From positions 1 to 64,000 of the forward strand of contig CADDZR010000006.1 of the NCBI GenBank assembly GCA_902812495.1: 64,000 bases of DNA. Direction: 5' to 3'. The stretch's first letter is position 1. Every line of letters begins with the position of its first letter. The notes under the pieces were generated by a model. The model had not been told where the DNA came from and ran no database searches. It was given only the letters and a program-made list of their open reading frames with translations. The translations under genes were made by a program, and so were the position numbers. This stretch comes from an archaeon (lineage in GTDB: Archaea; Thermoproteota; Nitrososphaeria; Nitrososphaerales; Gagatemarchaeaceae). This document shows, piece by piece, positions 1-64,000 of the stretch.

Positions 1-1636
1 AGTTGAGTTGCTTGCATCCGAATGTGTTGTTGAATAGACCAGGGGGTGCTGCTGTACCGTTTTCAAAGTTGAACTTGGTAATTGGATGCATCATAGCATC
101 CAAAAGCAAGTTCTGAGCCTCAACAGGGTCATAATGATATCTGGGCATAACCTTTGAAGCATTTGTTCCGGTAGGAGGAATGCCTGGAGGAAGGACACTG
201 TTTGCAACCTGACCTAGCTTGTTGTTAACCCTCAAATTTATTTCTGTCAGGTTAACAGCATCCGCGAATGCAAGCCTGAACCTTATGTCCGCAAATGGTT
301 GGAATTTGTAGTAATGGCCTGTGAAGGGATCAGTTACGTTTGTCCCAAACGGTATGAAAAGTGTTGCGTACTGTGTATACGGGCCATACACTGTCACACC
401 CTGTATCAGGGAAACAAATTTGTTTTGATTAAGCCAAGCGTCCCTGTCCACAACATCAAATATGTTTGTCGGGGTTATATCAACAACCATTGCTTGTCCT
501 GACCTAGCTGCGTTCTGGAGGTCTATCTCCCTTGTTGTTTGGACAGGTACATACTTTATTATTATTTTCTGGATGTGGGCATGTATCTTTCCTGAGGGAC
601 CGCCCCAATAGTTCGGATTTGCGACAAGTGTTATGATATTGTTTGATGTGTCGACGCTCTGTATCGTGTAAGGCCCTGTTCCTGCTAACGAGCCTGCAGC
701 AGACTGGTCAAGGTATGTAAGAGCGCATCCCTTAGGTGTAACGCCTTGGTTGCATGTTGAGGAGAAGTCGACAAAGTACTGGTAGATTTTGCTTGTTATA
801 TTACCGGAGAGTTTCGGGAAGGGTAATGAGTAGCCTGTGCTTGGTTGGTTCCAAAGTTGGAGGTCATGTTCCATAACGTAGCCAGGCTCAACGATGTTAG
901 CCCAAAGATTCGATATCAGATAGGGAAGAGCTGAGTTAGGATTCATTATATGTAGTTTCACAGTTGTGGAATTTACTATCTCTACAAAGTTCTCTTTCAG
1001 GACCTCATCTACGTAGCTCTTGCCATACGTCTGAGTGCAAGAGCATAGAGTTGTGCTCAAGCTTGTGTTTAGAAGCTGCTGTAGTATCCAAGATGCTTGG
1101 GTTCCATGCCCAACCGGTGCACTTCCATCAAAAACAAGAAGCCTATTAAAAGAGAAGTAAACTGCAGACGAGTTCAATACAGCACCGTCTGCAAAACGGA
1201 TGCCCTGCCTTAGGTTTATTTCCATTGTCCTGCCGTCTTGGGATATTGAATAGCTTTTTGCCAACCAGGGCACCGTATTCTGACCGTCTGTACCGTTGTA
1301 CCAAAGGAGTGGCTCGTAAACATTTTGCTCAACAGATGCGCCAAAAATATCGTAAGATACCTGTGGATCAAGGTATTGCATTGTGGAGTATGTTTCATAT
1401 ATTAGTGTCTGAGGAGAACCCGCTGTTTTTGTTGTGGTGGAAGATGTAGTTTGAGTTGATATTGTGGATGTTTGGGAAGTTGTTGATTGAAATGAGCTCT
1501 GTGAGCTTGTATTTAAAGGAGAAGTTGCTTGCTGCTTGTTAAGCAGAAAGAAAGTTACAAAACCAGCCAGTAGTATTATTAGAACTACGAGGATAGCAGC
1601 AGCCCTTGAAATACCTCTTGCCTTAAAATGCAACAA
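1..1636 (-). CDS. ABC-type peptide/dipeptide substrate-binding protein (SBP_bac_5 family), 3' end outside window
   Basis: The reverse strand is open from about 1636 to the window edge, giving about 545 residues without a stop. After a short basic start there is one hydrophobic segment (ILVVLIILLAGFVTFFLL), then a Thr/Ser-rich linker, then a lobe typical of oligopeptide-binding proteins: YLDPQVSYD, EPLLWYNG, INLRQGIRFADG, AGTGPYTI, NYWGGP, FRLAFADAVN. The protein is probably held on the outer face of the membrane and delivers peptides or similar solutes to an ABC importer whose other genes would lie to the left. No in-frame ATG exists near the 5' end. A TATA-like element at 1660-1667 lies 24-31 nt before tandem TTG codons (1636 and 1633), which supports a leaderless TTG start. 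Substrate unknown. Confidence 0.88.
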   Translation of the reverse strand, partial: MLHFKARGISRAAAILVVLIILLAGFVTFFLLNKQQATSPLNTSSQSSFQSTTSQTSTISTQTTSSTTTKTAGSPQTLIYETYSTMQYLDPQVSYDIFGASVEQNVYEPLLWYNGTDGQNTVPWLAKSYSISQDGRTMEINLRQGIRFADGAVLNSSAVYFSFNRLLVFDGSAPVGHGTQASWILQQLLNTSLSTTLCSCTQTYGKSYVDEVLKENFVEIVNSTTVKLHIMNPNSALPYLISNLWANIVEPGYVMEHDLQLWNQPSTGYSLPFPKLSGNITSKIYQYFVDFSSTCNQGVTPKGCALTYLDQSAAGSLAGTGPYTIQSVDTSNNIITLVANPNYWGGPSGKIHAHIQKIIIKYVPVQTTREIDLQNAARSGQAMVVDITPTNIFDVVDRDAWLNQNKFVSLIQGVTVYGPYTQYATLFIPFGTNVTDPFTGHYYKFQPFADIRFRLAFADAVNLTEINLRVNNKLGQVANSVLPPGIPPTGTNASKVMPRYHYDPVEAQNLLLDAMMHPITKFNFENGTAAPPGLFNNTFGCKQLN

Positions 1637-1657
1637 AGCCTGAGTGCTTTTTTCTTC

Positions 1658-1668
1658 CGTATTTAAGC
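1658..1668 (-). promoter_or_regulatory. TATA-like promoter for the solute-binding protein gene
   Basis: Read on the minus strand the sequence is CTTAAATACGG, an archaeal TATA-like box 24-31 nt upstream of the TTG at 1636. The spacing puts the transcription start on or next to the start codon. Confidence 0.45.
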
Positions 1669-1673
1669 GTTAA

Positions 1674-1714
1674 TAAAAAATTAGGGAGGCGCTAGACTTT
1701 GAATGTCACCTCCC
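1674..1714 (-). terminator. Hairpin plus T-tract, candidate intrinsic terminator
   Basis: On the minus strand, just after the stop of the small membrane protein gene, GGGAGG (1714-1709) pairs with CCTCCC (1689-1684). An inner GAC/GTC pairing is also possible. The stem is followed by TAATTTTTTATT. This looks like an intrinsic terminator separating the 72-aa gene from the downstream solute-binding protein gene, whose promoter follows at once. Confidence 0.5.
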
Positions 1715-1722
1715 ACGCAAGC

Positions 1723-1941
1723 TCAGGATCCCTGACCCTGAGCCGCTGCAGATGCCTGTTGACTTTTCGGAGCACGCCTGAGGCGGTAGAAGTACGCCTC
1801 ACTCGCCCCTCCAAGTACAGTTAGAACTGCACCTGCAGCCACGAATACGTTGGATGGGTGATAACCCAACAGGCCCAGGGCCAAGGCGCCCAAGCCTGCT
1901 AGGAGGCCCATGATTCCTGCGACTCTTGCCCAGGTAACCAT
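1723..1941 (-). CDS. Small membrane protein, 72 aa, function unknown
   Basis: The 72 residues form two hydrophobic helices: roughly residues 6-26 (Gly/Leu/Ala rich) and 31-48. A polar tail follows with RLRR and a Gln/Ala-rich end. A Shine-Dalgarno-like GGGTGAT lies a few bases before the ATG at 1941, with an AT-rich TATA-like stretch (ATTTATATTT on the minus strand) about 40 nt upstream. A hairpin terminator follows. Length, two-helix layout and isolated transcription resemble the other small membrane gene at 50512-50718, but I see no clear sequence similarity. I do not recognise the family. Confidence 0.65.
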   Translation of the reverse strand: MVTWARVAGIMGLLAGLGALALGLLGYHPSNVFVAAGAVLTVLGGASEAYFYRLRRAPKSQQASAAAQGQGS

Positions 1942-2091
1942 AGGCCATCACCCGTAATTTATGAATAAACTTCAGAAATATAAATTTTACTTTACTTGAA
2001 TTGCAATCCAAATGATTATTTCTGTAAGATATTGCATAGCTACCTTGGAGAATTTAAAAAACCTTTGCCCATCAAGGAACAAACTTTACAT

Positions 2092-2946
2092 TCATTGGAG
2101 GAGAGATGAGGCTTCGATTTCATGGTAGGCGTCGTAAATGATATTCTTGAGCTCTTGAAGTCTTTCAGACCTCTGCCCTGACTTTATTCTCCTTAGGTAT
2201 CTTTTCATTGTTTCGGTTCTTCTAGAGGAGAGAACCTTGGTGAAATATGCTACCTCCCTCAGCAGTTCTTCCAAAACTTCCATCGAGAAGGGGTTCCTGA
2301 ACTGGATTTGGGATACCAAGCCCTCGTCTTGATTTAGAACGCAAAGTGAGAGAGCAGTTTGCACTGAAGAAAATGGTGTACAGATTCTGAAAAATGCATT
2401 TGGTTTTGCATATTTTAAAACAAGGCTGGAGTAAGCTATGGAGACAGCATGGGTCAACGAAAGGACGTAAGCCATTGCTCTGTCATGATCGACACCATCC
2501 TTGAAAAAAACAAACTCCGCATCGGGGAAGATCCGATTCAAATTCATTCTTCCTCTCAATCCGACAACAGCTAGTTTCATTTTTCTGCCCTCCCTCAATG
2601 AAGGCCCAAAAAGAGGATGTATTGAACAAAGTTTGTAGCCCTTTAGCTTTGCTTGAATCAAAATCTTTTCCAAGATGCCAGACTTTACAGAAGTTATCTC
2701 GATAAGTGTCTTCCTTTCTCTTACGTATGGAAGGCGGGAAATAACCTTGAGAGTTTTTTCCATTGGAACCGCGACAAGAACTATTTCTGAGTTCTCCACT
2801 AGGCTGCTTAAGCTTCCTGCTTGTGTCATACCTTCAATTTCTCTTTTATTTAGATCATAGCCAAAGACATCGAAACCCTTCGAAACAAAATACCTGGCAA
2901 AGAAAGAACCCATGCTTCCTGACGAGCCTATTATCCCAACTTTCAA
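2092..2946 (-). CDS. tyrA: Prephenate/arogenate dehydrogenase (TyrA-like)
   Basis: This 284-aa NAD(P)-dependent dehydrogenase opens with a Rossmann nucleotide-binding motif, VGIIGSSGSMGSFF (residues 3-16). Later features match TyrA: VAVPMEKT, IEITSVKSG and CSIHPLFGPS (the family's conserved HPLFGP-type motif). It would oxidatively decarboxylate prephenate or arogenate on the route to tyrosine. It is the last gene of the aromatic operon and overlaps the chorismate mutase-aminotransferase gene by 4 bp (ATGA). That context favours a role directly after prephenate formation. Which of the two substrates it uses cannot be read from sequence alone; the linked aminotransferase makes arogenate plausible. 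Confidence 0.87.
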   Translation of the reverse strand: MKVGIIGSSGSMGSFFARYFVSKGFDVFGYDLNKREIEGMTQAGSLSSLVENSEIVLVAVPMEKTLKVISRLPYVRERKTLIEITSVKSGILEKILIQAKLKGYKLCSIHPLFGPSLREGRKMKLAVVGLRGRMNLNRIFPDAEFVFFKDGVDHDRAMAYVLSLTHAVSIAYSSLVLKYAKPNAFFRICTPFSSVQTALSLCVLNQDEGLVSQIQFRNPFSMEVLEELLREVAYFTKVLSSRRTETMKRYLRRIKSGQRSERLQELKNIIYDAYHEIEASSLLQ

Positions 2947-4334
2947 CTCAGCAGCTCACCTATTTTCTTTATACCCTCAACTATTTTTTCTTCCTTCTGT
3001 CCGAGGGAAATCCTAAAAGCCCTTCTGTAATCCCCGAACCCCGTACCAGGTGAGACAGCAACACCCTTTCTCTCAAGAAGTGTCTCAGCAAAGTTATCCG
3101 AATCAAATTTTTCATCTTTGCTAACAGGAAACAAGTACATCGCACCATCAGGCTTGTATGTCTGGAGCTGATCTATCCTTGATATCTCTGAGTATGCCAT
3201 CTCAATTCTTCTCCTCATTATTTCAGAGTTTTTCCTTGCATCTTGCTCCGAACCAAGCGCTTTAATTGCACCGTACTGTATGAACTCTGGCACACATGTC
3301 ACGGCGAGAGCCATCACCCTGTACATCTTCTCGATAATTTCTCTGCTTGAAACAGCATATCCAACTCTAAACCCAGTCATTGCCCAAGTCTTCGAGAAGG
3401 AAGATGTTAAGACGAAGTTCTCAACGTCGAAGTCAAGAATACTTGGACAGTCGGTGTAAGCATAGTCGTTGTATATCTCGTCGCTTATTACTGTTATCTT
3501 CTTATCCTTTGCAATTTCAATAATTGCCCTGAATGTGCTTCTATCTATTATCTTGCCTGTCGGATTGGAAGGATAGCTGATAATTATTGCTCTAGTTGTT
3601 TCAGTTATGGATCCCTGCAACTCCTCCATGTTTGGGCTCCAGCCCTCTTCTATTTCTGTTCTGACTGATATTGCCTTTGCACCTGCAAAATCTATGTTCT
3701 CTCTGTAAGCAGGCCAGCATGGTTCTATTATCAAAACACTCTCCCCTTCCCTTACTATTGCTGACAGAGCTGCAAATATAGCAAACCTACCCCCTGGCGT
3801 GACAAGCAAGTTTTCACCTTGCGTACTGTATCTGTGCTTTGATTCAAGGTAGTTCTGTAGAGCTGAGATTAACGCAGGTATACCCCTTGTGTCTGTGTAT
3901 TTCGTCTTACCTAGATTGAGAGCTCTGATGCATTCCTCCACAACTTCTTTTGGAGGTCCAAAATCTGGTTCACCTACGTCAAGCCTAACTACATCCCTGC
4001 CCTCGGATATTAGCTTCCTAGCTTTTGCAGCCATTGTCATAGGCGTTATCCTCTGTTTACTCTGGGTTCGACCCTGAACTGCCTTGGATTCTTCAATGAG
4101 TGTGTGCAGTATTTTTAGGCCTGTCCTTTCATCGAGGCCAGACTCCCTGCATAGGGAGATTACGTATCTTTCGAGCACTAGCTCTGCACCTTCATCTTCA
4201 ACCTGCAATCCCCTTTCGCTCTTTATCCTACCAATCTCCTTCGCAAGCCTATTTCTCTCTGCAGCAAGGGATATTATCTTCCCGGTGACATCCTTTATCT
4301 GCTCCCTGAGCCTCTGTAATTCCTCTTCTGTCAT
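2943..4334 (-). CDS. Fused chorismate mutase (AroQ) - class I aminotransferase
   Basis: This is a 463-aa two-domain protein. Residues 1 to about 90 form an AroQ-type helical chorismate mutase (LREQIKDVTGKIISLAAERN, LAKEIGRIK). From about residue 95 follows a fold-type I PLP aminotransferase with RLDVGEPDFGPP, YPSNPTGK, VISDEIYNDY and SSFSKTWAMTGFRVGY, in which K315 is the expected Schiff-base lysine. The enzyme probably converts chorismate to prephenate and transaminates prephenate or a phenylpyruvate-type keto acid. It is translationally coupled by 4-bp overlaps to aroC upstream and tyrA downstream. The fusion supports an arogenate or direct tyrosine/phenylalanine branch. No prephenate dehydratase is visible in the window. 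Confidence 0.88.
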   Translation of the reverse strand: MTEEELQRLREQIKDVTGKIISLAAERNRLAKEIGRIKSERGLQVEDEGAELVLERYVISLCRESGLDERTGLKILHTLIEESKAVQGRTQSKQRITPMTMAAKARKLISEGRDVVRLDVGEPDFGPPKEVVEECIRALNLGKTKYTDTRGIPALISALQNYLESKHRYSTQGENLLVTPGGRFAIFAALSAIVREGESVLIIEPCWPAYRENIDFAGAKAISVRTEIEEGWSPNMEELQGSITETTRAIIISYPSNPTGKIIDRSTFRAIIEIAKDKKITVISDEIYNDYAYTDCPSILDFDVENFVLTSSFSKTWAMTGFRVGYAVSSREIIEKMYRVMALAVTCVPEFIQYGAIKALGSEQDARKNSEIMRRRIEMAYSEISRIDQLQTYKPDGAMYLFPVSKDEKFDSDNFAETLLERKGVAVSPGTGFGDYRRAFRISLGQKEEKIVEGIKKIGELLS

Positions 4335-5434
4335 CGCCTCACCCCAAGCACAGGGGGTATGAAACCTGAGCGTATTGCATGATCTGCAAGAACAAGGGCA
4401 GTAACTGCTTCAACAACAGGCACAGCTCTTGGAACAACTGTTGGGTCATGTCTGCCTGGAACAATTATCTCTGTTTCTTCATGCTTCTCCAAGTCAACTG
4501 TTTGCTGTCTCTTTGCTATCGAAGCTGGAGGCTTGAAAGCAACTCTAAAGAGAATAGGCATTCCGTTCGATATTCCTCCAAGAATACCTCCTGAGTTGTT
4601 TGTCTTGCATACTATCTTCCCTCCCTCGATGCTGTATTCATCATTGTTTTCGCTACCCTTCATTCTTGCGGCACCAAAGCCTGAGCCAAACTCAATGCCC
4701 TTTACTGCTGGGATGGAAAGAGCTATTTTCGCAAGGTCTGAATCAAGAGAATCAAAAACAGGTTCTCCAAGACCAGCCGGGCAGTTAAGAACCACACATT
4801 CGACAATGCCTCCGAGGCTATCCCCCTCTCCCCTTGCCTGGACAATCTTTCTTTTCATCTCCTCAGCAGCTTTCTGCTCAGGAGCTCTTACCTCGTTGCA
4901 ATACCTGTTTTCCCTTGCCATTTCAACTGAGAAGTTTGAAGCCCTAACACCCCCTATTTCGAGCGAGTAGGCAATTATTTCAATGCCTAGTGTAGAGAGA
5001 AGCTTCTTTGCAACAGCACCTCCCATGACGTATGAGACTGTTATCCTACCTGAAAATCTACCACCTCCCCTGTAGTCGTTAAAACCACCGTACTTTTGCA
5101 ATGCTACAAGGTCTGCATGCCCCGGTCTAGGTTTGTTCTTGAGTAGCTCATACGGCCTAGAATCCTTGTCAGCATTTAAAACAAGCATCATGATAGGTGA
5201 ACCTGTTGTGTAACCATTAAATACACCTGACATTATCTCTACCCTATCCTCCTCCCTCCTCTGCGATGCTACAATTGACTGGCCTGGTTTTCTTAGGTCC
5301 AGTTCCTTCTGCACATCGCTCTCTGAAAGCTCAAGACCAGCAGGGCATCCGTCTATCACACAGCCAACACACTTTCCGTGGCTTTCACCAAAGCTCACAA
5401 GTACGAACCTCTCACCCACTATGTTACCCGTCAT
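4331..5434 (-). CDS. aroC: Chorismate synthase
   Basis: This 367-aa protein carries the family signatures GESHGKCVGCVIDGCPAG near the N-terminus, RPGHADLVALQKYG, DYRGGGRFSGRITV in the middle, and GRHDPTVVPRAVPVVEA near the end. It removes phosphate from EPSP to give chorismate and needs reduced flavin. Length is normal for the family. It overlaps aroA upstream and the mutase-aminotransferase gene downstream by 4 bp each. Confidence 0.96.
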   Translation of the reverse strand: MTGNIVGERFVLVSFGESHGKCVGCVIDGCPAGLELSESDVQKELDLRKPGQSIVASQRREEDRVEIMSGVFNGYTTGSPIMMLVLNADKDSRPYELLKNKPRPGHADLVALQKYGGFNDYRGGGRFSGRITVSYVMGGAVAKKLLSTLGIEIIAYSLEIGGVRASNFSVEMARENRYCNEVRAPEQKAAEEMKRKIVQARGEGDSLGGIVECVVLNCPAGLGEPVFDSLDSDLAKIALSIPAVKGIEFGSGFGAARMKGSENNDEYSIEGGKIVCKTNNSGGILGGISNGMPILFRVAFKPPASIAKRQQTVDLEKHEETEIIVPGRHDPTVVPRAVPVVEAVTALVLADHAIRSGFIPPVLGVRR

Positions 5435-6720
5435 ACTTGCCGAGTCACCACCCTAACACCAATCTTCTTCATATCAGAAAGGAAACCAGGATAGGATATT
5501 GAATCTATATTGCTGTATATAACGGATATCCCCTTGCTTATCAGGGATGCAACGAGGAAGGCCATGAATAGCCTGTGATCGCCGTGGGGGTCAAGAACAG
5601 CTTTCCTAATTTCTCTAGGAGGACGTATTGCCAAGCCATTTTCAAACTCCTTTACAATTGCACCTATCTTAGTAAGCTCCGAAGCTATTATGTGTATTCT
5701 GTCTGTCTCCTTAAACCTTGCATGTTTAACGCCCCTTATCTCAACACCTGAATCCGACCTCAGGGCAAGCACGGAAACAACAGGAAGGAGATCCGGACTA
5801 TCAGTCAGGTCAAGAGCACAGCCTCCAAGCTTACCTCCATCAGACATCACAACAACTGTATCTCTATTTGCCTTTATCTTAACACCCATCTTTGTCATCA
5901 CATCTATTATTGCGCTGTCCGCTTGCGGACATGAACTCTCAAGGTTGCCTATCTTTACTCTCCCACCAACCAGTGCGGATGCTGCAAGGAGGAAGGAGGA
6001 TGAACTGAAGTCTCCAGGTATCTTCATCCTGCATGCCCTGAAATCCTGGGGCCTTACTTCGAAGAATGCATAGCCATCCCTCTCAATCCTGATTCCAAAT
6101 TTATCAAGCACGTAAATTGTTGAATCTATGTAAGGACGTGAAACAGCGTCCTTAACCAAAAGTCTTACACCCTTTTCTGAAAGAGGGGACGAGATAAGTA
6201 TCGAGGATATGAATTGGGATGAGATCTGACCTTCGATCTCTGTCTCGCCTCCTCTCATACCTCCTCCTTTCACCACCAGGGGCGCGGATCCGTTTCCCCT
6301 TGTACTCCATACTTCAACACCCAGTTTCGATAGAGCAGATATAAGTGGCCCCATTGGTCTTTTCCTTATACTTTCATCGCCAGTAAGAACTGAAAAACCG
6401 GAGCTTGTACATCCCAGAATTGAAGTTGCTATCCTGAGTGTTGTTCCTGAATTCTCAACGTTGACCACATCATCTGGTGTTTCAGGTCTATCAACTCCAG
6501 AGATGGAAAGTAAATCCTTACTTTCCTCTATCCTAGCTCCAAACGCCCTGCAAACCCTCATCGTTGAGAGTGTATCACCTGAAGCGAGATACTCCTCTAT
6601 CCCTGAGTTGCCAGCCGCAAGAGAAGCTGCAAAGATAGCTCTGTGCGTATAGCTCTTGCTTGGAGACGCTATTACCTTTCCTTCCAAACTGTGTGGTGCT
6701 TCAAACCAAATGACATTCAA
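5431..6720 (-). CDS. aroA: 3-phosphoshikimate 1-carboxyvinyltransferase (EPSP synthase)
   Basis: This 429-aa EPSP synthase transfers enolpyruvate from PEP to shikimate-3-phosphate. Recognisable stretches are ASPSKSYTHRAIFAASLA (N-terminal substrate lysine region), NSGTTLRIATSILG, GDESIRKRPMGPL, KETDRI and DPHGDHRLFMAF. It is the usual length. It lies between the shikimate kinase and chorismate synthase genes with 4-bp overlaps on both sides, matching pathway order. Confidence 0.96.
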   Translation of the reverse strand: MNVIWFEAPHSLEGKVIASPSKSYTHRAIFAASLAAGNSGIEEYLASGDTLSTMRVCRAFGARIEESKDLLSISGVDRPETPDDVVNVENSGTTLRIATSILGCTSSGFSVLTGDESIRKRPMGPLISALSKLGVEVWSTRGNGSAPLVVKGGGMRGGETEIEGQISSQFISSILISSPLSEKGVRLLVKDAVSRPYIDSTIYVLDKFGIRIERDGYAFFEVRPQDFRACRMKIPGDFSSSSFLLAASALVGGRVKIGNLESSCPQADSAIIDVMTKMGVKIKANRDTVVVMSDGGKLGGCALDLTDSPDLLPVVSVLALRSDSGVEIRGVKHARFKETDRIHIIASELTKIGAIVKEFENGLAIRPPREIRKAVLDPHGDHRLFMAFLVASLISKGISVIYSNIDSISYPGFLSDMKKIGVRVVTRQV

Positions 6721-7589
6721 TTCTCAAGAGCACTCCTCGAATTCGAGGTTGTCTGTATAACTACAAAGCCTAGTTCTCTGTACTTTAAAGCAAACAGAGT
6801 AGCACTTTCCTCTTCTCTGAAGACGGAAGCTATAGCAGGCCCAGTTCCTGAAAGACCAGAACCGAGCGCTCCTGAAGCTAACGCATCAACTGCAACACTA
6901 TCTTTGTATCCCATTATTGCCGAGTAAAGCAACCCATTTAATGTCATCGCGTGCCAGAATTTCCTTGAAACAACAAGAGAGTATATTGAATCTGCAACGG
7001 AGCTGAGATGCCTATTTCTTGATTTCAAGAGGGCAAACCTTCTGCTCCTTATCCTAGGTATGCATATCACAACGTTAAACCTACCAACCTTCTGCGATAG
7101 GATTATCTTTCTTTTCTTGTTATCAGTAACGTTCAGACCACCGAGAAGGCATGATGCTGCATCATCATAAGCACCCGTTATGCTTACACCAGATGACAAT
7201 GAAGCATCGGCACAGGCTGAGAGTATCTTAGATGGTTTGCAATCTTTGAAACCAAGTGCATCTAGGATAGCAAGAATACACGCAAGTGATGCTGAAGAAG
7301 AGCTCTTTAATCCAACACCAACAGGTATGTTTGATTCAAGGTATATTTTTCCTGAGAATTTCCTTTCTTTCTCCCCTGCTAGACGGAGAGCAAGAAGTGA
7401 GGAGAAGACCACAAGTTGTGAGTTGTAGCTATTCCCGTTGAGGAATGCCTCCCATTTGCCTGGACGTGATTCGACCTCCGCCCTTGCCCTAGTGTACAGG
7501 GAGGTAGAGAGCGTTGCTCCTTTCCCAGTTAGCACTGCATTCATTATAGTAATAGCCCCATAGCAGTTTGCACTTCCTTCTATGGTCAA
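6717..7589 (-). CDS. Archaeal shikimate kinase (GHMP family)
   Basis: This 290-aa protein belongs to the GHMP kinase superfamily, which supplies shikimate kinase in archaea instead of the bacterial AroK fold. The glycine/serine-rich ATP loop is IPVGVGLKSSSSAS (residues 88-101). Further GHMP features are SITGAYDDAASCLLGG and the C-terminal GALGSGLSGTGPAIASVF. It would phosphorylate shikimate at the 3-position. Its place between aroE and aroA supports shikimate rather than homoserine or mevalonate as substrate. Confidence 0.92.
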   Translation of the reverse strand: MTIEGSANCYGAITIMNAVLTGKGATLSTSLYTRARAEVESRPGKWEAFLNGNSYNSQLVVFSSLLALRLAGEKERKFSGKIYLESNIPVGVGLKSSSSASLACILAILDALGFKDCKPSKILSACADASLSSGVSITGAYDDAASCLLGGLNVTDNKKRKIILSQKVGRFNVVICIPRIRSRRFALLKSRNRHLSSVADSIYSLVVSRKFWHAMTLNGLLYSAIMGYKDSVAVDALASGALGSGLSGTGPAIASVFREEESATLFALKYRELGFVVIQTTSNSRSALEN

Positions 7590-8401
7590 GTTAGATTCAA
7601 CCTCTCCTTAAGCTTCCTTTCCATGACTTTTTTTGGGGCTTCTCTGCCGGTGAATAATGAGAATGCTTTTACAGCCTGATGGAGAAGCATTCTGTGGCCG
7701 TAGACGACTTCTACCCCCTGCTTCCTTGCTTCCATGACAAGCTCTGTCTCAACAGGGAAATAGACGGCGTCAAAAAACACATCTGTCTTGGCTACAGCCT
7801 TTAGGAGGGTTCTGGGAGTGGGTATACCAATGCTTCCAACAGGTGTTCCGTTGAACAGGACATCAAAGTGTCCTCGAATATCTTCGTAACCTGAAAAGGT
7901 AATCCTGATCCCTGTGTTGTTTAAATTGGGAAACGAGATCCGCGCTGTCCCCTTATCTCTGGAGAGTACTGTAGCATTTTCACACCCAATTATGTGGCAT
8001 GCGTACAGAAAAGCACGTGAAGCCCCACCTGAGCCCATTACACAGACATTTTTCGCAGACTTGATACTTGATTCTTTTAGAGAATTTAGGACGCCGTCAA
8101 CGTCCGTGTTGAAGGCAAGTAGCTTTCCTCGACTCCTAACAACTGTGTTCAAAGCAAGCAGTGCTTTTACAGCATCATCTCTAGGTTCAGCAAACCTCGC
8201 TAAAGGAATCTTAAACGGCATCGTAACATTGCATCCAGCAACCTTAGCCTCGGTGATACTTTTAATTGCCTCCTCTACGCTCGTCGCAATACAGTTCTCG
8301 TACACGGCGTCGATTTTAAGATTGGAGAAGGCTGCGTTCATCATAGCAGCTGTAGGTGAGTTCCGAATCCTTGACCCGACAAGCCTGTAAAGAAGTGTCA
8401 T
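7586..8401 (-). CDS. aroE: Shikimate dehydrogenase
   Basis: This 271-aa NADP-dependent reductase converts 3-dehydroshikimate to shikimate. Substrate-site residues are visible: NSPTAAMMNAAF, NVTMPFKIPL with catalytic-type K64, and FNTDVDG with D100. The dinucleotide-binding loop is VMGSGGASRAFLYA, and the C-terminal region has YGHRMLLHQAVKAFSLFTG. 4-bp overlaps join it to aroD upstream and shikimate kinase downstream. Confidence 0.95.
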   Translation of the reverse strand: MTLLYRLVGSRIRNSPTAAMMNAAFSNLKIDAVYENCIATSVEEAIKSITEAKVAGCNVTMPFKIPLARFAEPRDDAVKALLALNTVVRSRGKLLAFNTDVDGVLNSLKESSIKSAKNVCVMGSGGASRAFLYACHIIGCENATVLSRDKGTARISFPNLNNTGIRITFSGYEDIRGHFDVLFNGTPVGSIGIPTPRTLLKAVAKTDVFFDAVYFPVETELVMEARKQGVEVVYGHRMLLHQAVKAFSLFTGREAPKKVMERKLKERLNLT

Positions 8402-9021
8402 GTTATCATTTCCCTGATTTCAAGAGCTGTCTTCAGGTCTGGCTGCCCTTCAGCAACCTCCTCACCAGGCAGGCATGAGTAGATGAGTGGAGAGCCAAGC
8501 CTTGCAGAGAGGAATCTTGAGAGAATTCCATGCTTTCCCATACAGAATGCTATCAAAGGATGCGAGAATATCCTGTACAGCCTAAGGACTCTGAGATTAT
8601 CCTCGAGCACCACCGCTTTAGTCACTACCTTGGGGATACCGTAAGCTGATGCATCACGTACAAGCCTTTCGAGATATTCTGTCTCTGGTGTTCTTTCATA
8701 ATCATGCCACGAAGCAATAAACCTCCACTTCCTCATACTTGTTTGTTCGTGCAGAACACGAAGTGATTCTACAGGAAGGTCGAAATATGCTGGTGAACAG
8801 CGCTCCAGCAGCCTTTCAAATGCGTCCTCAATGCCGAGCTTTAAGATGGACACACGCATCAGGTGCCCTATTTCCCTGACAACTTCTGACTCATCGTAAC
8901 TGCGAAGCATATCGAGCCTGAACTCAACCAGGTCCGCTCCCTGGCCTACTGCTCTTTTTGCCTTCCGAACCATCTGTGCGATGCTTGCTCCAGCCACGGT
9001 GACACAGACCTTTGCCCTCAT
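8398..9021 (-). CDS. aroD: 3-dehydroquinate dehydratase, type I
   Basis: This 207-aa class I dehydroquinase forms a Schiff base with 3-dehydroquinate. Visible active-site elements are ADLVEFRLDML (substrate EFRxD), FIASWHDYERTP with general-acid/base H106, and VVTKAVV with the expected Schiff-base K135. The end shows GSPLIYSCL. It is slightly short for the family, as usual in archaea, but complete. Overlaps of 4 bp place it in one transcript with the DHQ synthase II gene and aroE. Confidence 0.93.
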   Translation of the reverse strand: MRAKVCVTVAGASIAQMVRKAKRAVGQGADLVEFRLDMLRSYDESEVVREIGHLMRVSILKLGIEDAFERLLERCSPAYFDLPVESLRVLHEQTSMRKWRFIASWHDYERTPETEYLERLVRDASAYGIPKVVTKAVVLEDNLRVLRLYRIFSHPLIAFCMGKHGILSRFLSARLGSPLIYSCLPGEEVAEGQPDLKTALEIREMIT

Positions 9022-9989
9022 CTCTCTACCATGAATTCCTGATATGAAAGGCCGATGTGTCTGCCCTTTGACTCAGTAACATGAACAAGCAAGGTATCAC
9101 CTTCTTTAAGGGATGTAACCGAGACAGGAACTCCGCTAGATGAGACAAGCCTCACTGTTTCAGCCCTCTGCAAAACCACACTTCCGGTATTGCACCCAAC
9201 AGACGCATTAACGAGAATCATAGGCCTTCTCTCTATCTTTACCCTCCCTACGGTAACCTGCCTTGTTCTCCCCTCCTTGCTAACTAAGAGAACCCTGCTA
9301 CCGGCTGCAAGCTCCGAAAGGTATTTTGTAGAGTCAGATCCGCAGAGAACGTAGCTGTGTAATGCGCCGGCGTTAACCCTGAATGGTCTGGTTGGAACAA
9401 AGCTATTCTCAACAGTCTCTGAATGAACAAGGAAGAAGAAGTTGGAAAAACTTCCCACAAGGAGACCTTCTCCAATAGATAGCATAGATGTTGTGTCAAC
9501 ACAAACCCTCTCCCCCTCCCCAGCATCCTGCACACCTAGCACCTCTGCCTCCTTCAGCTCAATCGTACAGCCTTCCCTCTTCTGAAGTGTAGAAACAGCA
9601 CTTGGTGCAAGTTGAGGAGCTACGACAACTCCGTCAACACCTCTTTCGAGAATAGAAAAACAGTACTGCAGGTCTTTTTCGTCATCAACATACATATAGA
9701 GGTGCTTGCCAATTGAAGTAAGGTAAGCAATCAGGTTCTCTATAGGAATTACCTTCCAGCTCTTACACCTAACTATGAAGCTATCGAAGGACAGGTCAAG
9801 CCTGCTAATTATTTCCTGCATCTTATCCGTTTCAGATATGGAAATTGTAAAGAAATTGGCTACCTCAAGCTGATTCAATCCATTTAGTTTATCCGTTTTT
9901 TCCTTAACAAGTGCGCTTATTCTGCTGGAATTTCCTATCCCCTCGGGCAACTCGATAGACTCTGTACAGTCAACTATTACCTTCTTCAT
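9018..9989 (-). CDS. 3-dehydroquinate synthase II (archaeal type, AroB')
   Basis: The product converts the ADTH-synthase product to 3-dehydroquinate by oxidative deamination and cyclisation, the second step of the archaeal pathway. The gene encodes 323 aa from the ATG at 9989. That start is preferred over one 24 nt upstream because it sits 1 nt after the previous gene's stop and follows a GGAGGT element within that gene's last codons. Family-like segments include GVDGVVVAPQLAPSA, ERVCVDTTSML, EGLLVGSFSNFFFLVHSE, PFRVNAGALHSYV, and the C-terminal GDTLLVHVTESKGRHIG. It has no relation to bacterial AroB. Confidence 0.92.
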   Translation of the reverse strand: MKKVIVDCTESIELPEGIGNSSRISALVKEKTDKLNGLNQLEVANFFTISISETDKMQEIISRLDLSFDSFIVRCKSWKVIPIENLIAYLTSIGKHLYMYVDDEKDLQYCFSILERGVDGVVVAPQLAPSAVSTLQKREGCTIELKEAEVLGVQDAGEGERVCVDTTSMLSIGEGLLVGSFSNFFFLVHSETVENSFVPTRPFRVNAGALHSYVLCGSDSTKYLSELAAGSRVLLVSKEGRTRQVTVGRVKIERRPMILVNASVGCNTGSVVLQRAETVRLVSSSGVPVSVTSLKEGDTLLVHVTESKGRHIGLSYQEFMVER

Positions 9990-9990
9990 T

Positions 9991-10773
9991 TTAATGAAGA
10001 ACCTCCATTGCATTCTCTACCCCCATGCCATCTATGACAATTCTCTTCAAGGCAGCAACTATTTTCCCAGGTTCTTTGTGCTGGAATACATTCCTCCCGA
10101 ATGTAACGCCTATGGCACCTGCATCCAACGCACTCTTAGCAAGTAAAAGAAGATCCATATCTGATTCAAACTTCGGGCCCCCAGCTAGAACTACAGGAGC
10201 AGGGCATTTCCTCACAACGTCCCTGAATGTTTCAGTACTTCCTGTGTAGACAGTCTTTACTATGTCGGCACCAGCCTCCGCCCCGGCCCTTGCCACGTGA
10301 GCTACTGTATCTGCGGATAACGGCTCTTTTAGAAACTCCCCCCTTGGGTACATCATTGCAATCAGAGGGACCTGATACATATCACACTTATCTGCAACAT
10401 CTCCAAGGAAGGAAAGCATCTCCTGCTCATAGCTAGAACCCATGTTCACATGCACAGAAACAGCATCGGCCCCAAGCCTAAGAGCTTCCTCGACCGATGT
10501 TATCCTTACCTTTCTTTCATTCGAGGGAACTAGGGATGTACTTCCGTTCAGGTGTATAATCATACCCAATTGGTACACAGCCTTCAGATGAATCGCAGTG
10601 CCCTTGTGGAATAAGACAGCTGTGGCACCTGCATCAGATACCTGCTGTATAATGCTTTCCGCTGATTCTAAACCCATGACAGGGCCAAGTGTTAGCGAGT
10701 GGTCCATTGGGATACAAAGCATCCTTCCGTGCTTTGTTATTCTTGAAAACCTGACTTGCTTGCCTGAAACCAT
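9991..10773 (-). CDS. 2-amino-3,7-dideoxy-D-threo-hept-6-ulosonate (ADTH) synthase, AroA'
   Basis: This 260-aa class I aldolase-like TIM barrel condenses aspartate semialdehyde with a deoxyketohexose-phosphate to start archaeal aromatic biosynthesis. The visible catalytic set is D24 (IPMDHSLTLGP), Y142 (AMMYPRGE) and K173 (ADIVKTVYTGS), the residues expected for Schiff-base chemistry in this family. The phosphate-binding end is VVLAGGPK and IGVTFGRNVFQ. It sits right behind asd, whose product is its substrate, with a 2-bp gap. Confidence 0.94.
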   Translation of the reverse strand: MVSGKQVRFSRITKHGRMLCIPMDHSLTLGPVMGLESAESIIQQVSDAGATAVLFHKGTAIHLKAVYQLGMIIHLNGSTSLVPSNERKVRITSVEEALRLGADAVSVHVNMGSSYEQEMLSFLGDVADKCDMYQVPLIAMMYPRGEFLKEPLSADTVAHVARAGAEAGADIVKTVYTGSTETFRDVVRKCPAPVVLAGGPKFESDMDLLLLAKSALDAGAIGVTFGRNVFQHKEPGKIVAALKRIVIDGMGVENAMEVLH

Positions 10774-10775
10774 AG

Positions 10776-11837
10776 TTAAACACCGATATAGCCTAGCTTC
10801 TCGGCAAGCTCTGTAACAAGTATTGCATTTCCTGCCGCTCCACGAATTGTGTTGTGAGAGAGAAGGGTGAACAGTAATGAATTTCTGTCAGGACCCTTCC
10901 TTATTCTTCCAACAACGACAGACATGCCTGGAACTGTGCCAGCCATCCTATCAAGTCTCGGCTGCGGCCTATCTGGCTCCCTTCTAACTATAATTGGTTG
11001 TATGGGGGCTGAAGGAAGCTTGAGCTTCTGAGGAAGAGAAGAAAAGCTTGAAAGCTCTCTTTCAACTTGCTGCTCGTCTATTCTCTTCTTTGTTACTAAA
11101 AATACTGATTCCATGTGTCCGTCGAGAACAGAGACCCTGTTGCATGATGCAGCTATCTTAATTTTCCTTTCTTCAATTTTGTTTGATGATAATCTTCCAA
11201 GTATCTTTCTTGTCTCAACTGCAACCTTCTCCTCCTCATCTTTTATGTACGGTATGACATTTTCAACAATCGAAAGAGAAGGAACACCAGGAAAACCAGC
11301 ACCAGAAAGGGCTTGCATTGTTGTAACCACAACCTCCTTCACAAAAAATGAATCGTCAATTGGCTTAAGTGCAATGGCAAGTCCTGTTACTGTGCAGTTT
11401 GGTGTTGTAACTAGAGAGCCTTTCCAACCTCTCTCTTTCCTCTGAGCCTTTATAAGCTCGAGGTGCTGGTGGTTTACTTCAGGGATAATTAGGGGAACAT
11501 CTTCCTCCATCCTGTGCGCACTTGCCTCGCTAACAACGAAGAAACCTGAGTGTGCAAAGTCCTTTTCTAATTTCCTCGCAGCCTCTGAGGGAAGAGCTGA
11601 GAAAATAACGTCGCAACCCCTAGCGTTTTTTACTGATGTTTCCATAACTTCCATCTCTGCAAACCTTTCAGGAATCTGGCCGTTTCCAATCCATGTTACA
11701 GCTTCTGAATATTTCTTGCCAGCTGAGCTGAGCCCCATGAGGGAAACGATTTCTATGCTTGGATGGTTCTCAAGAAGCATAAGGTATCTTTGTCCTACTG
11801 CACCTGTTGCACCAAGGATGGCAGCCTTTATCTTCAT
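10776..11837 (-). CDS. asd: Aspartate-semialdehyde dehydrogenase
   Basis: This 353-aa dehydrogenase reduces aspartyl phosphate to aspartate semialdehyde. It begins with the nucleotide motif AAILGATGAVGQRYL, has the catalytic cysteine C148 in SLVTTPNCTVTG and the acid/base H241 in VSVLDGHMESV. It has the archaeal/fungal-type length. In this operon the semialdehyde feeds ADTH synthase, encoded next, and presumably also threonine/methionine and lysine pathways elsewhere. A 4-bp overlap couples it to lysC. Confidence 0.95.
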   Translation of the reverse strand: MKIKAAILGATGAVGQRYLMLLENHPSIEIVSLMGLSSAGKKYSEAVTWIGNGQIPERFAEMEVMETSVKNARGCDVIFSALPSEAARKLEKDFAHSGFFVVSEASAHRMEEDVPLIIPEVNHQHLELIKAQRKERGWKGSLVTTPNCTVTGLAIALKPIDDSFFVKEVVVTTMQALSGAGFPGVPSLSIVENVIPYIKDEEEKVAVETRKILGRLSSNKIEERKIKIAASCNRVSVLDGHMESVFLVTKKRIDEQQVERELSSFSSLPQKLKLPSAPIQPIIVRREPDRPQPRLDRMAGTVPGMSVVVGRIRKGPDRNSLLFTLLSHNTIRGAAGNAILVTELAEKLGYIGV

Positions 11838-13045
11838 CCTACCTCACCAAGAGCTTGCTTTATCATTTCTGCTGCATCCCTAGACCTTGAGGAAGATACA
11901 AATAATCTGATGGACGAGAAGATTGTCACTATACCGAGTATGTTTATTTTGTTTCTTGCAAGAGGCTGTGTTATCCTCTGGATGAGACCTGGTTTTGTCT
12001 CGAGCGACTTCCCTTTCACTGTTATCATAGCCACATCCCCAAAGGAAGAGATTGCCTTTGCAATTCCTTTTGGCACAAGAGATGAGTGCACTTCGCCTTC
12101 TATTCCCTCGACATCAGTGCAGTAAACTATTACAGTATTTTCAAGCTGGGATACAGAGACTACCTTTCCACCTTTTTTAGACACTATGCCACCAATCTTC
12201 ATTATTGCTTGATATGCGTCCCCTTTACCAAGAATAACTGTCAGCATCTTGATCTTCTCCTTTTCTACGGAGACTTCCAGCTCAGGAATCTCTCCCTCTA
12301 TGACGGTACCTGAGTCGAGGTTTTCGATGTTTGTAACCCTTATCCTTGTACCTGAGTTCGCATACCTTAGAGCCTTTGAGTGGAGGAACTTTGCCCCGGA
12401 ATATGCAAGCATACCTGCTTCAGATGCCTGAAGCCTACCTATGAGAACGGGATCTTCTATTAAGTCTGGGTCGCTTGAATACACTCCATTAACGTCCTTA
12501 ACTAAGACTACCTCTTTCGCATTGAGGCAGCTACCTAGTATTACAGCTGTTGTATCGCTGCCTCCCCTTCCAAGAGTTGTAATCCTGCCATCTTTCGTAA
12601 CACCGAGAAAGCCACAAACCACAGGCACTAAACCTCTTTTCAAAAGTGGGATAATCCTCTTTCTTGCTTCATTTCTCGTAAGCTCCATATCTGGATTTGC
12701 GTCCTGATGATTGGAGTCTGTAATTATTGGCCAGTGTTTCGAACCTGGTTCTATCACTATACTCTTTATTCCTGACCTCTCAAGAGAGGAGCAAAGATTC
12801 CTTGCAGTCATTCTCTCGCCTGTTGAGAGAAGTTCATCTAGAAAAGAAGGGTCTATTCCACCGTTGACCTGTTTTGCAAGTGTTAGAATTTGGTCTGTAA
12901 CACCCTTCATTGCGGACACAACCACAACAACCTTCCTTCCCTTTCTAACCGTCTCGGCTATAATCCTGCATACCTTTTCAACTGAACTCTGGCTCTCTAA
13001 AACTGAGCCACCAAATTTCAAAACAACTATAGAGTCTTGATCCAT
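11834..13045 (-). CDS. lysC: Aspartate kinase with C-terminal ACT region
   Basis: This 403-aa kinase phosphorylates aspartate and starts the operon. The amino-acid kinase domain shows VVLKFGGSV (residues 7-15), LLSTGERMTARNL, TLGRGGSDTTAV and LVKDVNGVYSSDP. Residues from about 255 form tandem ACT-like regulatory domains (MLTVILGKGDAYQAIMKIGG, VAMITVKGKSLETKPGL, NILGIVTIFSSIRLFVS). These suggest feedback control by an amino acid, but the effector is not readable. Being first in an aromatic operon, it may be a pathway-dedicated isozyme. A symmetrical element lies 26-88 nt upstream of the ATG. Confidence 0.94.
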   Translation of the reverse strand: MDQDSIVVLKFGGSVLESQSSVEKVCRIIAETVRKGRKVVVVVSAMKGVTDQILTLAKQVNGGIDPSFLDELLSTGERMTARNLCSSLERSGIKSIVIEPGSKHWPIITDSNHQDANPDMELTRNEARKRIIPLLKRGLVPVVCGFLGVTKDGRITTLGRGGSDTTAVILGSCLNAKEVVLVKDVNGVYSSDPDLIEDPVLIGRLQASEAGMLAYSGAKFLHSKALRYANSGTRIRVTNIENLDSGTVIEGEIPELEVSVEKEKIKMLTVILGKGDAYQAIMKIGGIVSKKGGKVVSVSQLENTVIVYCTDVEGIEGEVHSSLVPKGIAKAISSFGDVAMITVKGKSLETKPGLIQRITQPLARNKINILGIVTIFSSIRLFVSSSRSRDAAEMIKQALGEVG

Positions 13046-13070
13046 TTAAAACACCTAAAGGAAAATTTTT

Positions 13071-13133
13071 GTCTCAGTAATAATAGCTAACCCAGTAGCT
13101 ATAGGAAAGGTATAACCGGTTAGCTATTGAGAC
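13071..13133 (-). promoter_or_regulatory. Inverted repeat with three TAGCTA boxes upstream of lysC
   Basis: GTCTCA-(gtaata)-ATAGCTAACC at 13071-13092 is mirrored by GGTTAGCTATTGAGAC at 13118-13133. It is an inverted repeat of 16 paired bases with one 6-nt interruption. TAGCTA occurs three times (13084, 13096, 13121), and TAACCGGTTA (13112-13121) is a perfect palindrome. The element lies in the 119-bp gap between cutA and lysC and covers the likely promoter zone of the 11-gene operon (TTATACC near 13108-13114; AT-rich CAAAAATTTTC near 13063-13073). It could bind a dimeric repressor, form a leader hairpin, or end the cutA transcript. Confidence 0.5.
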
Positions 13134-13164
13134 CAAGTTACACCGGGTTATTTTCCTAAAATAT

Positions 13165-13494
13165 TTATCCTTTTCTAGATTCGGTGTTTGCGTCAATCCA
13201 GCTTAGGTAATCCGCGTTTCCCTTTTCTATTTTTACAGAAATTATTTCTGGAACTTTATAAGGATGGGCAAGCTTTATTTCTTTTTCAAGGTCGCTAAGA
13301 AGTTCTTCCCTTGTTTTTATTATCAAAAGGGATTCTTCTTCGTGCATCATCTTACCTTCCCATGTGTAAATACTCCCTACCTTCAGTATGTTAACACAAG
13401 CGGCAAGTTTTAGTTCAACAAGCAATGATGCTATCCTTATTGAGTGTTCTTCAGGGCAGGTTACAAATACAACGCTGTATCCCATGGCATCCAA
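13165..13494 (-). CDS. cutA: CutA1 divalent-cation tolerance-like protein
   Basis: This 109-aa protein matches the CutA1 trimeric ferredoxin-like fold. Signs are VVFVTCPEEHSIRIASLLVE, LAACVNI, SIYTWEGK, EESLLIIKTR, and HPYKVPEII. CutA is linked to metal tolerance in bacteria, though its molecular role is unsettled. It starts at ATG 13494, or possibly at the next Met three residues on. It lies upstream of lysC on the same strand, but the 119-bp gap with its inverted repeat suggests separate regulation. Confidence 0.93.
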   Translation of the reverse strand: MDAMGYSVVFVTCPEEHSIRIASLLVELKLAACVNILKVGSIYTWEGKMMHEEESLLIIKTREELLSDLEKEIKLAHPYKVPEIISVKIEKGNADYLSWIDANTESRKG

Positions 13495-13571
13495 GGAAAA
13501 AGGATGCTTTATTTCAATTGTTTCATTGTACTAAGAATCCTTAAATTCTGTCAGGGTTGGTAAATCGTACA

Positions 13572-13985
13572 ATGCAGGACAAGAAGGAAAAGATGAGCAA
13601 GGAAGAAATTCAAGCAATGAAGGAATACATGGAAGAGATAAGGTCAGGAGGAACTAAGGGGGAGGACGTTGTTCTGAAGAAAATAAACGAGATGCCTGAG
13701 CCAGACATGTCAATGGCAAGGAAAATCCACGATATTGTGAAGAAGAACACACCAGGATTAGTGCCAAGGCTGTGGTACGGCATGCCTGCCTACGAAAATA
13801 AAGGAAAGGTTGTCTGCTTCTTTCAGCCAGCAAGCAAATTCAAAACGAGGTATGCGACTCTTGGCTTTACTGACAAAGCGAATCTGGATGAAGGCAACAT
13901 GTGGCCAACGTCCTTTGCCTTGGTAAGTATAACGAAGGATGAAGAGAAAAGGATAGCATTTCTTGTTAAGAAATCTGTGGGTTGA
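13572..13985 (+). CDS. DUF1801 (YdhG/YjbR-like) domain protein
   Basis: A 137-aa protein with a Lys/Glu-rich N-terminus and a DUF1801-like core: MARKIHDIVKKNTPGLVPR, LWYGMPAYENKGKVVCFFQP, RYATLGFTDK and ITKDEEKRIAFLVKKSV. The function of the family is not established. I chose ATG 13572 over the upstream TTG (13557) because a TATA-like CCTTAAATTC at 13539-13547 lies 25-33 nt before it, fitting a leaderless transcript. It is divergent from cutA. Confidence 0.8.
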   Translation: MQDKKEKMSKEEIQAMKEYMEEIRSGGTKGEDVVLKKINEMPEPDMSMARKIHDIVKKNTPGLVPRLWYGMPAYENKGKVVCFFQPASKFKTRYATLGFTDKANLDEGNMWPTSFALVSITKDEEKRIAFLVKKSVG

Positions 13986-14058
13986 GAATATATTCATACG
14001 GTGGGACACGGTCGGGGCTGAAAGGCCATAAAGTAGGCGTGGGAAAGGTTACTCAATA

Positions 14059-14310
14059 TTGGGTGCGGGAATAATAACAATCTATCTTCAGAACGAGAAG
14101 AAACTCGACATGGCTGGGATGGACATTTCACCTCTTACAATAAGAGTATGCAAGAAAGGTGCTTTTTACAGACTTGATGTTGAGCAAGGAGAGAATAGGC
14201 ATCTGTTTTGTTCAAACTGGAGTGAAACATTTTGTCTCTCTTGTAAAATCTGGAGCGCCATAAATGTGGGTTTTGGGGAAATGAACGAAAAACTTCGAGA
14301 GTTTGGCTGA
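14059..14310 (+). CDS. Doubtful small ORF in the 13986-14379 gap
   Basis: The 394 bp between the DUF1801 gene and the tRNA hold no recognisable gene. One plus-strand frame is open for 83 codons. From an internal ATG at 14110 it reads as a small mixed protein with four cysteines (VCKKGAFYRLDVEQG, HLFCSNWSETFCLSCKIW). I recognise no family and see no convincing promoter. The segment 14000-14060 (GGTGGGACACGGTCGGGGCTGAAAGG and on) is GC-richer and could instead belong to a structured RNA. Treat as unproven. Confidence 0.25.
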   Translation: MGAGIITIYLQNEKKLDMAGMDISPLTIRVCKKGAFYRLDVEQGENRHLFCSNWSETFCLSCKIWSAINVGFGEMNEKLREFG

Positions 14311-14379
14311 GAATTGGCAGTCGAGCGAAGAGCAAGGCAGAATACAAACATGACAATACGCCTTTTATCTCTATTTTAG

Positions 14380-14455
14380 CGGGCCCGGTGGGATTTGAAC
14401 CCACGACCTTCAGCTCCGCAGGCTGACGCCCTAATCCATACTAGGCTACGGGCCC
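14380..14455 (-). tRNA. tRNA-Arg (anticodon GCG)
   Basis: The minus strand folds as a full 76-nt cloverleaf. The acceptor stem pairs GGGCCCG with CGGGCCC and carries a G discriminator. The D stem pairs GCCT with GGGC. The anticodon stem pairs TCAGC with GCTGA around the loop CTGCGGA, giving anticodon GCG, which reads CGC/CGU arginine codons. The T arm is GTGGG-TTCAAAT-CCCAC. No intron is present and CCA is not encoded. It follows lysS on the same strand. Confidence 0.95.
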
Positions 14456-14474
14456 ATCACATCCATATGCATTA

Positions 14475-16085
14475 TCAGTTATTTGTTTGTGATTCCGCAG
14501 CCCTAAGAAGCCTTTCCCTTGCCCTCTCAACACCCATGTCGTAAATGTATGGGCCAAGCCTTGGCCCTCTGTTGACGCCGAGAAGTATCTTGTAAACCAC
14601 AGGAAAGAAATCAGTTGGAGCGAGACCATTTGCCCTAAGAACCTCAAATGCTTTTGACTGTATTTCTTCAGGATACTTACATGAGGGAAGGAAATTTGCA
14701 AACTCAATAATTGCTTTTCTTGTCTGCTCGTTAATCTGAATATCTGGCATCTGTTCCTTTATTCCTCTTTTTGCCCATTTTGAGGCCCACTCTATCCTCT
14801 TCTTTAACTCCTCGTCAAGCTCCCTTGCAATGCCATAGGATGAGAGCCTCTTAGCAACAAAGTCTACTTCTTTACCTTCAGGTGCAAATGAAGCAAGTTC
14901 TGCAAGCAATCTGTATGGAACATGTAACCTCTTCCTTTCAGGCACCTTCAGCAACATCGAGTACTCGTAAAGACCCCTTAGTTTTGCGTCCTTCATTGGA
15001 TTTGGGTCCCTTGAATTTGAGAAATAATAGTCCTCGAGCTCATCAAACTCATCCATGTATACGGGTATATCGTCGATAGATATGTTCCTAGCTCCAACAA
15101 TTCTCTTGAACATAAGAAGCCTAAGACTTTCAGGGGACGCATACTCGAGCCACTCCTGCGGTGTGACAAGGTTACCTGAAGATTTTGAGAGCTTCCTACC
15201 ACTCTTGTCTTGGAAGAGCTCATATCTAACATGGTATGGAGGAGGAAAACCAAGGATGTTTTCGCATACCCAATCGTTTATCCTGACAGAATCTGTGAGC
15301 TCCTTTCCGTATGCTTCAAACCTTATGTCAAGGGCAGCCCATCTCGCAGCAAACTCTACCTTCCACATAAGCTTTCCAAGCCCTTCTTCTATGCGTGCCT
15401 CGCCAGAATAGCCACATCCATTCAGGAAATCCTTCCCTAGCTCAGTGCCCTCACATATGTACGATACGGTTCTCTTCTCTTTATCAAATGACTTTGCCTT
15501 TGTTGTGTATATCCTGCCGCAGCTTTTGCAAAGAGGTGTGTACGGAAGGGTTGATTCGTATTTTTCCTGACCAACCATCTCCTTAATCTTCCTTCCAATC
15601 TTGTCTGCGTGGCTGAGAATCTCGACTATCTGCCTGTTTAGAGTCCCTGACCTGTATGCCTCTGCACCGCTCTTGAAAATGTATTCAATTCCGAGCCTGT
15701 CAAGGGCTTCCTTGAGAAGTGAACTCATGTGGTCTGCATATGAACTGTGACAGCCGAAAGGGTCCGGAATCATACATACTGGATGTGCTATGTAGTCTTT
15801 CAGCCATTCGGGAAGGCCTGCAGGAACCTTCCTCAGCCCGTCGAAATCGTCAGAATATGCTATTAGTTCAGATTTATACCCTGCAGACTCTAGAGCAAGC
15901 CTTACACCATAGCTTCGTATTGCATCTCCGACGCTTCCAATGTGCGGTATTCCAGAGGCACCGAGACCACTTTCGACCCTTATTAGGGAAGTGTCCCGGC
16001 CAAGTCTTTTCTCTCTTTCTATTATCTCGTTAGCTACTTTATCTAACCATGTGCCCCTTCCAATTATCCTTGCCTGTTCTGACAA
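14475..16085 (-). CDS. lysS: Lysyl-tRNA synthetase, class I
   Basis: This 536-aa enzyme is the class I (archaeal/spirochete) lysyl-tRNA synthetase, not the class II form. It carries the HIGH-type motif GIPHIGSVGD (HIGS at 48-51) and a KMSKS-type motif GRKLSKSSGN in the second half of the catalytic core. CKSCGRIYTT and the downstream cysteine positions suggest a zinc-binding insert. The C-terminal half is helical, as expected for the anticodon-binding region. It follows the CDC48 gene after 11 bp and is likely co-transcribed with it. Confidence 0.95.
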   Translation of the reverse strand: MSEQARIIGRGTWLDKVANEIIEREKRLGRDTSLIRVESGLGASGIPHIGSVGDAIRSYGVRLALESAGYKSELIAYSDDFDGLRKVPAGLPEWLKDYIAHPVCMIPDPFGCHSSYADHMSSLLKEALDRLGIEYIFKSGAEAYRSGTLNRQIVEILSHADKIGRKIKEMVGQEKYESTLPYTPLCKSCGRIYTTKAKSFDKEKRTVSYICEGTELGKDFLNGCGYSGEARIEEGLGKLMWKVEFAARWAALDIRFEAYGKELTDSVRINDWVCENILGFPPPYHVRYELFQDKSGRKLSKSSGNLVTPQEWLEYASPESLRLLMFKRIVGARNISIDDIPVYMDEFDELEDYYFSNSRDPNPMKDAKLRGLYEYSMLLKVPERKRLHVPYRLLAELASFAPEGKEVDFVAKRLSSYGIARELDEELKKRIEWASKWAKRGIKEQMPDIQINEQTRKAIIEFANFLPSCKYPEEIQSKAFEVLRANGLAPTDFFPVVYKILLGVNRGPRLGPYIYDMGVERARERLLRAAESQTNN

Positions 16086-16096
16086 GTGATATCTTC

Positions 16097-19000
16097 TTAA
16101 CGATAGTAGGGCACAGCTACCTTCTCTACCTGCTTGCCCTCTTTTGATGCCCTTACTTTCTTAACTGCCTCTATGAAGTTCTCCATCGTTACAACTGCTT
16201 CCTCGACATGCTTCTTTGCGTCTTCAGGCTTCGGATACTTCTGTATAAACTGTTGCAGAACAATTGAAACTGCTGTGTTTGCTACAGCTGCAAGGTCTGC
16301 GCCACTGAAACCCTCTGTTAGTTCAACAATTCTATCTATGTCCACGTCCTTTGACTTTGGAACCTTCTTTGTATGTATTATTAGTATTTCCTTCCTTGCT
16401 TGTTTGTCTGGAAGAGGTATCTGGATGACCTTGTCAAACCTACCAGCTCTCAATAGGGCAGGGTCAACCATGTCTATCCTGTTAGTTGCTGCTAGCACCA
16501 CAACACCCTGAAGGCTCTGGATACCGTCAAGCTCTGTAAGAAGCTGGCTTACAACCCTCTCAGTCACCATACTATCTCCACCTACTCCTCTTGTGGGAGC
16601 AAGTGCATCTATTTCGTCAAAGAATATTACGCAAGGGGCTGCCTGCCTTGCCCTCCTGAATACCTCCCTCACACCCCTTTCTGACTCACCAACCCACTTG
16701 CTTAAAAGCTCTGGACCCCTGACACTTATGAAGTTTGCCTCGCTCTCAGTTGCAACTGCCTTTGCTAGGAGTGTCTTACCTGTCCCTGAGGGTCCATACA
16801 GGAGTATACCCTTTGGCATGCTGTAGCCTATTGCCTTGTAAAGCTCTGGGTACTTCAGTGGCCATTCGACAGCCTCCTGAAGCTCCCTCTTTACACTCTC
16901 AAGGCCTCCTATATCGCTCCACTTTACGTCCGGTGTTTCAAGGTAAACTTCTCTCATTGCTGAAGGCATCACGTCCTTCAGCGCATCCTCAAAGTCGGAC
17001 ATTGTAACTATTAGCTTGTCAAGGACCTCAGGGCTTATCCTTTCCTCCTCAAGTTTCAGCTCTGGGAGCATCCTTCTTAGCGTCTTCATAGCTGCTTCCT
17101 TACATAAATACTCCAAGTCCGCTCCAACAAAGCCATGTGTCACTGAAGCAAGTTTTTCCAAATCTACGTCAGGTGCAAGAGGCATGTGCCTTGTGTGTAT
17201 CTGGAGAATTTCGAGCCTCCCTTTCTTGTCTGGAACCTTTATCTCTATCTCTCTATCAAACCTTCCCGGCCTCCTTAATGCGGGATCTATTGCATTTGGT
17301 CTGTTTGTTGCTGCAATTACAATTACCTTACCCCTTGCCTCCAGACCGTCCATGAGCGAAAGGAGCTGGGATACAACCCTTCTCTCGACCTCGCCAGTTA
17401 CTTCCTCTCTCTTTGGTGCAATAGAATCTATTTCATCTATGAAAATTATTGTAGGTGCCTTCTCTTTTGCTTCCTTGAAAATCTCCCTCAGCCTAGCTTC
17501 GGAATTATGAGCAAGCAATCCACCAAACCCAGCAACAAAGTTATGCGTCTCATCGACCTCTATGTCGTAAACATAGTCATACTTGTTTGTATCCTCAGTA
17601 ATCTCAACTACCTTATCAAGAAAGACTTCACCTTCAAGAATTGATTTTAGCTGAAGAGGCAGGATTGAAATGCTTGAAAGCAACTTATTTTTGCCTATGG
17701 TTTCCACCCCCTGACAAGAGCTTTGAACGGATATGCCAAGATCATTCAATAAGTACTTTGGTATACGCTCAAATATTTCCACTTGCTTATCTTCAGCAGA
17801 AAGGTAATCTACTATTAGGTTGTTCTTGTTTTCATCCAAGAACCCTATCTTTAGGAATGCTTCCAATCCTTCTATATCTCTGATAATTATCTTGTATGCT
17901 TTATTCTTTGTTTTATACACACACGACAGTATTCCAAGGCGCAACATTAGATATATGAAATCGTTTGCCAACTTTCTTGAACTTGTATCTATCTCTACGA
18001 TAGGAGAAACAAGCACTCTAACAGAACCTTTTCCCGATATATATCCTCTGAAGAACGACTTCAATAGCTCGTCCGGTAGGTTCCATATTAAACTTGGAAC
18101 CCCCTTGTTTGAACTGTTGGCGAAACCCAAGAACTTCATTAATCTCAGCATAACTGAATTGAATATGTGCACTGTAACACTGTTTTCGTCTTTATAAGAC
18201 AGAGTTATCTTCCCTAGATACTCTGGTATCATAGCAATGAAAGAGTTCACTTTGTTCCTGTTTACCGACAATTTAATAGTACGGTTCTTGAAGTTTCCTT
18301 CCGCAAGCCAAAGGCCAAAGAAGAAAGCAAGCTTCTCATCTAATGATAATATAGCAGGAAGATTTGTACGTTCTCCCCAAACGTTTATACTTCTTTCTCT
18401 GTCGTAAGGCAACTCGATTCCAGATTGCTCGAGCAACGTTAGGAAACGAGATAATCGTATTCCAAGATTCAGCTTTCTCACAGTCTTTAGATACCCAGCT
18501 TTGTAATCCAAAATCTTCTCTACCTTTGATAGGCCTAGCCTCTCTATAGCTTGGTCTATCAGGTCTGATACCTCTTTAGCCCTAACTCTAAGTCCCATGT
18601 CGTTAAATCTGAATATCTTCAATAGTCTTATTTCAGTGACTGGTCTGAAATTACCTCCTAGTGTCTTAGGTACTAGAACGTAGGACTTTCCTGGAACAAG
18701 CTCCGATGTACGAACGCTTTCTACTCCATGCTGTGTTAAGGTCAGCAGGGAATGGTAGTCCGTGACTCTTATTGACCTTCCACTTTCTGTCTTAACTCTT
18801 AGCATCCTTCCAGTATTCCTGTGCTTAAACAAACCTGTTATCCTCCTAAACTCAATCCTGTCACCTACAAGACAGGCAGCCTCCGCATTGGTCAGATTAG
18901 ATTCCACTATTTCTCCTATTGGAACGAGTTTGATTTCCCCGTTTATTTTGACAAGGACAGGTTCGTCCCAAGGAAGTGACTCACCGTAAAACTTTGACAT

Positions 19001-19762
19001 TATTTCAGGGCCACTTATTGGTATGAAATGCGCGTTGCTTTCAGTTGCAACTGCCTTTGCTAGGAGTGTCTTTCCTGTTCCTGGTGGACCGTAGAGGAGA
19101 ACACCCTTTGGGGCCTCGACACCTAGCTTCTCAAATATCTCAGGGTGTCTTAGAGGAAGTTCTATCATTTCCCTGACCTTCTGTATTTCATCTTTCAGAC
19201 CTCCTATGTCTTCGTACGTAACTTGAGGAACACCTCTGAGGGCCTCACCCTTCTCCGAAATTACAAAGACAGTCCTCTGCGTTATCAGTGCTGCCTCTGC
19301 TGCAGGACTTACACCTATTACCTGGAATGTGAGCCTTCCTCCGAAGTAAGGTATCATTATGTTATCTCCCTTTGTCACGGGCACACTCTCAAGCGCATCC
19401 GCAAGGTATCTCTCATCTATCGGCGGCACAGCTTCCAGCGGCGCAACAACAACCTTCTCTGCTGGAGGTGCCTTTACCTTTTTAACTGTAACAACATCAC
19501 CAATAGCAACACCAGCATTATTCCTGATTAGGCCATCTATCCTGATTATGCCCCTCCCCTCGTCAGAAGGATAAAGAGGCAGGCATTTCGCAACAGTCCT
19601 TCTCTTCCCCCTTATTTCTATGACATCGCCTGTTGAGGCATCAAGTGCATCCATTGCGTCATAGTCTATCCTCGCAACACCCCTACCAACATCCCTGGTA
19701 TACGCTTCAAGCACCTTGAGCTGAACTTGCTGCTGACTCACTCCTGAACCACTCTCAGACAA
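16097..19762 (-). CDS. cdc48: CDC48/VAT-type AAA+ ATPase interrupted by an intein
   Basis: The 1221-aa precursor contains a 729-aa extein, normal for archaeal CDC48, plus a 492-aa intein. Residues 1 to about 180 are the N domain ([20 protein letters not shown]). D1 has Walker A GPPGTGKT (225-232) and, after the intein, Walker [10 protein letters not shown]2 has GPSGTGKT and [10 protein letters not shown] with [12 protein letters not shown]. The protein should be a hexameric unfoldase feeding substrates to degradation or disassembly. The start is a TTG at 19762 preceded by GAGGTGA at good spacing. The C-terminus ends in VAVPYYR, near the HbYX-type tail that docks proteasomes. It lies upstream of lysS. 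Confidence 0.96.
17504..18979 (-). mobile_element. Intein in CDC48, Ser1 type, degenerate LAGLIDADG
   Basis: Residues 262-753 interrupt the extein between FYGE and SEARLRE in D1. Splice blocks are intact: N-terminal [10 protein letters not shown], block [10 protein letters not shown], block [15 protein letters not shown], and C-terminal GGLLAHN with +1 Ser. The middle has two LAGLIDADG-like helices. The first, FFGLWLAEG (481-489), keeps an acid (E488). The second, FRGYISGKG (571-579), has K578 where the second catalytic Asp is expected. Splicing should work, but endonuclease activity is doubtful. Confidence 0.93.
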
Positions 19763-19984
19763 ACCTTTTTCACCTCAAACCCTTATTAGCCTTATCCTTT
19801 CTATAGAAAGTATTGGAAATAAAGGTATTGATATAGATTGGTATATCCATGCTAATAGCCATATTCTGGTTAAAGAAAAATAATTTTTGATCAGACAGCT
19901 TTAAAAATTCTGCCTTTCTTGTCAATGAGTGTAATCATGGAAAAGATTTTCGATAAAAGACAGAGAGGGTGAAAGTGTAATATC

Positions 19985-20809
19985 TTGAGAAGAAGAAAAC
20001 TTGTTATGGTTACAAACGACGACAGTATCAGAAGCAAGGGTCTTCTTGAACTTGCAAAAGCAATATCAAGGTATGCTGACGTGACAATAGTTGCCCCTGA
20101 ACAACCACAGAGTGCAACAGCGCTAAGTCTTACATTCCACAAGCCCTTGAGGGTAACAGAGCTGCTTGTATCTGGGATGAAGTGCTATGCTGTTTCGGGG
20201 ACACCAGGAGATTGTGTTATGATAGGCGTTAACAAGATACTTCCGAAGACACCAGACCTAATTGCTTCAGGGATTAACTTTGGCGATAACGTTACCTACC
20301 AAGATATACTTGCTTCAGGTACTGTTGCCGCAGCTTTAGCAGGTGCGCTTGCAAGAATACCCTCGATATCTTTTTCAATGGAGGTCCCTGAGGAGAACGT
20401 ATTCTCCCTTGAACCTGGGAAGGTTGATTTCAGGAGTGCAGCCTTAATTGCAGCTGAGATTGTCAATGATGTTCTCCAGAACGGCATGCCAGAAGGTGCA
20501 GAGGTTCTAAATGTAAATTTCCCGAGCGAGATTAAAAGCGAAAAGGGTCTAGCTATAACAAGGATAGCAAGGAGAAAGTACAAGGACAAGGTAATAGTCA
20601 GACTTGACCCAAGAAGGAGACCTTACTACTGGCTCTTTGGGGAGAGGTTGAAGAACTTCCCGAGAGACAGCGACGCATTTGCAATACATATGATGAGGAC
20701 TATATCAATTTCACCAATCCAGCTCAGGATGACAGGTCAGATAACACCTTCCCTATACAAGCTTGGAGAGAGGGTTGAAAGGAGGATGAGGGAGAAACGG
20801 CAAGAATAA
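19985..20809 (+). CDS. surE: 5'-nucleotidase SurE
   Basis: This 274-aa metal-dependent phosphatase acts on nucleoside 5'-monophosphates. The N-terminal metal site is VTNDDSIRSKG (D12, D13). Other SurE signatures are VVAPEQPQSATA-type APEQPQSATALSLTF, VSGTPGDCVMIGVNKI, LIASGINFGDNVTYQDILAS and SGTVAAALAGA. The start is a TTG at 19985, needed to complete the first beta strand. A GAGGGTGA element lies upstream with long spacing. It is divergent from CDC48. Confidence 0.94.
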   Translation: MRRRKLVMVTNDDSIRSKGLLELAKAISRYADVTIVAPEQPQSATALSLTFHKPLRVTELLVSGMKCYAVSGTPGDCVMIGVNKILPKTPDLIASGINFGDNVTYQDILASGTVAAALAGALARIPSISFSMEVPEENVFSLEPGKVDFRSAALIAAEIVNDVLQNGMPEGAEVLNVNFPSEIKSEKGLAITRIARRKYKDKVIVRLDPRRRPYYWLFGERLKNFPRDSDAFAIHMMRTISISPIQLRMTGQITPSLYKLGERVERRMREKRQE

Positions 20810-20865
20810 TAACTATCAATTCTTTAAACGCAATTTTATTCCCTCCGATACTTATTTGCATAGCT

Positions 20866-21294
20866 ATGAAAAAGGCAATTGGTTTCTCCTTCTTGCGGAA
20901 ACCTGAAACACTCTTTGCTGGTACTGCAATAATGGCTGTAACATTCTCGATACTTCTCATATCTATCAGAACAGGTCCCATTGCAATATCAATCTTGATA
21001 CTTTGGCTTCTTGGAGCAACTTCTGCTGCTATGGTTGCAAGCTATTTTGGAGAGATTCTTTTTATAAGGAGAATATGCTATTCATGCAGGCTCAGGAACA
21101 TAGTTATTGAGCACGAACTACTTCATGCTAGAGGGGAGTACAGCGACGAAAAAATATGGGAAGCAATGAGAAAAAAGTATGATGCGAGAAGACTAAACCT
21201 TATTGAGGACAGAGCAATATGCAGCTTCTGCCCGATAAAGAAGAGGCTTTTGAGCGGGGAGGCAAGCAATGGTCCACAGGGTAGCTGTTGTTGA
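20866..21294 (+). CDS. Membrane protein with paired cysteines, unknown
   Basis: A 142-aa protein with two predicted transmembrane helices (about 17-35 and 38-60), then a basic cytosolic tail. The tail has CYSC, a helical spacer rich in charged residues, CSFC and a terminal CC. The two CxxC pairs could form a treble-clef or other zinc/iron site. I do not recognise the family. The 3' end overlaps the ABCE1 gene by 26 bp, so the two are probably translated from one mRNA, which hints at a role near ribosome recycling or Fe-S protein handling. Confidence 0.7.
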   Translation: MKKAIGFSFLRKPETLFAGTAIMAVTFSILLISIRTGPIAISILILWLLGATSAAMVASYFGEILFIRRICYSCRLRNIVIEHELLHARGEYSDEKIWEAMRKKYDARRLNLIEDRAICSFCPIKKRLLSGEASNGPQGSCC

Positions 21295-23083
21295 CAGGGA
21301 GCTCTGCCAGTCAAAGAAGTGCGGGCTAGAATGTATAAAGGAATGCCCTGTAAACATAAACGGAAAGGAGTGCATTGTGCTCGATGAGAACGCAAAGGCT
21401 CTTATCTCTGAAGAGCTCTGCATTGGATGTGGTATATGCATAAAGGTCTGCCCCTTTGACGCGATAGACATAGTTAACCTAAGCGAGGAACTAAAAAAGG
21501 ACAAGATACACCAATACGGTGTAAATTCTTTCAGGCTCTTCAGAATCCCAGTTGTTAAGGAAGGCTCTGTGATAGGACTCGTTGGAAGAAATGGCACTGG
21601 GAAGACAACAGCTCTTAAGATACTCTCCGGTACATTAGTTCCAAACTTAGGTGATTACGCGTCTGAGCCGTCTTGGGAAAGATTCCTTTCCTACTTAAGC
21701 GGAAAGGAGATGAAATCTTACTTTCAGAGACTCAGGGAAGGGAAGCTCAAGATATCTCTGAAACCGCAGGAAGTATACAAGATACCAGATGTATGGCGCG
21801 GGGATGCATACTCCTTGCTGAAAAAGATGGATGAGAGAGGCGAACTTGAATACGCCGTTGAGAGACTCAACTTGAGGGAATCACTTTACAAGAACTTGGA
21901 GAAGCTGAGCGGAGGAGAGATGCAGCGGGTTGCAGTTGCTGCATGCTGGTTAAGGGATGCTGACGTATACCTGTTTGACGAACCTTCCTCTTACAACGAC
22001 GTAAGGCAGAGGTTAGAGGTATGCAGGATGATAAGGGAGCTTGCTGAGAAAGGTAAGTCTGTCCTTGTCGTTGAACACGATATAGCTTTCTTAGACTACG
22101 TAACAGATTACGTGCAGATAATATACGGAGAGCCTGGTGTGTACGGGATAGTTTCAGCCCTGTACTCCTCAAGAACAGGTATAAATGCCCTGATAGACGG
22201 CTATCTGCCTGTTGAAAATGTAAGGTTCAGGGAGAGGGCAGTAAGGTTTGTTGAGAGGACACTTGCAGATAGTTTTGTTGGAGAGGAGGAACTTCTCAGC
22301 TACAAAGATCTTAAGAAGAGCTATGATGGTTTTACACTTGATGCAGGATCAGGAACTTTGAAGAGGGGGACAGTAGTGGGCATAATAGGTGCAAATGCAC
22401 TTGGAAAGACAACATTTCTCAAAATACTTTCAGGTATAGAGAGACCAGACCACGGAAGTGTAAATGTACTTGTTAAGATATCCTACAAACCCCAGTACCT
22501 TAGCTCTCAGTTTTCAGGAACAGTAGAAGAATTTTTTTCGCACCTCGGAAGGGGCTTTGCAGACCAGATAATCCAGGAAACACTTGTTAAGCCACTCAGA
22601 ATGGAAAAACTCCTTCCGAGGCAGGTATCCAACCTTAGTGGTGGAGAACTTCAGAAGGTAGCTATAATTGCGTCCCTTTCCCAGGAGGCTGAGATATATG
22701 CTTTGGATGAGCCCTCGGCATTCCTTGATGTTGAGGACAGGTTTGTCGTTGCAAAGGCTATCTCCAGGATTGTAAAAACATACGGCAAAAGCGCCTTCAT
22801 AATAGACCATGACCTCCAGCTTATAGACTCAGTTTCAGACATGCTGATAGTATTTGAAGGGAAGCCAGGTAAGTCTGGAAAGGCCTCAGAGCCAATGGCA
22901 AAAGAGGACGGTATGAACCTCTTCCTTGGAAGGGTTGGGCTGACATACAGAAGGGACGTTAATACAGGCAGACCGAGGGTAAATAAGCCAGGTAGTAGAC
23001 TGGACAGGAAGCAGAAGGAAGAAGGCAGATTCTACTACAAGGAAGAAAGGCAAGATGAGACTGGTAAGGAAGATAGCTTCTGA
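21269..23083 (+). CDS. Ribosome recycling ATPase ABCE1/Rli1
   Basis: This 604-aa protein has the full ABCE1 layout. An N-terminal Fe-S domain has eight cysteines in two clusters (CQSKKCGLECIKECP and CIGCGICIKVCPF). ABC domain 1 has Walker A GRNGTGKTT and signature KLSGGEMQRV. ABC domain 2 has Walker A GANALGKTT and NLSGGELQKV with DEPSAFLDVEDR. A hinge-like region lies in the basic C-terminal tail. ABCE1 splits post-termination ribosomes and, in archaea, interacts with aRF1 and Pelota. It is embedded in a surE-membrane protein-ABCE1-Trm5 run with overlapping ends. Confidence 0.96.
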   Translation: MVHRVAVVDRELCQSKKCGLECIKECPVNINGKECIVLDENAKALISEELCIGCGICIKVCPFDAIDIVNLSEELKKDKIHQYGVNSFRLFRIPVVKEGSVIGLVGRNGTGKTTALKILSGTLVPNLGDYASEPSWERFLSYLSGKEMKSYFQRLREGKLKISLKPQEVYKIPDVWRGDAYSLLKKMDERGELEYAVERLNLRESLYKNLEKLSGGEMQRVAVAACWLRDADVYLFDEPSSYNDVRQRLEVCRMIRELAEKGKSVLVVEHDIAFLDYVTDYVQIIYGEPGVYGIVSALYSSRTGINALIDGYLPVENVRFRERAVRFVERTLADSFVGEEELLSYKDLKKSYDGFTLDAGSGTLKRGTVVGIIGANALGKTTFLKILSGIERPDHGSVNVLVKISYKPQYLSSQFSGTVEEFFSHLGRGFADQIIQETLVKPLRMEKLLPRQVSNLSGGELQKVAIIASLSQEAEIYALDEPSAFLDVEDRFVVAKAISRIVKTYGKSAFIIDHDLQLIDSVSDMLIVFEGKPGKSGKASEPMAKEDGMNLFLGRVGLTYRRDVNTGRPRVNKPGSRLDRKQKEEGRFYYKEERQDETGKEDSF

Positions 23084-23864
23084 GCTTGGTCTGGATGATT
23101 TAGAAAGCGGCATAGACGTAGTTGGAACAATAGCAATAGTAAAGTTCCCTCCTGTAGAGAGAGAAAAAAAGGCTAAGATTGCAGAGAGGATAATGGAAGA
23201 AATGAAAAATGTAAAGACAGTGCTAGAGCAGGAAGGGCCAGTTGACGGAGAATTTAGGACAAGAAAGCTTGTATACGTTGCAGGTATAGATACAAGGGTA
23301 ACAACACATAAAGAAAACGGCATCATTCTTATGGTTGATGTTGAGAGGTGCTATTTCTCTCCCAGACTGTCAACTGAAAGGCTGCGAATTGCTTCACTTT
23401 GCAGCGAGAATGAAACAGTTCTAAACATGTTCGCTGGTGTCGGTCCTTTCTCTATTTTGATTGCAAAGAAAGTAGGAGCAAGTGTAACAAGCATTGAGCT
23501 AAACAAAGTTGCTTGCATTTACCATGCTAAGAACTGTAAGCTCAACAAGGTATCAGTTGACATCTTTAATTCTGATTCGAGGTTCTCAGACTCATTTTTA
23601 AGGCAGAGGTACCAAAGGATAATCATGCCTTTCCCCTCCAAGTCAAACCTCTTTCTTTGCCAGGCTGTTTCACTTTTAATGGAAGGAGGAACAATCCATT
23701 ATTACAGGCACATGAGAGGCAAGAGTGAAAGAGAAGCCAAACAACACTTGGAAAAGGAGCTGCAGGAGATTCTTCCAAGAGCCGAGTGGAAAATAAGGAG
23801 GGTAAGAGATGTCGGACCAGCGATGTATGAACTGGTTGCCGATATTATTTTGAGTGATAGGTAG
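23055..23864 (+). CDS. Trm5-like tRNA (guanine-N1)-methyltransferase
   Basis: This 269-aa protein resembles archaeal Trm5, which makes m1G37 in tRNAs with S-adenosylmethionine. Supporting segments are ISPRLSTER-like YFSPRLSTERLRIASL, the SAM loop VLNMFAGVGPFSI, SIELNKVACIYHAKNCKLN, and IIMPFPSKSNLF in the position of the NLP-type motif. The end reads GGTIHYYRHMRG. It lacks an obvious N-terminal D1 domain, so it may be the shorter form. An aminocarboxypropyl transferase of wyosine synthesis is a less likely alternative. It overlaps the ABCE1 gene by 29 bp. Confidence 0.82.
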   Translation: MRLVRKIASELGLDDLESGIDVVGTIAIVKFPPVEREKKAKIAERIMEEMKNVKTVLEQEGPVDGEFRTRKLVYVAGIDTRVTTHKENGIILMVDVERCYFSPRLSTERLRIASLCSENETVLNMFAGVGPFSILIAKKVGASVTSIELNKVACIYHAKNCKLNKVSVDIFNSDSRFSDSFLRQRYQRIIMPFPSKSNLFLCQAVSLLMEGGTIHYYRHMRGKSEREAKQHLEKELQEILPRAEWKIRRVRDVGPAMYELVADIILSDR

Positions 23865-23880
23865 GACATTGAACTCTATG

Positions 23881-25236
23881 CTAAAAGGGAAGGTTCTGGC
23901 TGTATCTGTAGAGATGAACTATCACGCCGAAGACAACTAGTATTGACCCAACGTCGAAGAGAACCATGTTCCTTAGTCCCTGCTGGACAGCAAGGAATGC
24001 GAGACCGTTCAGTGCAACCTGTGAGAATACTAATGCTAGGAAAACAAGGCCTGTCCACTTCCTGCTAAGTATAGGCCCTGAAGAAGGGGCAGCCCTTCTT
24101 ATCCTCTCTTTTGCCTTGATGTAGCGCAAGAATGCATATGTTCCGACAAAGGAAATAAGTGTGATCAATATCATGCTACCAAAGTAAAGCTGTGGGGGAA
24201 CTAGGAGCCTCTCGAGAGTGGGCAGGGACGTATTCGGATTGATGTAGAATCCCCACGCAGTAGTTACTATAATCTGTCCAATGCTCGTGACACCAAGAGC
24301 AGTGAAGAATGGCCTCTCCCTCCAGTTCATTTTCTTTGATGTGTCGACAAAAGGTATAACAAGTGCCATTATGAAGAGGAGACCAGGCATTAACGCACCC
24401 ATCACAAATCTGTCGTACTCTGTTCTGAGAAGGGCGTATATTGCTGTAAGATACCATTCAGGTATAGTTAGAGATGGATTGCTAGGACTGTAAGGAGTAC
24501 TTAGCTGGACAGGGAAAATTCCTGCTATCATGAATATCGCACCCACTACAACAGAAATTATTGGAAGGTCAAAGACGAGGTATCTCGGGAAGTGTATGAA
24601 TACAAGTATAAGCATTATCATTGGGAGTATGAATACGTGTGCTGCATAGAGCCTTAAAACAAAGTCTGTGAAGCCAGCTCCAAATGTTGCAAGTCTGAGT
24701 GTATTTCCAATAATTGGAGAGGAGTTTGCAAGCGAAGAGCCTATCTCGATTGCAAGTCCAGCTCTCTGGTTGAATATAAGGTCGTAACCACTGTATGCTT
24801 CGACTCCAGTTATTATCCCAAGTATTATTCCTGTTACCCAGAGGACCTCGTTCTTTATCTTGAACCTTCCACTGAAGTACTGGTAGTATAGATGGAGTAC
24901 TGCTAGGAGAACCATTGCGTTGGATGCTGTGTAATGTATGTTTCTCAGAAGCCATCCGTATGGAACGTCGTTGTTTATCCTCTGCACACTCGCAAAGGCG
25001 CATGTCAGGTTACCGCACCCTGCAAGTGTTGGCTGATAGTAGATCATCAGAAGACCTCCAGTTATTCCAAGCACAAGAAATACCATACCTGTAAGCGTGC
25101 CAAGGTATCCAAGAGGGCTGACAAACCTCTTCGGGAATGTGTATTGTACACCCATGAAAACGGTTCTCTGAAGCCCGTCGACAAACCAGTGGTACAACTT
25201 CGATATTACGTTCCTCTTTTCCTGTTGCTGTGCCAA
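23881..25236 (-). CDS. Cytochrome b of a bc1/b6f-like complex
   Basis: This 451-aa integral membrane protein has about eight to ten hydrophobic helices. Histidine-bearing heme helices are visible: RNIHYTASNAMVLLAVLHLY and RLYAAHVFILPMIMLILVFIH. PEWYLTAIYALLR corresponds to the PEWY motif of the quinol oxidation site. The protein would oxidise quinol and pass electrons to the Rieske protein encoded immediately upstream (3-bp gap). It is single-chain, with C-terminal helices like full cytochrome b rather than split b6 plus subunit IV. Confidence 0.93.
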   Translation of the reverse strand: MAQQQEKRNVISKLYHWFVDGLQRTVFMGVQYTFPKRFVSPLGYLGTLTGMVFLVLGITGGLLMIYYQPTLAGCGNLTCAFASVQRINNDVPYGWLLRNIHYTASNAMVLLAVLHLYYQYFSGRFKIKNEVLWVTGIILGIITGVEAYSGYDLIFNQRAGLAIEIGSSLANSSPIIGNTLRLATFGAGFTDFVLRLYAAHVFILPMIMLILVFIHFPRYLVFDLPIISVVVGAIFMIAGIFPVQLSTPYSPSNPSLTIPEWYLTAIYALLRTEYDRFVMGALMPGLLFIMALVIPFVDTSKKMNWRERPFFTALGVTSIGQIIVTTAWGFYINPNTSLPTLERLLVPPQLYFGSMILITLISFVGTYAFLRYIKAKERIRRAAPSSGPILSRKWTGLVFLALVFSQVALNGLAFLAVQQGLRNMVLFDVGSILVVFGVIVHLYRYSQNLPF

Positions 25237-25239
25237 TTC

Positions 25240-26073
25240 CTATCCCTCCCCCTGAGGTGGTTTAGCTGAAGGGTTTATGTAAGTGTAGTAGCTCTTGTAG
25301 TCTCTCCCATATCCAAGTATACCATTATGTTCCACATCCCATACAGGAGGCTCTATGTAAAGAACACCTGAGCTGTCTGTTGAGAGTGTTAGCATTGGTA
25401 TCGCGTTTGTTGGGAATGGTTGGAGGGAGGCAGGCCCAAGAATTGCCTTGCCGTCTGGTATCCTGTATATGCTTCCATGGCAAGGGCACTCGTACTGTTC
25501 ATGCTTGGTACAGTTGGGAGATGAGTTGTATCCGTTTTCTTGTGGATTTGAACATTGCTCAGGGTTATAGTTAGGTGAGCACCAGAGGTGGACACAGACC
25601 TTGCTAAACGCGACAAACGCTGTCGCGTCCTTGTTCGAGCCCCCCAGTTCCGAAGGCAGCCTTATCAGCTCGTATTTTGTGAAGGTATCAACGTTCTGAG
25701 CATCCAGCGTTGGATCCCCAGAGCTCGGATAAGTTATGACCCAATGGGAATTTGGCGGAAATGTCTCAAGGTCGTTTACGTTTACTTCCCTGCCAGCAGC
25801 TGCGCCGTACTGTGATAAATTGTCTATAACAACCTTCTGCCTTTTGTAACCGCCAGAGCCTGAAACTGATGAAGTAAGATAGTCACCCCAGGGTACATAC
25901 GGAATTATTGTAAGTATTGCTGAAAGGCCAAGAAGGACCTTTAGAAAATTTCTCCTTGACTTTGACCTTACCTGGGGCTGCTGGGAAGGTGGAGCCGTAG
26001 GCGGAGTTCTAGGTGGAGTTGTTTGCTGAGGTTGCTGTGCCTTCCTTTCTTCCTGCACCCCAGAAGAGCTCAT
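25240..26073 (-). CDS. Rieske iron-sulfur protein with Tat-type anchor
   Basis: This 277-aa protein starts with a Pro/Gln-rich tail, then SRRNFLKVLLGLSA, a twin-arginine signal/anchor at about residues 39-60. The Rieske cluster ligands are CVHLWC and, after an unusually long 30-residue spacer with two extra cysteines, CPCHGS. It would take electrons from quinol at cytochrome b and pass them to a high-potential acceptor. It is transcribed just before the cytochrome b gene. The extracytoplasmic C-terminal domain is consistent with bc1-like topology. Confidence 0.95.
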   Translation of the reverse strand: MSSSGVQEERKAQQPQQTTPPRTPPTAPPSQQPQVRSKSRRNFLKVLLGLSAILTIIPYVPWGDYLTSSVSGSGGYKRQKVVIDNLSQYGAAAGREVNVNDLETFPPNSHWVITYPSSGDPTLDAQNVDTFTKYELIRLPSELGGSNKDATAFVAFSKVCVHLWCSPNYNPEQCSNPQENGYNSSPNCTKHEQYECPCHGSIYRIPDGKAILGPASLQPFPTNAIPMLTLSTDSSGVLYIEPPVWDVEHNGILGYGRDYKSYYTYINPSAKPPQGEG

Positions 26074-26166
26074 CTATCTCCCAGAGCCATTTGATACCCT
26101 ATTTTTAACTTTGGATATCTGTAAAATGAAACAATTTATATTGAGTACGGAAAACGCAACGCCGAG

Positions 26167-26613
26167 ATGAGCCAGAGCCAGACAACGATAGCAGGTGTGA
26201 TAATTTTGGTTGTTATTGTCGGTGCAATAGCCTCCCTTGGATATTTCCAAGTTTACGTTGCACCAAGTGTTTTCGTGAGTACGACAACGACATCAACCAC
26301 AACAACTGTCTCTTGCACAAGAACCAGCTGTGTCAATGTTACTATACCTATGGGTGCAGGTACACCTGCCGGTGCTCCAGGCTATTCACCTGATTTCATA
26401 ACCGTTGTAATAGGAGTTAACAATACAGTTGTTTGGAAGAATAACGATACTTCAATCCATTCGGTGACAGCAAGGGATAACTCATTCAACGATGCAACGA
26501 TGCATCCTGGAGATATATTCATACATACATTCACAACGCCTGGAAAGTACGAATACTATTGCATCTACCACGTATGGATGAATGGAACTGTTGTAGTAAA
26601 AAGCGCAAGCTAG
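26167..26613 (+). CDS. Membrane-anchored blue copper protein (cupredoxin)
   Basis: A 148-aa protein with an N-terminal hydrophobic helix (residues 8-27) and a Thr-rich linker, then a plastocyanin-like domain. The copper ligands are visible as H98, C132, H135 and M138 in SIHSV and YYCIYHVWM, a type I site. It probably shuttles electrons outside the membrane, and is encoded divergently from the Rieske-cytochrome b pair, so it is a good candidate for the electron acceptor. Two extra cysteines (C50, C55) precede the domain. Confidence 0.93.
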   Translation: MSQSQTTIAGVIILVVIVGAIASLGYFQVYVAPSVFVSTTTTSTTTTVSCTRTSCVNVTIPMGAGTPAGAPGYSPDFITVVIGVNNTVVWKNNDTSIHSVTARDNSFNDATMHPGDIFIHTFTTPGKYEYYCIYHVWMNGTVVVKSAS

Positions 26614-27194
26614 CCGGAGTGAACTTGCTTAACATACTTTCTTGCAGAGCTGGCTAAAAGTTTTGCAACCCTTACAGGCTCAGGAAAGGAACCCTGTAGC
26701 GTAAAGAGATTAAGAATTCTGAGTGCATCCCTCTCATCTATACCCGAAAGCCTTACAAACAGGTTCTTTCCTGTTTCTAGATCAAGTCTCTTCCTCTCAC
26801 CTAACTTTCTGTAAAGCTCGAGCTTCTTTTTGTCATCCGGGAACCTGTACCTGAGTGTATCCTCTATTCCCTTACTCTCCCTGTAAGTGAGGCATATAAC
26901 AGGCCTTCCAGTTCTAAAAGAGAGTGTATCGACGTCAACTATATTGTAATAGCTTATTATACAACCTGAAAGAATTATAATATTTATATCATTTCTATAA
27001 AATGATTTGTAAAGCCTGAGGATAGAGGATGTGGAATCGTTCCCCCCAATAGTGTTTCTTGTAAGGGAGATACCATCTATCACAAGGTCAGCTCTCATGA
27101 CAACACCTGCAAGTGTAGAATACCTTTCCCCCTGAAGAAAGCTCTCCGCTACGCCTAATGCTCTCAAGCCTTTCTTGTTAACATGAAGCCTCAT
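26610..27194 (-). CDS. DUF99 family protein (endonuclease dU-type)
   Basis: A 194-aa protein from ATG 27194, chosen because DUF99 proteins begin with a MRxHxKK(G/A)xRxxGxAES-like stretch, here MRLHVNKKGLRALGVAESF. A start 63 nt upstream would add an atypical leader. Other features are ADLVIDGISLTRNTIGGND and GRPVICLTYRE. The family has an endonuclease V-like fold and has been linked to deoxyuridine-specific cleavage in archaea. Its stop overlaps the blue copper gene by 4 bp from the opposite strand. Confidence 0.85.
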   Translation of the reverse strand: MRLHVNKKGLRALGVAESFLQGERYSTLAGVVMRADLVIDGISLTRNTIGGNDSTSSILRLYKSFYRNDINIIILSGCIISYYNIVDVDTLSFRTGRPVICLTYRESKGIEDTLRYRFPDDKKKLELYRKLGERKRLDLETGKNLFVRLSGIDERDALRILNLFTLQGSFPEPVRVAKLLASSARKYVKQVHSG

Positions 27195-27250
27195 ACCGCT
27201 AAAGCATAAACAGCCTAACTTTTTTAGTAGATTGTTATGCAGGAAAGGAT

Positions 27251-27652
27251 ATGGCAAAGATATACAGGATAGAGGCAGGCAAAGAGCTTTTCGAGGAAGT
27301 AATCAGGATAGCCGAGGAAGAAGGAATAAGGACTGCAAGGGTGGAAGGGATAGGTGGTTTCAAGAAGGCAACCGTAGCATACTTTAACCACGAGACAAAG
27401 AAATACGAAGAACACGAATTTAATGAATTCATGGAGATAACCTCAATGCTAGGGAATGTTTCGGAAAAGGACAAAAGCAGGTTTGTCCACCTGCATGTTA
27501 CGCTAGGGAGAAGGGACCTGAGCACTGTTGGGGGGCACTTGGTAAGGGGAACCGTTTACCCCTTTGTAGAGCTTGTCATGACAAGAACAGATAACCTTGC
27601 TTACAGGAGATATGACAGCAACCTAGGCCTGAATGTACTAGAGATACGCTAG
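27251..27652 (+). CDS. PPC/DUF296 domain protein
   Basis: A 133-aa protein forming a single PPC (plant and prokaryote conserved) domain. Signatures are EGIRTARVEGIGGFKKATVAYF, FVHLHVTLG, and STVGGHLVRGTVYPFVELVM, with the histidines HLH and GGHL that line the conserved pocket in this family. In plants the domain sits in AT-hook proteins; prokaryotic stand-alone versions have no settled function and form trimers. It is divergent from the DUF99 gene. Confidence 0.88.
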   Translation: MAKIYRIEAGKELFEEVIRIAEEEGIRTARVEGIGGFKKATVAYFNHETKKYEEHEFNEFMEITSMLGNVSEKDKSRFVHLHVTLGRRDLSTVGGHLVRGTVYPFVELVMTRTDNLAYRRYDSNLGLNVLEIR

Positions 27653-27719
27653 CTTTTTATACAAACTACAGCTACAAAAGAAAAACAGCGCCGATGAAGT
27701 AACAGAGTTACGGAAAATA

Positions 27720-28679
27720 CTAGGATGACCTGAAGGCATTTGTCTGAGGCGCTTTGCTAATCGGTATATCTAGAACAGTAACCAAACCTGGTCTTGCTGC
27801 GGATATTCTTTCCGATACACTTACAACCATTGCAACAGTTGCTGTGTCTCCAAAAACACCACCTTCAAACCTGAGCTTTAATCTCGGCTCACCTTCGATT
27901 TCAACAAGGTCAAAGTCCGCTGAGGTAAGGGACATCTCAAGGTCAAGTCTTATCCTGCATTCCCCCGCCTTGCCCTCTGCATACTGTTTAACACCAATCA
28001 CGTAGTCATCTGAGCCCGTTACCGCTTTGTAGCCATATGTGAAATCGCTCACTTGCATTCCCATAGAATAAGCAATTAGATGAAGAGATTCTTGAAGCCC
28101 AACATGGCCAAGCTTTCCCTCTCCAAGACCTTTTTCAACTGAATCCTTCAACATACCGACACCGAGCTTTGACCTTAGCTGGGACCTCCTCCTGCTTATA
28201 TCTACGCTCCTCGTCACATGTATCTCTGAAACATTCTTTGATGCAAGTGCAACTATCGAAGGAACAAGGTCCATTACAAATCCAGGATTCACCCCAGCAC
28301 CCACTGCTGTACATCCTTTGCTTCTTGCTATAGAATCAAGCTCCTGTGCAAGTGATGGCTCGGAGAACCACGGATAAGCGAGTTCTTCGCAAGTACTTAC
28401 AACATCTATCCCTGCAGATGTGAAAAGTCTTGCCAGTGGGTATACACTCCTGAACTTAGAAGAAGTACAGATTATTGCAACGTCAGCATCCCCAAGGCTC
28501 TCCAAATCAGGCTCAGGTCTTACCATAATCCTTGGAGCATCCTCAACAAACCTATTAACAAACATCCCTGACTTGCTCTTGTCGCTATCAACTGCAAATA
28601 CAAGTGTATGTCCTCTTTCAAGCATATACCTTAGGACTTCTACACCTATCGCACCCAGCCCAACTATACCGAATTTCAT
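27720..28679 (-). CDS. DapB-like / 2,4-diaminopentanoate dehydrogenase-like oxidoreductase
   Basis: This 319-aa protein starts with a Rossmann motif, FGIVGLGAIGVEVLRYM, and resembles the dihydrodipicolinate reductase-like family that includes 2,4-diaminopentanoate dehydrogenase. Typical stretches are DADVAIICTSS, GIDVVSTCEELAYPWF, TAVGAGVNPGFVMDLVP, and KLGHVGLQESLHL. It probably oxidises or reduces an amino- or imino-acid with NAD(P). The substrate is not inferable. Its 3' end is 67 bp from the convergent PPC gene, and that gap contains GTAAC-aga-GTTAC, a short hairpin. Confidence 0.8.
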   Translation of the reverse strand: MKFGIVGLGAIGVEVLRYMLERGHTLVFAVDSDKSKSGMFVNRFVEDAPRIMVRPEPDLESLGDADVAIICTSSKFRSVYPLARLFTSAGIDVVSTCEELAYPWFSEPSLAQELDSIARSKGCTAVGAGVNPGFVMDLVPSIVALASKNVSEIHVTRSVDISRRRSQLRSKLGVGMLKDSVEKGLGEGKLGHVGLQESLHLIAYSMGMQVSDFTYGYKAVTGSDDYVIGVKQYAEGKAGECRIRLDLEMSLTSADFDLVEIEGEPRLKLRFEGGVFGDTATVAMVVSVSERISAARPGLVTVLDIPISKAPQTNAFRSS

Positions 28680-28706
28680 CCTGCTACCAGAATGTCCAAT
28701 TTTGGA

Positions 28707-29255
28707 CTAGATAGATATTATCCCTTCTTCAAGACCCGTAACCCTCGAAGCAAATTCTGGAAGAAGGGATGTCGGAACAATAGGAACCTGACAAATATTC
28801 CTAGGATAGTCTTCCCTAAGAGTAACGATTGTTGGAACAATCCTTGCTCTTGGGTTAACTTCCATTCTGAGCAAATTTGCTCTGTGTATCTGTTTTTTTG
28901 CTATCCTTGCCATGTATGAGAGGCTGTATTGCTTCGAGAAGTGCTTGCAGTCTATGCACAGGATAACATAGTCTTTCTCCGCTAGGATATCAATCTGTGT
29001 TCTCGGTTCTGACGTGTAGAAGCACTTCATAACCTTAAAACCCATATCTTCAAGTGCCTTTGAAATAAAAGATTCAAAATCCTTCCATGAAAGGGCAGAT
29101 GCAACACGATAAGGTTCGCAGCCAGACTTTGATAGGGCAAGGGCCATTTCTACCTCATCCCTAGAGTCAGGACTAGAAAAAAGGATGTTCGTCAATTCTC
29201 TTTTGCGCCTTTCTTCCCTATGATTAAGAGCCATTTTTGATTTTAAAGGCTTCAT
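28707..29255 (-). CDS. Mrr-like restriction endonuclease-fold protein
   Basis: This 182-aa protein has the PD-(D/E)xK nuclease core: helix WKDFESFISKALEDMGFKV, then D89 in TQIDILAEKD, and D102-x-K104 in CIDCKHF. QIHRANLLR continues the core. The first part (SPDSRDEVEMALALSKSGC) is helical. No methylase or specificity gene is nearby, so it is more likely a repair/processing nuclease than a restriction system. Its 5' end overlaps the upstream membrane-protein gene by 32 bp. A second Met at 29234 is an alternative start. Confidence 0.78.
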   Translation of the reverse strand: MKPLKSKMALNHREERRKRELTNILFSSPDSRDEVEMALALSKSGCEPYRVASALSWKDFESFISKALEDMGFKVMKCFYTSEPRTQIDILAEKDYVILCIDCKHFSKQYSLSYMARIAKKQIHRANLLRMEVNPRARIVPTIVTLREDYPRNICQVPIVPTSLLPEFASRVTGLEEGIISI

Positions 29256-29529
29256 TTCTTAGACTTCCAAGGTATCTCACAAGATAGTATATATCAACAA
29301 AAACAAGAAGTAGAAGAAGTGTTTGAACCCAGTCAAGGGTTGGGGGGCTCTTGAGTGTCGTTTGCCCCTCAAGATACTGGAACTTGATAAGCGGAAGGTA
29401 GGAGTTCGAGAAGACATACCCCAAAGACCTTGCGTAAGCTTCCCTTTCTGAAATGTCAAGGTTAACAAGAAAGAGTGAGATGATACAGAGGACGTTAAAG
29501 ATTGCCAGATAGACAGATTTTCTCTTCAT
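29224..29529 (-). CDS. Two-helix membrane protein, unknown
   Basis: A 101-aa protein with hydrophobic segments at about residues 6-22 and 67-87. Between them lies an extracytoplasmic-type loop of about 45 residues (YLPLIKFQYLEGQ, LKSPPTLDW). The N-terminus MKRKSV and C-terminal FKIKNGS are basic, suggesting both ends are cytoplasmic. It is probably co-transcribed with the nuclease-fold gene that overlaps its end. I do not recognise the family. Confidence 0.6.
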   Translation of the reverse strand: MKRKSVYLAIFNVLCIISLFLVNLDISEREAYARSLGYVFSNSYLPLIKFQYLEGQTTLKSPPTLDWVQTLLLLLVFVDIYYLVRYLGSLRNEAFKIKNGS

Positions 29530-29587
29530 ACGTCGAATACTTTAGAAAGGGATTTTAAGCTTTAAAGAAGGGCATGATGCCCAAGAT

Positions 29588-30073
29588 TTGGTTTCGAGAA
29601 GAACGGTAGCTAAGCTCCTTGCACTGATCGTCATGGTAATTGTAGCAGGATACGCAATACACGCATACACAAGGAGGGTTGGCGGGATAAGCATGTTCCC
29701 AACTTTAAGGGATGGAGACGTTGTTGTGATACAGCCTGTACCTATAAGTTCTGTTTCAGTTGGCGATATAATAGTTTATGGCCCTCCATGCTCCACTAGC
29801 GGGGACGATATAATACACAGGGTTGTGCAGGTGACCCCGAATGGATTGATAACACAGGGTGACAACAGAGCAACCAATCCATATCCAGACCAGAGGGTTA
29901 TGATTGCAACCTCACCTATAACACAACAGTGCATGGTAGGAAAAGTTCTTTTTGTAATACCCTATCTAGACATAATAGCCACACTGCCAGGAGGGACTAG
30001 CTATGTTATAGCTGCGATAATAATTTTGTTTGTTCTTTTTTCCGAATTTACGCAAAATGAGAAAGAAGAGTGA
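29588..30073 (+). CDS. Signal peptidase I (archaeal Sec11-type)
   Basis: This 161-aa membrane protease removes signal peptides from exported proteins. The N-terminal helix (7-25) is followed by the catalytic Ser-Met in GISMFPTL (S35). The SPC-type residues are H77 in DDIIHRVV, replacing the bacterial Lys as in Sec11, and D92 in TQGDNRATNP. A second hydrophobic helix lies at the C-terminus (137-153). The start is TTG 29588; no in-frame ATG lies nearby. Confidence 0.93.
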   Translation: MVSRRTVAKLLALIVMVIVAGYAIHAYTRRVGGISMFPTLRDGDVVVIQPVPISSVSVGDIIVYGPPCSTSGDDIIHRVVQVTPNGLITQGDNRATNPYPDQRVMIATSPITQQCMVGKVLFVIPYLDIIATLPGGTSYVIAAIIILFVLFSEFTQNEKEE

Positions 30074-30097
30074 AAATTTGAAGCCATTTAAATACCC

Positions 30098-30106
30098 TTT
30101 ATATAG
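30098..30106 (+). promoter_or_regulatory. TATA box of the TBP gene
   Basis: TTTATATAG lies 21-29 nt upstream of the ATG at 30127, so the transcript is expected to be leaderless. Confidence 0.55.
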
Positions 30107-30126
30107 TGGTTCTGTAGGCGACCTCC

Positions 30127-30684
30127 ATGCCGCAGACAAAGGCAATCGTAAGCATAGAGAATGTCGTTGCATCAGCATCAGTAAACCAGCCAATAGACCT
30201 AAATCTGATAACAAAGAATTTTGTGGATGTTGAATATCATCCTGACCAGTTCCCTGGGCTTGTCTTCAGGCTGAAGAATCCCAAGACTGCAACACTAATA
30301 TTCAGCTCCGGAAAGATGGTGTGTACAGGCGCGAAGTCAGAGGAGCAGGCACGAAAGGCTGTTGAGGAAGTGGTTAGAAGGCTTAGAAAGGGAAACATAC
30401 CGATAAAAAACGAACCTGTTGTAGAGATACAAAATATAGTAGCCTCAGCAAGTCTCGGAGGCAAGGTCCACCTTGAGGAAGCTGCAAGGGTTCTACCAAA
30501 ATCAATGTATGAACCAGAGCAGTTTCCGGGTCTTATACACAGAATGGCCGACCCAAAGACTGTGATACTCCTTTTTGCATCAGGCAAGCTTGTGTGCACA
30601 GGCGCAAAGAAAGAAAGCGAGGTTTACAGAGCTGTAAACAATCTTCATACTCTTCTAGAAGAGAAAGCACTTATGGTTTATTGA
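30127..30684 (+). CDS. tbp: TATA-box binding protein
   Basis: This 185-aa general transcription factor has the two direct repeats of the TBP saddle. Repeat 1 starts SIENVVASASV, repeat 2 EIQNIVASASLGG; each carries the FPGL(V/I)xR(M/L)xxPKT segment and a SGK(M/L)VCTGAK strand. It recognises TATA elements and, with TFB, recruits the RNA polymerase encoded later in this window. The 3' end nearly abuts the convergent pyrE gene. Confidence 0.98.
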   Translation: MPQTKAIVSIENVVASASVNQPIDLNLITKNFVDVEYHPDQFPGLVFRLKNPKTATLIFSSGKMVCTGAKSEEQARKAVEEVVRRLRKGNIPIKNEPVVEIQNIVASASLGGKVHLEEAARVLPKSMYEPEQFPGLIHRMADPKTVILLFASGKLVCTGAKKESEVYRAVNNLHTLLEEKALMVY

Positions 30685-30685
30685 T

Positions 30686-31285
30686 TTAAGTCCTCTTTTC
30701 TTTTACTATTGCTCTGTACTGTTCATCTGAAAGTATGTCATATTTTTTCAGCACGTCTGATATCTCGAGTATGCTTGCGACTGAGATCAAGGCAACCTTA
30801 TTTTCTCTCAGTCTTTCCTTTGCACCGTCAAGCCTATCTACTAGCACCAAGGCTTTTGATACCTTATATCCCTCATCCCTGACCTTCATCACTGCATCAG
30901 AAAGTGTTAAGCCTGAGGAGGCTACGTCGTCGATTATAACAACCTCAGAACCTGCGGCAATGGTTCCTTCAACTTCCCTTGCGGAAGTTCCATTCTTCCT
31001 TATATAGATTAGAGGTTTCTTGAGCGAGAAGGCGAAAACAGAGGCCAGCGGGAGGCCTTTGAAAGGTACCCCGCATACAGCTTCAAACCTTAAATTCTTT
31101 GCAATTTCAGTCATCATTCTAACGCACATGGAGAAAATTGAAGGAAAACTTGGAAGGCTACTCATATCAAGATAAAATGGGCTGTACCTTCCATTACTCA
31201 GCTGGAATGTACCAAATTGTAATGCTCCTATTTTCAGAAGTGCTTTCGAAAGTTTTAGTATAATTGCTGTCCTTTCACTTTTCAA
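30686..31285 (-). CDS. pyrE: Orotate phosphoribosyltransferase
   Basis: This 199-aa enzyme joins orotate to PRPP in UMP synthesis. It has the type I PRTase PRPP loop VVIIDDVASSG (115-125), the flexible-loop region PLIYIRKNGTSAREVEG, and SNGRYSPFYLDM near the N-terminus. The length is normal. It stands alone, convergent with tbp. Confidence 0.93.
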   Translation of the reverse strand: MKSERTAIILKLSKALLKIGALQFGTFQLSNGRYSPFYLDMSSLPSFPSIFSMCVRMMTEIAKNLRFEAVCGVPFKGLPLASVFAFSLKKPLIYIRKNGTSAREVEGTIAAGSEVVIIDDVASSGLTLSDAVMKVRDEGYKVSKALVLVDRLDGAKERLRENKVALISVASILEISDVLKKYDILSDEQYRAIVKEKRT

Positions 31286-31375
31286 CAGTTAACCTCTGCT
31301 CAATTGTTTTAAAAGTATTTTTTAGAGAAACAACTTAGAAGGTTTGATAAACGAGATAAAGCGAGGTAATGAAAG

Positions 31376-32458
31376 TTGCCCGAGATCTGGGTTCCATACG
31401 GTGAAACAGAGATACTTGTAACAATCCAAGCAGAGAATCTTCAGGATGTCTTTGACAGTAAAGCAGAGGGAGGCCCAAGTGAAGTCCCTGAATTGCCACA
31501 GAGAGCAACGGTATACGTTCTTGACAGATGCAGTCCCACGATAGAATTCCTAAACAAAGCAGCCGACAAAATACTGAAGGCCGAAGGAAATGTCAGGACA
31601 CAAGAACCAGAAATCTTACAGAAAAAAGTTCCAAGTTTGAAGGAAAGGATTTCTAGGATGGAGCCTGTGGCAAAGGTGAATGAGGACGGTAGGGTATCGT
31701 TTGTAAGAGAGAAAGAAGAGAGTGCACTTTTGGTATCTACTGTACTTCCGGATTCCGTATTCGGTATCTTGGAGCCAAGGGTCCATGCATCACTGGAGCT
31801 GGTAGAAGGAGGGCCTGCCTTCGTGCACAAGGAATGGTCAGAGCTTCCCCAAACACCACTTCAGTTTAACGAAAATTACAGAAGGGCTGTGGACCTCTGG
31901 TCCCAGATTGGGTTTGGTGTTGTAGGTCTGATCCCTTCCTCAGGGCACATTTCTAAAATGCTCGGTGAGAGGGAAATAGAAGATGTTGGATCCTACATTA
32001 AGCCAACCCTTGCTTCCGAGGTAAGGGCAGCGATAATTAGTCTTGGCGGAAGTGGATACGACGATGATCTTACAAGAGCCTGCAGGCATGTGTGGAATGC
32101 TGTCGCTTGCACTAAGGAAGGTGGGTCTATAGCAATGATATCTGAATGTAGCAATGGCCTTGGATCGAAGGCAATGGAAATGTATGTGACAGGAAGAATA
32201 AGGCAGGAGCAAATTAAGAGGATGAAATACATTCATGGGATAGAGTCCGTATATCTTTTCAATGAGTTGAAAGAGAGGTATGATGTCTTTCTTCTATCAG
32301 GGTTGCCAGATGTTTATGTTAGAAAGAGACTTGGTGTGAACAGTGTTATATCGAGCAAGGAAGCGGTCAACAGACTGATAGGAAGGATGCAGAGGTCTGG
32401 TAAGTTAAGTGTTGTTGTGAGGGCATCAGAGTTGTACCTGAAGCCCGCTCAGCCTTGA
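31376..32458 (+). CDS. LarA-like (lactate racemase superfamily) protein, probably divergent
   Basis: This 360-aa protein resembles LarA/DUF2088 proteins at both ends: the N-terminus MPEIWVPYGETEILVTI, and a C-terminal segment SGYDDDLTRACRHVWNAVACT followed by GGSIAMISECSNGLGS. The nickel-pincer residues of true LarA include a lysine and three histidines. They are not obvious here: the middle is shortened and lacks the DHTRP-type histidine motif. It may be a non-catalytic or differently functioning member. No larB/C/E maturation genes are in view. Confidence 0.65.
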   Translation: MPEIWVPYGETEILVTIQAENLQDVFDSKAEGGPSEVPELPQRATVYVLDRCSPTIEFLNKAADKILKAEGNVRTQEPEILQKKVPSLKERISRMEPVAKVNEDGRVSFVREKEESALLVSTVLPDSVFGILEPRVHASLELVEGGPAFVHKEWSELPQTPLQFNENYRRAVDLWSQIGFGVVGLIPSSGHISKMLGEREIEDVGSYIKPTLASEVRAAIISLGGSGYDDDLTRACRHVWNAVACTKEGGSIAMISECSNGLGSKAMEMYVTGRIRQEQIKRMKYIHGIESVYLFNELKERYDVFLLSGLPDVYVRKRLGVNSVISSKEAVNRLIGRMQRSGKLSVVVRASELYLKPAQP

Positions 32459-32470
32459 CCTGCAGAATTA

Positions 32471-33649
32471 TTAAAGGCTGAAATAGAAAAAGTTCTGCGG
32501 TATTGGGACACAGAAGAGTGCAAGAACAATAGACATAGCAAAAAATAACTTTCTTTTCCTTGAGAGTTCCGAAACTTCGTCCCTGAATCCCTTTTCAAAA
32601 CCCCTGTTAAGTACAAAAGAAAGTGCTATCGCTATGAGCCAGTAAGAAGGAGAATCTAACGCAAGCAAGAGAATGACACTAGCGAAACCAAGAATTGAAG
32701 CCTTTGTATGGCCGAGTGTAGCCCTAGCAAGCACGCCGCCGTCAAGGACAGAGCAAGGAAGGAGTGAAATAAACGCAAGCAGAAAGCCAACAACAGAAAC
32801 ATCTGTGAGGGGAGAAACCTGAACAAAGCCAGAGGGTAAGCTCCTTGACTGGAAAATAAGAGAGAGCAAGAGCTGAACTGTGTTTGGATTTATTTGTGCC
32901 ACTGGCACGCTCTCACATCCAGGCAAGGTGGTTGACTGAGGAAATTGAATTACTGAGGAGAAGAACTGGCCTGCAATGAAAAATATAGTTGATGCAACAA
33001 TACCTGCCAAAGGCCCCGCAATAGTTATGTCAAACAGGTAGTCCTTGTTTGTCGCAGGCTCTCTGTGAGATAGAACGGAGCCGAGCGTGGGAAGAAAGGA
33101 TGTTATGCCCGGCAGGCCTGGAATGAATATTGACGAAGGGGGTGTCTCCCTCTTTCTGGATGAGACGTAGTAATGAGCTGCTTCGTGGAGTCCAACTATG
33201 GAAACTATTCCCGCAACATAAAGGGATGCGCTCAGCCAGGGATTCGTTGAAATACCAAGGCATGAATACAAGGACTCCTGCAATATTCCTGAGGCTATCA
33301 GTGAGGCCGCAGTTAAGAAAGCAAAAATGTAAACAAGCCTTGAAACTCTGTGCTCCTTTTTCTCAGACTTCTTGATTAGGATGTAAGCATCTTCTTTTGT
33401 TCCCTTGAGAAACGCTTTCATGCCGAGCCTTGATATCTCCCTAGAAAGTTCGACAAAGTTCTGTTTGGAGTTGTAATCATATTTTATCCTGAACTCGAGC
33501 TCCCCTTCCTCGAGAAGGAAGTAGTCCCTTACTTGAAAGTACTTACGAACAATAGAGCTAACTTCTTCGTACAACCCCAGAGCCCTCGTACTACTTCCGT
33601 AATAAGTAATTGGGAAGAGCTTTAATCCTAGCATCGAAACAAAGGGCAA
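32471..33649 (-). CDS. Site-2-type membrane metalloprotease (M50)
   Basis: A 392-aa intramembrane protease. Residues 1-100 form a soluble domain of unknown fold. Helices from about 104 lead to the zinc motif HEAAH (155-159, VGLHEAAHYY). Later comes FDITIAGPLAGI and the second metal-side motif SVLDGGVLAR. S2P proteases cut single-pass membrane proteins to release regulators or clear signal peptides. The substrate is unknown. It is divergent from the acetyltransferase gene. Confidence 0.9.
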   Translation of the reverse strand: MPFVSMLGLKLFPITYYGSSTRALGLYEEVSSIVRKYFQVRDYFLLEEGELEFRIKYDYNSKQNFVELSREISRLGMKAFLKGTKEDAYILIKKSEKKEHRVSRLVYIFAFLTAASLIASGILQESLYSCLGISTNPWLSASLYVAGIVSIVGLHEAAHYYVSSRKRETPPSSIFIPGLPGITSFLPTLGSVLSHREPATNKDYLFDITIAGPLAGIVASTIFFIAGQFFSSVIQFPQSTTLPGCESVPVAQINPNTVQLLLSLIFQSRSLPSGFVQVSPLTDVSVVGFLLAFISLLPCSVLDGGVLARATLGHTKASILGFASVILLLALDSPSYWLIAIALSFVLNRGFEKGFRDEVSELSRKRKLFFAMSIVLALFCVPIPQNFFYFSL

Positions 33650-33676
33650 GCTTAATCAACCCAAAACTACTTCTCG

Positions 33677-34189
33677 GTGATAATGGAAGAGGTGGTGCTC
33701 GCACGGGTTGGAGCATACACAATTAGAAGAGCCTCAGAGTCAGACATAATTCAAGTTATAGAGATAAATGAGAAGACTTTGCCTGAACATTATTCAGATT
33801 ATTTCTATTTTGAGATACTGAAGGACTTTCCTGAGGGTTTCATTGTCGCTGAGCTCGATAAAAGGATTGTTGGGTATATAATGTGTAGGATTGAGTACGG
33901 CTTCTCGCACATAAAGAGGTTCGGGCTTGCAAGGAAGGGGCACATTGTATCAATAGCAGTCATGGAAGAGCATAGAAGGAAAGGCGTTGGTTCAACACTC
34001 ATAAAACTTGCAATCGAGGAAATGGCAAAGAAGTCGTGCAGCGAATCGTATCTTGAGGTAAGGGTGTCCAACAGAGAGGCAATATCACTCTATGAGAAAA
34101 TGAATTATAAGATAGTTGGTAGACTTGAGAGCTACTACAGGGACGGGGAACCGGCATACTTGATGGCAAGAAGCATTCAAAATGGATGA
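33677..34189 (+). CDS. GNAT N-acetyltransferase, RimI/Ard1-like
   Basis: A 170-aa protein with the GNAT fold. Motif A is HIVSIAVMEEHRRKGVGSTLIKLAIE, carrying the R/Q-x-x-G-x-G acetyl-CoA loop, and motif B includes LEVRVSNREAISLYEKMNYK. It resembles archaeal N-terminal acetyltransferases that modify ribosomal and other proteins. The start may be GTG 33677 or ATG 33683. The gene overlaps the DNA ligase gene by 8 bp. Confidence 0.88.
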   Translation: MIMEEVVLARVGAYTIRRASESDIIQVIEINEKTLPEHYSDYFYFEILKDFPEGFIVAELDKRIVGYIMCRIEYGFSHIKRFGLARKGHIVSIAVMEEHRRKGVGSTLIKLAIEEMAKKSCSESYLEVRVSNREAISLYEKMNYKIVGRLESYYRDGEPAYLMARSIQNG

Positions 34190-35840
34190 TGGAACAAGCT
34201 TTGCAAAAGTTGCGGAAACTCTTGAGCAAGTAAGCAGTACAACAAGTAAGATACTGAAGGTAAAACATCTAGCTGAACTGCTTAGGATACTCCGTCCAGA
34301 AGAAGTAGGTCCTGTTGTTAGGATGGTTTTAGGAAGGCCACTGAGGGGGGAGAAAAAGGATATGCTTCAGATCGGATACTCAACCCTGCTCGAAGTAATA
34401 CTAGATATTAGTGGCTCCGAGCAGAAAGAGCTTCACCGGCTCTACCTTGAGCACGGAGACCTCGGCGAGGTTTGCTTCCATCTGTTCGAGAGAAAGAAAG
34501 AAGTTCCTCTATTTGAAAAGAGCCTTACAGTCAAAAGTGTTACCAACTCCTTTGAGAACATATCAAAGGTCTCAGGCAAAGGTTCTAAAGGAACTAAAGA
34601 GAGATATCTCAAGTCGCTGTTTCTAAATGCAAAACCTATCGAAGCAAAGTACTTGGTAAAGATGCTAACAGGTGAAATGAGGACAGGGATGGTTGAAGGC
34701 CTTGTTGAGGAGGCAGTTTCAAATGCATTTGGAATAGATAGAGAAGAAGCAAGGAGGCTCCATACTATACTGGGTGACGTTGCAATCCTCGCAGAGAAAG
34801 CTGCTAGAGGTGAGTTGAAAAGTGTTAGGCTCTGTCAGTTTACTCCTTGCTCATTTATGCTTGCTGAGACAGCAAAGGATGCACACCATGTAGTTGAGCA
34901 CTTTGGCAAGGAAGTTTACGCAGAATTCAAGTACGACGGAATAAGGGCACAGATACACAAATTAAACAATGAAGTGAGAATATACTCTAGAAGGCTTGAG
35001 GATGTGACGGAGTTCTTCCCAGAAGTAAGGGAGAGAGCAGAGAAGTCGGTTCACAACTTTATCATAGATGGTGAGATAGTCCCCTTTCGCGATTCGAAAC
35101 CCCTTTCGTTCCAGTGGCTCCAGAAGAGGCTCAGGAGGTTATCAGGACTTGCGGAGATTATGAAGGATGTGCCTGTCGAGTATTTTGCATTTGACATACT
35201 CCTTTTCAATGACAAGGAGACGTATATGCTTCCTTTGAAGGAAAGGGTTTCGATCCTTGAAAGAGCTATTGAGGGAACAGGACTGAAGCTTGCAAAAAGA
35301 GAAAAGGTAAGAGAGGAAGGAGAGATAGAAAGGCTATTCGAGCTGAGCAAGAGTTTAGGATACGAAGGGCTCGTATTAAAGGATCCTGACACTCCATACT
35401 CTCTTGGCAAGAGAGGCGCGGACTGGTTGAAACTGAAGAAGGAGCTAGACACAATTGATGCAGTTATTGTGGCTGCGGAGTACGGCCATGGCAAGAGGGC
35501 TGGACTGCTTAGCGACTACACCTTTGCTGTCAGAAGTAAAAACGGCTTTGTAGTTGTAGGCAAGGCCTACTCAGGACTTACTGACAGAGAAATTGAGGAG
35601 ATGACAGAAAGGCTAAATCAAATAACAACTGAGGACTTAGGATTTATCAAGAAAGTTAAACCTGAGATAGTGCTTGAGATAGCCTTTGATTCCGTTCAGA
35701 AGAGCAACAGGCATGACAGTGGTTTTGCACTCAGGTTTCCAAGAATAAAGAGAATAAGGTACGACAAAACAGCAGAACAGGCTGACACCATCGATAAAGT
35801 CAGGCAGATATACTACTTGCAGGGTCAGAGAGACAAGTAA
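34182..35840 (+). CDS. lig: ATP-dependent DNA ligase
   Basis: This 552-aa ligase seals nicks during replication and repair. After an N-terminal DNA-binding domain (to about 215) comes the adenylation domain with K250 in EFKYDGIRAQ, the AMP acceptor. Later nucleotidyltransferase motifs are FIIDGEIVPF, EYFAFDILLFN, EGLVLKDP and DWLKLKKE. The OB-fold domain ends the protein. It overlaps the convergent pilus ATPase gene by 16 bp. Confidence 0.96.
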   Translation: MDDGTSFAKVAETLEQVSSTTSKILKVKHLAELLRILRPEEVGPVVRMVLGRPLRGEKKDMLQIGYSTLLEVILDISGSEQKELHRLYLEHGDLGEVCFHLFERKKEVPLFEKSLTVKSVTNSFENISKVSGKGSKGTKERYLKSLFLNAKPIEAKYLVKMLTGEMRTGMVEGLVEEAVSNAFGIDREEARRLHTILGDVAILAEKAARGELKSVRLCQFTPCSFMLAETAKDAHHVVEHFGKEVYAEFKYDGIRAQIHKLNNEVRIYSRRLEDVTEFFPEVRERAEKSVHNFIIDGEIVPFRDSKPLSFQWLQKRLRRLSGLAEIMKDVPVEYFAFDILLFNDKETYMLPLKERVSILERAIEGTGLKLAKREKVREEGEIERLFELSKSLGYEGLVLKDPDTPYSLGKRGADWLKLKKELDTIDAVIVAAEYGHGKRAGLLSDYTFAVRSKNGFVVVGKAYSGLTDREIEEMTERLNQITTEDLGFIKKVKPEIVLEIAFDSVQKSNRHDSGFALRFPRIKRIRYDKTAEQADTIDKVRQIYYLQGQRDK

Positions 35841-37294
35841 AATCTTTGAAGGTATTCGGATAGAGACTCCATTGTCAAAATACCGCTTCCAACAATACGC
35901 TCAAGGAACTCAACCCTCCTCCTGAATTCAGCCTCGAGCCTTGATGAATTGAAGCCAAGGGGTTCATACCTCTTTGGCAACTTTCTCGAGCGAGACATTA
36001 TTTCTGTTACATCCTCACCTTGCTGGTGGAATACTATGTTTGGTTCATCGCAGAATTCAACGACAATTCGGACCTGCCTCCTCCCTCCGTCAATTGAGAG
36101 AAATACTGCACAGTCTATAAGGTCGAGTAGAGATTCTGACACATTAATTGGAGGCTCTGTTAACCTAGCTCTCATCGACTGATGGTCAGGTGCATGGAAC
36201 GTACTTATGCACCCAGAACCTGCTAGGGCGGACTGGAAGAGAACCTGTGCCTCCTCACCACGTGTTTCACCTAGCACAACAAAGTCAGGCCTTTCCCTGA
36301 GGCTGAGTTTAACGAGTTCAAAAAGTCCAATTGGAGCTTCCGATGGTGTGCTTCTAGTATGGAGTGATTTCCAGCCCCTCTGAGGAAGACTTACCTCCGG
36401 TGTATCTTCTATTGTAACTATCTTCCATGATGGGGGGAGTAGGCCAACGAGAGAGTTCAGAAGTGTTGTCTTTCCAGATGCTGGAGGTCCGCATAAAAAT
36501 ATGAAACCCTTTGAGTCCAGAATCATCCAGAGATAGGCAGCTAGCTCTGGAACAATTGTGCCAGACCTTATTAGCTCAGCCACTGTGAAAGGTCTTGACC
36601 TCTGCTTTCTTATAGTGAAACTGCTTCCATGACCCGATACCTCCCTTCCAAGGGTTGCTGCGATTCTGTATCCCTCGCGCATGACTGTGTCTAGAACAGG
36701 AGAGAAGACAGAAATGGATTTCCCAGCCCTGTGTACAATTCGCAGAAGTGCTGAATCCAGCTCCTCCTCGTCTTGAAAAGCAATGTTTGTTTCCATCCAT
36801 CCATGGCTGTTGTACTTTCTGTGCCAGACCCTCACAGGCCTCGAGTGTGAATCGCATGAAATATCCTCTATCTGCCCATCCCTGATGAGAGGGTCGACAA
36901 TCCAGTAACCAAGTATATCTCTTATCAAGTAGTACTTTGCAGGCTCGATGTACTTTCTTAGCCATGAAAAACCCATCCTCCTCTCAACGTAAGAGAGGAA
37001 GTATCCAATTGGATCTATTTTAACGGCTTCTGACGGAGGAATCAGGAAGTCAAGCTTGTCCATGTATTCGGCAAAAACACGTCTTGCCTCTTCTTCGAGG
37101 TATGGCTCCTTTACCGTATATAAAAGGCTGTTATTTTTGTTACATATAAAGACTGAAAAAGAAGACGAATATTCGGAGCCTGCAGATTTGACAGAGAACT
37201 CTACAGGATAATTCGCCACAACTCTGGCACTTTGTGACAGCTCGAAGGGTATCGGCTTAAAGAAAGAGTCCACAGTGCTCCTGCCTTCATACAT
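35825..37294 (-). CDS. Archaeal type II/IV secretion ATPase (VirB11/GspE-like), pilus motor
   Basis: This approximately 489-aa hexameric ATPase powers pilus assembly. Walker A is GPPASGKTT near residue 275; IVTIEDTPE and FVVLGETRGEEA match the Asp-box and Walker B, and CISTFHAPD the His-box. A start at ATG 37294 is preferred over the upstream GTG (37312), which lies within an AGGTGA Shine-Dalgarno-like element. The ATG overlaps the end of the upstream pilin gene by a few bases (ATGTATGA). Together with the platform protein and two pilins it forms a pilus locus. Confidence 0.9.
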   Translation of the reverse strand: MYEGRSTVDSFFKPIPFELSQSARVVANYPVEFSVKSAGSEYSSSFSVFICNKNNSLLYTVKEPYLEEEARRVFAEYMDKLDFLIPPSEAVKIDPIGYFLSYVERRMGFSWLRKYIEPAKYYLIRDILGYWIVDPLIRDGQIEDISCDSHSRPVRVWHRKYNSHGWMETNIAFQDEEELDSALLRIVHRAGKSISVFSPVLDTVMREGYRIAATLGREVSGHGSSFTIRKQRSRPFTVAELIRSGTIVPELAAYLWMILDSKGFIFLCGPPASGKTTLLNSLVGLLPPSWKIVTIEDTPEVSLPQRGWKSLHTRSTPSEAPIGLFELVKLSLRERPDFVVLGETRGEEAQVLFQSALAGSGCISTFHAPDHQSMRARLTEPPINVSESLLDLIDCAVFLSIDGGRRQVRIVVEFCDEPNIVFHQQGEDVTEIMSRSRKLPKRYEPLGFNSSRLEAEFRRRVEFLERIVGSGILTMESLSEYLQRFYLSL

Positions 37295-37697
37295 TTTCGT
37301 AAATTGTCTCACCTGTAGTGACTATAGACAGTATTCCATGCTCCGGTGCTTCCAGGACAAGGTAGCATAGAGAGCCTGGCTTAACTGGGGAGCAGTTTGT
37401 TGCAAAGGGAAGTCTTTTGTCCTTCATATAAACATCAATAATGTATGTATCCTCCCATCCGTAGTTATAAAAATAGAGATAAGTCCCCGTTATGTTTGAA
37501 CTTTCAAACACAAGGGATATTAGGCAACCAAGCCTTTTCTGGTATGCTTGGTTGCTTTTTTCAGCGTTCTTCTCTGCCCTTGAAACTGTGGAGGATGCGA
37601 AGTAGAATATTCCTGAGAGCAATGAAACAGTTATCGCAAGGACCAAGAGGGAAGAGATCACCTCGTTTACAGCCTTTCTTCTATGCCTGGAATACAA
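37287..37697 (-). CDS. Pilin-like protein with class III signal
   Basis: About 136 aa. The N-terminus carries a short basic leader ending HRRKA, then VNEVISSLLVLAITVSLLSG, a hydrophobic helix typical of type IV pilins processed by PibD-type peptidase. The rest is a small beta-rich head (YLYFYNYGWEDTYIIDVYM) with two cysteines. I chose TTG 37697 because it gives a normal short leader; a TTG at 37724 is possible. The gene overlaps both the upstream pilin (by about 17 bp) and the downstream ATPase gene, so the set is one transcript. Confidence 0.78.
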   Translation of the reverse strand: MYSRHRRKAVNEVISSLLVLAITVSLLSGIFYFASSTVSRAEKNAEKSNQAYQKRLGCLISLVFESSNITGTYLYFYNYGWEDTYIIDVYMKDKRLPFATNCSPVKPGSLCYLVLEAPEHGILSIVTTGETIYENV

Positions 37698-38097
37698 AAG
37701 ACTTGGCAACCCTGTCAGACACAACTGTGAGAGTGTATGATGAAAATGATTGCAGGCTTCCAGATATCCTTAGTTGAATCGAGGATTCCTCCCCAGGTTG
37801 AATGTAGCCGGAGCTGTTGCCTGAGAGAAAAACAGGTGTTATGTTTTGGAACATGCTCTTGTAGTAGAAGATCACATATTTTATCTTGAGCGGAACATTT
37901 CCGTCATTTTTTACCAAGGCAGTTATTGTCCTTCCGTCAGCAGCAACGTTTGAATCAAGAACTGTTAGCGAAGCTGTCTTTACCTGAGAAACGACTAGCT
38001 GTCTAAACTGCGTGTACAGAAAGGCACCAAGTGCAACTGTTATTGCAACGAGCATTAGAGTTGACACAAACGGGCTTATCGCACCCCTCTTTTTCAT
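37681..38097 (-). CDS. Pilin-like protein with class III signal
   Basis: 138 aa from ATG 38097. The leader MKKRG is followed by AISPFVSTLMLVAITVALGAF, a pilin/archaellin-type helix with the KKRG cleavage context. The head is beta-rich (RTITALVKNDGNVPLKIKYV, NSSGYIQPGEESSIQLRIS), like the immunoglobulin-like heads of archaeal pilins. A TATA-like element 20-28 nt upstream marks a leaderless start here, so a longer frame reaching upstream to 38379 is rejected. First of the three-gene pilin-pilin-ATPase run. Confidence 0.85.
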   Translation of the reverse strand: MKKRGAISPFVSTLMLVAITVALGAFLYTQFRQLVVSQVKTASLTVLDSNVAADGRTITALVKNDGNVPLKIKYVIFYYKSMFQNITPVFLSGNSSGYIQPGEESSIQLRISGSLQSFSSYTLTVVSDRVAKSFVFQA

Positions 38098-38116
38098 GCA
38101 TAATAATTCTAAGCAA

Positions 38117-38125
38117 GTATATAAG
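38117..38125 (-). promoter_or_regulatory. TATA-like promoter of the pilin genes
   Basis: Minus-strand CCTTATATACTT lies 20-28 nt before the pilin ATG at 38097, in the 38-bp gap after the platform gene. It implies the pilins can be expressed apart from the platform protein. Confidence 0.5.
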
Positions 38126-38135
38126 GATGCACAGC

Positions 38136-39713
38136 TTAACCAATTCCAAGAAAGATGGTCGCTAAGAGTGTTGAGAGGAAAGTTAAAGGCAGTGCGTACA
38201 TGCTTCTCAACGACATGGAATAAAATTTCGATAGAATAATACCTGAGGTAATCGAGGAGAGGTATACGGAAGCAACTGCAAAAGTAATAGAAAACTGGCT
38301 TCCGTAGAGAGGAAGGATGCCCCCTTTCAGACCAGAAAGGAACCATATAGCAAATAGGGAAATGGGCGGTACAATGCATCCGGTTAGAACGAAAGGAATG
38401 GCGGAGGATTTGATTGTTTTCTTTGCTTGGACTATACTCTTGAAGAGAGAGGATACAGTTTCTGCCTGCTCATATCCAGCTCCTACCTCAAATATTACGG
38501 CAACGAGAAGGAAGGCATACCTCACAAGCCAAGACGCATCCTTTAACTTCTTGACTGCGTCAACCGGCTTCAAGCCAGAGTAAAGAGAACTTATAAAAGA
38601 AATGAGTGTTTTCCTTATTGTAATAAAATCCTCTTTCTTCAGTGCTTCGTGGAGCAAATTGAATGAAGGAGAACATGCCTTGGAATACTCAGAGATAAGG
38701 TGCAGCAGGGAGGCTGCTTCCTCCTCCCCTCTAGATATTCGAGAAAAGAACCTATGTGATGGAAAGAGATAGACGAGAGAGGATATGAGCATGAGTAGGC
38801 CAAGCTCAACTGTACTTATTACACTGTTCAGATATAGGAAGAGAAAGAAGGAAAAAGAGAGGAGAAGAATTATCATGGGATAGATGCTGTATTGTTTATC
38901 ACCAAGTCTTGGCTGGGTAAGTTCAAACACAAATAGAACAAAAAATGATGTAACTGTCAACGAAAAAAGTGTCAACATAAAGTAGATTTGAGACGGGAGT
39001 GTAAGTGAAGAATACAGTATTTCGAGTCCGATGGGCAAGATTCCAAGAAAGACAAATGATGCCTCGAGCAGTGTGGATGTATTTGTTACAAAGGAACTCC
39101 ATTTCAATAGCAGGGACGTAATTGCTCTCTTGACTTCTCCTAGAAGGAATGAACTCATCCTTCCCCCAGTTCTTAGTGTTGTCATATAGTTTCTTACAAA
39201 TAACGAGAGAACACTGGAAGGAGTCCTTGAGAGTGTATTTTCAATCACATCAAGTCTGTTTCCTTGGGTATATGCTAGGTTCCTAGACAGGATGCCTCCC
39301 TCAAAAGAAAGAGCGGGGAAGTTTGTTTTCCCGGACCTCGAGATGACGTCAAATGTTTCCTCTATAGGAGAGGAACCCCGGAATGACAGCACGTAGGATA
39401 TTGCTAGGAAAAATGGAAGTTCCTTTTCAACGGAAAGCTTCCTTTTATCTGCAAATATCTTTAGCAGGATTAACGGTGTAACCTGCAAAGGAACGCAGAC
39501 AAGCAATGGAAGTATGACGTCAGCCAATGCTACTGCCAACACAACAAAGCAAAGAGATGTTAAAATCAAGATGTTGAGGTAAAAAGATGTGTACTCTTCA
39601 GGTGTCACGTAGATCTGCGCCTTAAGCAAAAGCGGTTGGAAGAAAGATGAAAGTCTACCTGAATTGATCTTAAAGATTGAGAGAAGCCGTATCATCTTAA
39701 CAAAGGCTGACAC
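38136..39713 (-). CDS. Pilus platform membrane protein (TadC/GspF-like)
   Basis: A 525-aa multi-pass membrane protein with two T2SF-like halves. Hydrophobic groups lie at about residues 45-90, 205-260, 275-320 and 435-520, separated by cytosolic helical domains (ELPFFLAISYVLSFRGSSPIE, ASLLHLISEYSKACSPS). It should anchor the secretion ATPase and guide pilin insertion. Sequence is weakly conserved, and its role is inferred from topology and its place next to pilins and ATPase. Confidence 0.8.
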   Translation of the reverse strand: MSAFVKMIRLLSIFKINSGRLSSFFQPLLLKAQIYVTPEEYTSFYLNILILTSLCFVVLAVALADVILPLLVCVPLQVTPLILLKIFADKRKLSVEKELPFFLAISYVLSFRGSSPIEETFDVISRSGKTNFPALSFEGGILSRNLAYTQGNRLDVIENTLSRTPSSVLSLFVRNYMTTLRTGGRMSSFLLGEVKRAITSLLLKWSSFVTNTSTLLEASFVFLGILPIGLEILYSSLTLPSQIYFMLTLFSLTVTSFFVLFVFELTQPRLGDKQYSIYPMIILLLSFSFFLFLYLNSVISTVELGLLMLISSLVYLFPSHRFFSRISRGEEEAASLLHLISEYSKACSPSFNLLHEALKKEDFITIRKTLISFISSLYSGLKPVDAVKKLKDASWLVRYAFLLVAVIFEVGAGYEQAETVSSLFKSIVQAKKTIKSSAIPFVLTGCIVPPISLFAIWFLSGLKGGILPLYGSQFSITFAVASVYLSSITSGIILSKFYSMSLRSMYALPLTFLSTLLATIFLGIG

Positions 39714-39764
39714 TGAAACAAATTCACAGCCAACTTATAAGCATCGACGGAAACGGGTGGGCGG

Positions 39765-40367
39765 ATGTGGTCTCAGATTCTCATAGCTGTATCTATGGCA
39801 GTAGCAGGTGTTTCGGATATAAGGGAAAGATCAGTTCATGATATTGCATGGTTCCCAGCTGCAGTTGGAATTATATACATTCTAATATTCAGAAACGACC
39901 TTCTCTTAAGCGTAGCACTAAAGGTAGCAATCATAGGGGGGATAGCCATTGGCTTCACACTCTACGGCGCACTGGGTCAGGCTGATGCCATAGCACTTGT
40001 TGTTCTTGCTTTCGACCCGTATCTTATCTCACCCCTTCTGATTTTTGTTGCAGCAGCTTCTGTAGCCCTTATGCATATAGCATACATATTTATTTCCAAG
40101 AAAGGTGGGACGAAGGTTATAACTATCGAGCAATTCAAGATGGAAGAACACTGGATACCACGAGCAATAATTGTCTCTGGGAAGAAGGTAGTGGTAAACA
40201 AGGACGTTAACAAAGCAAGGGAAGAGGTCCTTCAGCAAGCCAGTGAAGATACATTGGTCGAGGTTACTTACGGTGTGCCTACAGTTGCGTACCTTGCGGC
40301 TGGATATGTATCATATCTAGTCTATCTAGCTTTGTTTAATTACAGCACTTTTCTCTCCCTACCTTAA
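39765..40367 (+). CDS. Archaeal prepilin peptidase (A24, PibD/ArlK-like)
   Basis: A 200-aa membrane aspartyl protease. The two catalytic aspartates are D18 in VSDIRERSVHD, near the N-terminus, and D74 in ALGQADAIAL, the position of the GxGD motif. Hydrophobic helices flank both, and a 60-residue soluble insert (KKGGTKVITIEQFKMEEHW) lies before the last helix. It would cut the class III leaders of the two pilins encoded nearby. Divergent from the platform gene. Confidence 0.9.
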   Translation: MWSQILIAVSMAVAGVSDIRERSVHDIAWFPAAVGIIYILIFRNDLLLSVALKVAIIGGIAIGFTLYGALGQADAIALVVLAFDPYLISPLLIFVAAASVALMHIAYIFISKKGGTKVITIEQFKMEEHWIPRAIIVSGKKVVVNKDVNKAREEVLQQASEDTLVEVTYGVPTVAYLAAGYVSYLVYLALFNYSTFLSLP

Positions 40368-40368
40368 G

Positions 40369-40941
40369 ATGGTTTTCGTAGTGCTAGAAGGTTTCTCAGG
40401 CTCTGGAAAGACAACGGTAGCAAAACTGCTCTCTAGAAATGGATGGAAGGCAATTACGGAATCAGCGCATTCTGTTCCTGAAACAGTGCAACTTGCGGAT
40501 AGGGGGGATACATATTCTGACTACTCCCTTCTGGGTGCGACACTTCTCTCAACCTACGAAATAGCGCACTCTAGGAAGAGTATGAATATAGTTGCAGAGG
40601 GTTATTTCATTTCCGATCTCGCGTACGCAAGAATAAGGTATGAAAAGGGCCTGAGCAATGCCTATCCTCTCCTCAAGGACTTTGTTTTTTCTCTGCTTGA
40701 GGATAGGAGCCTTCTGCCTGATATCTTCGTAGTTCTCGAGGCAAGTAAAGAAACATTACAGTCAAGACAGAGCCTCAAGAGTGAGAGAGACAAAAACTTA
40801 AGCAGCTACTTCATGGAGAGGTACTACAAGTTAGTATACTCTTTTCATAGAGGGATGGGACACGTTTTTACAAAGCTCAGTACAGAAGAAAGAGAAGAAG
40901 AAACAGCAGAAAAGATAGTGGATATGGTAGAAAAGCTATGA
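40369..40941 (+). CDS. P-loop nucleoside/nucleotide kinase-like protein
   Basis: A 190-aa kinase-like protein with Walker A EGFSGSGKTTVAKLL (residues 7-21). DRG-like residues ADRGDTYSDYS, and SERDKNLSSYFMERYYK in a lid-like segment, resemble thymidylate kinase/deoxynucleoside kinase proteins. Substrate not inferable. It follows the prepilin peptidase gene after 1 bp and overlaps the inositol-phosphatase-like gene by 4 bp. Confidence 0.72.
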   Translation: MVFVVLEGFSGSGKTTVAKLLSRNGWKAITESAHSVPETVQLADRGDTYSDYSLLGATLLSTYEIAHSRKSMNIVAEGYFISDLAYARIRYEKGLSNAYPLLKDFVFSLLEDRSLLPDIFVVLEASKETLQSRQSLKSERDKNLSSYFMERYYKLVYSFHRGMGHVFTKLSTEEREEETAEKIVDMVEKL

Positions 40942-41759
40942 ACTGGAAGGGAATACTTAGAGAAGCATGCGAAAAGGCAGCAATTTCGGTAGGCTCTCTT
41001 GGCGAAAGAGGGAAGGAATACGTCGCAACAAGTCCTTCAGGAGACAGGACACTTCTTGCCGACTCCATTTCTGAAAAGGCAATAATGGATGTACTCTCCT
41101 CTGCTTCAGATATTTCTTTCGTCTCAGAGGAGTCAGGCAAAGTAGGTAACTATAAAACAAGGTACACCGCCCTAATAGACCCTATCGACGGCTCCTCAAA
41201 CTATAGAAGAGGCATACCTTTCTATTGTATGGCTGTGGCTATCTTTGACAATGAGAGAGGTGAGGTTGAGGCTGCAGCTGTTCTTGACCCTGTCAGGTAT
41301 ATTTTTTACTTCGCAGACAGAAACGGGAATGCAACAAAGAACGATAGAACCATTAAGCCATCTACAAAGCATGAGGTTGAGAGGTCTGTAATAGGTATCG
41401 ACATCAACAGGATTGGGACTGAGTGTATTCGAGGCCTTTCACGGCTCTTGATCTCAGTAGGCAGGATGGTACATCTCGGAGCCAATGCACTCGAATTGTG
41501 CTATGTTGCTGACGGGACAATAGACGGTTTTGTTGACGTTAGAAAGATGCTCCGGCCTACTGACATAGCTGCATCATGCTTCATAGTTGAAAGGGCTGGA
41601 GGAATTGTCTCAGACGAATCAGGTAAGAGTCTCAATATACCTTTAAGTGCTGTCGAGAGGCTTTCGGTCGTAGCATCTTGTACAAAGCCATTACATAAAA
41701 AAGTTATTTCACTTCTGCGAAATTCAGAACCTCTTCAAGCTTTTCAAGGCGATAGGTAG
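40938..41759 (+). CDS. Inositol monophosphatase / archaeal FBPase family phosphatase
   Basis: A 273-aa Mg-dependent Li-sensitive-type phosphatase. The metal motif DPIDGSSN is at 81-88 (ALIDPIDGSSNYRRGIPFY), with E64-E65 in SEESGK as the first metal site, and DGFVDVRKMLRPTDIAASCF as the C-terminal one. Such archaeal enzymes act on inositol phosphate and/or fructose 1,6-bisphosphate. Its 3' end overlaps the convergent HAD gene by 56 bp. Confidence 0.87.
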   Translation: MNWKGILREACEKAAISVGSLGERGKEYVATSPSGDRTLLADSISEKAIMDVLSSASDISFVSEESGKVGNYKTRYTALIDPIDGSSNYRRGIPFYCMAVAIFDNERGEVEAAAVLDPVRYIFYFADRNGNATKNDRTIKPSTKHEVERSVIGIDINRIGTECIRGLSRLLISVGRMVHLGANALELCYVADGTIDGFVDVRKMLRPTDIAASCFIVERAGGIVSDESGKSLNIPLSAVERLSVVASCTKPLHKKVISLLRNSEPLQAFQGDR

Positions 41760-42288
41760 GAGCTATACCCCTGTAGGTCCAGACAACTGCAACGTCAAGC
41801 TCTATTTCATTTGCAGCAACTACATCTGTTTCTCTGTCTCCAATGAATAGAATTTTATCTTTCGTCTCTCCTGAAATCTTAATTGCTTGCTCCAGCTGCT
41901 TTCTCCTGCTCAGGGAAAACTCTCTTGTTATGACTGACCTGAATATATCAAGAATATTCCTCGAGGAAAGAAGCATGGTGCAAAACTTTATCCCCTGCAT
42001 TGTAACAAGGGAAAGCCCTGCAATCTTTGAGAGTTTTTTTAGCAACTCTGTAGAATTTTCCAGCTCTTCAGAATTTTTAACAGCTTCTGTCTCATGTCTG
42101 TCTATTATGGCAAAGGCTTTTTCTAAAACTAACCTATCCTTTATCTTCTCTAGTTGAGGAAAAAGGAAGATCTTTTCCGATAGGGAAATACCAATTGAAG
42201 AGAGTTCCTTCCTAACCAACTTCCAGTCAACGTTTACCCTGAAAAGTGTGCCGTCCAGATCAAAAATAAAATGTCTGTACTTTCTCAT
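41704..42288 (-). CDS. HAD-superfamily phosphatase
   Basis: A 194-aa HAD hydrolase. Motif I is FDLDGTLF near the N-terminus, motif II SLVTMQG, and motif IV ILFIGDRETDVVAANEI. It resembles phosphoglycolate phosphatase-type enzymes; the substrate is unknown. ATG 42288 is chosen because it makes an ATGA overlap with the ATP-grasp gene, against an alternative 18 nt upstream. Confidence 0.85.
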   Translation of the reverse strand: MRKYRHFIFDLDGTLFRVNVDWKLVRKELSSIGISLSEKIFLFPQLEKIKDRLVLEKAFAIIDRHETEAVKNSEELENSTELLKKLSKIAGLSLVTMQGIKFCTMLLSSRNILDIFRSVITREFSLSRRKQLEQAIKISGETKDKILFIGDRETDVVAANEIELDVAVVWTYRGIAPTYRLEKLEEVLNFAEVK

Positions 42289-43370
42289 ACAACCCTCTCT
42301 TTCCATCCGTCCTCTCTGTAAAGTATCACGCCTGAATCCATGTTCCTAATCATGTAGTAACCTGCGGGTATAAGGTCAAACTCAGGTATGCTTTCACGGA
42401 CCTCTTCTCCCAGTCCGATTCTGACGTAGAGGTCAGATATATTGGAATACCAAGGCATTCCGAGGTGCTTGTAGGCTGCATAACCCCATAATGGCATTGT
42501 AGTATGGAACTTGCCAGCGTCAACCTCTGTTACACATGGTCTTCCGGATGCATCTTCTTTTATGTCGACGCTGAACGCACCGCTAGCATCTCTGGCTATT
42601 GCTAATACTGATTTAATTGCAACTTTGTTCACCTGTGCATCGTGGATGGTTCGGGACACTGACGGTGTTCCTGTAATGCCTGACGGCGAAATATGCTTGA
42701 AAGGATACTCTATTCTTTCTCTTGAGTAGGATGTAACAAGCTTGCCTTTGACCCACAGACTGTCCCACGCTATGTTCCTCCCGGGCAAGTATTCCTGAAG
42801 CATGAATTCATCCAGCTCTGTGCCTCTCCTTGTCCATAGGCTTATCCAGTCCCTAGCTTCCTGCCAGGAGTTGCAAAGAAGGCTGAGCCTCCCTCCAGCT
42901 CCATGCCTTGCTCTAACCCATACCTTTCCCCCTATCTTTTTGAAGGCTGATTCAACTTCTTCTATATCCTTCAAAGTTTCCGTCCTTGCAACAGGAACGC
43001 CTTTTCGCTCCAGTATCTTCTGTGTTTCCATTTTATCCTGACCCCTTAGCATTGTACTGTAGTCTGGAAGGAATACTCTAGAAGGGAGTTTTTCTCTCTC
43101 CCTAGAGAGAACAAGTGCCTCACTTGAAGGCTGGGGATGTATAAACAGGGCACCTTCCTTCTTTGCTATCGTGGAAACCCTTTTAACAAAGGAAGGGTCG
43201 TCATGTCTTGGTGTGAGGTACCTTGCGTCGAGGTCTGGAAGATGGATGTAGTATTTGCTGTAGTCGCTTCCAACTATTCTGTAATTTCTTTCTGATGCCC
43301 TGAGCGCCCTGACGAAATTTACACCTGCGACTCCCCCTGCTCCGGTGACAAAGATTGTCTTGCGTTTCAC
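42285..43370 (-). CDS. ATP-grasp ligase-like protein
   Basis: A 361-aa protein with a pre-ATP-grasp Rossmann-like domain (TIFVTGAGGVAGVNFVRAL) and an ATP-grasp core. Core signs are KMETQKILERKGVPVARTET, KVWVRARHGAGGRLSL, DEFMLQEYLPGRNIAWDSLW, and AFSVDIKED...PCVTEVDAGKF as metal/ATP ligands. It would join an amine or other nucleophile to a carboxylate with ATP, in the CarB/PylC-like group. 4-bp overlaps couple it to the deacetylase and HAD genes. Confidence 0.82.
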   Translation of the reverse strand: MKRKTIFVTGAGGVAGVNFVRALRASERNYRIVGSDYSKYYIHLPDLDARYLTPRHDDPSFVKRVSTIAKKEGALFIHPQPSSEALVLSREREKLPSRVFLPDYSTMLRGQDKMETQKILERKGVPVARTETLKDIEEVESAFKKIGGKVWVRARHGAGGRLSLLCNSWQEARDWISLWTRRGTELDEFMLQEYLPGRNIAWDSLWVKGKLVTSYSRERIEYPFKHISPSGITGTPSVSRTIHDAQVNKVAIKSVLAIARDASGAFSVDIKEDASGRPCVTEVDAGKFHTTMPLWGYAAYKHLGMPWYSNISDLYVRIGLGEEVRESIPEFDLIPAGYYMIRNMDSGVILYREDGWKERVV

Positions 43371-44584
43371 TCGAAGCTTGCCTCCGCTACCTTAGATGTG
43401 CAAAAGAGGCGAATAAAATTCTCACTTCTTTCTATATATCCTCCTGCAACCCTTCCTATCTTTTTGTTTGATGTTAGCCTAAGTGTCAGGCCAATTTCTG
43501 CATCTTCAACTCTGACCCTGTCTTTCTGAAGGTACAGCCTTGCTTTCCTTCTCCTTTTCCACCATCGAGCAACATTGCCTGCATTCGAAACGTAAGCATT
43601 ATCTTGCTTTAACATGTCAAGGATTCTTGGATATATCCTTCCACCTCTCATCCTCAGAGACTCTGTGTGCCAGAGTATCGTGAACAGACCTCCGACAGAA
43701 CGAACCCTTTCCTTCATCTCAACAACGTCCCTTAAACCATGCGCCTCATCCCTCTTTAGATAACCCCAGAGTGTTGTGTCCATAAGAACGAGCGGGAGCT
43801 CCATGATTTTCATCATCTTCCATTCTTTATCTGGAGGATGGAAGGGTGTGCAGATACCTATCCTGAAACCCAATTTGTTTGTGTTACCAACTGTACTGTC
43901 GTATGAAATCAGATTCCTCTCAGCTATACCCCATGTTTTGTCAAAATCAAATTTTAGGTAGTGCTCCCTCAGTCCTTCTGGCCTGAATCCAAGTTCAGAA
44001 ACAAACCTTCGAATGTCCTCTGCCAGCAAATTTTCACTGTCATGTGTTCCTTCTCCACCGTGAAGGCCAAACTCCCAGCCTAGATACCTAAGCCTTTTTA
44101 CCTCATTTGCAATGTTCCCGAGGCTGTAGTTAGATGTTAGAAGGAAAAAAGTAGACCTTACGCCCAGCTTTCTCTCTATGTTTGCTGCGTACCCTATGTT
44201 TTTGTAGAGTGACCTTAGACCAACAACATGGAGAAATAAGTCCCATGGTCTGAACCTGTTCCTTATTCTAATTATATGTTTCAGAGGTCTTTCTATATTG
44301 TCGACGTCGTGTGTTAGAGCAACAGCGTATTCAGACCCGTTTGGCCACCTCTCCTTGAACGCAGAGACACCAAAGGAAGAAAGCATCAGTCCTTCCATTT
44401 CTTCCGAAAACTTGCTAAGCTGCTTTTCGACAGTAGGAGTTAGCGGATCTTCTGGTTCATCTCCTCTTACAGCAGATTCTACTTCTCTTATTATGCTTCC
44501 AGGTATCCTGTCCACACTAATTATGCCAACAGGAAGTCCGAGGCTCTCCTCTACGAATGATGCAACATACTCTTCCCTGCCCAT
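43367..44584 (-). CDS. Polysaccharide deacetylase-like protein
   Basis: A 405-aa protein with a NodB-like barrel. The first metal motif is ALTHDVDN (THDVD, 91-95). LGWEFGLHGGEGTHDSE supplies the paired-His HGGxxH region, RPEGLREHYLKFDF follows, and ILWHTESLR closes the site. The C-terminal 80 residues are basic (RWWKRRRKARL). It probably deacetylates an amino sugar in a surface glycan. Encoded between the membrane-tethered kinase-like gene and the ATP-grasp gene, with overlap or abutment. Confidence 0.85.
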   Translation of the reverse strand: MGREEYVASFVEESLGLPVGIISVDRIPGSIIREVESAVRGDEPEDPLTPTVEKQLSKFSEEMEGLMLSSFGVSAFKERWPNGSEYAVALTHDVDNIERPLKHIIRIRNRFRPWDLFLHVVGLRSLYKNIGYAANIERKLGVRSTFFLLTSNYSLGNIANEVKRLRYLGWEFGLHGGEGTHDSENLLAEDIRRFVSELGFRPEGLREHYLKFDFDKTWGIAERNLISYDSTVGNTNKLGFRIGICTPFHPPDKEWKMMKIMELPLVLMDTTLWGYLKRDEAHGLRDVVEMKERVRSVGGLFTILWHTESLRMRGGRIYPRILDMLKQDNAYVSNAGNVARWWKRRRKARLYLQKDRVRVEDAEIGLTLRLTSNKKIGRVAGGYIERSENFIRLFCTSKVAEASFE

Positions 44585-45508
44585 TCATCGCACCTCCGGA
44601 AAAAATTTTGAAAGGATGGATTCCAAGTCTGATTCGACCTCTTTCTTTTCCCTAGAGGTGTTTATCACCGGATAGGAAAATTTCCTTGCTATTTCCAGAT
44701 ACATCTGCCTTTCCTTTGAAAGTATCACTTCTGTGTACCTAATATGTTCTGGTCTTTTTTTAATTACTTCTATTGAGCGTGATACGGGAACATCGAGAAC
44801 CACTGCATATCTTGGCCTGAACATCATGTAAAAGAGGCGAAGTGGCTTAACTGGATATCCTAGAGCCTCGTATTTTATATACGTACTCCAGATAAACCTG
44901 TCATATATTACAACCCTGCCCTCTAGACCAGAACCAAAAGATGTTGCCAGAAGGAAAATTATATTGTCTATTAGGGATGCAAGTGGACGGAAGGGGTTCC
45001 CACCCCGCTTTGGGGTGAGAGTCTTGCCTGATTCCTTCTTTCTGGACAGCCTCTCCACAAATATGTACTTGTGGAACTGTTCGAGTCTTGTGAAGTACCC
45101 CCTTCCTCTGAGCCATTCCTCACTCCAGATCGAGTGTGTTGTTTTACCACTTCCATCTATGCCCAGGAATACAAGTGACCCACCCCTTCTACCTTTAAGA
45201 AGCGAGTCAAACGCCCTCCTTTGGTATTCATCATTGAGCAGTATCGCACCCAAGAAGAAGAAAAAAGCAAGGGAGATGGAAAGAAATTCTTTTTTGTAAA
45301 AAAGTACACCCGAAATAGAAGCAAGCAATATCCTAAGTGAATTTGGGACTTCGTTAAGGAGTTTTCTTGAATTTACATGGCTTTTCAGGATGCCGTAAAC
45401 TAGATGGATGAAGAAAAAAGTAATGGGGATAAGAAACTGGTTAGAGGTAAGGTATGCGAGTAAGTAAGAAAGTAACGAGCAGGTGGCTGCTATTATCTTT
45501 GTCCTCAA
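44585..45508 (-). CDS. Membrane-tethered thymidylate kinase-like protein
   Basis: A 307-aa protein with hydrophobic helices in residues 5-40 and 57-92, followed by a P-loop kinase domain: SLVFLGIDGSGKTTHSIW (P-loop 117-124), then VIYDRFIWSTYIKYEAL and AVVLDVPVSRSIEVIKKRPEH, as in thymidylate kinase. The fusion of membrane helices to a nucleotide-kinase-like domain is unusual. It may phosphorylate a lipid- or surface-linked precursor. The start is TTG 45508. Confidence 0.8.
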   Translation of the reverse strand: MRTKIIAATCSLLSYLLAYLTSNQFLIPITFFFIHLVYGILKSHVNSRKLLNEVPNSLRILLASISGVLFYKKEFLSISLAFFFFLGAILLNDEYQRRAFDSLLKGRRGGSLVFLGIDGSGKTTHSIWSEEWLRGRGYFTRLEQFHKYIFVERLSRKKESGKTLTPKRGGNPFRPLASLIDNIIFLLATSFGSGLEGRVVIYDRFIWSTYIKYEALGYPVKPLRLFYMMFRPRYAVVLDVPVSRSIEVIKKRPEHIRYTEVILSKERQMYLEIARKFSYPVINTSREKKEVESDLESILSKFFPEVR

Positions 45509-45541
45509 AATAGCTTTCTCTCAGATTACAGCCTAGCATTT

Positions 45542-45847
45542 TTATTTGTTCTGGGAAGAGCTCTCCTCTTTCTTTTCTTGCTGAGTTTCCGGTTCTGTCA
45601 ATGGCTCCGGAGGAGGTGTTGTAGCCATGGTATAACCTATCCAAGCAAGGATTCCAAGCACAAGTGCAACTGCGATAAACATTGTGACCCTTATAGTTAT
45701 TTCCCAGGCATATATCATCAGAAGGGCGTAGATTACTATACCTGCTATGCTCGCACCAAATATTCCACTACCAACTGCCTTGTCGCTTGCCAATCCACTC
45801 AACAACCACTCTTTTGGGGCCGATATAACAGTTATGGGAGAAAACAA
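45542..45847 (-). CDS. Small two-helix membrane protein, unknown
   Basis: Up to 101 aa with hydrophobic stretches at about 24-46 and 53-75, and an acidic/Pro-rich tail (PPPEPLTEPETQ, EKKEESSSQNK). The TTG at 45847 lies only about 8-17 nt after an AT-rich TTTAATATAA, so translation may begin further downstream. Family not recognised. Confidence 0.6.
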   Translation of the reverse strand: MFSPITVISAPKEWLLSGLASDKAVGSGIFGASIAGIVIYALLMIYAWEITIRVTMFIAVALVLGILAWIGYTMATTPPPEPLTEPETQQEKKEESSSQNK

Positions 45848-45902
45848 GTTATATTAAATACTAGGGATGAAGATGTAATCCAACATTTCTGTAACAATTA
45901 CA

Positions 45903-45998
45903 TTACTGTCCTTTCTTTTTCTTGACAGTTACAGGGACGGTAACTGTAAGCAGCTCTGCCGTCTCTTCCTCCTCAAATTCCTCTTGACAATCGCACAT
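45903..45998 (-). CDS. 31-aa microprotein starting MCDC
   Basis: A short frame ATG 45998 to TAA 45903. It encodes an N-terminal CDC, an acidic stretch (QEEFEEEETAEL), a hydrophobic LTVTVPVTV strand and a basic end KKKKGQ. GAGGT lies 8 nt before the ATG, and an AT-rich box (AAATAAAAAAGG) lies about 40-50 nt upstream. It occupies most of the 305-bp gap between 45848 and 46152; the rest (46000-46152) holds AT-rich promoter sequence for the divergent gene. Function unknown. Confidence 0.5.
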   Translation of the reverse strand: MCDCQEEFEEEETAELLTVTVPVTVKKKKGQ

Positions 45999-46152
45999 GG
46001 TTTACATACCTCTTCGGGCTCTTGATAAACCTTTTTTATTTGGGTAGCCATAACATAAATATACATTTTAACTCATTCAGTTTAGGTCTATGAACTATCT
46101 ATACAGCTGGACACCTAATACTTAAATCAGAACATATTGATGGAAATGGTAG

Positions 46153-46896
46153 ATGGACCAGATGCTGGCTAACAGCGTTAGGATATGGAAGGATGAGACA
46201 GTTGAAGCGTCATGTTCTGTTGACATAGAGTTAAAAGAGCCGTCTTCCGTTGTATCGTGGACAGCAATACAGTCAGTAGTTTTGAACCACATTGTTCATG
46301 GCGAGGTTAAGAATATGGAACATCCTGTCCTAGAAGGGTACGGGGAGGTCTTTGGAGATGGTATAGTATCTGGGGTTGTTAGCGGCGTTCTACAATATGT
46401 GGTCAAGGACACAAAGAAAGGTATTCCAGTTGCACACGGTCCAGGTACAAACTCACCTCTTCCTGTAATACCTGTTCTGAGCGTCAATAATACAACTTCG
46501 GTTAGCCTGGGCTTTGACATAACGGCTAAACTTTCCCTCGTGGAAGCGGATATCTCCTACTTTCTTTTAATCAAGGACATGCAGAGTATCCCTGAGTTTA
46601 AGGTTGACAAGGTATTTTTCCTATACGAGCCTGAAACAGGCAGGGTGATACACAAGCACGAGATAATTGCTTCAGACCGAGGTGTTGATGAGGAGGAAGG
46701 TAAGGCAAGAACATTCATGCGTGCAAAGCAGCTCGGAAAGCCTGTGTCGAGGCTTAAGGTAATGAAGATAGAGCCCGAGGTCTACGACAGGACAATTGGG
46801 TACAGGATAGACCTCAGAACGTTGAGACCAATAAGGATACCTAGGACAACAAGAAGGGAATTCTTTAAGAGAAAATTTTTAGCTGAAGAGGAATGA
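46153..46896 (+). CDS. Conserved-looking protein of unknown function, 247 aa
   Basis: No recognised domain. The N-terminal half is beta-rich with alternating hydrophobics (VSGVVSGVLQYVVKDT, SVSLGFDITAKLSLVEADIS). The C-terminal half is charged and ends very basic to acidic (RIPRTTRREFFKRKFLAEEE). No signal peptide or membrane helix. The stop codon directly abuts the EF-1A stop from the other strand. Promoter-like CTTAAATC and AACATAAATATAC lie upstream. Confidence 0.7.
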   Translation: MDQMLANSVRIWKDETVEASCSVDIELKEPSSVVSWTAIQSVVLNHIVHGEVKNMEHPVLEGYGEVFGDGIVSGVVSGVLQYVVKDTKKGIPVAHGPGTNSPLPVIPVLSVNNTTSVSLGFDITAKLSLVEADISYFLLIKDMQSIPEFKVDKVFFLYEPETGRVIHKHEIIASDRGVDEEEGKARTFMRAKQLGKPVSRLKVMKIEPEVYDRTIGYRIDLRTLRPIRIPRTTRREFFKRKFLAEEE

Positions 46897-48222
46897 TTAC
46901 GCCTTTGCCGCGACCTTTTCTACCTGTCCTTTTTGTGTGATCTCTCTAACTATACCAGCAGCAACAGTCGAGCCAGAATCGCGAAGCGCAAAGCGTCCCA
47001 GCTCTGGAAACTCTTTGAATGTCTCAAGTACGATTGGTCTCAGTGGCTGTATCCTTACAATAGCCGAATCACCTGTCTTTATTGTCTTTGGTTTCTCCTC
47101 TGTTGGCTGGCCAGTTCTTGGATCTATCTTTGCAACAATTTCAGTTATTGTAGCTGCAACCTGTGCAGTGTGTGCGTGTAAAACAGGTGTATATCCAGCT
47201 GCTATAGCAGTTGGATGGTAAACAACAATTATCTGCGCAAGAAACTCCTTTGCTATCGTCGGAGGATTTGTTGGATGACCTATAACAGAACCTCTCCTGA
47301 AATCAGTCTTGGAGACACCTCTAAGGTTTACACCTATGTTGTCTCCTGCAATTGCCTCCTGCAGGGGAGTGTGATGTGTCTCTATCGATTTTACTTCAGC
47401 TGTAAGACCCTCAGGCATTATTATGACTGTGTCTCCCACCTTTAGTTTGCCTGTCTCTATTCTTCCAACCGGAACAGTTCCAACACCGGTAATCGAGTAT
47501 ACATCTTGCACAGGCATTCTAAGCGGCTTGTCGACAGGCTTGGGAGGTTCTACAAGCATGTCAAGTGCTTCGAGGAGAGTTGGCCCCGTATACCAAGGCA
47601 TGTTCTGCGAACGCTTCACAAGATTCTCTCCTGTCCATCCTGAAATTGGAATTATGTTTATTTTCTTCGGATCATAACCTACAAGCTTCAGGAGGTTCTC
47701 AACATCCTGCTTTACCTCGTTAAACCTTTCTTGCGAGTACTTTACTGTCTGGTCGTCCATCTTGTTTATGCAAACTATAAGCTGGTTAACACCAAGTGTC
47801 CTAAGGAGGAACGCGTGTTCCCTTGCCTGGCCTCCAGGACCGAGAGCAACTTCTGTCTCACCTTTCTTTGCTGAGACAACAAGAATGGCCGCGTCTGCTT
47901 CAGATGCACCTGTTATCATGTTTTTTATGAAATCTCTGTGGCCTGGTGCGTCTATTAGCGTGTAGAAGTATTTATTTGTCTCGAACTTCTGGAACGCAAG
48001 GTCTATGGTTACACCTCTTTCCCTCTCGTCCTTAAGCTGGTCAAGCACCCAGGCGTACTTGAATGTGTCACCTGCGCCTGTCTTTTCAGATTCCTTTGCG
48101 TACTCTTCTATCAACCTCTGATCAACTACACCGAGGTCGAAGAGGAAGTGACCCATCGACGTACTTTTTCCATGGTCTACGTGACCACATACTATCAGAT
48201 TCAAATGTGGCTTATTTGCCAT
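46897..48222 (-). CDS. tuf: Translation elongation factor EF-1A (aEF1A)
   Basis: This 441-aa GTPase brings aminoacyl-tRNA to the ribosome. G1 is [10 protein letters not shown]3 DAPGHRDF, G4 NKMDDQ, and the switch II region follows. Domains 2 and 3 have [16 protein letters not shown] and the C-terminal [21 protein letters not shown] box lies 37-45 nt upstream with a GAGTGATC element before the ATG. It lies outside the RNA polymerase operon. Confidence 0.98.
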
Positions 48223-48258
48223 CAGAGATCACTCTTACAATGGGGACCTTTCAGCATA

Positions 48259-48267
48259 GATATATAA
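48259..48267 (-). promoter_or_regulatory. TATA box of the EF-1A gene
   Basis: Minus-strand GCTTATATATC lies 37-45 nt upstream of the ATG at 48222, leaving a short leader with a GAGTGATC Shine-Dalgarno-like element. Confidence 0.55.
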
Positions 48268-48333
48268 GCGTAGTGGATGTTTTTGGTCAAAGGGGCAAAG
48301 TATATACTGCAATAAAAAATAACAACAATAATA

Positions 48334-48340
48334 CTTTATA
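48334..48340 (+). promoter_or_regulatory. TATA-like promoter of the ABC exporter genes
   Basis: CTTTATA lies 26-32 nt before TTG 48366, the proposed leaderless start of the ABC ATPase, which supports that start over frames reaching further upstream. Confidence 0.45.
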
Positions 48341-48365
48341 CAAGCTTGCATTTAACCGCGGCAGA

Positions 48366-49085
48366 TTGGAAAAAGAGCAAGCTATAGAGCTAAAGAATGT
48401 AAGGAAGGCGTATGGTAGCGTAATTGCGTTAAAATGGTTAAGCTTTGAACTTTTAAAGGGTGAAAAGGCTGCCCTTTTAGGTCCGAACGGCTCTGGTAAG
48501 TCTACGACTCTAAAAATACTTGCAGGTCTCCTTAGACCCGATGAAGGAGAGGCAAGGATACTTGGTTATGCTCCTGACAGCACCGAGGCAAGGAAGGTTA
48601 TCGGCTACCTTCCTGAAGATGCAACACCCTACAGGTCCCTAACAGTAAGGGAAAATCTTGAGTACATCGGTGCACTCAGGGGCGTTGAGAATCTGAAGGA
48701 AAAGGTTGACTTTTTTCTCGATATGCTTGATCTCAGAGAGTTTGAGAAAGCAAAGGTAGGAAGGCTTTCTAGGGGGAACACACAGAAGCTTGCGATAGCA
48801 CTCGCAACCATACACGACCCCTCTGTGCTGCTGCTGGACGAGCCTTTGAACTACTTGGATATACCGACCCAGGAGAAGGTTATATCGTTGCTGAGCAGGA
48901 AAGAAACAACTCAGCTTGTCTCAACTCACATAATGTCTGTGGCTGGAAGGCTAACAAACAAAGTAATAATGATATCGAGGGGCACACTTGTATGGCAGGG
49001 CAATATGCAGGAACTGAGAAACTTTGGAGAGGAAAAGGAGCCGATTGAAGCAATAGTTGCGAGGATGATGGCGAGTGTTAGCTAA
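48366..49085 (+). CDS. ABC transporter ATPase
   Basis: A 239-aa ATPase from TTG 48366. Walker A is GPNGSGKST (39-47), signature [13 protein letters not shown], Walker [14 protein letters not shown], and the H-loop STHIMS. The start is set by a TATA-like element upstream; the open frame extends to 48063 but there it overlaps the EF-1A gene. It belongs with the permease encoded next, overlapping by 11 bp, as a two-gene exporter. Confidence 0.9.
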
Positions 49086-50481
49086 GCTTGTTAAGTTTGT
49101 CATTCTGAGCAGGTTTTCAAAGTATTTACTTGCCTTTTTCGTTTTCTTTGTATTCTACGATATCTTTACACCTCGTTCCTTCCAGGGTACGGGCTTCCTC
49201 TCCTTCTTTGGACCTGGAATGTTGGCGATAGTTCTCTCTGTTCCAATAGTTGCTGGTGGTGTTGCTACACTGAAATCGGATAGGGACTTTCTTTTCCTGC
49301 TACCTGTTAGCAGGTTCCACCTTGCAATATCTCTCCTTTTTGCGCAGTTCATTGCATATGGGCTAATGGCCTTCTTCTTGGTTGGTTATTACATTCCACT
49401 TTCCGGTCTTTCTTCTCTTTACCCACTTCTTGTCTTTCTCTCTCTTGGTTTTGCAGCTGCCTCACTAAGCTCCATATTTTTCCCATACAGCCTGCAAACA
49501 AGGCTTGTGTTCTCATTTTTAATGGCAACATGGTGTCTCTCTTCAATTGCTGGGTTTAAGTTCTCCCCAGGTTCGGTATTCTCGAGCACCCCCAGCTACG
49601 GTGCAGCCAGCATATTTTTACTTGTCTCGGTCACGCTTCCCCTTGCCCTACTCAGCCTTTCAAGGTCAGAGCTTGGCCTGATGAAGTCTGTCGTTAGTTC
49701 TACGTCAAAGGAAGCAGGGAAGCAGAAAAGTTTCGAGGGTCTCTCACCCCTCAAAGCAATATTTGCCTACCATTTTTCTATTATAGAGGTTTCAGGAAGG
49801 TTAAACGTCCCCGGGGGCGCTGCTTACAGATCTGCAAGGATAAGCATTTGGAAGGCAGCAGCTCTGACATCTTCCCTCGCAGTCCTATATTTCTTCGTTA
49901 CACTGAAATTTAATGGTATAATTGCGTCGAAGTTTAACTTTGGAATAGCTGACCCCCTTGTTTTCATCTCGAGTATATACATAACAATATCCCCCGCATT
50001 TATGGGTATTGTTGCACTTGGAAACGAGAGGCTATGGCTTGGCTTCAGCGCCGTCAATCCATATTTCTACCTTAGAAGCCTCGCTGTTGCAAAGGCACTT
50101 TCACTCTTTGTCATGCTCTCTCCATTCGTTGTTGTAGACCTGCTTCTTGGATTAATGGGATACAGCTCAGGCTTCTATGCAGCAGTTGCAATCTCATTCA
50201 TTTCGCCCTCGTGTCTTGTTTTGATGATATATCTTTACGGTCTTCTCTCCCCCCTGCAGATAAGGGAGGATGTATACATGCCAGGCCAAGCAGGTTTAAA
50301 GCAAGTTATAGGAGGCCTCTCTGTCTTCCTCGCAATATTTTTGACTGTCTTCTCCCTTACAAGCATCTATGTTGCGGTGCTCTGCTCAGCTTTAATTGTG
50401 TGCGCCTCAGCCTACGTATTAAAGAGCAAGTATGTTGCGTCAAGGATATTAAAGAGCATGGTAGAGTCTGGTTTTGTTTAA
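49075..50481 (+). CDS. ABC transporter permease
   Basis: A 468-aa membrane protein with about ten to twelve hydrophobic helices and no soluble domain of note. It starts at GTG 49075 inside the end of the ATPase gene. The pair resembles ABC-2-type exporters for drugs, lipids or peptides; the cargo is unknown. Confidence 0.85.
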
Positions 50482-50511
50482 AAAATAGCCTGCCATCGGT
50501 AGAGCAGGGCT

Positions 50512-50718
50512 CTAGCTCGATGACAGGTAGCTCCAGAGAACTACGCCCACAAGCATCATTACAGAGCCCGCAAAGCCAGCTATTAGGGCACCCGCCATGT
50601 CGGCGCTTATACCAAAATTCTCTATGAACCTTATTACAGGCGCCCTGACCAGCCATGCGAAGAAGCCCAGGGCGTATCCCAGGAGCCAAAAGCCGAACAG
50701 CACAGCCTTTCTTCCCAT
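50512..50718 (-). CDS. Small membrane protein, 68 aa
   Basis: Two hydrophobic helices at about 5-24 and 41-63, with R25, R31 and D40 between. GGGTGA lies 6 nt before ATG 50718, and TGTATAATTT lies about 40 nt upstream, so expression signals are good. Convergent with the ABC permease gene. Not recognised. Confidence 0.65.
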   Translation of the reverse strand: MGRKAVLFGFWLLGYALGFFAWLVRAPVIRFIENFGISADMAGALIAGFAGSVMMLVGVVLWSYLSSS

Positions 50719-50804
50719 ATTGCTTCACCCAAGCTGGTTAATGAATGAGTAAATTATACAGAATAAGGATATCTTTACTTGTTTGTCGAATTATATCAAC
50801 AAGT

Positions 50805-50972
50805 TTAGAAAGCTATGCCAAAACGAGAGAGAAGGAAGAGTGTTAATGCACTCGCAAGAAAACCAAGTAGCATAAAAGCAAAATTTTCCACATTGTTTCT
50901 ATTTTCCTTTTTCTCTGAAATACAGTAGTTAAATAAGTAGCCGAAAGATGACAAAGGATCCAGCCTGTCCAA
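50805..50972 (-). CDS. Candidate 55-aa membrane microprotein with TTG start
   Basis: The 315-bp gap 50719-51033 contains one plausible gene. TTG 50972 to TAA 50805 gives 55 aa: a polar N-terminus MDRLDPLSSFGYLFNYC, a charged patch SEKKENRNN, then a helix FAFMLLGFLASALTLFLL. A TATA-like ATTATTAAAGA lies about 27-37 nt upstream. No ATG. The rest of the gap holds promoter-like AT-rich sequence for the divergent hydrolase gene. Confidence 0.4.
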   Translation of the reverse strand: MDRLDPLSSFGYLFNYCISEKKENRNNVENFAFMLLGFLASALTLFLLSRFGIAF

Positions 50973-51033
50973 CCTTAAAAGTTGCTATCCTCTCTTTAAT
51001 AATGTTTGCCCCGGCTCTAAAAGTTTTTAGCTA

Positions 51034-51786
51034 ATGGTTCCAATTTATGTATTTTTCGTGCTTGTTTATAAGCTTGGATGCGGAAGGCTTGGCGTGGCTC
51101 CTGAGTATAAAAAAGAAAAAGTGGGTGAATTTGTAGTAAACTTACATATTAACGGAAGTGGAAAGAACCTCCTGATACTTCACGATATAACAAGCAAGTC
51201 TGGGATGAGAGAAATGGAGCCTTTCTTCAAGCTTTCAAGGTCCTTCAAGATTATTTCTTTGGACTTGATCGGCTTTGGAATGTCATCTAAGACGGTTGAG
51301 ATACCAAACTACAGGTTCCAAGCAGGTATTGTTTCCGAGCTTATTGAGAAGCTTGGTCTCGAAGGTCCGAGCATACTCGGCGTAGGGTGGGGAGGTCAGA
51401 TAGCACTCGAGCTTGCAATTACTCATCCAGAAATTATCTATTCTGTAGTTCTTGTAGACCCAACTTACGACAAGGAACAACTTCAACGCCTTAAGGAAGT
51501 GAGGGCACCTGTACTCATTCTGTTCTCTGAGGATAACATGCTTGTGCAGCTGAAGGCAGCTTATATTCTGAGAGATATGATTAGGAAGTCAAGACTGGAA
51601 CTGGTAGGCAGGTCACAGGATGCTTACCTCGCAGCTAAGTCAGAAAGGCTATGCAAGTATGCTACAGAAACGATCCTTCACTTAATAGAGAGGTTCATCT
51701 CAGACCCCGAGAGCATGGTTAGGGAAAAACCGGAGATGGAAAAGGAGCTAAAGGGAATTGCACAGAGGGATCTGGAATTATCTTGA
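51034..51786 (+). CDS. Alpha/beta hydrolase
   Basis: A 250-aa alpha/beta-hydrolase. The oxyanion region LLILHDITSK and the helix LGVGWGGQIALELA, where Gly-Trp-Gly stands in place of the usual G-x-S-x-G, mean the nucleophile serine is not at its usual place. Later come VVLVDPTYD and a histidine region that is not clear. It may be a non-hydrolytic or altered-nucleophile member. Its end overlaps rps7 by 9 bp, convergent. Confidence 0.72.
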   Translation: MVPIYVFFVLVYKLGCGRLGVAPEYKKEKVGEFVVNLHINGSGKNLLILHDITSKSGMREMEPFFKLSRSFKIISLDLIGFGMSSKTVEIPNYRFQAGIVSELIEKLGLEGPSILGVGWGGQIALELAITHPEIIYSVVLVDPTYDKEQLQRLKEVRAPVLILFSEDNMLVQLKAAYILRDMIRKSRLELVGRSQDAYLAAKSERLCKYATETILHLIERFISDPESMVREKPEMEKELKGIAQRDLELS

Positions 51787-52383
51787 AGCCATCGCTATCC
51801 TTTCCTGCTCGTTCTTCTTTTTAATTGCGTAGCTGTTTGAGTCGTTGTTTGCTGCCAGAAGTATTTCCTCTGCAAGAACCTCCTCCACTGACCTTTGAGA
51901 CGAGAACGAAGCTTCCCTAACACCTTCAGATATGAATCTTAGAGCTAGGTCAACCCTCCTTACTGGAGAGATATCGACAGATATATGGTAAACAACACCT
52001 CCATAACTCATCCTCGTTGTGTCCTCGTTTGGGGCAGCATTCTCTATTGCCCTAACAAGTACCTGAACCGGGTTCTGGCCCGTCCTGAGGTGTATTATCT
52101 CAAACGCAGACCTAACTATGTTCATTGCTTTCAGCTTCTTGCCTCCCATCCTTCCTGTGTTCTTTGCATACTTCTTGCCAAAGTGCATCATCAGGTTCAC
52201 AAGCCTCTCAACAATGTTCACCTTTGTCTTACCGAACTTCCTGTGCTCGTGCCTCCCTCCAGAATGTGGAATGAGCATTGGTTTCAGATTTATTACGTTC
52301 TTCAACCCAGGATCTGTTACCTTGACCTCCGTCATGTCCCACTTGTTCCAGAGCAGAAGATTTGGATATTCGAGCGAGGGCAT
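51778..52383 (-). CDS. rps7: Ribosomal protein S7
   Basis: A 201-aa small-subunit protein that initiates assembly of the 30S head. Signatures are GRHEHRKFGKTKVNIVERLVN, GQNPVQVLVRAIENAAPNEDT, and SPVRRVDLALRFISEG. Last gene of the RNA polymerase operon, 5 bp after rps12. Confidence 0.97.
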   Translation of the reverse strand: MPSLEYPNLLLWNKWDMTEVKVTDPGLKNVINLKPMLIPHSGGRHEHRKFGKTKVNIVERLVNLMMHFGKKYAKNTGRMGGKKLKAMNIVRSAFEIIHLRTGQNPVQVLVRAIENAAPNEDTTRMSYGGVVYHISVDISPVRRVDLALRFISEGVREASFSSQRSVEEVLAEEILLAANNDSNSYAIKKKNEQERIAMASR

Positions 52384-52388
52384 ATTTC

Positions 52389-52826
52389 TTACCTCCTTGG
52401 TTTCTCCTTCCGCCCATAAACTAGTTCCTTAAGAGAAACACCGTTTACCTTGAAGACTTTCCACCTAACTCCTGGTATATCACCCATTGCCCTTTTCATC
52501 GAGCCGCCGATACCCTCAATCATAACCTCATCGTGCTCGTCAACGAAGTTAAGCGCACCATCTCCTGGGAGAAATGCTGTGACTTGCTTCCCGTTCTTTA
52601 CAATCTGCACCCTTACACACTTTCTTATAGCCGAGTTTGGCTGTTTTGACTCTACTCCAACCTTCTCAAGGACTATAGCCCTTGCCTGGGGTGCACCTTC
52701 CAGAGGGTCGGCTTTGTAATCAAGCTGGAGCATCCTCCTCTTGTACCATTTATCTGACCATCTTAGCCTCTGCCTCTTTAGCTGTATCTGTCTTGTTGCA
52801 AAGAGACCCCTAGGAGAACCTGACAT
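52389..52826 (-). CDS. rps12: Ribosomal protein S12
   Basis: A 145-aa decoding-site protein. [14 protein letters not shown] and [19 protein letters not shown] are the family signatures. A TATA box (52853-52860) 27-34 nt upstream points to a leaderless internal promoter in addition to read-through from nusA. Confidence 0.97.
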
Positions 52827-52852
52827 ACGTTTAAACTACTCCGCGATGGTGG

Positions 52853-52860
52853 ATATAAAT
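52853..52860 (-). promoter_or_regulatory. Internal leaderless promoter for rps12-rps7
   Basis: Minus-strand AATTTATATCC sits 27-34 nt before the rps12 ATG, in the only 38-bp gap of this otherwise tightly packed operon, so the ribosomal genes can probably be expressed apart from rpoA and rpoB. Confidence 0.5.
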
Positions 52861-52864
52861 TTGT

Positions 52865-53308
52865 TCAATATGATGTCACTATCTGGACAGAAGATATATC
52901 GAAATACCTTCTAACAATAAGCCTAAGCCTCTCAGCGTTCTTTCCTCCTTCCCCTAGGACAGCACCTTTCTTCTTAGGGTCGACGACAACTACAAGCCCC
53001 TTCGAACCATCAAGCCTTTCCGTTACCCTTACGTCAAGGACAAATTTTGGATTGAGTGCATTCTTTACAAGCTCGACCATGTCGTCAGCCCACTCAACTA
53101 CCTCCACATGCCTCTTAACAGCCCTCTCTATGCTCTTGACAGCAGCACCATTCTTGCCTATCGCAAGCCCCATCTGACCCTTACTGACCAAGAATATTAT
53201 TCTGTTGCCTTTCTCATCAATTATGCAGTCCCTAGCAGTTGCCCCAGTCATTCTCTGGAAGAGGGACATAAGAGAGAGCTGTTCGGATGTAAGCTTTATC
53301 TCAGGCAA
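52865..53308 (-). CDS. nusA: NusA-like KH-domain protein
   Basis: A 147-aa archaeal NusA with two KH domains and no S1 or N-terminal domain. KH motifs are LAIGKNGAAVKSIERAV and VLGEGGKNAERLRLIVRR. It binds RNA and probably modulates transcription elongation or termination. Between rpl30e and rps12, as in other archaea. Confidence 0.92.
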   Translation of the reverse strand: MPEIKLTSEQLSLMSLFQRMTGATARDCIIDEKGNRIIFLVSKGQMGLAIGKNGAAVKSIERAVKRHVEVVEWADDMVELVKNALNPKFVLDVRVTERLDGSKGLVVVVDPKKKGAVLGEGGKNAERLRLIVRRYFDISSVQIVTSY

Positions 53309-53312
53309 GATA

Positions 53313-53615
53313 TCACTTCCCCAGAGCCTTTATCTCGGCGTCAGAAATTGACCTAACAGCCATTGCAGAAACCCTGTACGGGCAGCCTATTAACTTTGAA
53401 AGCTCAACTGAGCTCATTCCTGAGTATATCACGTGGAGCTTCTGCTTCTTTGCTTCAGCTTCAATCCTTTCAAGGAGTTTCCTTGGAACCGAATTTGTCA
53501 GTATAACTGCCTTCATTCCCTTTGAGTTCTTTGCTGTTTCCTTCGCACCTATCACGTACTTTCCCGACTTTACAGCTTCTTTGACAACTTTAGCAAGCAG
53601 TGCTTTGTCAACCAT
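53313..53615 (-). CDS. rpl30e: Ribosomal protein L30e
   Basis: A 100-aa member of the L7Ae/L30e kink-turn family: SGKYVIGAKETAKNSKGMKA, VILTNSVPRKLLERIEAEAK and VIYSGMSSVELSKLIGCPYR. Encoded 3 bp downstream of rpoA. Confidence 0.95.
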   Translation of the reverse strand: MVDKALLAKVVKEAVKSGKYVIGAKETAKNSKGMKAVILTNSVPRKLLERIEAEAKKQKLHVIYSGMSSVELSKLIGCPYRVSAMAVRSISDAEIKALGK

Positions 53616-53618
53616 TTT

Positions 53619-56600
53619 CTATCCCATGTATAGCTCTATCATACCTGTTCCAACGGGTATCGGAAGGCCAACTATTACGTTCTCAGTGACACCCTTCAGG
53701 TCCTCCACCTGGCCCTGCACTGCCGCCTCGGCAAGTGTGGGTACTGTTATCTCGAAAGCTGCCCTCGCAAGGACTGAGCTCTTTGACCCTGCAACACCGT
53801 GCCTGCCTATTTGCTGGAGAAAGCCTTTTGACGTCATCAAGTCTGCAACAAGGAAGACATGCCTTATATCTACCTCGAGGCCCTGCTCGTCAAGTGTGCT
53901 CATTATCTCTCTTACAAGTGCCGCCCTTGCAGCCTCTATACCTAGCACCTGAGCAATCTCGTGTATACTGTTTGTGTAGACCCTTGTCTTGTCTACACCC
54001 TCAACGTCAAGGACCTTTGCAAGATTTGAACCAGCAGTCTGGAGGAACCACTCTTCCCCTGCATTCACAACAGTTACTCTTTCTATTCCTGGGATCCCCT
54101 TCAGCTTCATATTTAGTATCTTGTTCCTCAGTGTAAAGAGAGTTGATAGGTCTGCATTTTCCAGATTAACCCTTATTATTTTTCTCTCCTTGTCTATCTG
54201 AACATTTCTCTTTCCTGTCTCGATTGCCTCAGCAACCTCCTGGAGTGAGGAGTCTGACTCCTTCAGCGCTTCTTCGTTTATGTAGAGCTTTATACCCTCT
54301 GTCGGGTCAACTTCGCTGTACTCAACAACGTTTGCAACCTTTGTAAATCTTATTGCCTTCGCAACCTTCACAGCCTTCTCGTTTGAATGCCTGTGCTGTT
54401 CATCAAGGTAGATGTCCATCGAAGGTGTTGACGGTACCTTCCTCGCGTCGACAAGTTCCATGAGCCTTGGAAGGCCGAGTGTAACGTCTCTCTCCCTTAC
54501 ACCTGCGTAGTGGAATGTTCTGAGTGTGTTATGAGTTACTATACCCTCTGATGTAACAAACGTCTCTAGCCCAGGAACACTTAGGTCGTAGACCTTCTCT
54601 TCACTGTTCTCAAGCTTCTCAACCTTTGTAATCACATCCCAGAAGATATCCTCATCCAACAGGTTGCGTAGATAGTTAAGCTCCAAAGATAGGTCCACAC
54701 CCCTTTTGGCTGAGATTGTTTCGAACATCCTTATGTATTCAGCCAGAGTGCTTCTCTCTATCCTCTGTGCGGAAGTTGCCTCTTCAATATAATCGTCTTC
54801 TATCTGGAGCATCTCAGCAACTTTCTTGAGCACATCGCCGAATCCGCATGTAAGACCTGGATAGGTGTTCCCAATTTTATTGCAAAGCTTCTCCAGCTCC
54901 ATTTTCTTTCCTTCAGAAGCAAATCCTATCTCTTCGCTGAAGATCCTTTCAAAGCCTGGGGTTAACGATATAACTATTCCGTCACTTTGCTCTATCCAGC
55001 TAGTATGTATTCCGAAGCTGGCAAGAAGGAGCGAAACATCTTCCGCCACCTCCCTCGATTTAAGCCAAAGACATACTCTGCCTCCAGTATCGATGTAACC
55101 ATGTTTCTCGAACATTTCTCTTAGTGTGTCTCTAGCCTGAAGCTTTTCAGTGCTTACAATAGAGCCTATACCTCCAGCTAAACCACCTGTGCCTATGAGG
55201 AGGCTCGATTCAGATGTACCTTTGTTCTCCTTCAGACCCTGAGAATAAACTGAGATTGACGTGTCTCGCGTATCTGTGCTCCGTGGAAGGCGCCTGACAA
55301 CTGGTATGAGGTCCCCGGGCCTCAGTTCTCTCCCCAGAACTGGTACAAGCTTACCGTTTACTCTTGTCACGAATGAGTGGTTATCAGTTGCAACTATTTT
55401 TCTGCCCGATCCCAGTTTAACCCTAATTAGTGGCCTTCTATGAACGTGTCTGCTCACCGACCTAACATTTTTCCACTCAACCCTTCCATTCGGACTTAGG
55501 GAGAGAACCTCTATCTTACTACTATAAGGAAGGTCCGACCACTCTGTATCTCCTTCCTTTTTTACCCCAAACTGATCCATTATCCTGTCGACGAACTCAC
55601 CTATCTTTACTTTTCTAACCACTCCTCCCTCCCTCACAAGTATCGATTCGTCAGCAGCTATGCTCATCTGGGTACCAGGCTCGCCTATTGATTGTGCAGC
55701 GACTATTCCTGATGCTTCCCCTGGTTCTACCCTTGAATAATCAAGTGCCTCGACAACCTTCTCAAGCACATTCTTTGCACCTTCTTCTGTAAGGTAGCTA
55801 TCTGAGAGCTTTGACAAAAGTTCCTCTGTCAGCCTTGGGTTAAGCTTTGACCTGTACCTTGTAACGAGTTTCTCAGCTTCTTCCTTTCCAAACTTTGACC
55901 TTGACTTGTTAAGGAGTTCGTATGTTTCTATAAGCCTGTCAAGGTTTACTGGCCTGCCGTGGTCGCTCTTTGCAGGATCGACACCGTCCTCACCATAAAT
56001 GAACTGTATTATATGGCCATGCGGATCCCTTACTGTAAGGTCGTATTCAACCTTTAGGTGTTCTAACGCGTTTACAAGCCTCCTCTGCATGTACCCGCTT
56101 TGTTGTGTTCTTACTGCTGTATCGACAAGCCCCTCCCTTCCGCCCATTGCATGGAAGAAAAACTCAGTTGGGGAAAGACCATCTCTGTAGTTGCTCTTGA
56201 CAAAACCCTTTGCCTCAGGAGAGAGGTCGTTTATCTGGAAGTGGCTAAGCGCTCTCCCCCTGTAGCCTTTAAGTATTCTCTTCCCCCTGACAGACTGCTG
56301 CCCAAGTGCTGCTGTCATCTGACCTATGTTGAGGCTTGAGCCCCTTGCCCCTGTCCTAGCCATTATCACACCTGCGTTTTCTGCAGGAAGTGCTCTGTCA
56401 GCTATCCTGCCCGCTCTATCCCTAGCTCTGGCAAGCTCGTTTGTTATGTAAAGCTCAAGTGCCTCCTCTGGAGAGAGTCCTCTCTCAACTGCAAGTTCTC
56501 CCTGTCTGTGCTTCCTTATAAGTTCCGCAACATTCCTGTACGCTTCCTCAATTGTCTCTCTAATCTCCTTCTTTGCCTGCTCAGGTAGCTCGAGCTCGTC

Positions 56601-58541
56601 AAAGCCGTATGTGAAGCCTCTCCTAGTAAGGAAGGTCTTAACAACACTCAGAACCGAGTTTAGGAACTTCCTTGCCTCTTCATTTCCGTAGTCCTTTGTT
56701 ATCCTGTGCAGAAGACTATCGGGTTCCTCAGCACCTATAACAGCCTTGTCGACAACACCGGAGATAAGCTGTCCATCCTTTATGACAACGTCGTTTGTTT
56801 CCTTTGAGCGGGAAGACTTTGCCCATTTTGAGGTTAGTACATAGTTGAGGTCCTTCGGCAGGAATAGAGAAAATAGCTGCTTCCCTGTGTACATTGGCTT
56901 TGGACTTTTTACAGCTGGTTCTGGAAGGTCTCCTTCGTACCCTCCTATTAGGGCAAGGTTGGAAAACTCCTCAGGAGTTAGAAGTGTATCATCCTTTGTT
57001 AGGAGGAATGCACCAGTAATGAAGTCTCTTATACCACCTATGATTGGGCCACCGTATCTTGGAGAGAGTATTTGATCCTGGACACGCATGAGCATCAGAG
57101 CTTCCGACCTAGCTTCCTCGCTCTGAGGCACGTGTAGATTCATCTCATCTCCGTCAAAGTCAGCATTGTACGGAGGGCAGACAGAAGGGTGAAGCCTGAA
57201 GGTTCTGTACGGAAGAACCTTTACATAATGTGCCATTACAGACATTCTGTGTAACGATGGTTGTCTGTTGAAGAGTACAATATCCCCATCCATTAAATGT
57301 CTCTCAACTATATAGCCAGGTCCAAGAGAGTCTGCAAGTGCTTTTCTGTCGCTTGCGAAGTCAAGCCTTATCTTGACACCGTCCGGCCTTATAACATAGT
57401 TCGCCCCTGGATGCTCAGAAGGTCCCCTGATAACAAGCTCCCTCAGAAATTCAACATTCCAAGAGGAAACCTTCTCTGGGACAGTAAGCTTCCTTGCAAC
57501 ATCGTACGGCACACCAACCTCGCTTATGTCTAGGTTTGGGTCAGGACTTATGACAGTCCTGCTCGAAAAGTCAACCCTTTTTCCTGAAAGGGAACCTCTG
57601 AACCTACCTTCCTTGCCCTTTAGCCTCTGACTTAGCGTTTTTAGTGGCCTTCCGGAGCGGTGGTGAGCCTGCGGTATGCCTGAGACCTCATTGTCAAAAT
57701 ACGTTGTTACGTGATAATGGAGGAGATCCATAAGGTCCTGAACAATTAAGTGTGGTGTACCCGATTCCTTGCTCTCCTTTAGCCTCTGGTTTACCCTTAA
57801 AATATCGACAAGCTTGTGTGTCAGATCATCCTCCGATCTCATTCCAGATTCAAGTGTTATCGAAGGCCTTACAGTTAGAGGTGGAACAGGTAGAACCTGC
57901 AGGACGAACCATTCCGGCCTCGCTGCCTTTGGATTCATTCCAAGTAGCTCGATGTCCTCATTTGTTATTCTCTCCAGCCTTTCTCTTATCGCTACGGGAA
58001 GAAGTCTTGTTGCCCCACCCTCCTCAGTTATCTCGTGAAATATCGTGGGCTTCGTGAACTCAATTTGGTACTGTTGCTTGCCGCAATGAGGGCATAGTTT
58101 TACTTTCTTAGCCTTTGAAATAATCTCTTTTGCCACGTTTTCTGGAAGCATTGGTGTGTAGTCTTTCTTGCTTGAGAGCTTTGCCCTGTAAGCGTCTAGC
58201 TCTTGCTGCGGTAACAGTATCCTTCCGCAGTTCCTACAAGTAGTTTGAAGAAGCTTGTTTATCTCTTCAACAAACGCTATATGTAGTACTGGTTCTGCAA
58301 GCTCTATATGGCCGAAGTGACCTGGGCATCTCCCAGCAGGATTGCCGCATGTTGCACATTTTTGCCCAGGTTCAAGTGTCCCAAGCCTGCTGTCCATCAG
58401 CCCTCCTTGTACAGGCATTCCGTCCTCATCGTATGTTTCGGGCTGTGTTATCTCTGCAACAGAGTACTTCCTAACTTCATTTGGAGAGAAAACAGCAAAG
58501 GAGATACCTCCAATTGTCTTTAAGGCCTGTTCCATTGCCAT
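53619..58541 (-). CDS. rpoA: RNA polymerase subunit A (A'+A'' unsplit) with intein
   Basis: The 1640-aa precursor yields a 1261-aa unsplit A subunit after removal of a 379-aa intein. N-terminal zinc ligands CATCGNPAGRCPGHFGH, CRNCGRILL and CPHCGKQQYQ are present. The catalytic Mg loop is NADFDGD at 459-465 (D461, D463, D465). The A'' part carries the bridge helix and the trigger loop, split by the intein at GEPGTQM/TLRTFHYAG. Most archaea split this gene into rpoA1/rpoA2; a single gene is typical of Thaumarchaeota and relatives. It lies 3 bp after rpoB. Confidence 0.98.
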   Translation of the reverse strand: MAMEQALKTIGGISFAVFSPNEVRKYSVAEITQPETYDEDGMPVQGGLMDSRLGTLEPGQKCATCGNPAGRCPGHFGHIELAEPVLHIAFVEEINKLLQTTCRNCGRILLPQQELDAYRAKLSSKKDYTPMLPENVAKEIISKAKKVKLCPHCGKQQYQIEFTKPTIFHEITEEGGATRLLPVAIRERLERITNEDIELLGMNPKAARPEWFVLQVLPVPPLTVRPSITLESGMRSEDDLTHKLVDILRVNQRLKESKESGTPHLIVQDLMDLLHYHVTTYFDNEVSGIPQAHHRSGRPLKTLSQRLKGKEGRFRGSLSGKRVDFSSRTVISPDPNLDISEVGVPYDVARKLTVPEKVSSWNVEFLRELVIRGPSEHPGANYVIRPDGVKIRLDFASDRKALADSLGPGYIVERHLMDGDIVLFNRQPSLHRMSVMAHYVKVLPYRTFRLHPSVCPPYNADFDGDEMNLHVPQSEEARSEALMLMRVQDQILSPRYGGPIIGGIRDFITGAFLLTKDDTLLTPEEFSNLALIGGYEGDLPEPAVKSPKPMYTGKQLFSLFLPKDLNYVLTSKWAKSSRSKETNDVVIKDGQLISGVVDKAVIGAEEPDSLLHRITKDYGNEEARKFLNSVLSVVKTFLTRRGFTYGFDELELPEQAKKEIRETIEEAYRNVAELIRKHRQGELAVERGLSPEEALELYITNELARARDRAGRIADRALPAENAGVIMARTGARGSSLNIGQMTAALGQQSVRGKRILKGYRGRALSHFQINDLSPEAKGFVKSNYRDGLSPTEFFFHAMGGREGLVDTAVRTQQSGYMQRRLVNALEHLKVEYDLTVRDPHGHIIQFIYGEDGVDPAKSDHGRPVNLDRLIETYELLNKSRSKFGKEEAEKLVTRYRSKLNPRLTEELLSKLSDSYLTEEGAKNVLEKVVEALDYSRVEPGEASGIVAAQSIGEPGTQMSIAADESILVREGGVVRKVKIGEFVDRIMDQFGVKKEGDTEWSDLPYSSKIEVLSLSPNGRVEWKNVRSVSRHVHRRPLIRVKLGSGRKIVATDNHSFVTRVNGKLVPVLGRELRPGDLIPVVRRLPRSTDTRDTSISVYSQGLKENKGTSESSLLIGTGGLAGGIGSIVSTEKLQARDTLREMFEKHGYIDTGGRVCLWLKSREVAEDVSLLLASFGIHTSWIEQSDGIVISLTPGFERIFSEEIGFASEGKKMELEKLCNKIGNTYPGLTCGFGDVLKKVAEMLQIEDDYIEEATSAQRIERSTLAEYIRMFETISAKRGVDLSLELNYLRNLLDEDIFWDVITKVEKLENSEEKVYDLSVPGLETFVTSEGIVTHNTLRTFHYAGVRERDVTLGLPRLMELVDARKVPSTPSMDIYLDEQHRHSNEKAVKVAKAIRFTKVANVVEYSEVDPTEGIKLYINEEALKESDSSLQEVAEAIETGKRNVQIDKERKIIRVNLENADLSTLFTLRNKILNMKLKGIPGIERVTVVNAGEEWFLQTAGSNLAKVLDVEGVDKTRVYTNSIHEIAQVLGIEAARAALVREIMSTLDEQGLEVDIRHVFLVADLMTSKGFLQQIGRHGVAGSKSSVLARAAFEITVPTLAEAAVQGQVEDLKGVTENVIVGLPIPVGTGMIELYMG
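54528..55664 (-). mobile_element. Intein in RpoA, Ser1 type, endonuclease motifs eroded
   Basis: Residues 960-1338. The extein breaks between M959 and T1339 in the trigger loop. Splice blocks: Ser1 (SIAADESILVREGG), block B VATDNHSFVT, block F KVYDLSVPGLETFVT and terminal GIVTHN, with +1 Thr. LAGLIDADG motif 1 is reduced to LIGTGGLAGG (Gly at about 1123 where an acid is expected), and motif 2 to LREMFEKHG (H1147 for the catalytic Asp). Splicing parts look intact; homing activity is unlikely. Confidence 0.93.
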
Positions 58542-58544
58542 TTT

Positions 58545-61500
58545 CTATATCCTCCCCTTGAGTATCAGCCTCGGAGCGATATTTAGGCTCATCATCTCCT
58601 GCAGAAGAAGCTTGAATGCATACGCAACAACTACAGGAGAGACGGTTGCCTGTTCCCCGTCAATCCTGCAAACATACTTTCTCTGCTTCATATCGTAGTA
58701 TGCAATTAAGCCGCACTTCTCACACACATATATCTCTGTCTTGTCTGCTTCGTCCAGAAGTCTATCCTTCAGTACCATAGAGGCACCGTATGCTATAAGG
58801 CAGTCTCTTTCCATCTCTCCAAACCTCAGGCCACCTCCCCTCGCCCTTCCCTCTGTCGGCTGCTTGGTTAACATTTGGACCTGTCCCCTTGCCCTTGCGT
58901 GTATCTTGTCTGCAACCATGTGATGGAGCTTCTGGTAGTAAACAACACCTATGAACACATCAGCACTAAACCTCTTGCCTGTCTTCCCGTCGTACATGAC
59001 CTCCCTTCCTGTTGGCTCAAAACCATTCTTTTCCAGAACTTTCTCAAGGTCGCTCACCTCCTCCCCTGCAAAGGCTGTTCCGTCGACAGGGTATCCCCTC
59101 AGTGCAGCTGCCTTACCAGCTATCGACTCTATAAATTGACCTACAGTCATTCTTGAGGGAAAGGCGTGTGGATTTATTATTATGTCTGGGACTATTCCAT
59201 CCTCCGTGTATGGCATGTCCTCCTGAGGCACTATCAACCCAATAACACCCTTCTGGCCATGTCTTGATGCAAACTTGTCTCCTATCTCAGGCACCCTCAT
59301 GTCCCTGACCCTTACCTTATACATCTTTCCTCCTTCTACATTCTCTGTCATGAAAACAGCATCTACAACGCCTGATTCGGAAGGCCTTACTGATACGGAA
59401 GTGTCCCTCTTGTATGGGCCCTTTATCTCGAATTCCTTGTACTCCTCCATAAACCTAGGAGGACTCGTTCTCCCTATAACCACATCACCTCCTTGAACAA
59501 CTGCCTCATGTGAAACAACACCGTCAGCCTCCAGAAGCCTGTAATACTTCTCACCCCTGTAACCTCTGACGTTTGAGTCTGGAGTTGGTATCTCGAAAGT
59601 GTCCCTCATACCTCCAAGGTACTGCTTTGCCTCTGCCTCGTAGAGCCTGTAGAAGAAAGACCTAGCAAGCCCCCTCTCTATGCTTGACTTGTTTATTATT
59701 ATTGCATCCTCTATGTTGTATCCTTCAAAGGAAAGGACAGCAACAATACAGTTCTGACCTATTGGTCTCTCATCAATCTTGAGAAGGTCCAAGGTTCTTG
59801 TTCTGACAAGGGGTGCCTGTGGACTTACAAGCATGTGTTGCCTCACATGGGGCGAGATTGGATATGTAGGACTCGAGAAGCCAAGAGACTGCTTTGCCAT
59901 TGCAGATTCATACGTGTTCCTTGGCGACTGGTTATGCTCAGGATAAGGTATTATGGATGCTGAAACACCGAACATAGCAGCGGGGAATAATTCAAGATGT
60001 GTGTGCTTTGAGGTTATTTCGTCTTCGTTCATTGCAACGAGGCAGTTCTCTTCCTCATTAGCATCTATCAGCTCTATAACACCTTGGTCAACAAGATCCC
60101 TCCAGGAAAGCTGGCCGGAAGAAACCTTTTCAACAAGCTCTGGAGTTAGGAGAGACTTACCATTCTCAACAACTACAAGTGGCCTCAGAACCCTTCCTGC
60201 GCTGAGGCTAATGTAAAGCCTTGAGTAGGCCTTAGGATTTATTGGAGGGACAAAGAGAATGCTTGCGCTCGGGTTTATCTGACCCTCTCTCCTAAGCCTC
60301 CTAAACGCCTTTGCAAGTCTTTCCCCATCGTCAACGTAACCAACAAATCTACCGTCTATGAATATCCTACATCCGCTTGTCTGAAGTTTCTCGTCCGATT
60401 CCTTTATTGGCCTTGCACCAAGGTCCCAGAGCTTTTCCTCAACCTCCTGGCTGGGCACACCTACAGAAATTATTGCAGAAAGGGCAAGGTTCTTCACAAG
60501 GCCGCAATTAACTCCCTCAGGTGTCTCGCTAGGACATATCCTGCCAAAGTGAGTTGCGTGCAGGTCCCTTGCCTCGAAGTTTGGCTGGCTCCTAGAAAGA
60601 GGAGACTGGACCCTCCTTAGATGGCTGAGAGTGCTTAGGTAGTTTGTCCTGTCGAGAAGTTGTGTAACTCCTACCTTTCCCCTCCCCCAGTTTCCTGTTG
60701 CAATTGCGTTGTTCAGCTTGTCCGTTATTATGCCGGTCCTGATTGATGCCCCAACTACACCTGAACCCCTCTTTTGCGGTGTTTTCTCAAGCTGGTACTT
60801 TAGATCCTTGATGAGGTTCCTGAACGCAGTCCTGAAGAGATCTGCAAGCATCTGCCCTGCAAATTTTATAACTTTGTTTCCGTAATGGTCCTTGTCATCC
60901 TGTTCTATCCAGCCGAGTCTCAGCTCAATTAGTTTGCATGCTGCCTCTCCTAAAAACATCGCCTTATCATACCTCTTCTCCTCTGTCTTTCCGAGATGCG
61001 GGAGGAGACCCCAATCAAGAACTGTCAGTGCTCTCTTTATCCTGAACTCCTCAAGCATTCCGTGAGCAACCCTGTTACCTATGTAGACAAGTGCGTCCTT
61101 CTCAGTCGGCGCTTCGGCAGCCTTATCGAAGGATATCTCTAGCATGTCCTGTATCTCCGGCTTCGGTGAAACAGCATTTGCTATCTCCTTGTCTGACTTT
61201 AGACCAAGCGCTCTCATGACGATGACAAAAGGAAGGTCGACAGGGCAGCTGGGTATCTTGACTGTTATCGCCCCGTCCTGCTTCATAGTAACCTCCAGCT
61301 TTGACCTGTAACCTACGACGGAAGAGTATACCCTTGCCTTGTAAACAATGTTTCCGCCGCTCTTCTCCGCATCTACAAGTATCTTGTTTGGCGAGAGGTC
61401 TTCGAGACCAACTATTACCCTCTCTGAACCGTTAATTATGAAGTAGCCACCCGGGTCGTTCGGGTCCTCCCCTGCTTCAATGAGCTGCTCCCTTGTTAAG

Positions 61501-61907
61501 TTTGCAAGCTGGCACAGGTCAGATTTTACCATGACAGGCAAGTCTCCTATGTGTTGATTTGACGTGTCCCTAGGCAAGCCTTCTTCCTCTATAGTCATCT
61601 CGAGATAGATCGGGGCAGAATAGGTTAGGTTTCTAAGCCTCGCTTCCATGGGGTAAACACTGCTTACAGAGCCGTCTATCTCCACTACCCTTGGTGTCCC
61701 TACTGTTATCCTTCCAAGCTTTATCTTGTAAGGTGTACTTCCAGCCTCAATCTCAACCTCTCCTACTTCGTCAACTATGCTCTGCATGCCTCTCATAACA
61801 AAGTCGTTGTAGCTGTTAAGGTGCTGCCTTGCTATTCCTTCCCTTTCGAGCATATCCTTAAGGACAATCCATCCTGAATTACCTGAGTCTTTCTTGCTCA
61901 TCATCAT
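58545..61907 (-). CDS. rpoB: RNA polymerase subunit B (unsplit)
   Basis: A 1120-aa second-largest subunit in one piece, with no intein seen. Family stretches are ERVIVGLEDLSPNK, GRICPSETPEGVNCGLVKNL, GYNIEDAIIINKSSIERG, GDKFASRHGQKGVIGLIV, and a C-terminal zinc site CEKCGLIAYY with CRIDG. The start overlaps the rpoH stop by 4 bp. Confidence 0.97.
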   Translation of the reverse strand: MMMSKKDSGNSGWIVLKDMLEREGIARQHLNSYNDFVMRGMQSIVDEVGEVEIEAGSTPYKIKLGRITVGTPRVVEIDGSVSSVYPMEARLRNLTYSAPIYLEMTIEEEGLPRDTSNQHIGDLPVMVKSDLCQLANLTREQLIEAGEDPNDPGGYFIINGSERVIVGLEDLSPNKILVDAEKSGGNIVYKARVYSSVVGYRSKLEVTMKQDGAITVKIPSCPVDLPFVIVMRALGLKSDKEIANAVSPKPEIQDMLEISFDKAAEAPTEKDALVYIGNRVAHGMLEEFRIKRALTVLDWGLLPHLGKTEEKRYDKAMFLGEAACKLIELRLGWIEQDDKDHYGNKVIKFAGQMLADLFRTAFRNLIKDLKYQLEKTPQKRGSGVVGASIRTGIITDKLNNAIATGNWGRGKVGVTQLLDRTNYLSTLSHLRRVQSPLSRSQPNFEARDLHATHFGRICPSETPEGVNCGLVKNLALSAIISVGVPSQEVEEKLWDLGARPIKESDEKLQTSGCRIFIDGRFVGYVDDGERLAKAFRRLRREGQINPSASILFVPPINPKAYSRLYISLSAGRVLRPLVVVENGKSLLTPELVEKVSSGQLSWRDLVDQGVIELIDANEEENCLVAMNEDEITSKHTHLELFPAAMFGVSASIIPYPEHNQSPRNTYESAMAKQSLGFSSPTYPISPHVRQHMLVSPQAPLVRTRTLDLLKIDERPIGQNCIVAVLSFEGYNIEDAIIINKSSIERGLARSFFYRLYEAEAKQYLGGMRDTFEIPTPDSNVRGYRGEKYYRLLEADGVVSHEAVVQGGDVVIGRTSPPRFMEEYKEFEIKGPYKRDTSVSVRPSESGVVDAVFMTENVEGGKMYKVRVRDMRVPEIGDKFASRHGQKGVIGLIVPQEDMPYTEDGIVPDIIINPHAFPSRMTVGQFIESIAGKAAALRGYPVDGTAFAGEEVSDLEKVLEKNGFEPTGREVMYDGKTGKRFSADVFIGVVYYQKLHHMVADKIHARARGQVQMLTKQPTEGRARGGGLRFGEMERDCLIAYGASMVLKDRLLDEADKTEIYVCEKCGLIAYYDMKQRKYVCRIDGEQATVSPVVVAYAFKLLLQEMMSLNIAPRLILKGRI

Positions 61908-62185
61908 GCCTCCACAACATATCTGTAGTATACAGTACTGCCTGCTGTCTCACTCCTTCTTGTTATCCTAATAAGGTCACCAGGCTTTGCGCCTATCTCT
62001 TTAACCATGGGGTCCGAGGAAAGTATGTACGGGAACTGGCTTAGAGATGCGTTGTACTTCTTTGCAACTTCTGCAGCCTCCTCCTTTGAAAGAAGCTCAT
62101 GTTTTGGGACAAGGAAATGCGTGCTTACTTTAAACTGCTGCACAGGTTTGGTTGCTTCTTCCTTTTTTATTTTCTTGCTTGGCAT
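61904..62185 (-). CDS. rpoH: RNA polymerase subunit H (Rpb5-like)
   Basis: A 93-aa subunit equal to the C-terminal domain of eukaryotic Rpb5. STHFLVPKHELLSKEEAAEV and LSQFPYILSSDPMVKEIGAKPGD-like segments identify it. The first gene of the operon, with GGAGGAG before the ATG and a TATA box near 62264-62272. Confidence 0.95.
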   Translation of the reverse strand: MPSKKIKKEEATKPVQQFKVSTHFLVPKHELLSKEEAAEVAKKYNASLSQFPYILSSDPMVKEIGAKPGDLIRITRRSETAGSTVYYRYVVEA

Positions 62186-62263
62186 TTTATTGTTCTCCTC
62201 CTTCCATAAAAAACAGTAACCTTTTCATAAAATACACTGGGTGCAATGACGCTTTTTCAGCCC

Positions 62264-62272
62264 AATATATAG
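62264..62272 (-). promoter_or_regulatory. TATA box of the RNA polymerase operon
   Basis: Minus-strand CTATATATTGG lies about 80 nt upstream of the rpoH ATG. A leader of roughly 50-60 nt follows, ending in GGAGGAG, so this operon, unlike many others here, is not leaderless. Confidence 0.5.
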
Positions 62273-62278
62273 ACGTTT

Positions 62279-63193
62279 CTACTTGCTTCTGTATGCGTAA
62301 CTTTCCTCGAAGGCAGGTACCCCTTCTTCCCTCCTTGAAACTGCCTTCCTGAAAGCTCTGTAAATTGAGCGTGTGACTGGGCCAGGTGAAGACTTGCCTA
62401 TTACTACAGAGTTTATCTTCCCAACAGACACAATTTCAGATTTTGTTCCTGTGAGGAAGACCTCATCAGCCGTAAAAAGCTCATAGGGTGTGATATCTCT
62501 CTCCTTTATTTCAAGACCGAGCTCCTCGCACAGCCTGATCACCCTTCCTCTTGTTATACCCCTAAGTATGCCTGAAGCACCTGAGGGTGTATGAACAGAA
62601 CCATCCTTCACGATGAAAACATTCGAGACTGTTGCCTCTGAAACGAAACCCCTCCTATCGAGCATTATTGCATCGTTTACTTCCATCTCGTTTGCCTCTA
62701 TCTTAGCAAGGACTGAGTTGAGATAGTTTAAACTCTTAACCTCGTGTGATGTTGCGTCTGTTGAATCTCTTCTGTATGAGGATATCATTACACTTATGAC
62801 TTTTGGCTCAGAGAGCGAGAGTACGCTCTCCATACTTTCTGTTATTATAAAGATATTCGGCCTATTGCAGAGTTTTGGGTCGACTCCTAGGTCTCCCGCT
62901 CCTCTCGTAACAACAACCCTGATGTACGCATCCTTTAGATTGTTTTTCCTCAATACTGAGATAATAGCTTGTTCCATCTCTTCCATAGAAAGAGGTATGG
63001 GGAGCCTGATGTACTTGGCAGAATTGTAGAGCCTGACCATGTGCTCCTTCAGCTGAAAAATAATGCCTGAATATTCCCTTATGCCCTCGAAGACACCATC
63101 ACCGTAAAGAAGGCCGTGGTCAAAAACGGAGACAGATGCCTTCTCTCTTTCAACAAACTTTCCGTTTATATAAACATAGTTTTGATCATGCAT
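62279..63193 (-). CDS. ilvE: Branched-chain amino acid aminotransferase
   Basis: A 304-aa fold-type IV PLP enzyme acting on Val, Leu and Ile. VYINGKFVERE and SVFDHGLLYGDGVFEGIREY open it; the Schiff-base lysine is in SHEVKSLNYLNS, and ATVSNVFIVKDG and LTGTKSEIVSVGKI follow. ATG 63193 is preferred over a GTG 15 nt upstream, as CTTTTAATAA (63217-63226) lies 24-33 nt before it. Confidence 0.92.
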   Translation of the reverse strand: MHDQNYVYINGKFVEREKASVSVFDHGLLYGDGVFEGIREYSGIIFQLKEHMVRLYNSAKYIRLPIPLSMEEMEQAIISVLRKNNLKDAYIRVVVTRGAGDLGVDPKLCNRPNIFIITESMESVLSLSEPKVISVMISSYRRDSTDATSHEVKSLNYLNSVLAKIEANEMEVNDAIMLDRRGFVSEATVSNVFIVKDGSVHTPSGASGILRGITRGRVIRLCEELGLEIKERDITPYELFTADEVFLTGTKSEIVSVGKINSVVIGKSSPGPVTRSIYRAFRKAVSRREEGVPAFEESYAYRSK

Positions 63194-63216
63194 TGTTCTC
63201 TCAGCCACTTCGATAG

Positions 63217-63226
63217 TTATTAAAAG
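63217..63226 (-). promoter_or_regulatory. TATA-like promoter of ilvE
   Basis: Minus-strand CTTTTAATAA lies 24-33 nt before ATG 63193, consistent with a leaderless transcript that starts inside the short gap after the aconitase gene. Confidence 0.4.
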
Positions 63227-63231
63227 TTATT

Positions 63232-64000
63232 TCATTTTCTTGATATAATTCTACCCAAAACGTACTGAAGTAGTCCACCATGCTCTATATACTCCAGCTC
63301 AGCCCTATTATCTATCCTGCATGTTACCTCGAATTCCTTCTCTTTTGAGCCTTCCCTCGCAATAACACTCAGCTTCTCTCTTGGTTTCTTCATTGCCTCT
63401 ATACCCCTTATCTCAAAAACCTCCCTACCCGTAATTCCAAGAGAATTCACGCTTTCACCTTGCTTGAATTCAAGCGGGAGGACACCCATAGCTACAAGGT
63501 TACTTCTGTGTATCCTCTCAAAGCTCTCCGCAATAACAGCCCTTACACCAAGAAGCCTTGTTGCTTTTGCCGCCCAGTCCCTAGAACTTCCTGTTCCGTA
63601 CTGCTTTCCTGCAAGAACAATCAGAGGAATTCCCTCCTCCCTGTATTTTAGAGATGCGTCGTAGATAGTTGTTAGCTCCCCAGAAGGTAGATGAACTGTC
63701 CACCATCCTTCCCTTCCTCCTGCTAGCATGTTCCTCAGCCTTATGTTTGCAAATCCACCCCTTATCATCACCTCGTGATTGCCCCTCCTGCTCCCGTATG
63801 TGCTGAAGTCGGCTACGTTCACACCTCTTTCAACCAGATACTTACCTGCAGGGCTGTCGTAGGGTATCGAACCTGCTGGAGATATGTGGTCTGTAGTTAT
63901 TTTATCCCCAAGCAGTGCAAGAACCCTCGCCCCAACTATGTCCTTCTTCACAGTTGTAAGCATGTAATCCTCGAACCACGGTGGCCTCCTGATGTATGTT
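63232..64000 (-). CDS. acnA: Aconitate hydratase, C-terminal part (5' end outside window)
   Basis: The frame stays open to the window edge (IRRPPWFEDYM precedes the first internal Met), so this is the C-terminal part of a larger protein, about 256 residues seen. It is the swivel domain of aconitase: LALLGDKITTDHISPAG, YGSRRGNHEVMIRGGFANIR, GKQYGTGSSRDWAAKA and SFERIHRSNLVAMGVLPLEF. Isomerises citrate and isocitrate in the TCA cycle; the Fe-S cysteines lie outside. Confidence 0.95.
   Translation of the reverse strand, partial: TYIRRPPWFEDYMLTTVKKDIVGARVLALLGDKITTDHISPAGSIPYDSPAGKYLVERGVNVADFSTYGSRRGNHEVMIRGGFANIRLRNMLAGGREGWWTVHLPSGELTTIYDASLKYREEGIPLIVLAGKQYGTGSSRDWAAKATRLLGVRAVIAESFERIHRSNLVAMGVLPLEFKQGESVNSLGITGREVFEIRGIEAMKKPREKLSVIAREGSKEKEFEVTCRIDNRAELEYIEHGGLLQYVLGRIISRK

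Follow-up and report, generated by a model that had tools for sequence, protein, structure and literature searches.

A co-inherited deacetylase, ATP-grasp ligase and phosphatase of Thermoproteota as a candidate module for amide decoration of surface glycans

Three adjoining genes of a Gagatemarchaeaceae archaeon, encoding a CE4-like deacetylase (DEAC), an ATP-grasp carboxylate-amine ligase (GRASP) and a HAD-superfamily phosphatase (HAD), form a block that is found through Nitrososphaeria and other Thermoproteota. The reading that I favor, at roughly even odds (probability about 0.5), is that they constitute a cytoplasmic sugar-modification module that would place an amide decoration on a diamino-uronic residue in a glycan of the cell surface, an AglB-dependent N-glycan being the likeliest. 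It starts from what was observed of the families, folds and conserved residues of the products, of their co-inheritance and glycan-gene context, and of candidates for most of the genes for a 3-acetamido sugar in the genome to which the window belongs (the window being the whole 64,000-nucleotide stretch that was analyzed).

Gene layout and co-inheritance

The six open reading frames that the first-pass annotation described as one tight group (40369-45508) are all present, but they belong to two convergent transcription units, one per strand. The plus-strand unit contains a prepilin-peptidase-like gene, a P-loop kinase gene and an inositol-monophosphatase (IMPase)-like gene. The minus-strand unit (41704-45508) contains four genes, coding for a TMK-like kinase, DEAC, GRASP and HAD. 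Since these genes adjoin end to end or run into each other, with overlaps of 4 and 22 bp, the trio singled out earlier is better described as a quartet, with HAD as its fourth member. The features are as follows.

40369..40941, plus strand: P-loop kinase (PF01712, 2.5e-6), a neighbor outside the module
40938..41759, plus strand: inositol-monophosphatase/FBPase-like protein (PF00459, 3.7e-31; NF009321, 4.9e-67), a convergent neighbor outside the module
41704..42306, minus strand: HAD-superfamily phosphatase, 200 aa (PF13419, 2.9e-8), overlapping GRASP by 22 bp
42285..43370, minus strand: GRASP, ATP-grasp carboxylate-amine ligase, 361 aa (PRK12767, 3.4e-18; RimK and LysX matches; model pLDDT 94)
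42504..42527, minus strand: GRASP Mg/substrate motif E282-V-D284-A-G-K287-F-H289, from residue comparison among relatives
43367..44584, minus strand: DEAC, CE4-like deacetylase, 405 aa (VimE family NF053580, 4.1e-12; model pLDDT 95)
44300..44311, minus strand: DEAC motif H92-D93-V94-D95, its His and Asp residues conserved in 34 of 34 relatives, aligning with TFDVD of 3rxz
44585..45508, minus strand: TMK-like P-loop kinase, 307 aa (PF02223, 2.4e-9), with two N-terminal hydrophobic segments; an accessory kept within the same family only
45542..45847, minus strand: small membrane protein, 101 aa, upstream of the TMK-like gene in the same orientation; membership uncertain

Synteny of the plus-strand kinase and IMPase-like genes with the quartet is limited to the family level, as is that of the pilus genes and EF-1A. 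The idea that all six genes serve one pathway was therefore rejected, leaving the four minus-strand genes as the tight group, and a functional tie to the pilus genes was given up on the same grounds. The 101-aa membrane protein has no Pfam match and was found in a few same-family relatives.

When relatives' loci were compared, only DEAC, GRASP and HAD were kept together beyond the Gagatemarchaeaceae-level family, while the TMK-like gene adjoins the module in most relatives of that family. Of the genes at 42285-45508, DEAC and GRASP (with HAD) thus travel together far beyond the family, and the TMK-like gene does so within the family only. In a sample of 398 Thermoproteota genomes, GRASP was found in 58 and DEAC in 33; both occurred in 14 and were adjacent in every one. 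DEAC and GRASP distances are correlated (r=0.76, 0 of 2000 permutations), and HAD lies downstream of GRASP in 44 of 55 named loci. In the sample, 19 genomes had a DEAC-like gene but no GRASP; 44 had GRASP but no DEAC, and in most of these HAD was present. GRASP is thus not tied to DEAC in every case, which counts against the favored reading. Carriers of the module are widespread, mostly uncultured lineages that include marine group I and Nitrosopelagicus. DEAC also has versions in thermophilic relatives (Methanodesulfokora and a Guaymas Thermoprotei archaeon), and the cultivable Vulcanisaeta carries GRASP-HAD.

Families, folds and conserved residues

The family assignments made at first pass proved right, some of them weak by sequence alone, and high-confidence models placed DEAC and GRASP in the CE4 and ATP-grasp folds, respectively. 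DEAC matches Pfam weakly (0.0087), and its sole curated-family match is VimE (4.1e-12, 45.4 bits, residues 170-321), which 31 of 34 DEAC relatives match too. The score is well short of the VimE equivalog cut-off (440 bits); judged by sequence, DEAC is a remote VimE relative. VimE itself is a putative UDP-2,3-diacetamido-2,3-dideoxy-glucuronate deacetylase; in Porphyromonas, serine or glycine is attached to its product (PMC7468200). A single DEAC sequence gave no match when scanned against the named genomes, for which a GRASP alignment did work as query, or when searched against PDB sequences; a DEAC profile matched 3rxz and chitin deacetylases in the PDB. The model (pLDDT 95) resembles 3rxz, PuuE, HP0310, ArnD and other CE4 enzymes, and model and alignment together display a NodB-like fold with conserved Asp and His residues. 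Candidate metal-binding or catalytic residues are H92, D93, D95, H175, R206, H208, D229 and H306; H92, D93, D95, H175, R206, H208 and H306 are invariant in 34 relatives, whereas H181 is not universal (21 of 34). A deacetylase stripped of its metal ligands, a possibility raised at first pass, is thus not what the alignment suggests. DEAC has no hydrophobic segment and is therefore probably cytoplasmic.

The match of GRASP to Pfam ATP-grasp (1.7e-4) is below that database's cut-off, its best matches being PRK12767 (3.4e-18), RimK and LysX; no TupA-like family is among the Pfam and NCBIfam matches listed for it. The model (pLDDT 94) has an ATP-grasp fold, with matches to 2pn1, CPS-like proteins, the L-amino-acid ligases 3vot, 4wd3 and 3wo1, and PylC. 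Fold, lysine and Mg-binding acidic motif are all in place: K113, D269 and E282 are invariant and position 284 is D or N in 48 sequences. Most GRASP relatives without DEAC differ at the motif, with N284, R287 and F289. Such a difference would be expected if the ligases paired with DEAC had acceptors of their own; however, the N/R/F-type enzymes form one deep clade of the tree, so the difference is confounded by ancestry. It was dropped as proof of DEAC-specific acceptors and is only suggestive of them.

HAD carries the motifs FDLDGT and GDRETD. The TMK-like protein, described earlier as a membrane-tethered kinase-like protein, does have two hydrophobic segments by hydropathy (23-43 and 73-93) alongside its PF02223 match. 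It is not the housekeeping thymidylate kinase, a candidate rejected because a separate, stronger gene for that enzyme lies elsewhere in the genome (contig C1:105810); its TIGR00041 score is 36.8 bits, against a cut-off of 83.25.

Glycan genes, proposed pathway and alternatives

No glycan gene adjoins the module in the window itself, and those of the same genome are scattered over other contigs. A GT2-like gene lies beside a flippase-like gene, orthologous to the relatives' flippase, on contig C16; contig C4 carries genes for GPT, GFO/IDH, a hexapeptide transferase and DUF354, contig C12 one for DegT and contig C1 one for AglB. The GFO/IDH protein is UDP-GlcNAc 3-dehydrogenase-like (3.6e-79) and its gene adjoins that of the hexapeptide transferase. 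With GFO/IDH, DegT and hexapeptide N-acetyltransferase kinds, there are candidates for most of a 3-acetamido-sugar (Wbp-type) pathway, none of them scoring above an equivalog cut-off. The C6 UDP-sugar dehydrogenase was not confirmed in this genome, where the candidate (371 aa, C4:8449-9564) has no family match.

In relatives, near neighbors were defined as genes four or fewer from GRASP, and 17 loci gave matches: GT4/GT1 7, GT2 6, UDP-sugar dehydrogenase 4, DUF354 3, STT3/AglB 2, GPT 2 and DegT 2. Among farther genes there were about two glycosyltransferase matches and, among the families listed, none to UDP-sugar dehydrogenase, DUF354, STT3/AglB, GPT or DegT. In many loci of the family, a flippase-like (Wzx-like) gene is no more than about 3 kb away from GRASP, with GT2 or GT4 nearby. 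Locus L105 has AglB and GPT close to GRASP, and in L113 the two are close neighbors of GRASP/HAD. Some relatives have housekeeping neighbors (L075, L095, L104) and several loci have no glycan genes nearby, but over all relatives together the trio is not found next to unrelated genes.

In the pathway that I infer (all of its substrates, the sequence of its reactions and its end in an N-glycan), a Wbp-type route would first supply a 2,3-diacetamido sugar that is probably a uronic acid. DEAC would take a single N-acetyl group off this sugar, in its nucleotide- or lipid-linked form, to leave a free amine. GRASP would activate a carboxylate with ATP, in the simplest case that of an amino acid or phospho-amino acid, and couple it to the amine by an amide bond. 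HAD would then take a phosphate off the ligated group or its donor, after which a glycosyltransferase, a flippase and a transfer enzyme encoded elsewhere would deliver the completed glycan to proteins at the surface. The TMK-like kinase, a family-specific accessory, may phosphorylate donor or carrier. The amide chemistry suggested at first pass is supported in outline by the conserved pair, the VimE relation and the relatives' glycan genes, its substrates being part of the inference. That a product would be built elsewhere agrees with the glycosyltransferases on other contigs, but it is likely a modified residue of an N-glycan or similar oligosaccharide, and not necessarily a polymer.

An unlikely alternative is that GRASP makes a uronamide, joining a phosphorylated amine, for example ethanolamine-P, serinol-P or phosphoserine, to a uronic acid at its C6 carboxylate, that HAD dephosphorylates the product, and that DEAC modifies the same residue in a separate, second way. 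Cj1438C and Cj1435 of Campylobacter perform that chemistry (PMC11800397, PMC11800379), and many Bathyarchaeia and others have GRASP and HAD without DEAC, with UDP-sugar dehydrogenases alongside. Against it, Cj1438C is described as TupA-like while GRASP best matches other ATP-grasp families, DEAC is adjacent wherever both genes were sampled, and GRASPs with DEAC have an active-site set unlike that of the main DEAC-less clade.

It is quite unlikely that the same chemistry serves something other than an N-glycan, namely an exopolymer, the head group of a glycolipid or a protein-anchoring linking sugar. VimE and VimA provide a precedent for the last (PMC7468200), the relatives' Wzx-like flippase would fit, and the genome's own AglB weakly matches the archaeosortase-associated STT3 family (8.9e-21, 73.9 bits against a cut-off of 450); yet AglB and GPT lie near the module genes in L105 and L113, and the needed sugars occur in Nitrososphaera N-glycans (PMC12153357). 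Service to a small metabolite or cofactor, with glycan neighbors arising by chance, is improbable: the module's neighbors in the window (pilus, EF-1A and phosphatase genes), the loci without glycan genes and the many small-molecule ligases among the GRASP fold matches would allow it, but glycosyltransferase, AglB, GPT, DegT and UDP-sugar dehydrogenase genes are enriched near GRASP across distant lineages, and DEAC matches VimE only.

Comparison with known systems

Chemistry of the deacetylate-then-amide kind is known for bacterial surface glycans and, in the literature found, apparently has no assigned genes in archaea. The open-licence papers listed for ATP-grasp together with archaeal N-glycosylation make no mention of ATP-grasp. 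Looking in the literature for the gene behind the threonine of Methanococcus, or for an archaeal pairing of ATP-grasp with polysaccharide deacetylase, yielded nothing useful. The proposed module has partial counterparts in several systems. LysX, RimK, PylC and the L-amino-acid ligases share the fold of GRASP, and those families perform carboxylate-amine ligation; they differ in substrates and gene context, and identity over the fold is low for PylC and the L-amino-acid ligases (13-17%). In Campylobacter jejuni, the capsule glucuronamide is made by the ATP-grasp amide ligase Cj1438C and the HAD phosphatase Cj1435, which dephosphorylates the amide (PMC11800397, PMC11800379). The archaeal genes likewise pair an ATP-grasp with a HAD phosphatase, in glycan loci in relatives. 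The differences are that Cj1438C carries a fused GT2 domain, that its substrate is the C6 carboxylate of GlcA within the chain as it grows, and that no deacetylase belongs to that system.

Methanococcus N-glycans are archaeal, contain 2,3-diacetamido-glucuronic acid (GlcNAc3NAcA, the second sugar) and carry an amino acid on a uronic sugar; the difference is that threonine sits at position 6 of ManNAcA (PMC2952790). The enzyme responsible was unidentified as of that 2010 review. The Nitrososphaera N-glycan contains HexA(NAc)2 and its amide (PMC12153357).

Another parallel is the Wbp/Vim pathway of Porphyromonas gingivalis and Tannerella forsythia, in which VimA is the putative amino-acid transferase partner of VimE and the products serve the type IX secretion system as a protein-anchoring linking sugar (PMC7468200). 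In both cases the proposal is that a CE4-type deacetylase of the same broad family works on a 2,3-diacetamido-uronic sugar and that an amino acid is then placed on the freed amine. The archaeal genome also has genes for GFO/IDH, DegT and a hexapeptide transferase, which are of the WbpB, WbpE and WbpD kinds. By contrast, DEAC scores far under the VimE cut-off, the archaeal setting is AglB and GPT rather than lipopolysaccharide and type IX secretion, and ATP-grasp and HAD stand where bacteria have the GNAT/FemAB-like VimA; no GNAT/FemAB family is among the Pfam and NCBIfam matches of the cluster's genes. A more tentative proposal is that the ATP-grasp/HAD pair, often with a VimE-like deacetylase, represents a new archaeal route across Thermoproteota that builds N-glycans or protein-linking sugars with an amide-linked amino acid. 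If so, the module would point to genes that may decorate archaeal surface glycans with amino acids or amides, in the form of directly testable enzymes, and the deacetylate-then-acylate logic of bacterial protein-anchoring sugars would reach archaea, with an ATP-grasp ligase in place of the bacterial transferase.

Gene layout and source genome

The source genome is archaeal (1.34 Mb in 64 contigs, completeness 94.9%), and its nearest named relatives are Nitrososphaerales MAGs, Candidatus Gagatemarchaeum among them. The first-pass annotation had joined six genes at 40369-45508 in one group, with a trio at 42285-45508 whose ATP-grasp ligase and deacetylase were said to fit attachment of an amino acid or peptide to a deacetylated amino sugar. 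All six ORFs are present in the window; they do not, however, form a single unit but belong to two convergent ones:

39765-41759, plus strand: prepilin-peptidase-like gene, P-loop kinase and inositol-phosphatase-like gene in succession
45508 down to 41704, minus strand: TMK-like kinase, CE4-like deacetylase (DEAC), ATP-grasp ligase (GRASP) and HAD-superfamily phosphatase (HAD) end to end

Since the minus-strand run includes HAD, with overlaps of 4 bp between DEAC and GRASP and of 22 bp between GRASP and HAD, the trio was one member short. A small membrane protein with no family match is encoded at 45542-45847, upstream of the TMK-like kinase on the same strand, and is kept in a few same-family relatives. 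Elsewhere, window positions 2092-13045 hold a shikimate/aromatic amino-acid operon (3-dehydroquinate synthase II, shikimate dehydrogenase, GHMP kinase, EPSP synthase, chorismate synthase, chorismate mutase-aminotransferase, prephenate dehydrogenase) with an aspartokinase-type gene; its GHMP kinase likely acts as shikimate kinase.

Co-inheritance of DEAC, GRASP and HAD

DEAC is present in 26 of 101 close genomes, and around these matches the genes recur in the order DEAC-GRASP-HAD, in many cases together with the TMK-like gene, both within the family (identities of 60-67% for GRASP, ~45% for DEAC and ~35% for HAD) and in further families of the same taxonomic order. Among 398 sampled Thermoproteota genomes, 58 carry GRASP and 33 DEAC. 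Both genes occur in 14, as tallied by hand from result tables, where chance would give 4.8; they adjoin in every one of these 14. A DEAC-like gene occurs without GRASP in 19 of the 398 (G238, G255, G259 and others). Across 55 named loci, HAD lies directly downstream of GRASP in 44, as detected with a profile that was built from relatives similar to the window gene and may accept other HAD proteins, and DEAC adjoins GRASP in 37, at times in divergent orientation (Nitrosopelagicus is an example). The pairwise distances among DEAC sequences correlate with those among GRASP sequences (r = 0.76). Named GRASP carriers include marine group I thaumarchaea, Methanodesulfokora, Guaymas Thermoprotei, Bathyarchaeota, Methanomethylicota, Vulcanisaeta, a Pyrobaculum MAG and a Micrarchaeota MAG.

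In Vulcanisaeta and Pyrobaculum, an unannotated gene of ~290 aa without Pfam match stands before GRASP-HAD, in the place of the deacetylase; judged by eye, it could encode a beta-propeller:

L109:695-1573
L121:608-1486
L129:636-1505

The contig VGXN01000121.1 (3.1 kb, labelled Phycisphaerae bacterium) has the archaeal DEAC/GRASP/HAD set at 50% identity and is probably a mis-binned archaeal contig; in the GRASP tree it falls among the thaumarchaeal sequences.

Predicted enzymes and two kinds of GRASP

The Pfam match of DEAC is weak (0.0087). Its sole NCBIfam match is VimE, a putative UDP-diNAc-glucuronate deacetylase of P. gingivalis, at 4.1e-12, far below the equivalog cut-off; VimE is also the only family matched by 31 of 34 DEAC relatives. 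The AlphaFold model (pLDDT 95) resembles CE4 deacetylases, with 3rxz as best match, and H92, D93, D95, H175, R206, H208, D229 and H306 are invariant in the 34 sequences, H181 being present in 21. The GRASP model (pLDDT 94) matches the CPS-like ATP-grasp protein 2pn1, L-amino-acid ligases and PylC, and its K113, D269 and E282 are invariant in the aligned sequences. DEAC, GRASP and HAD all look cytoplasmic, since hydrophobic segments are absent from each; the TMK-like protein has two, and a separate thymidylate kinase elsewhere in the genome gives a stronger match than it does.

Most GRASPs accompanied by DEAC have D203, P223, S228, D284, K287, H289 and W295, whereas nine without DEAC have H (one Q), I, A, N, R, F and F at these sites. 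Because the nine form one deep clade in the GRASP tree, this split may reflect ancestry rather than choice of partner.

Glycan genes and the proposed chemistry

At 17 loci, glycosyltransferases, UDP-sugar dehydrogenases, DUF354, GPT, STT3/AglB and DegT are frequent among genes no more than four positions from GRASP and much scarcer five to eight positions away, in counts of Pfam neighbours drawn from small and non-independent samples; epimerases occur in near and far sets alike. A complete Bathyarchaeota chromosome has the order AglB, GPT, GRASP, DUF354, UDP-sugar dehydrogenase; a Micrarchaeota locus has DegT and GFO/IDH ahead of GRASP, with GPT, HAD and AglB facing it. Relatives of the same family have a Wzx-like flippase gene (~500 aa) beside the module, along with GT2 or GT4 genes. 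In the window's own genome these partners are dispersed over contigs:

C16: flippase-like gene and GT2-like gene, side by side
C4: GPT, hexapeptide transferase, GFO/IDH (best family UDP-GlcNAc 3-dehydrogenase, 3.6e-79), 371-aa protein, DUF354
C12: DegT with a GT2
C1: AglB

The 371-aa protein encoded between GFO/IDH and DUF354 (C4:8449-9564, also locus L155) has no Pfam or NCBIfam match and could be a divergent UDP-sugar dehydrogenase. With GFO/IDH, hexapeptide transferase and DegT genes found, a predicted 3-acetamido-sugar route that would feed a VimE-like enzyme appears largely present.

For P. gingivalis, the proposal is that VimE uncovers an amine on the diacetamido-uronic sugar and that serine or glycine is then added by VimA (PMC7468200). 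The Campylobacter case is an ATP-grasp domain that couples glucuronic acid with serinol-P or ethanolamine-P, after which the phosphate is stripped by a HAD phosphatase (PMC11800397, PMC11800379). Combining these precedents, I propose that DEAC would free an amine, GRASP would form an amide there, and HAD would take off a phosphate. The direct rival is amidation at C6 as in Campylobacter, with which the commonness of GRASP-HAD without DEAC is consistent. A Nitrososphaera MAG (L097) has GRASP without DEAC, followed by an asparagine-synthase-like gene (L097:11070-12254) that could encode an amidotransferase producing the carboxamide sugar described for the N-glycan of Nitrososphaera. The original observation is real, and its predicted core chemistry, deacetylation followed by amide formation, is plausible and better supported than before. 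Its gene set should be redrawn as DEAC-GRASP-HAD with an accessory kinase.

The N-glycan of Nitrososphaera viennensis, in a paper that does not report amino-acid substitution, comprises a di-N-acetyl hexosamine and a di-N-acetyl hexuronic acid together with four residues suggested to be the carboxamide of the latter (PMC12153357). At the level of the wider group to which the window belongs, the sugar needed is therefore known.
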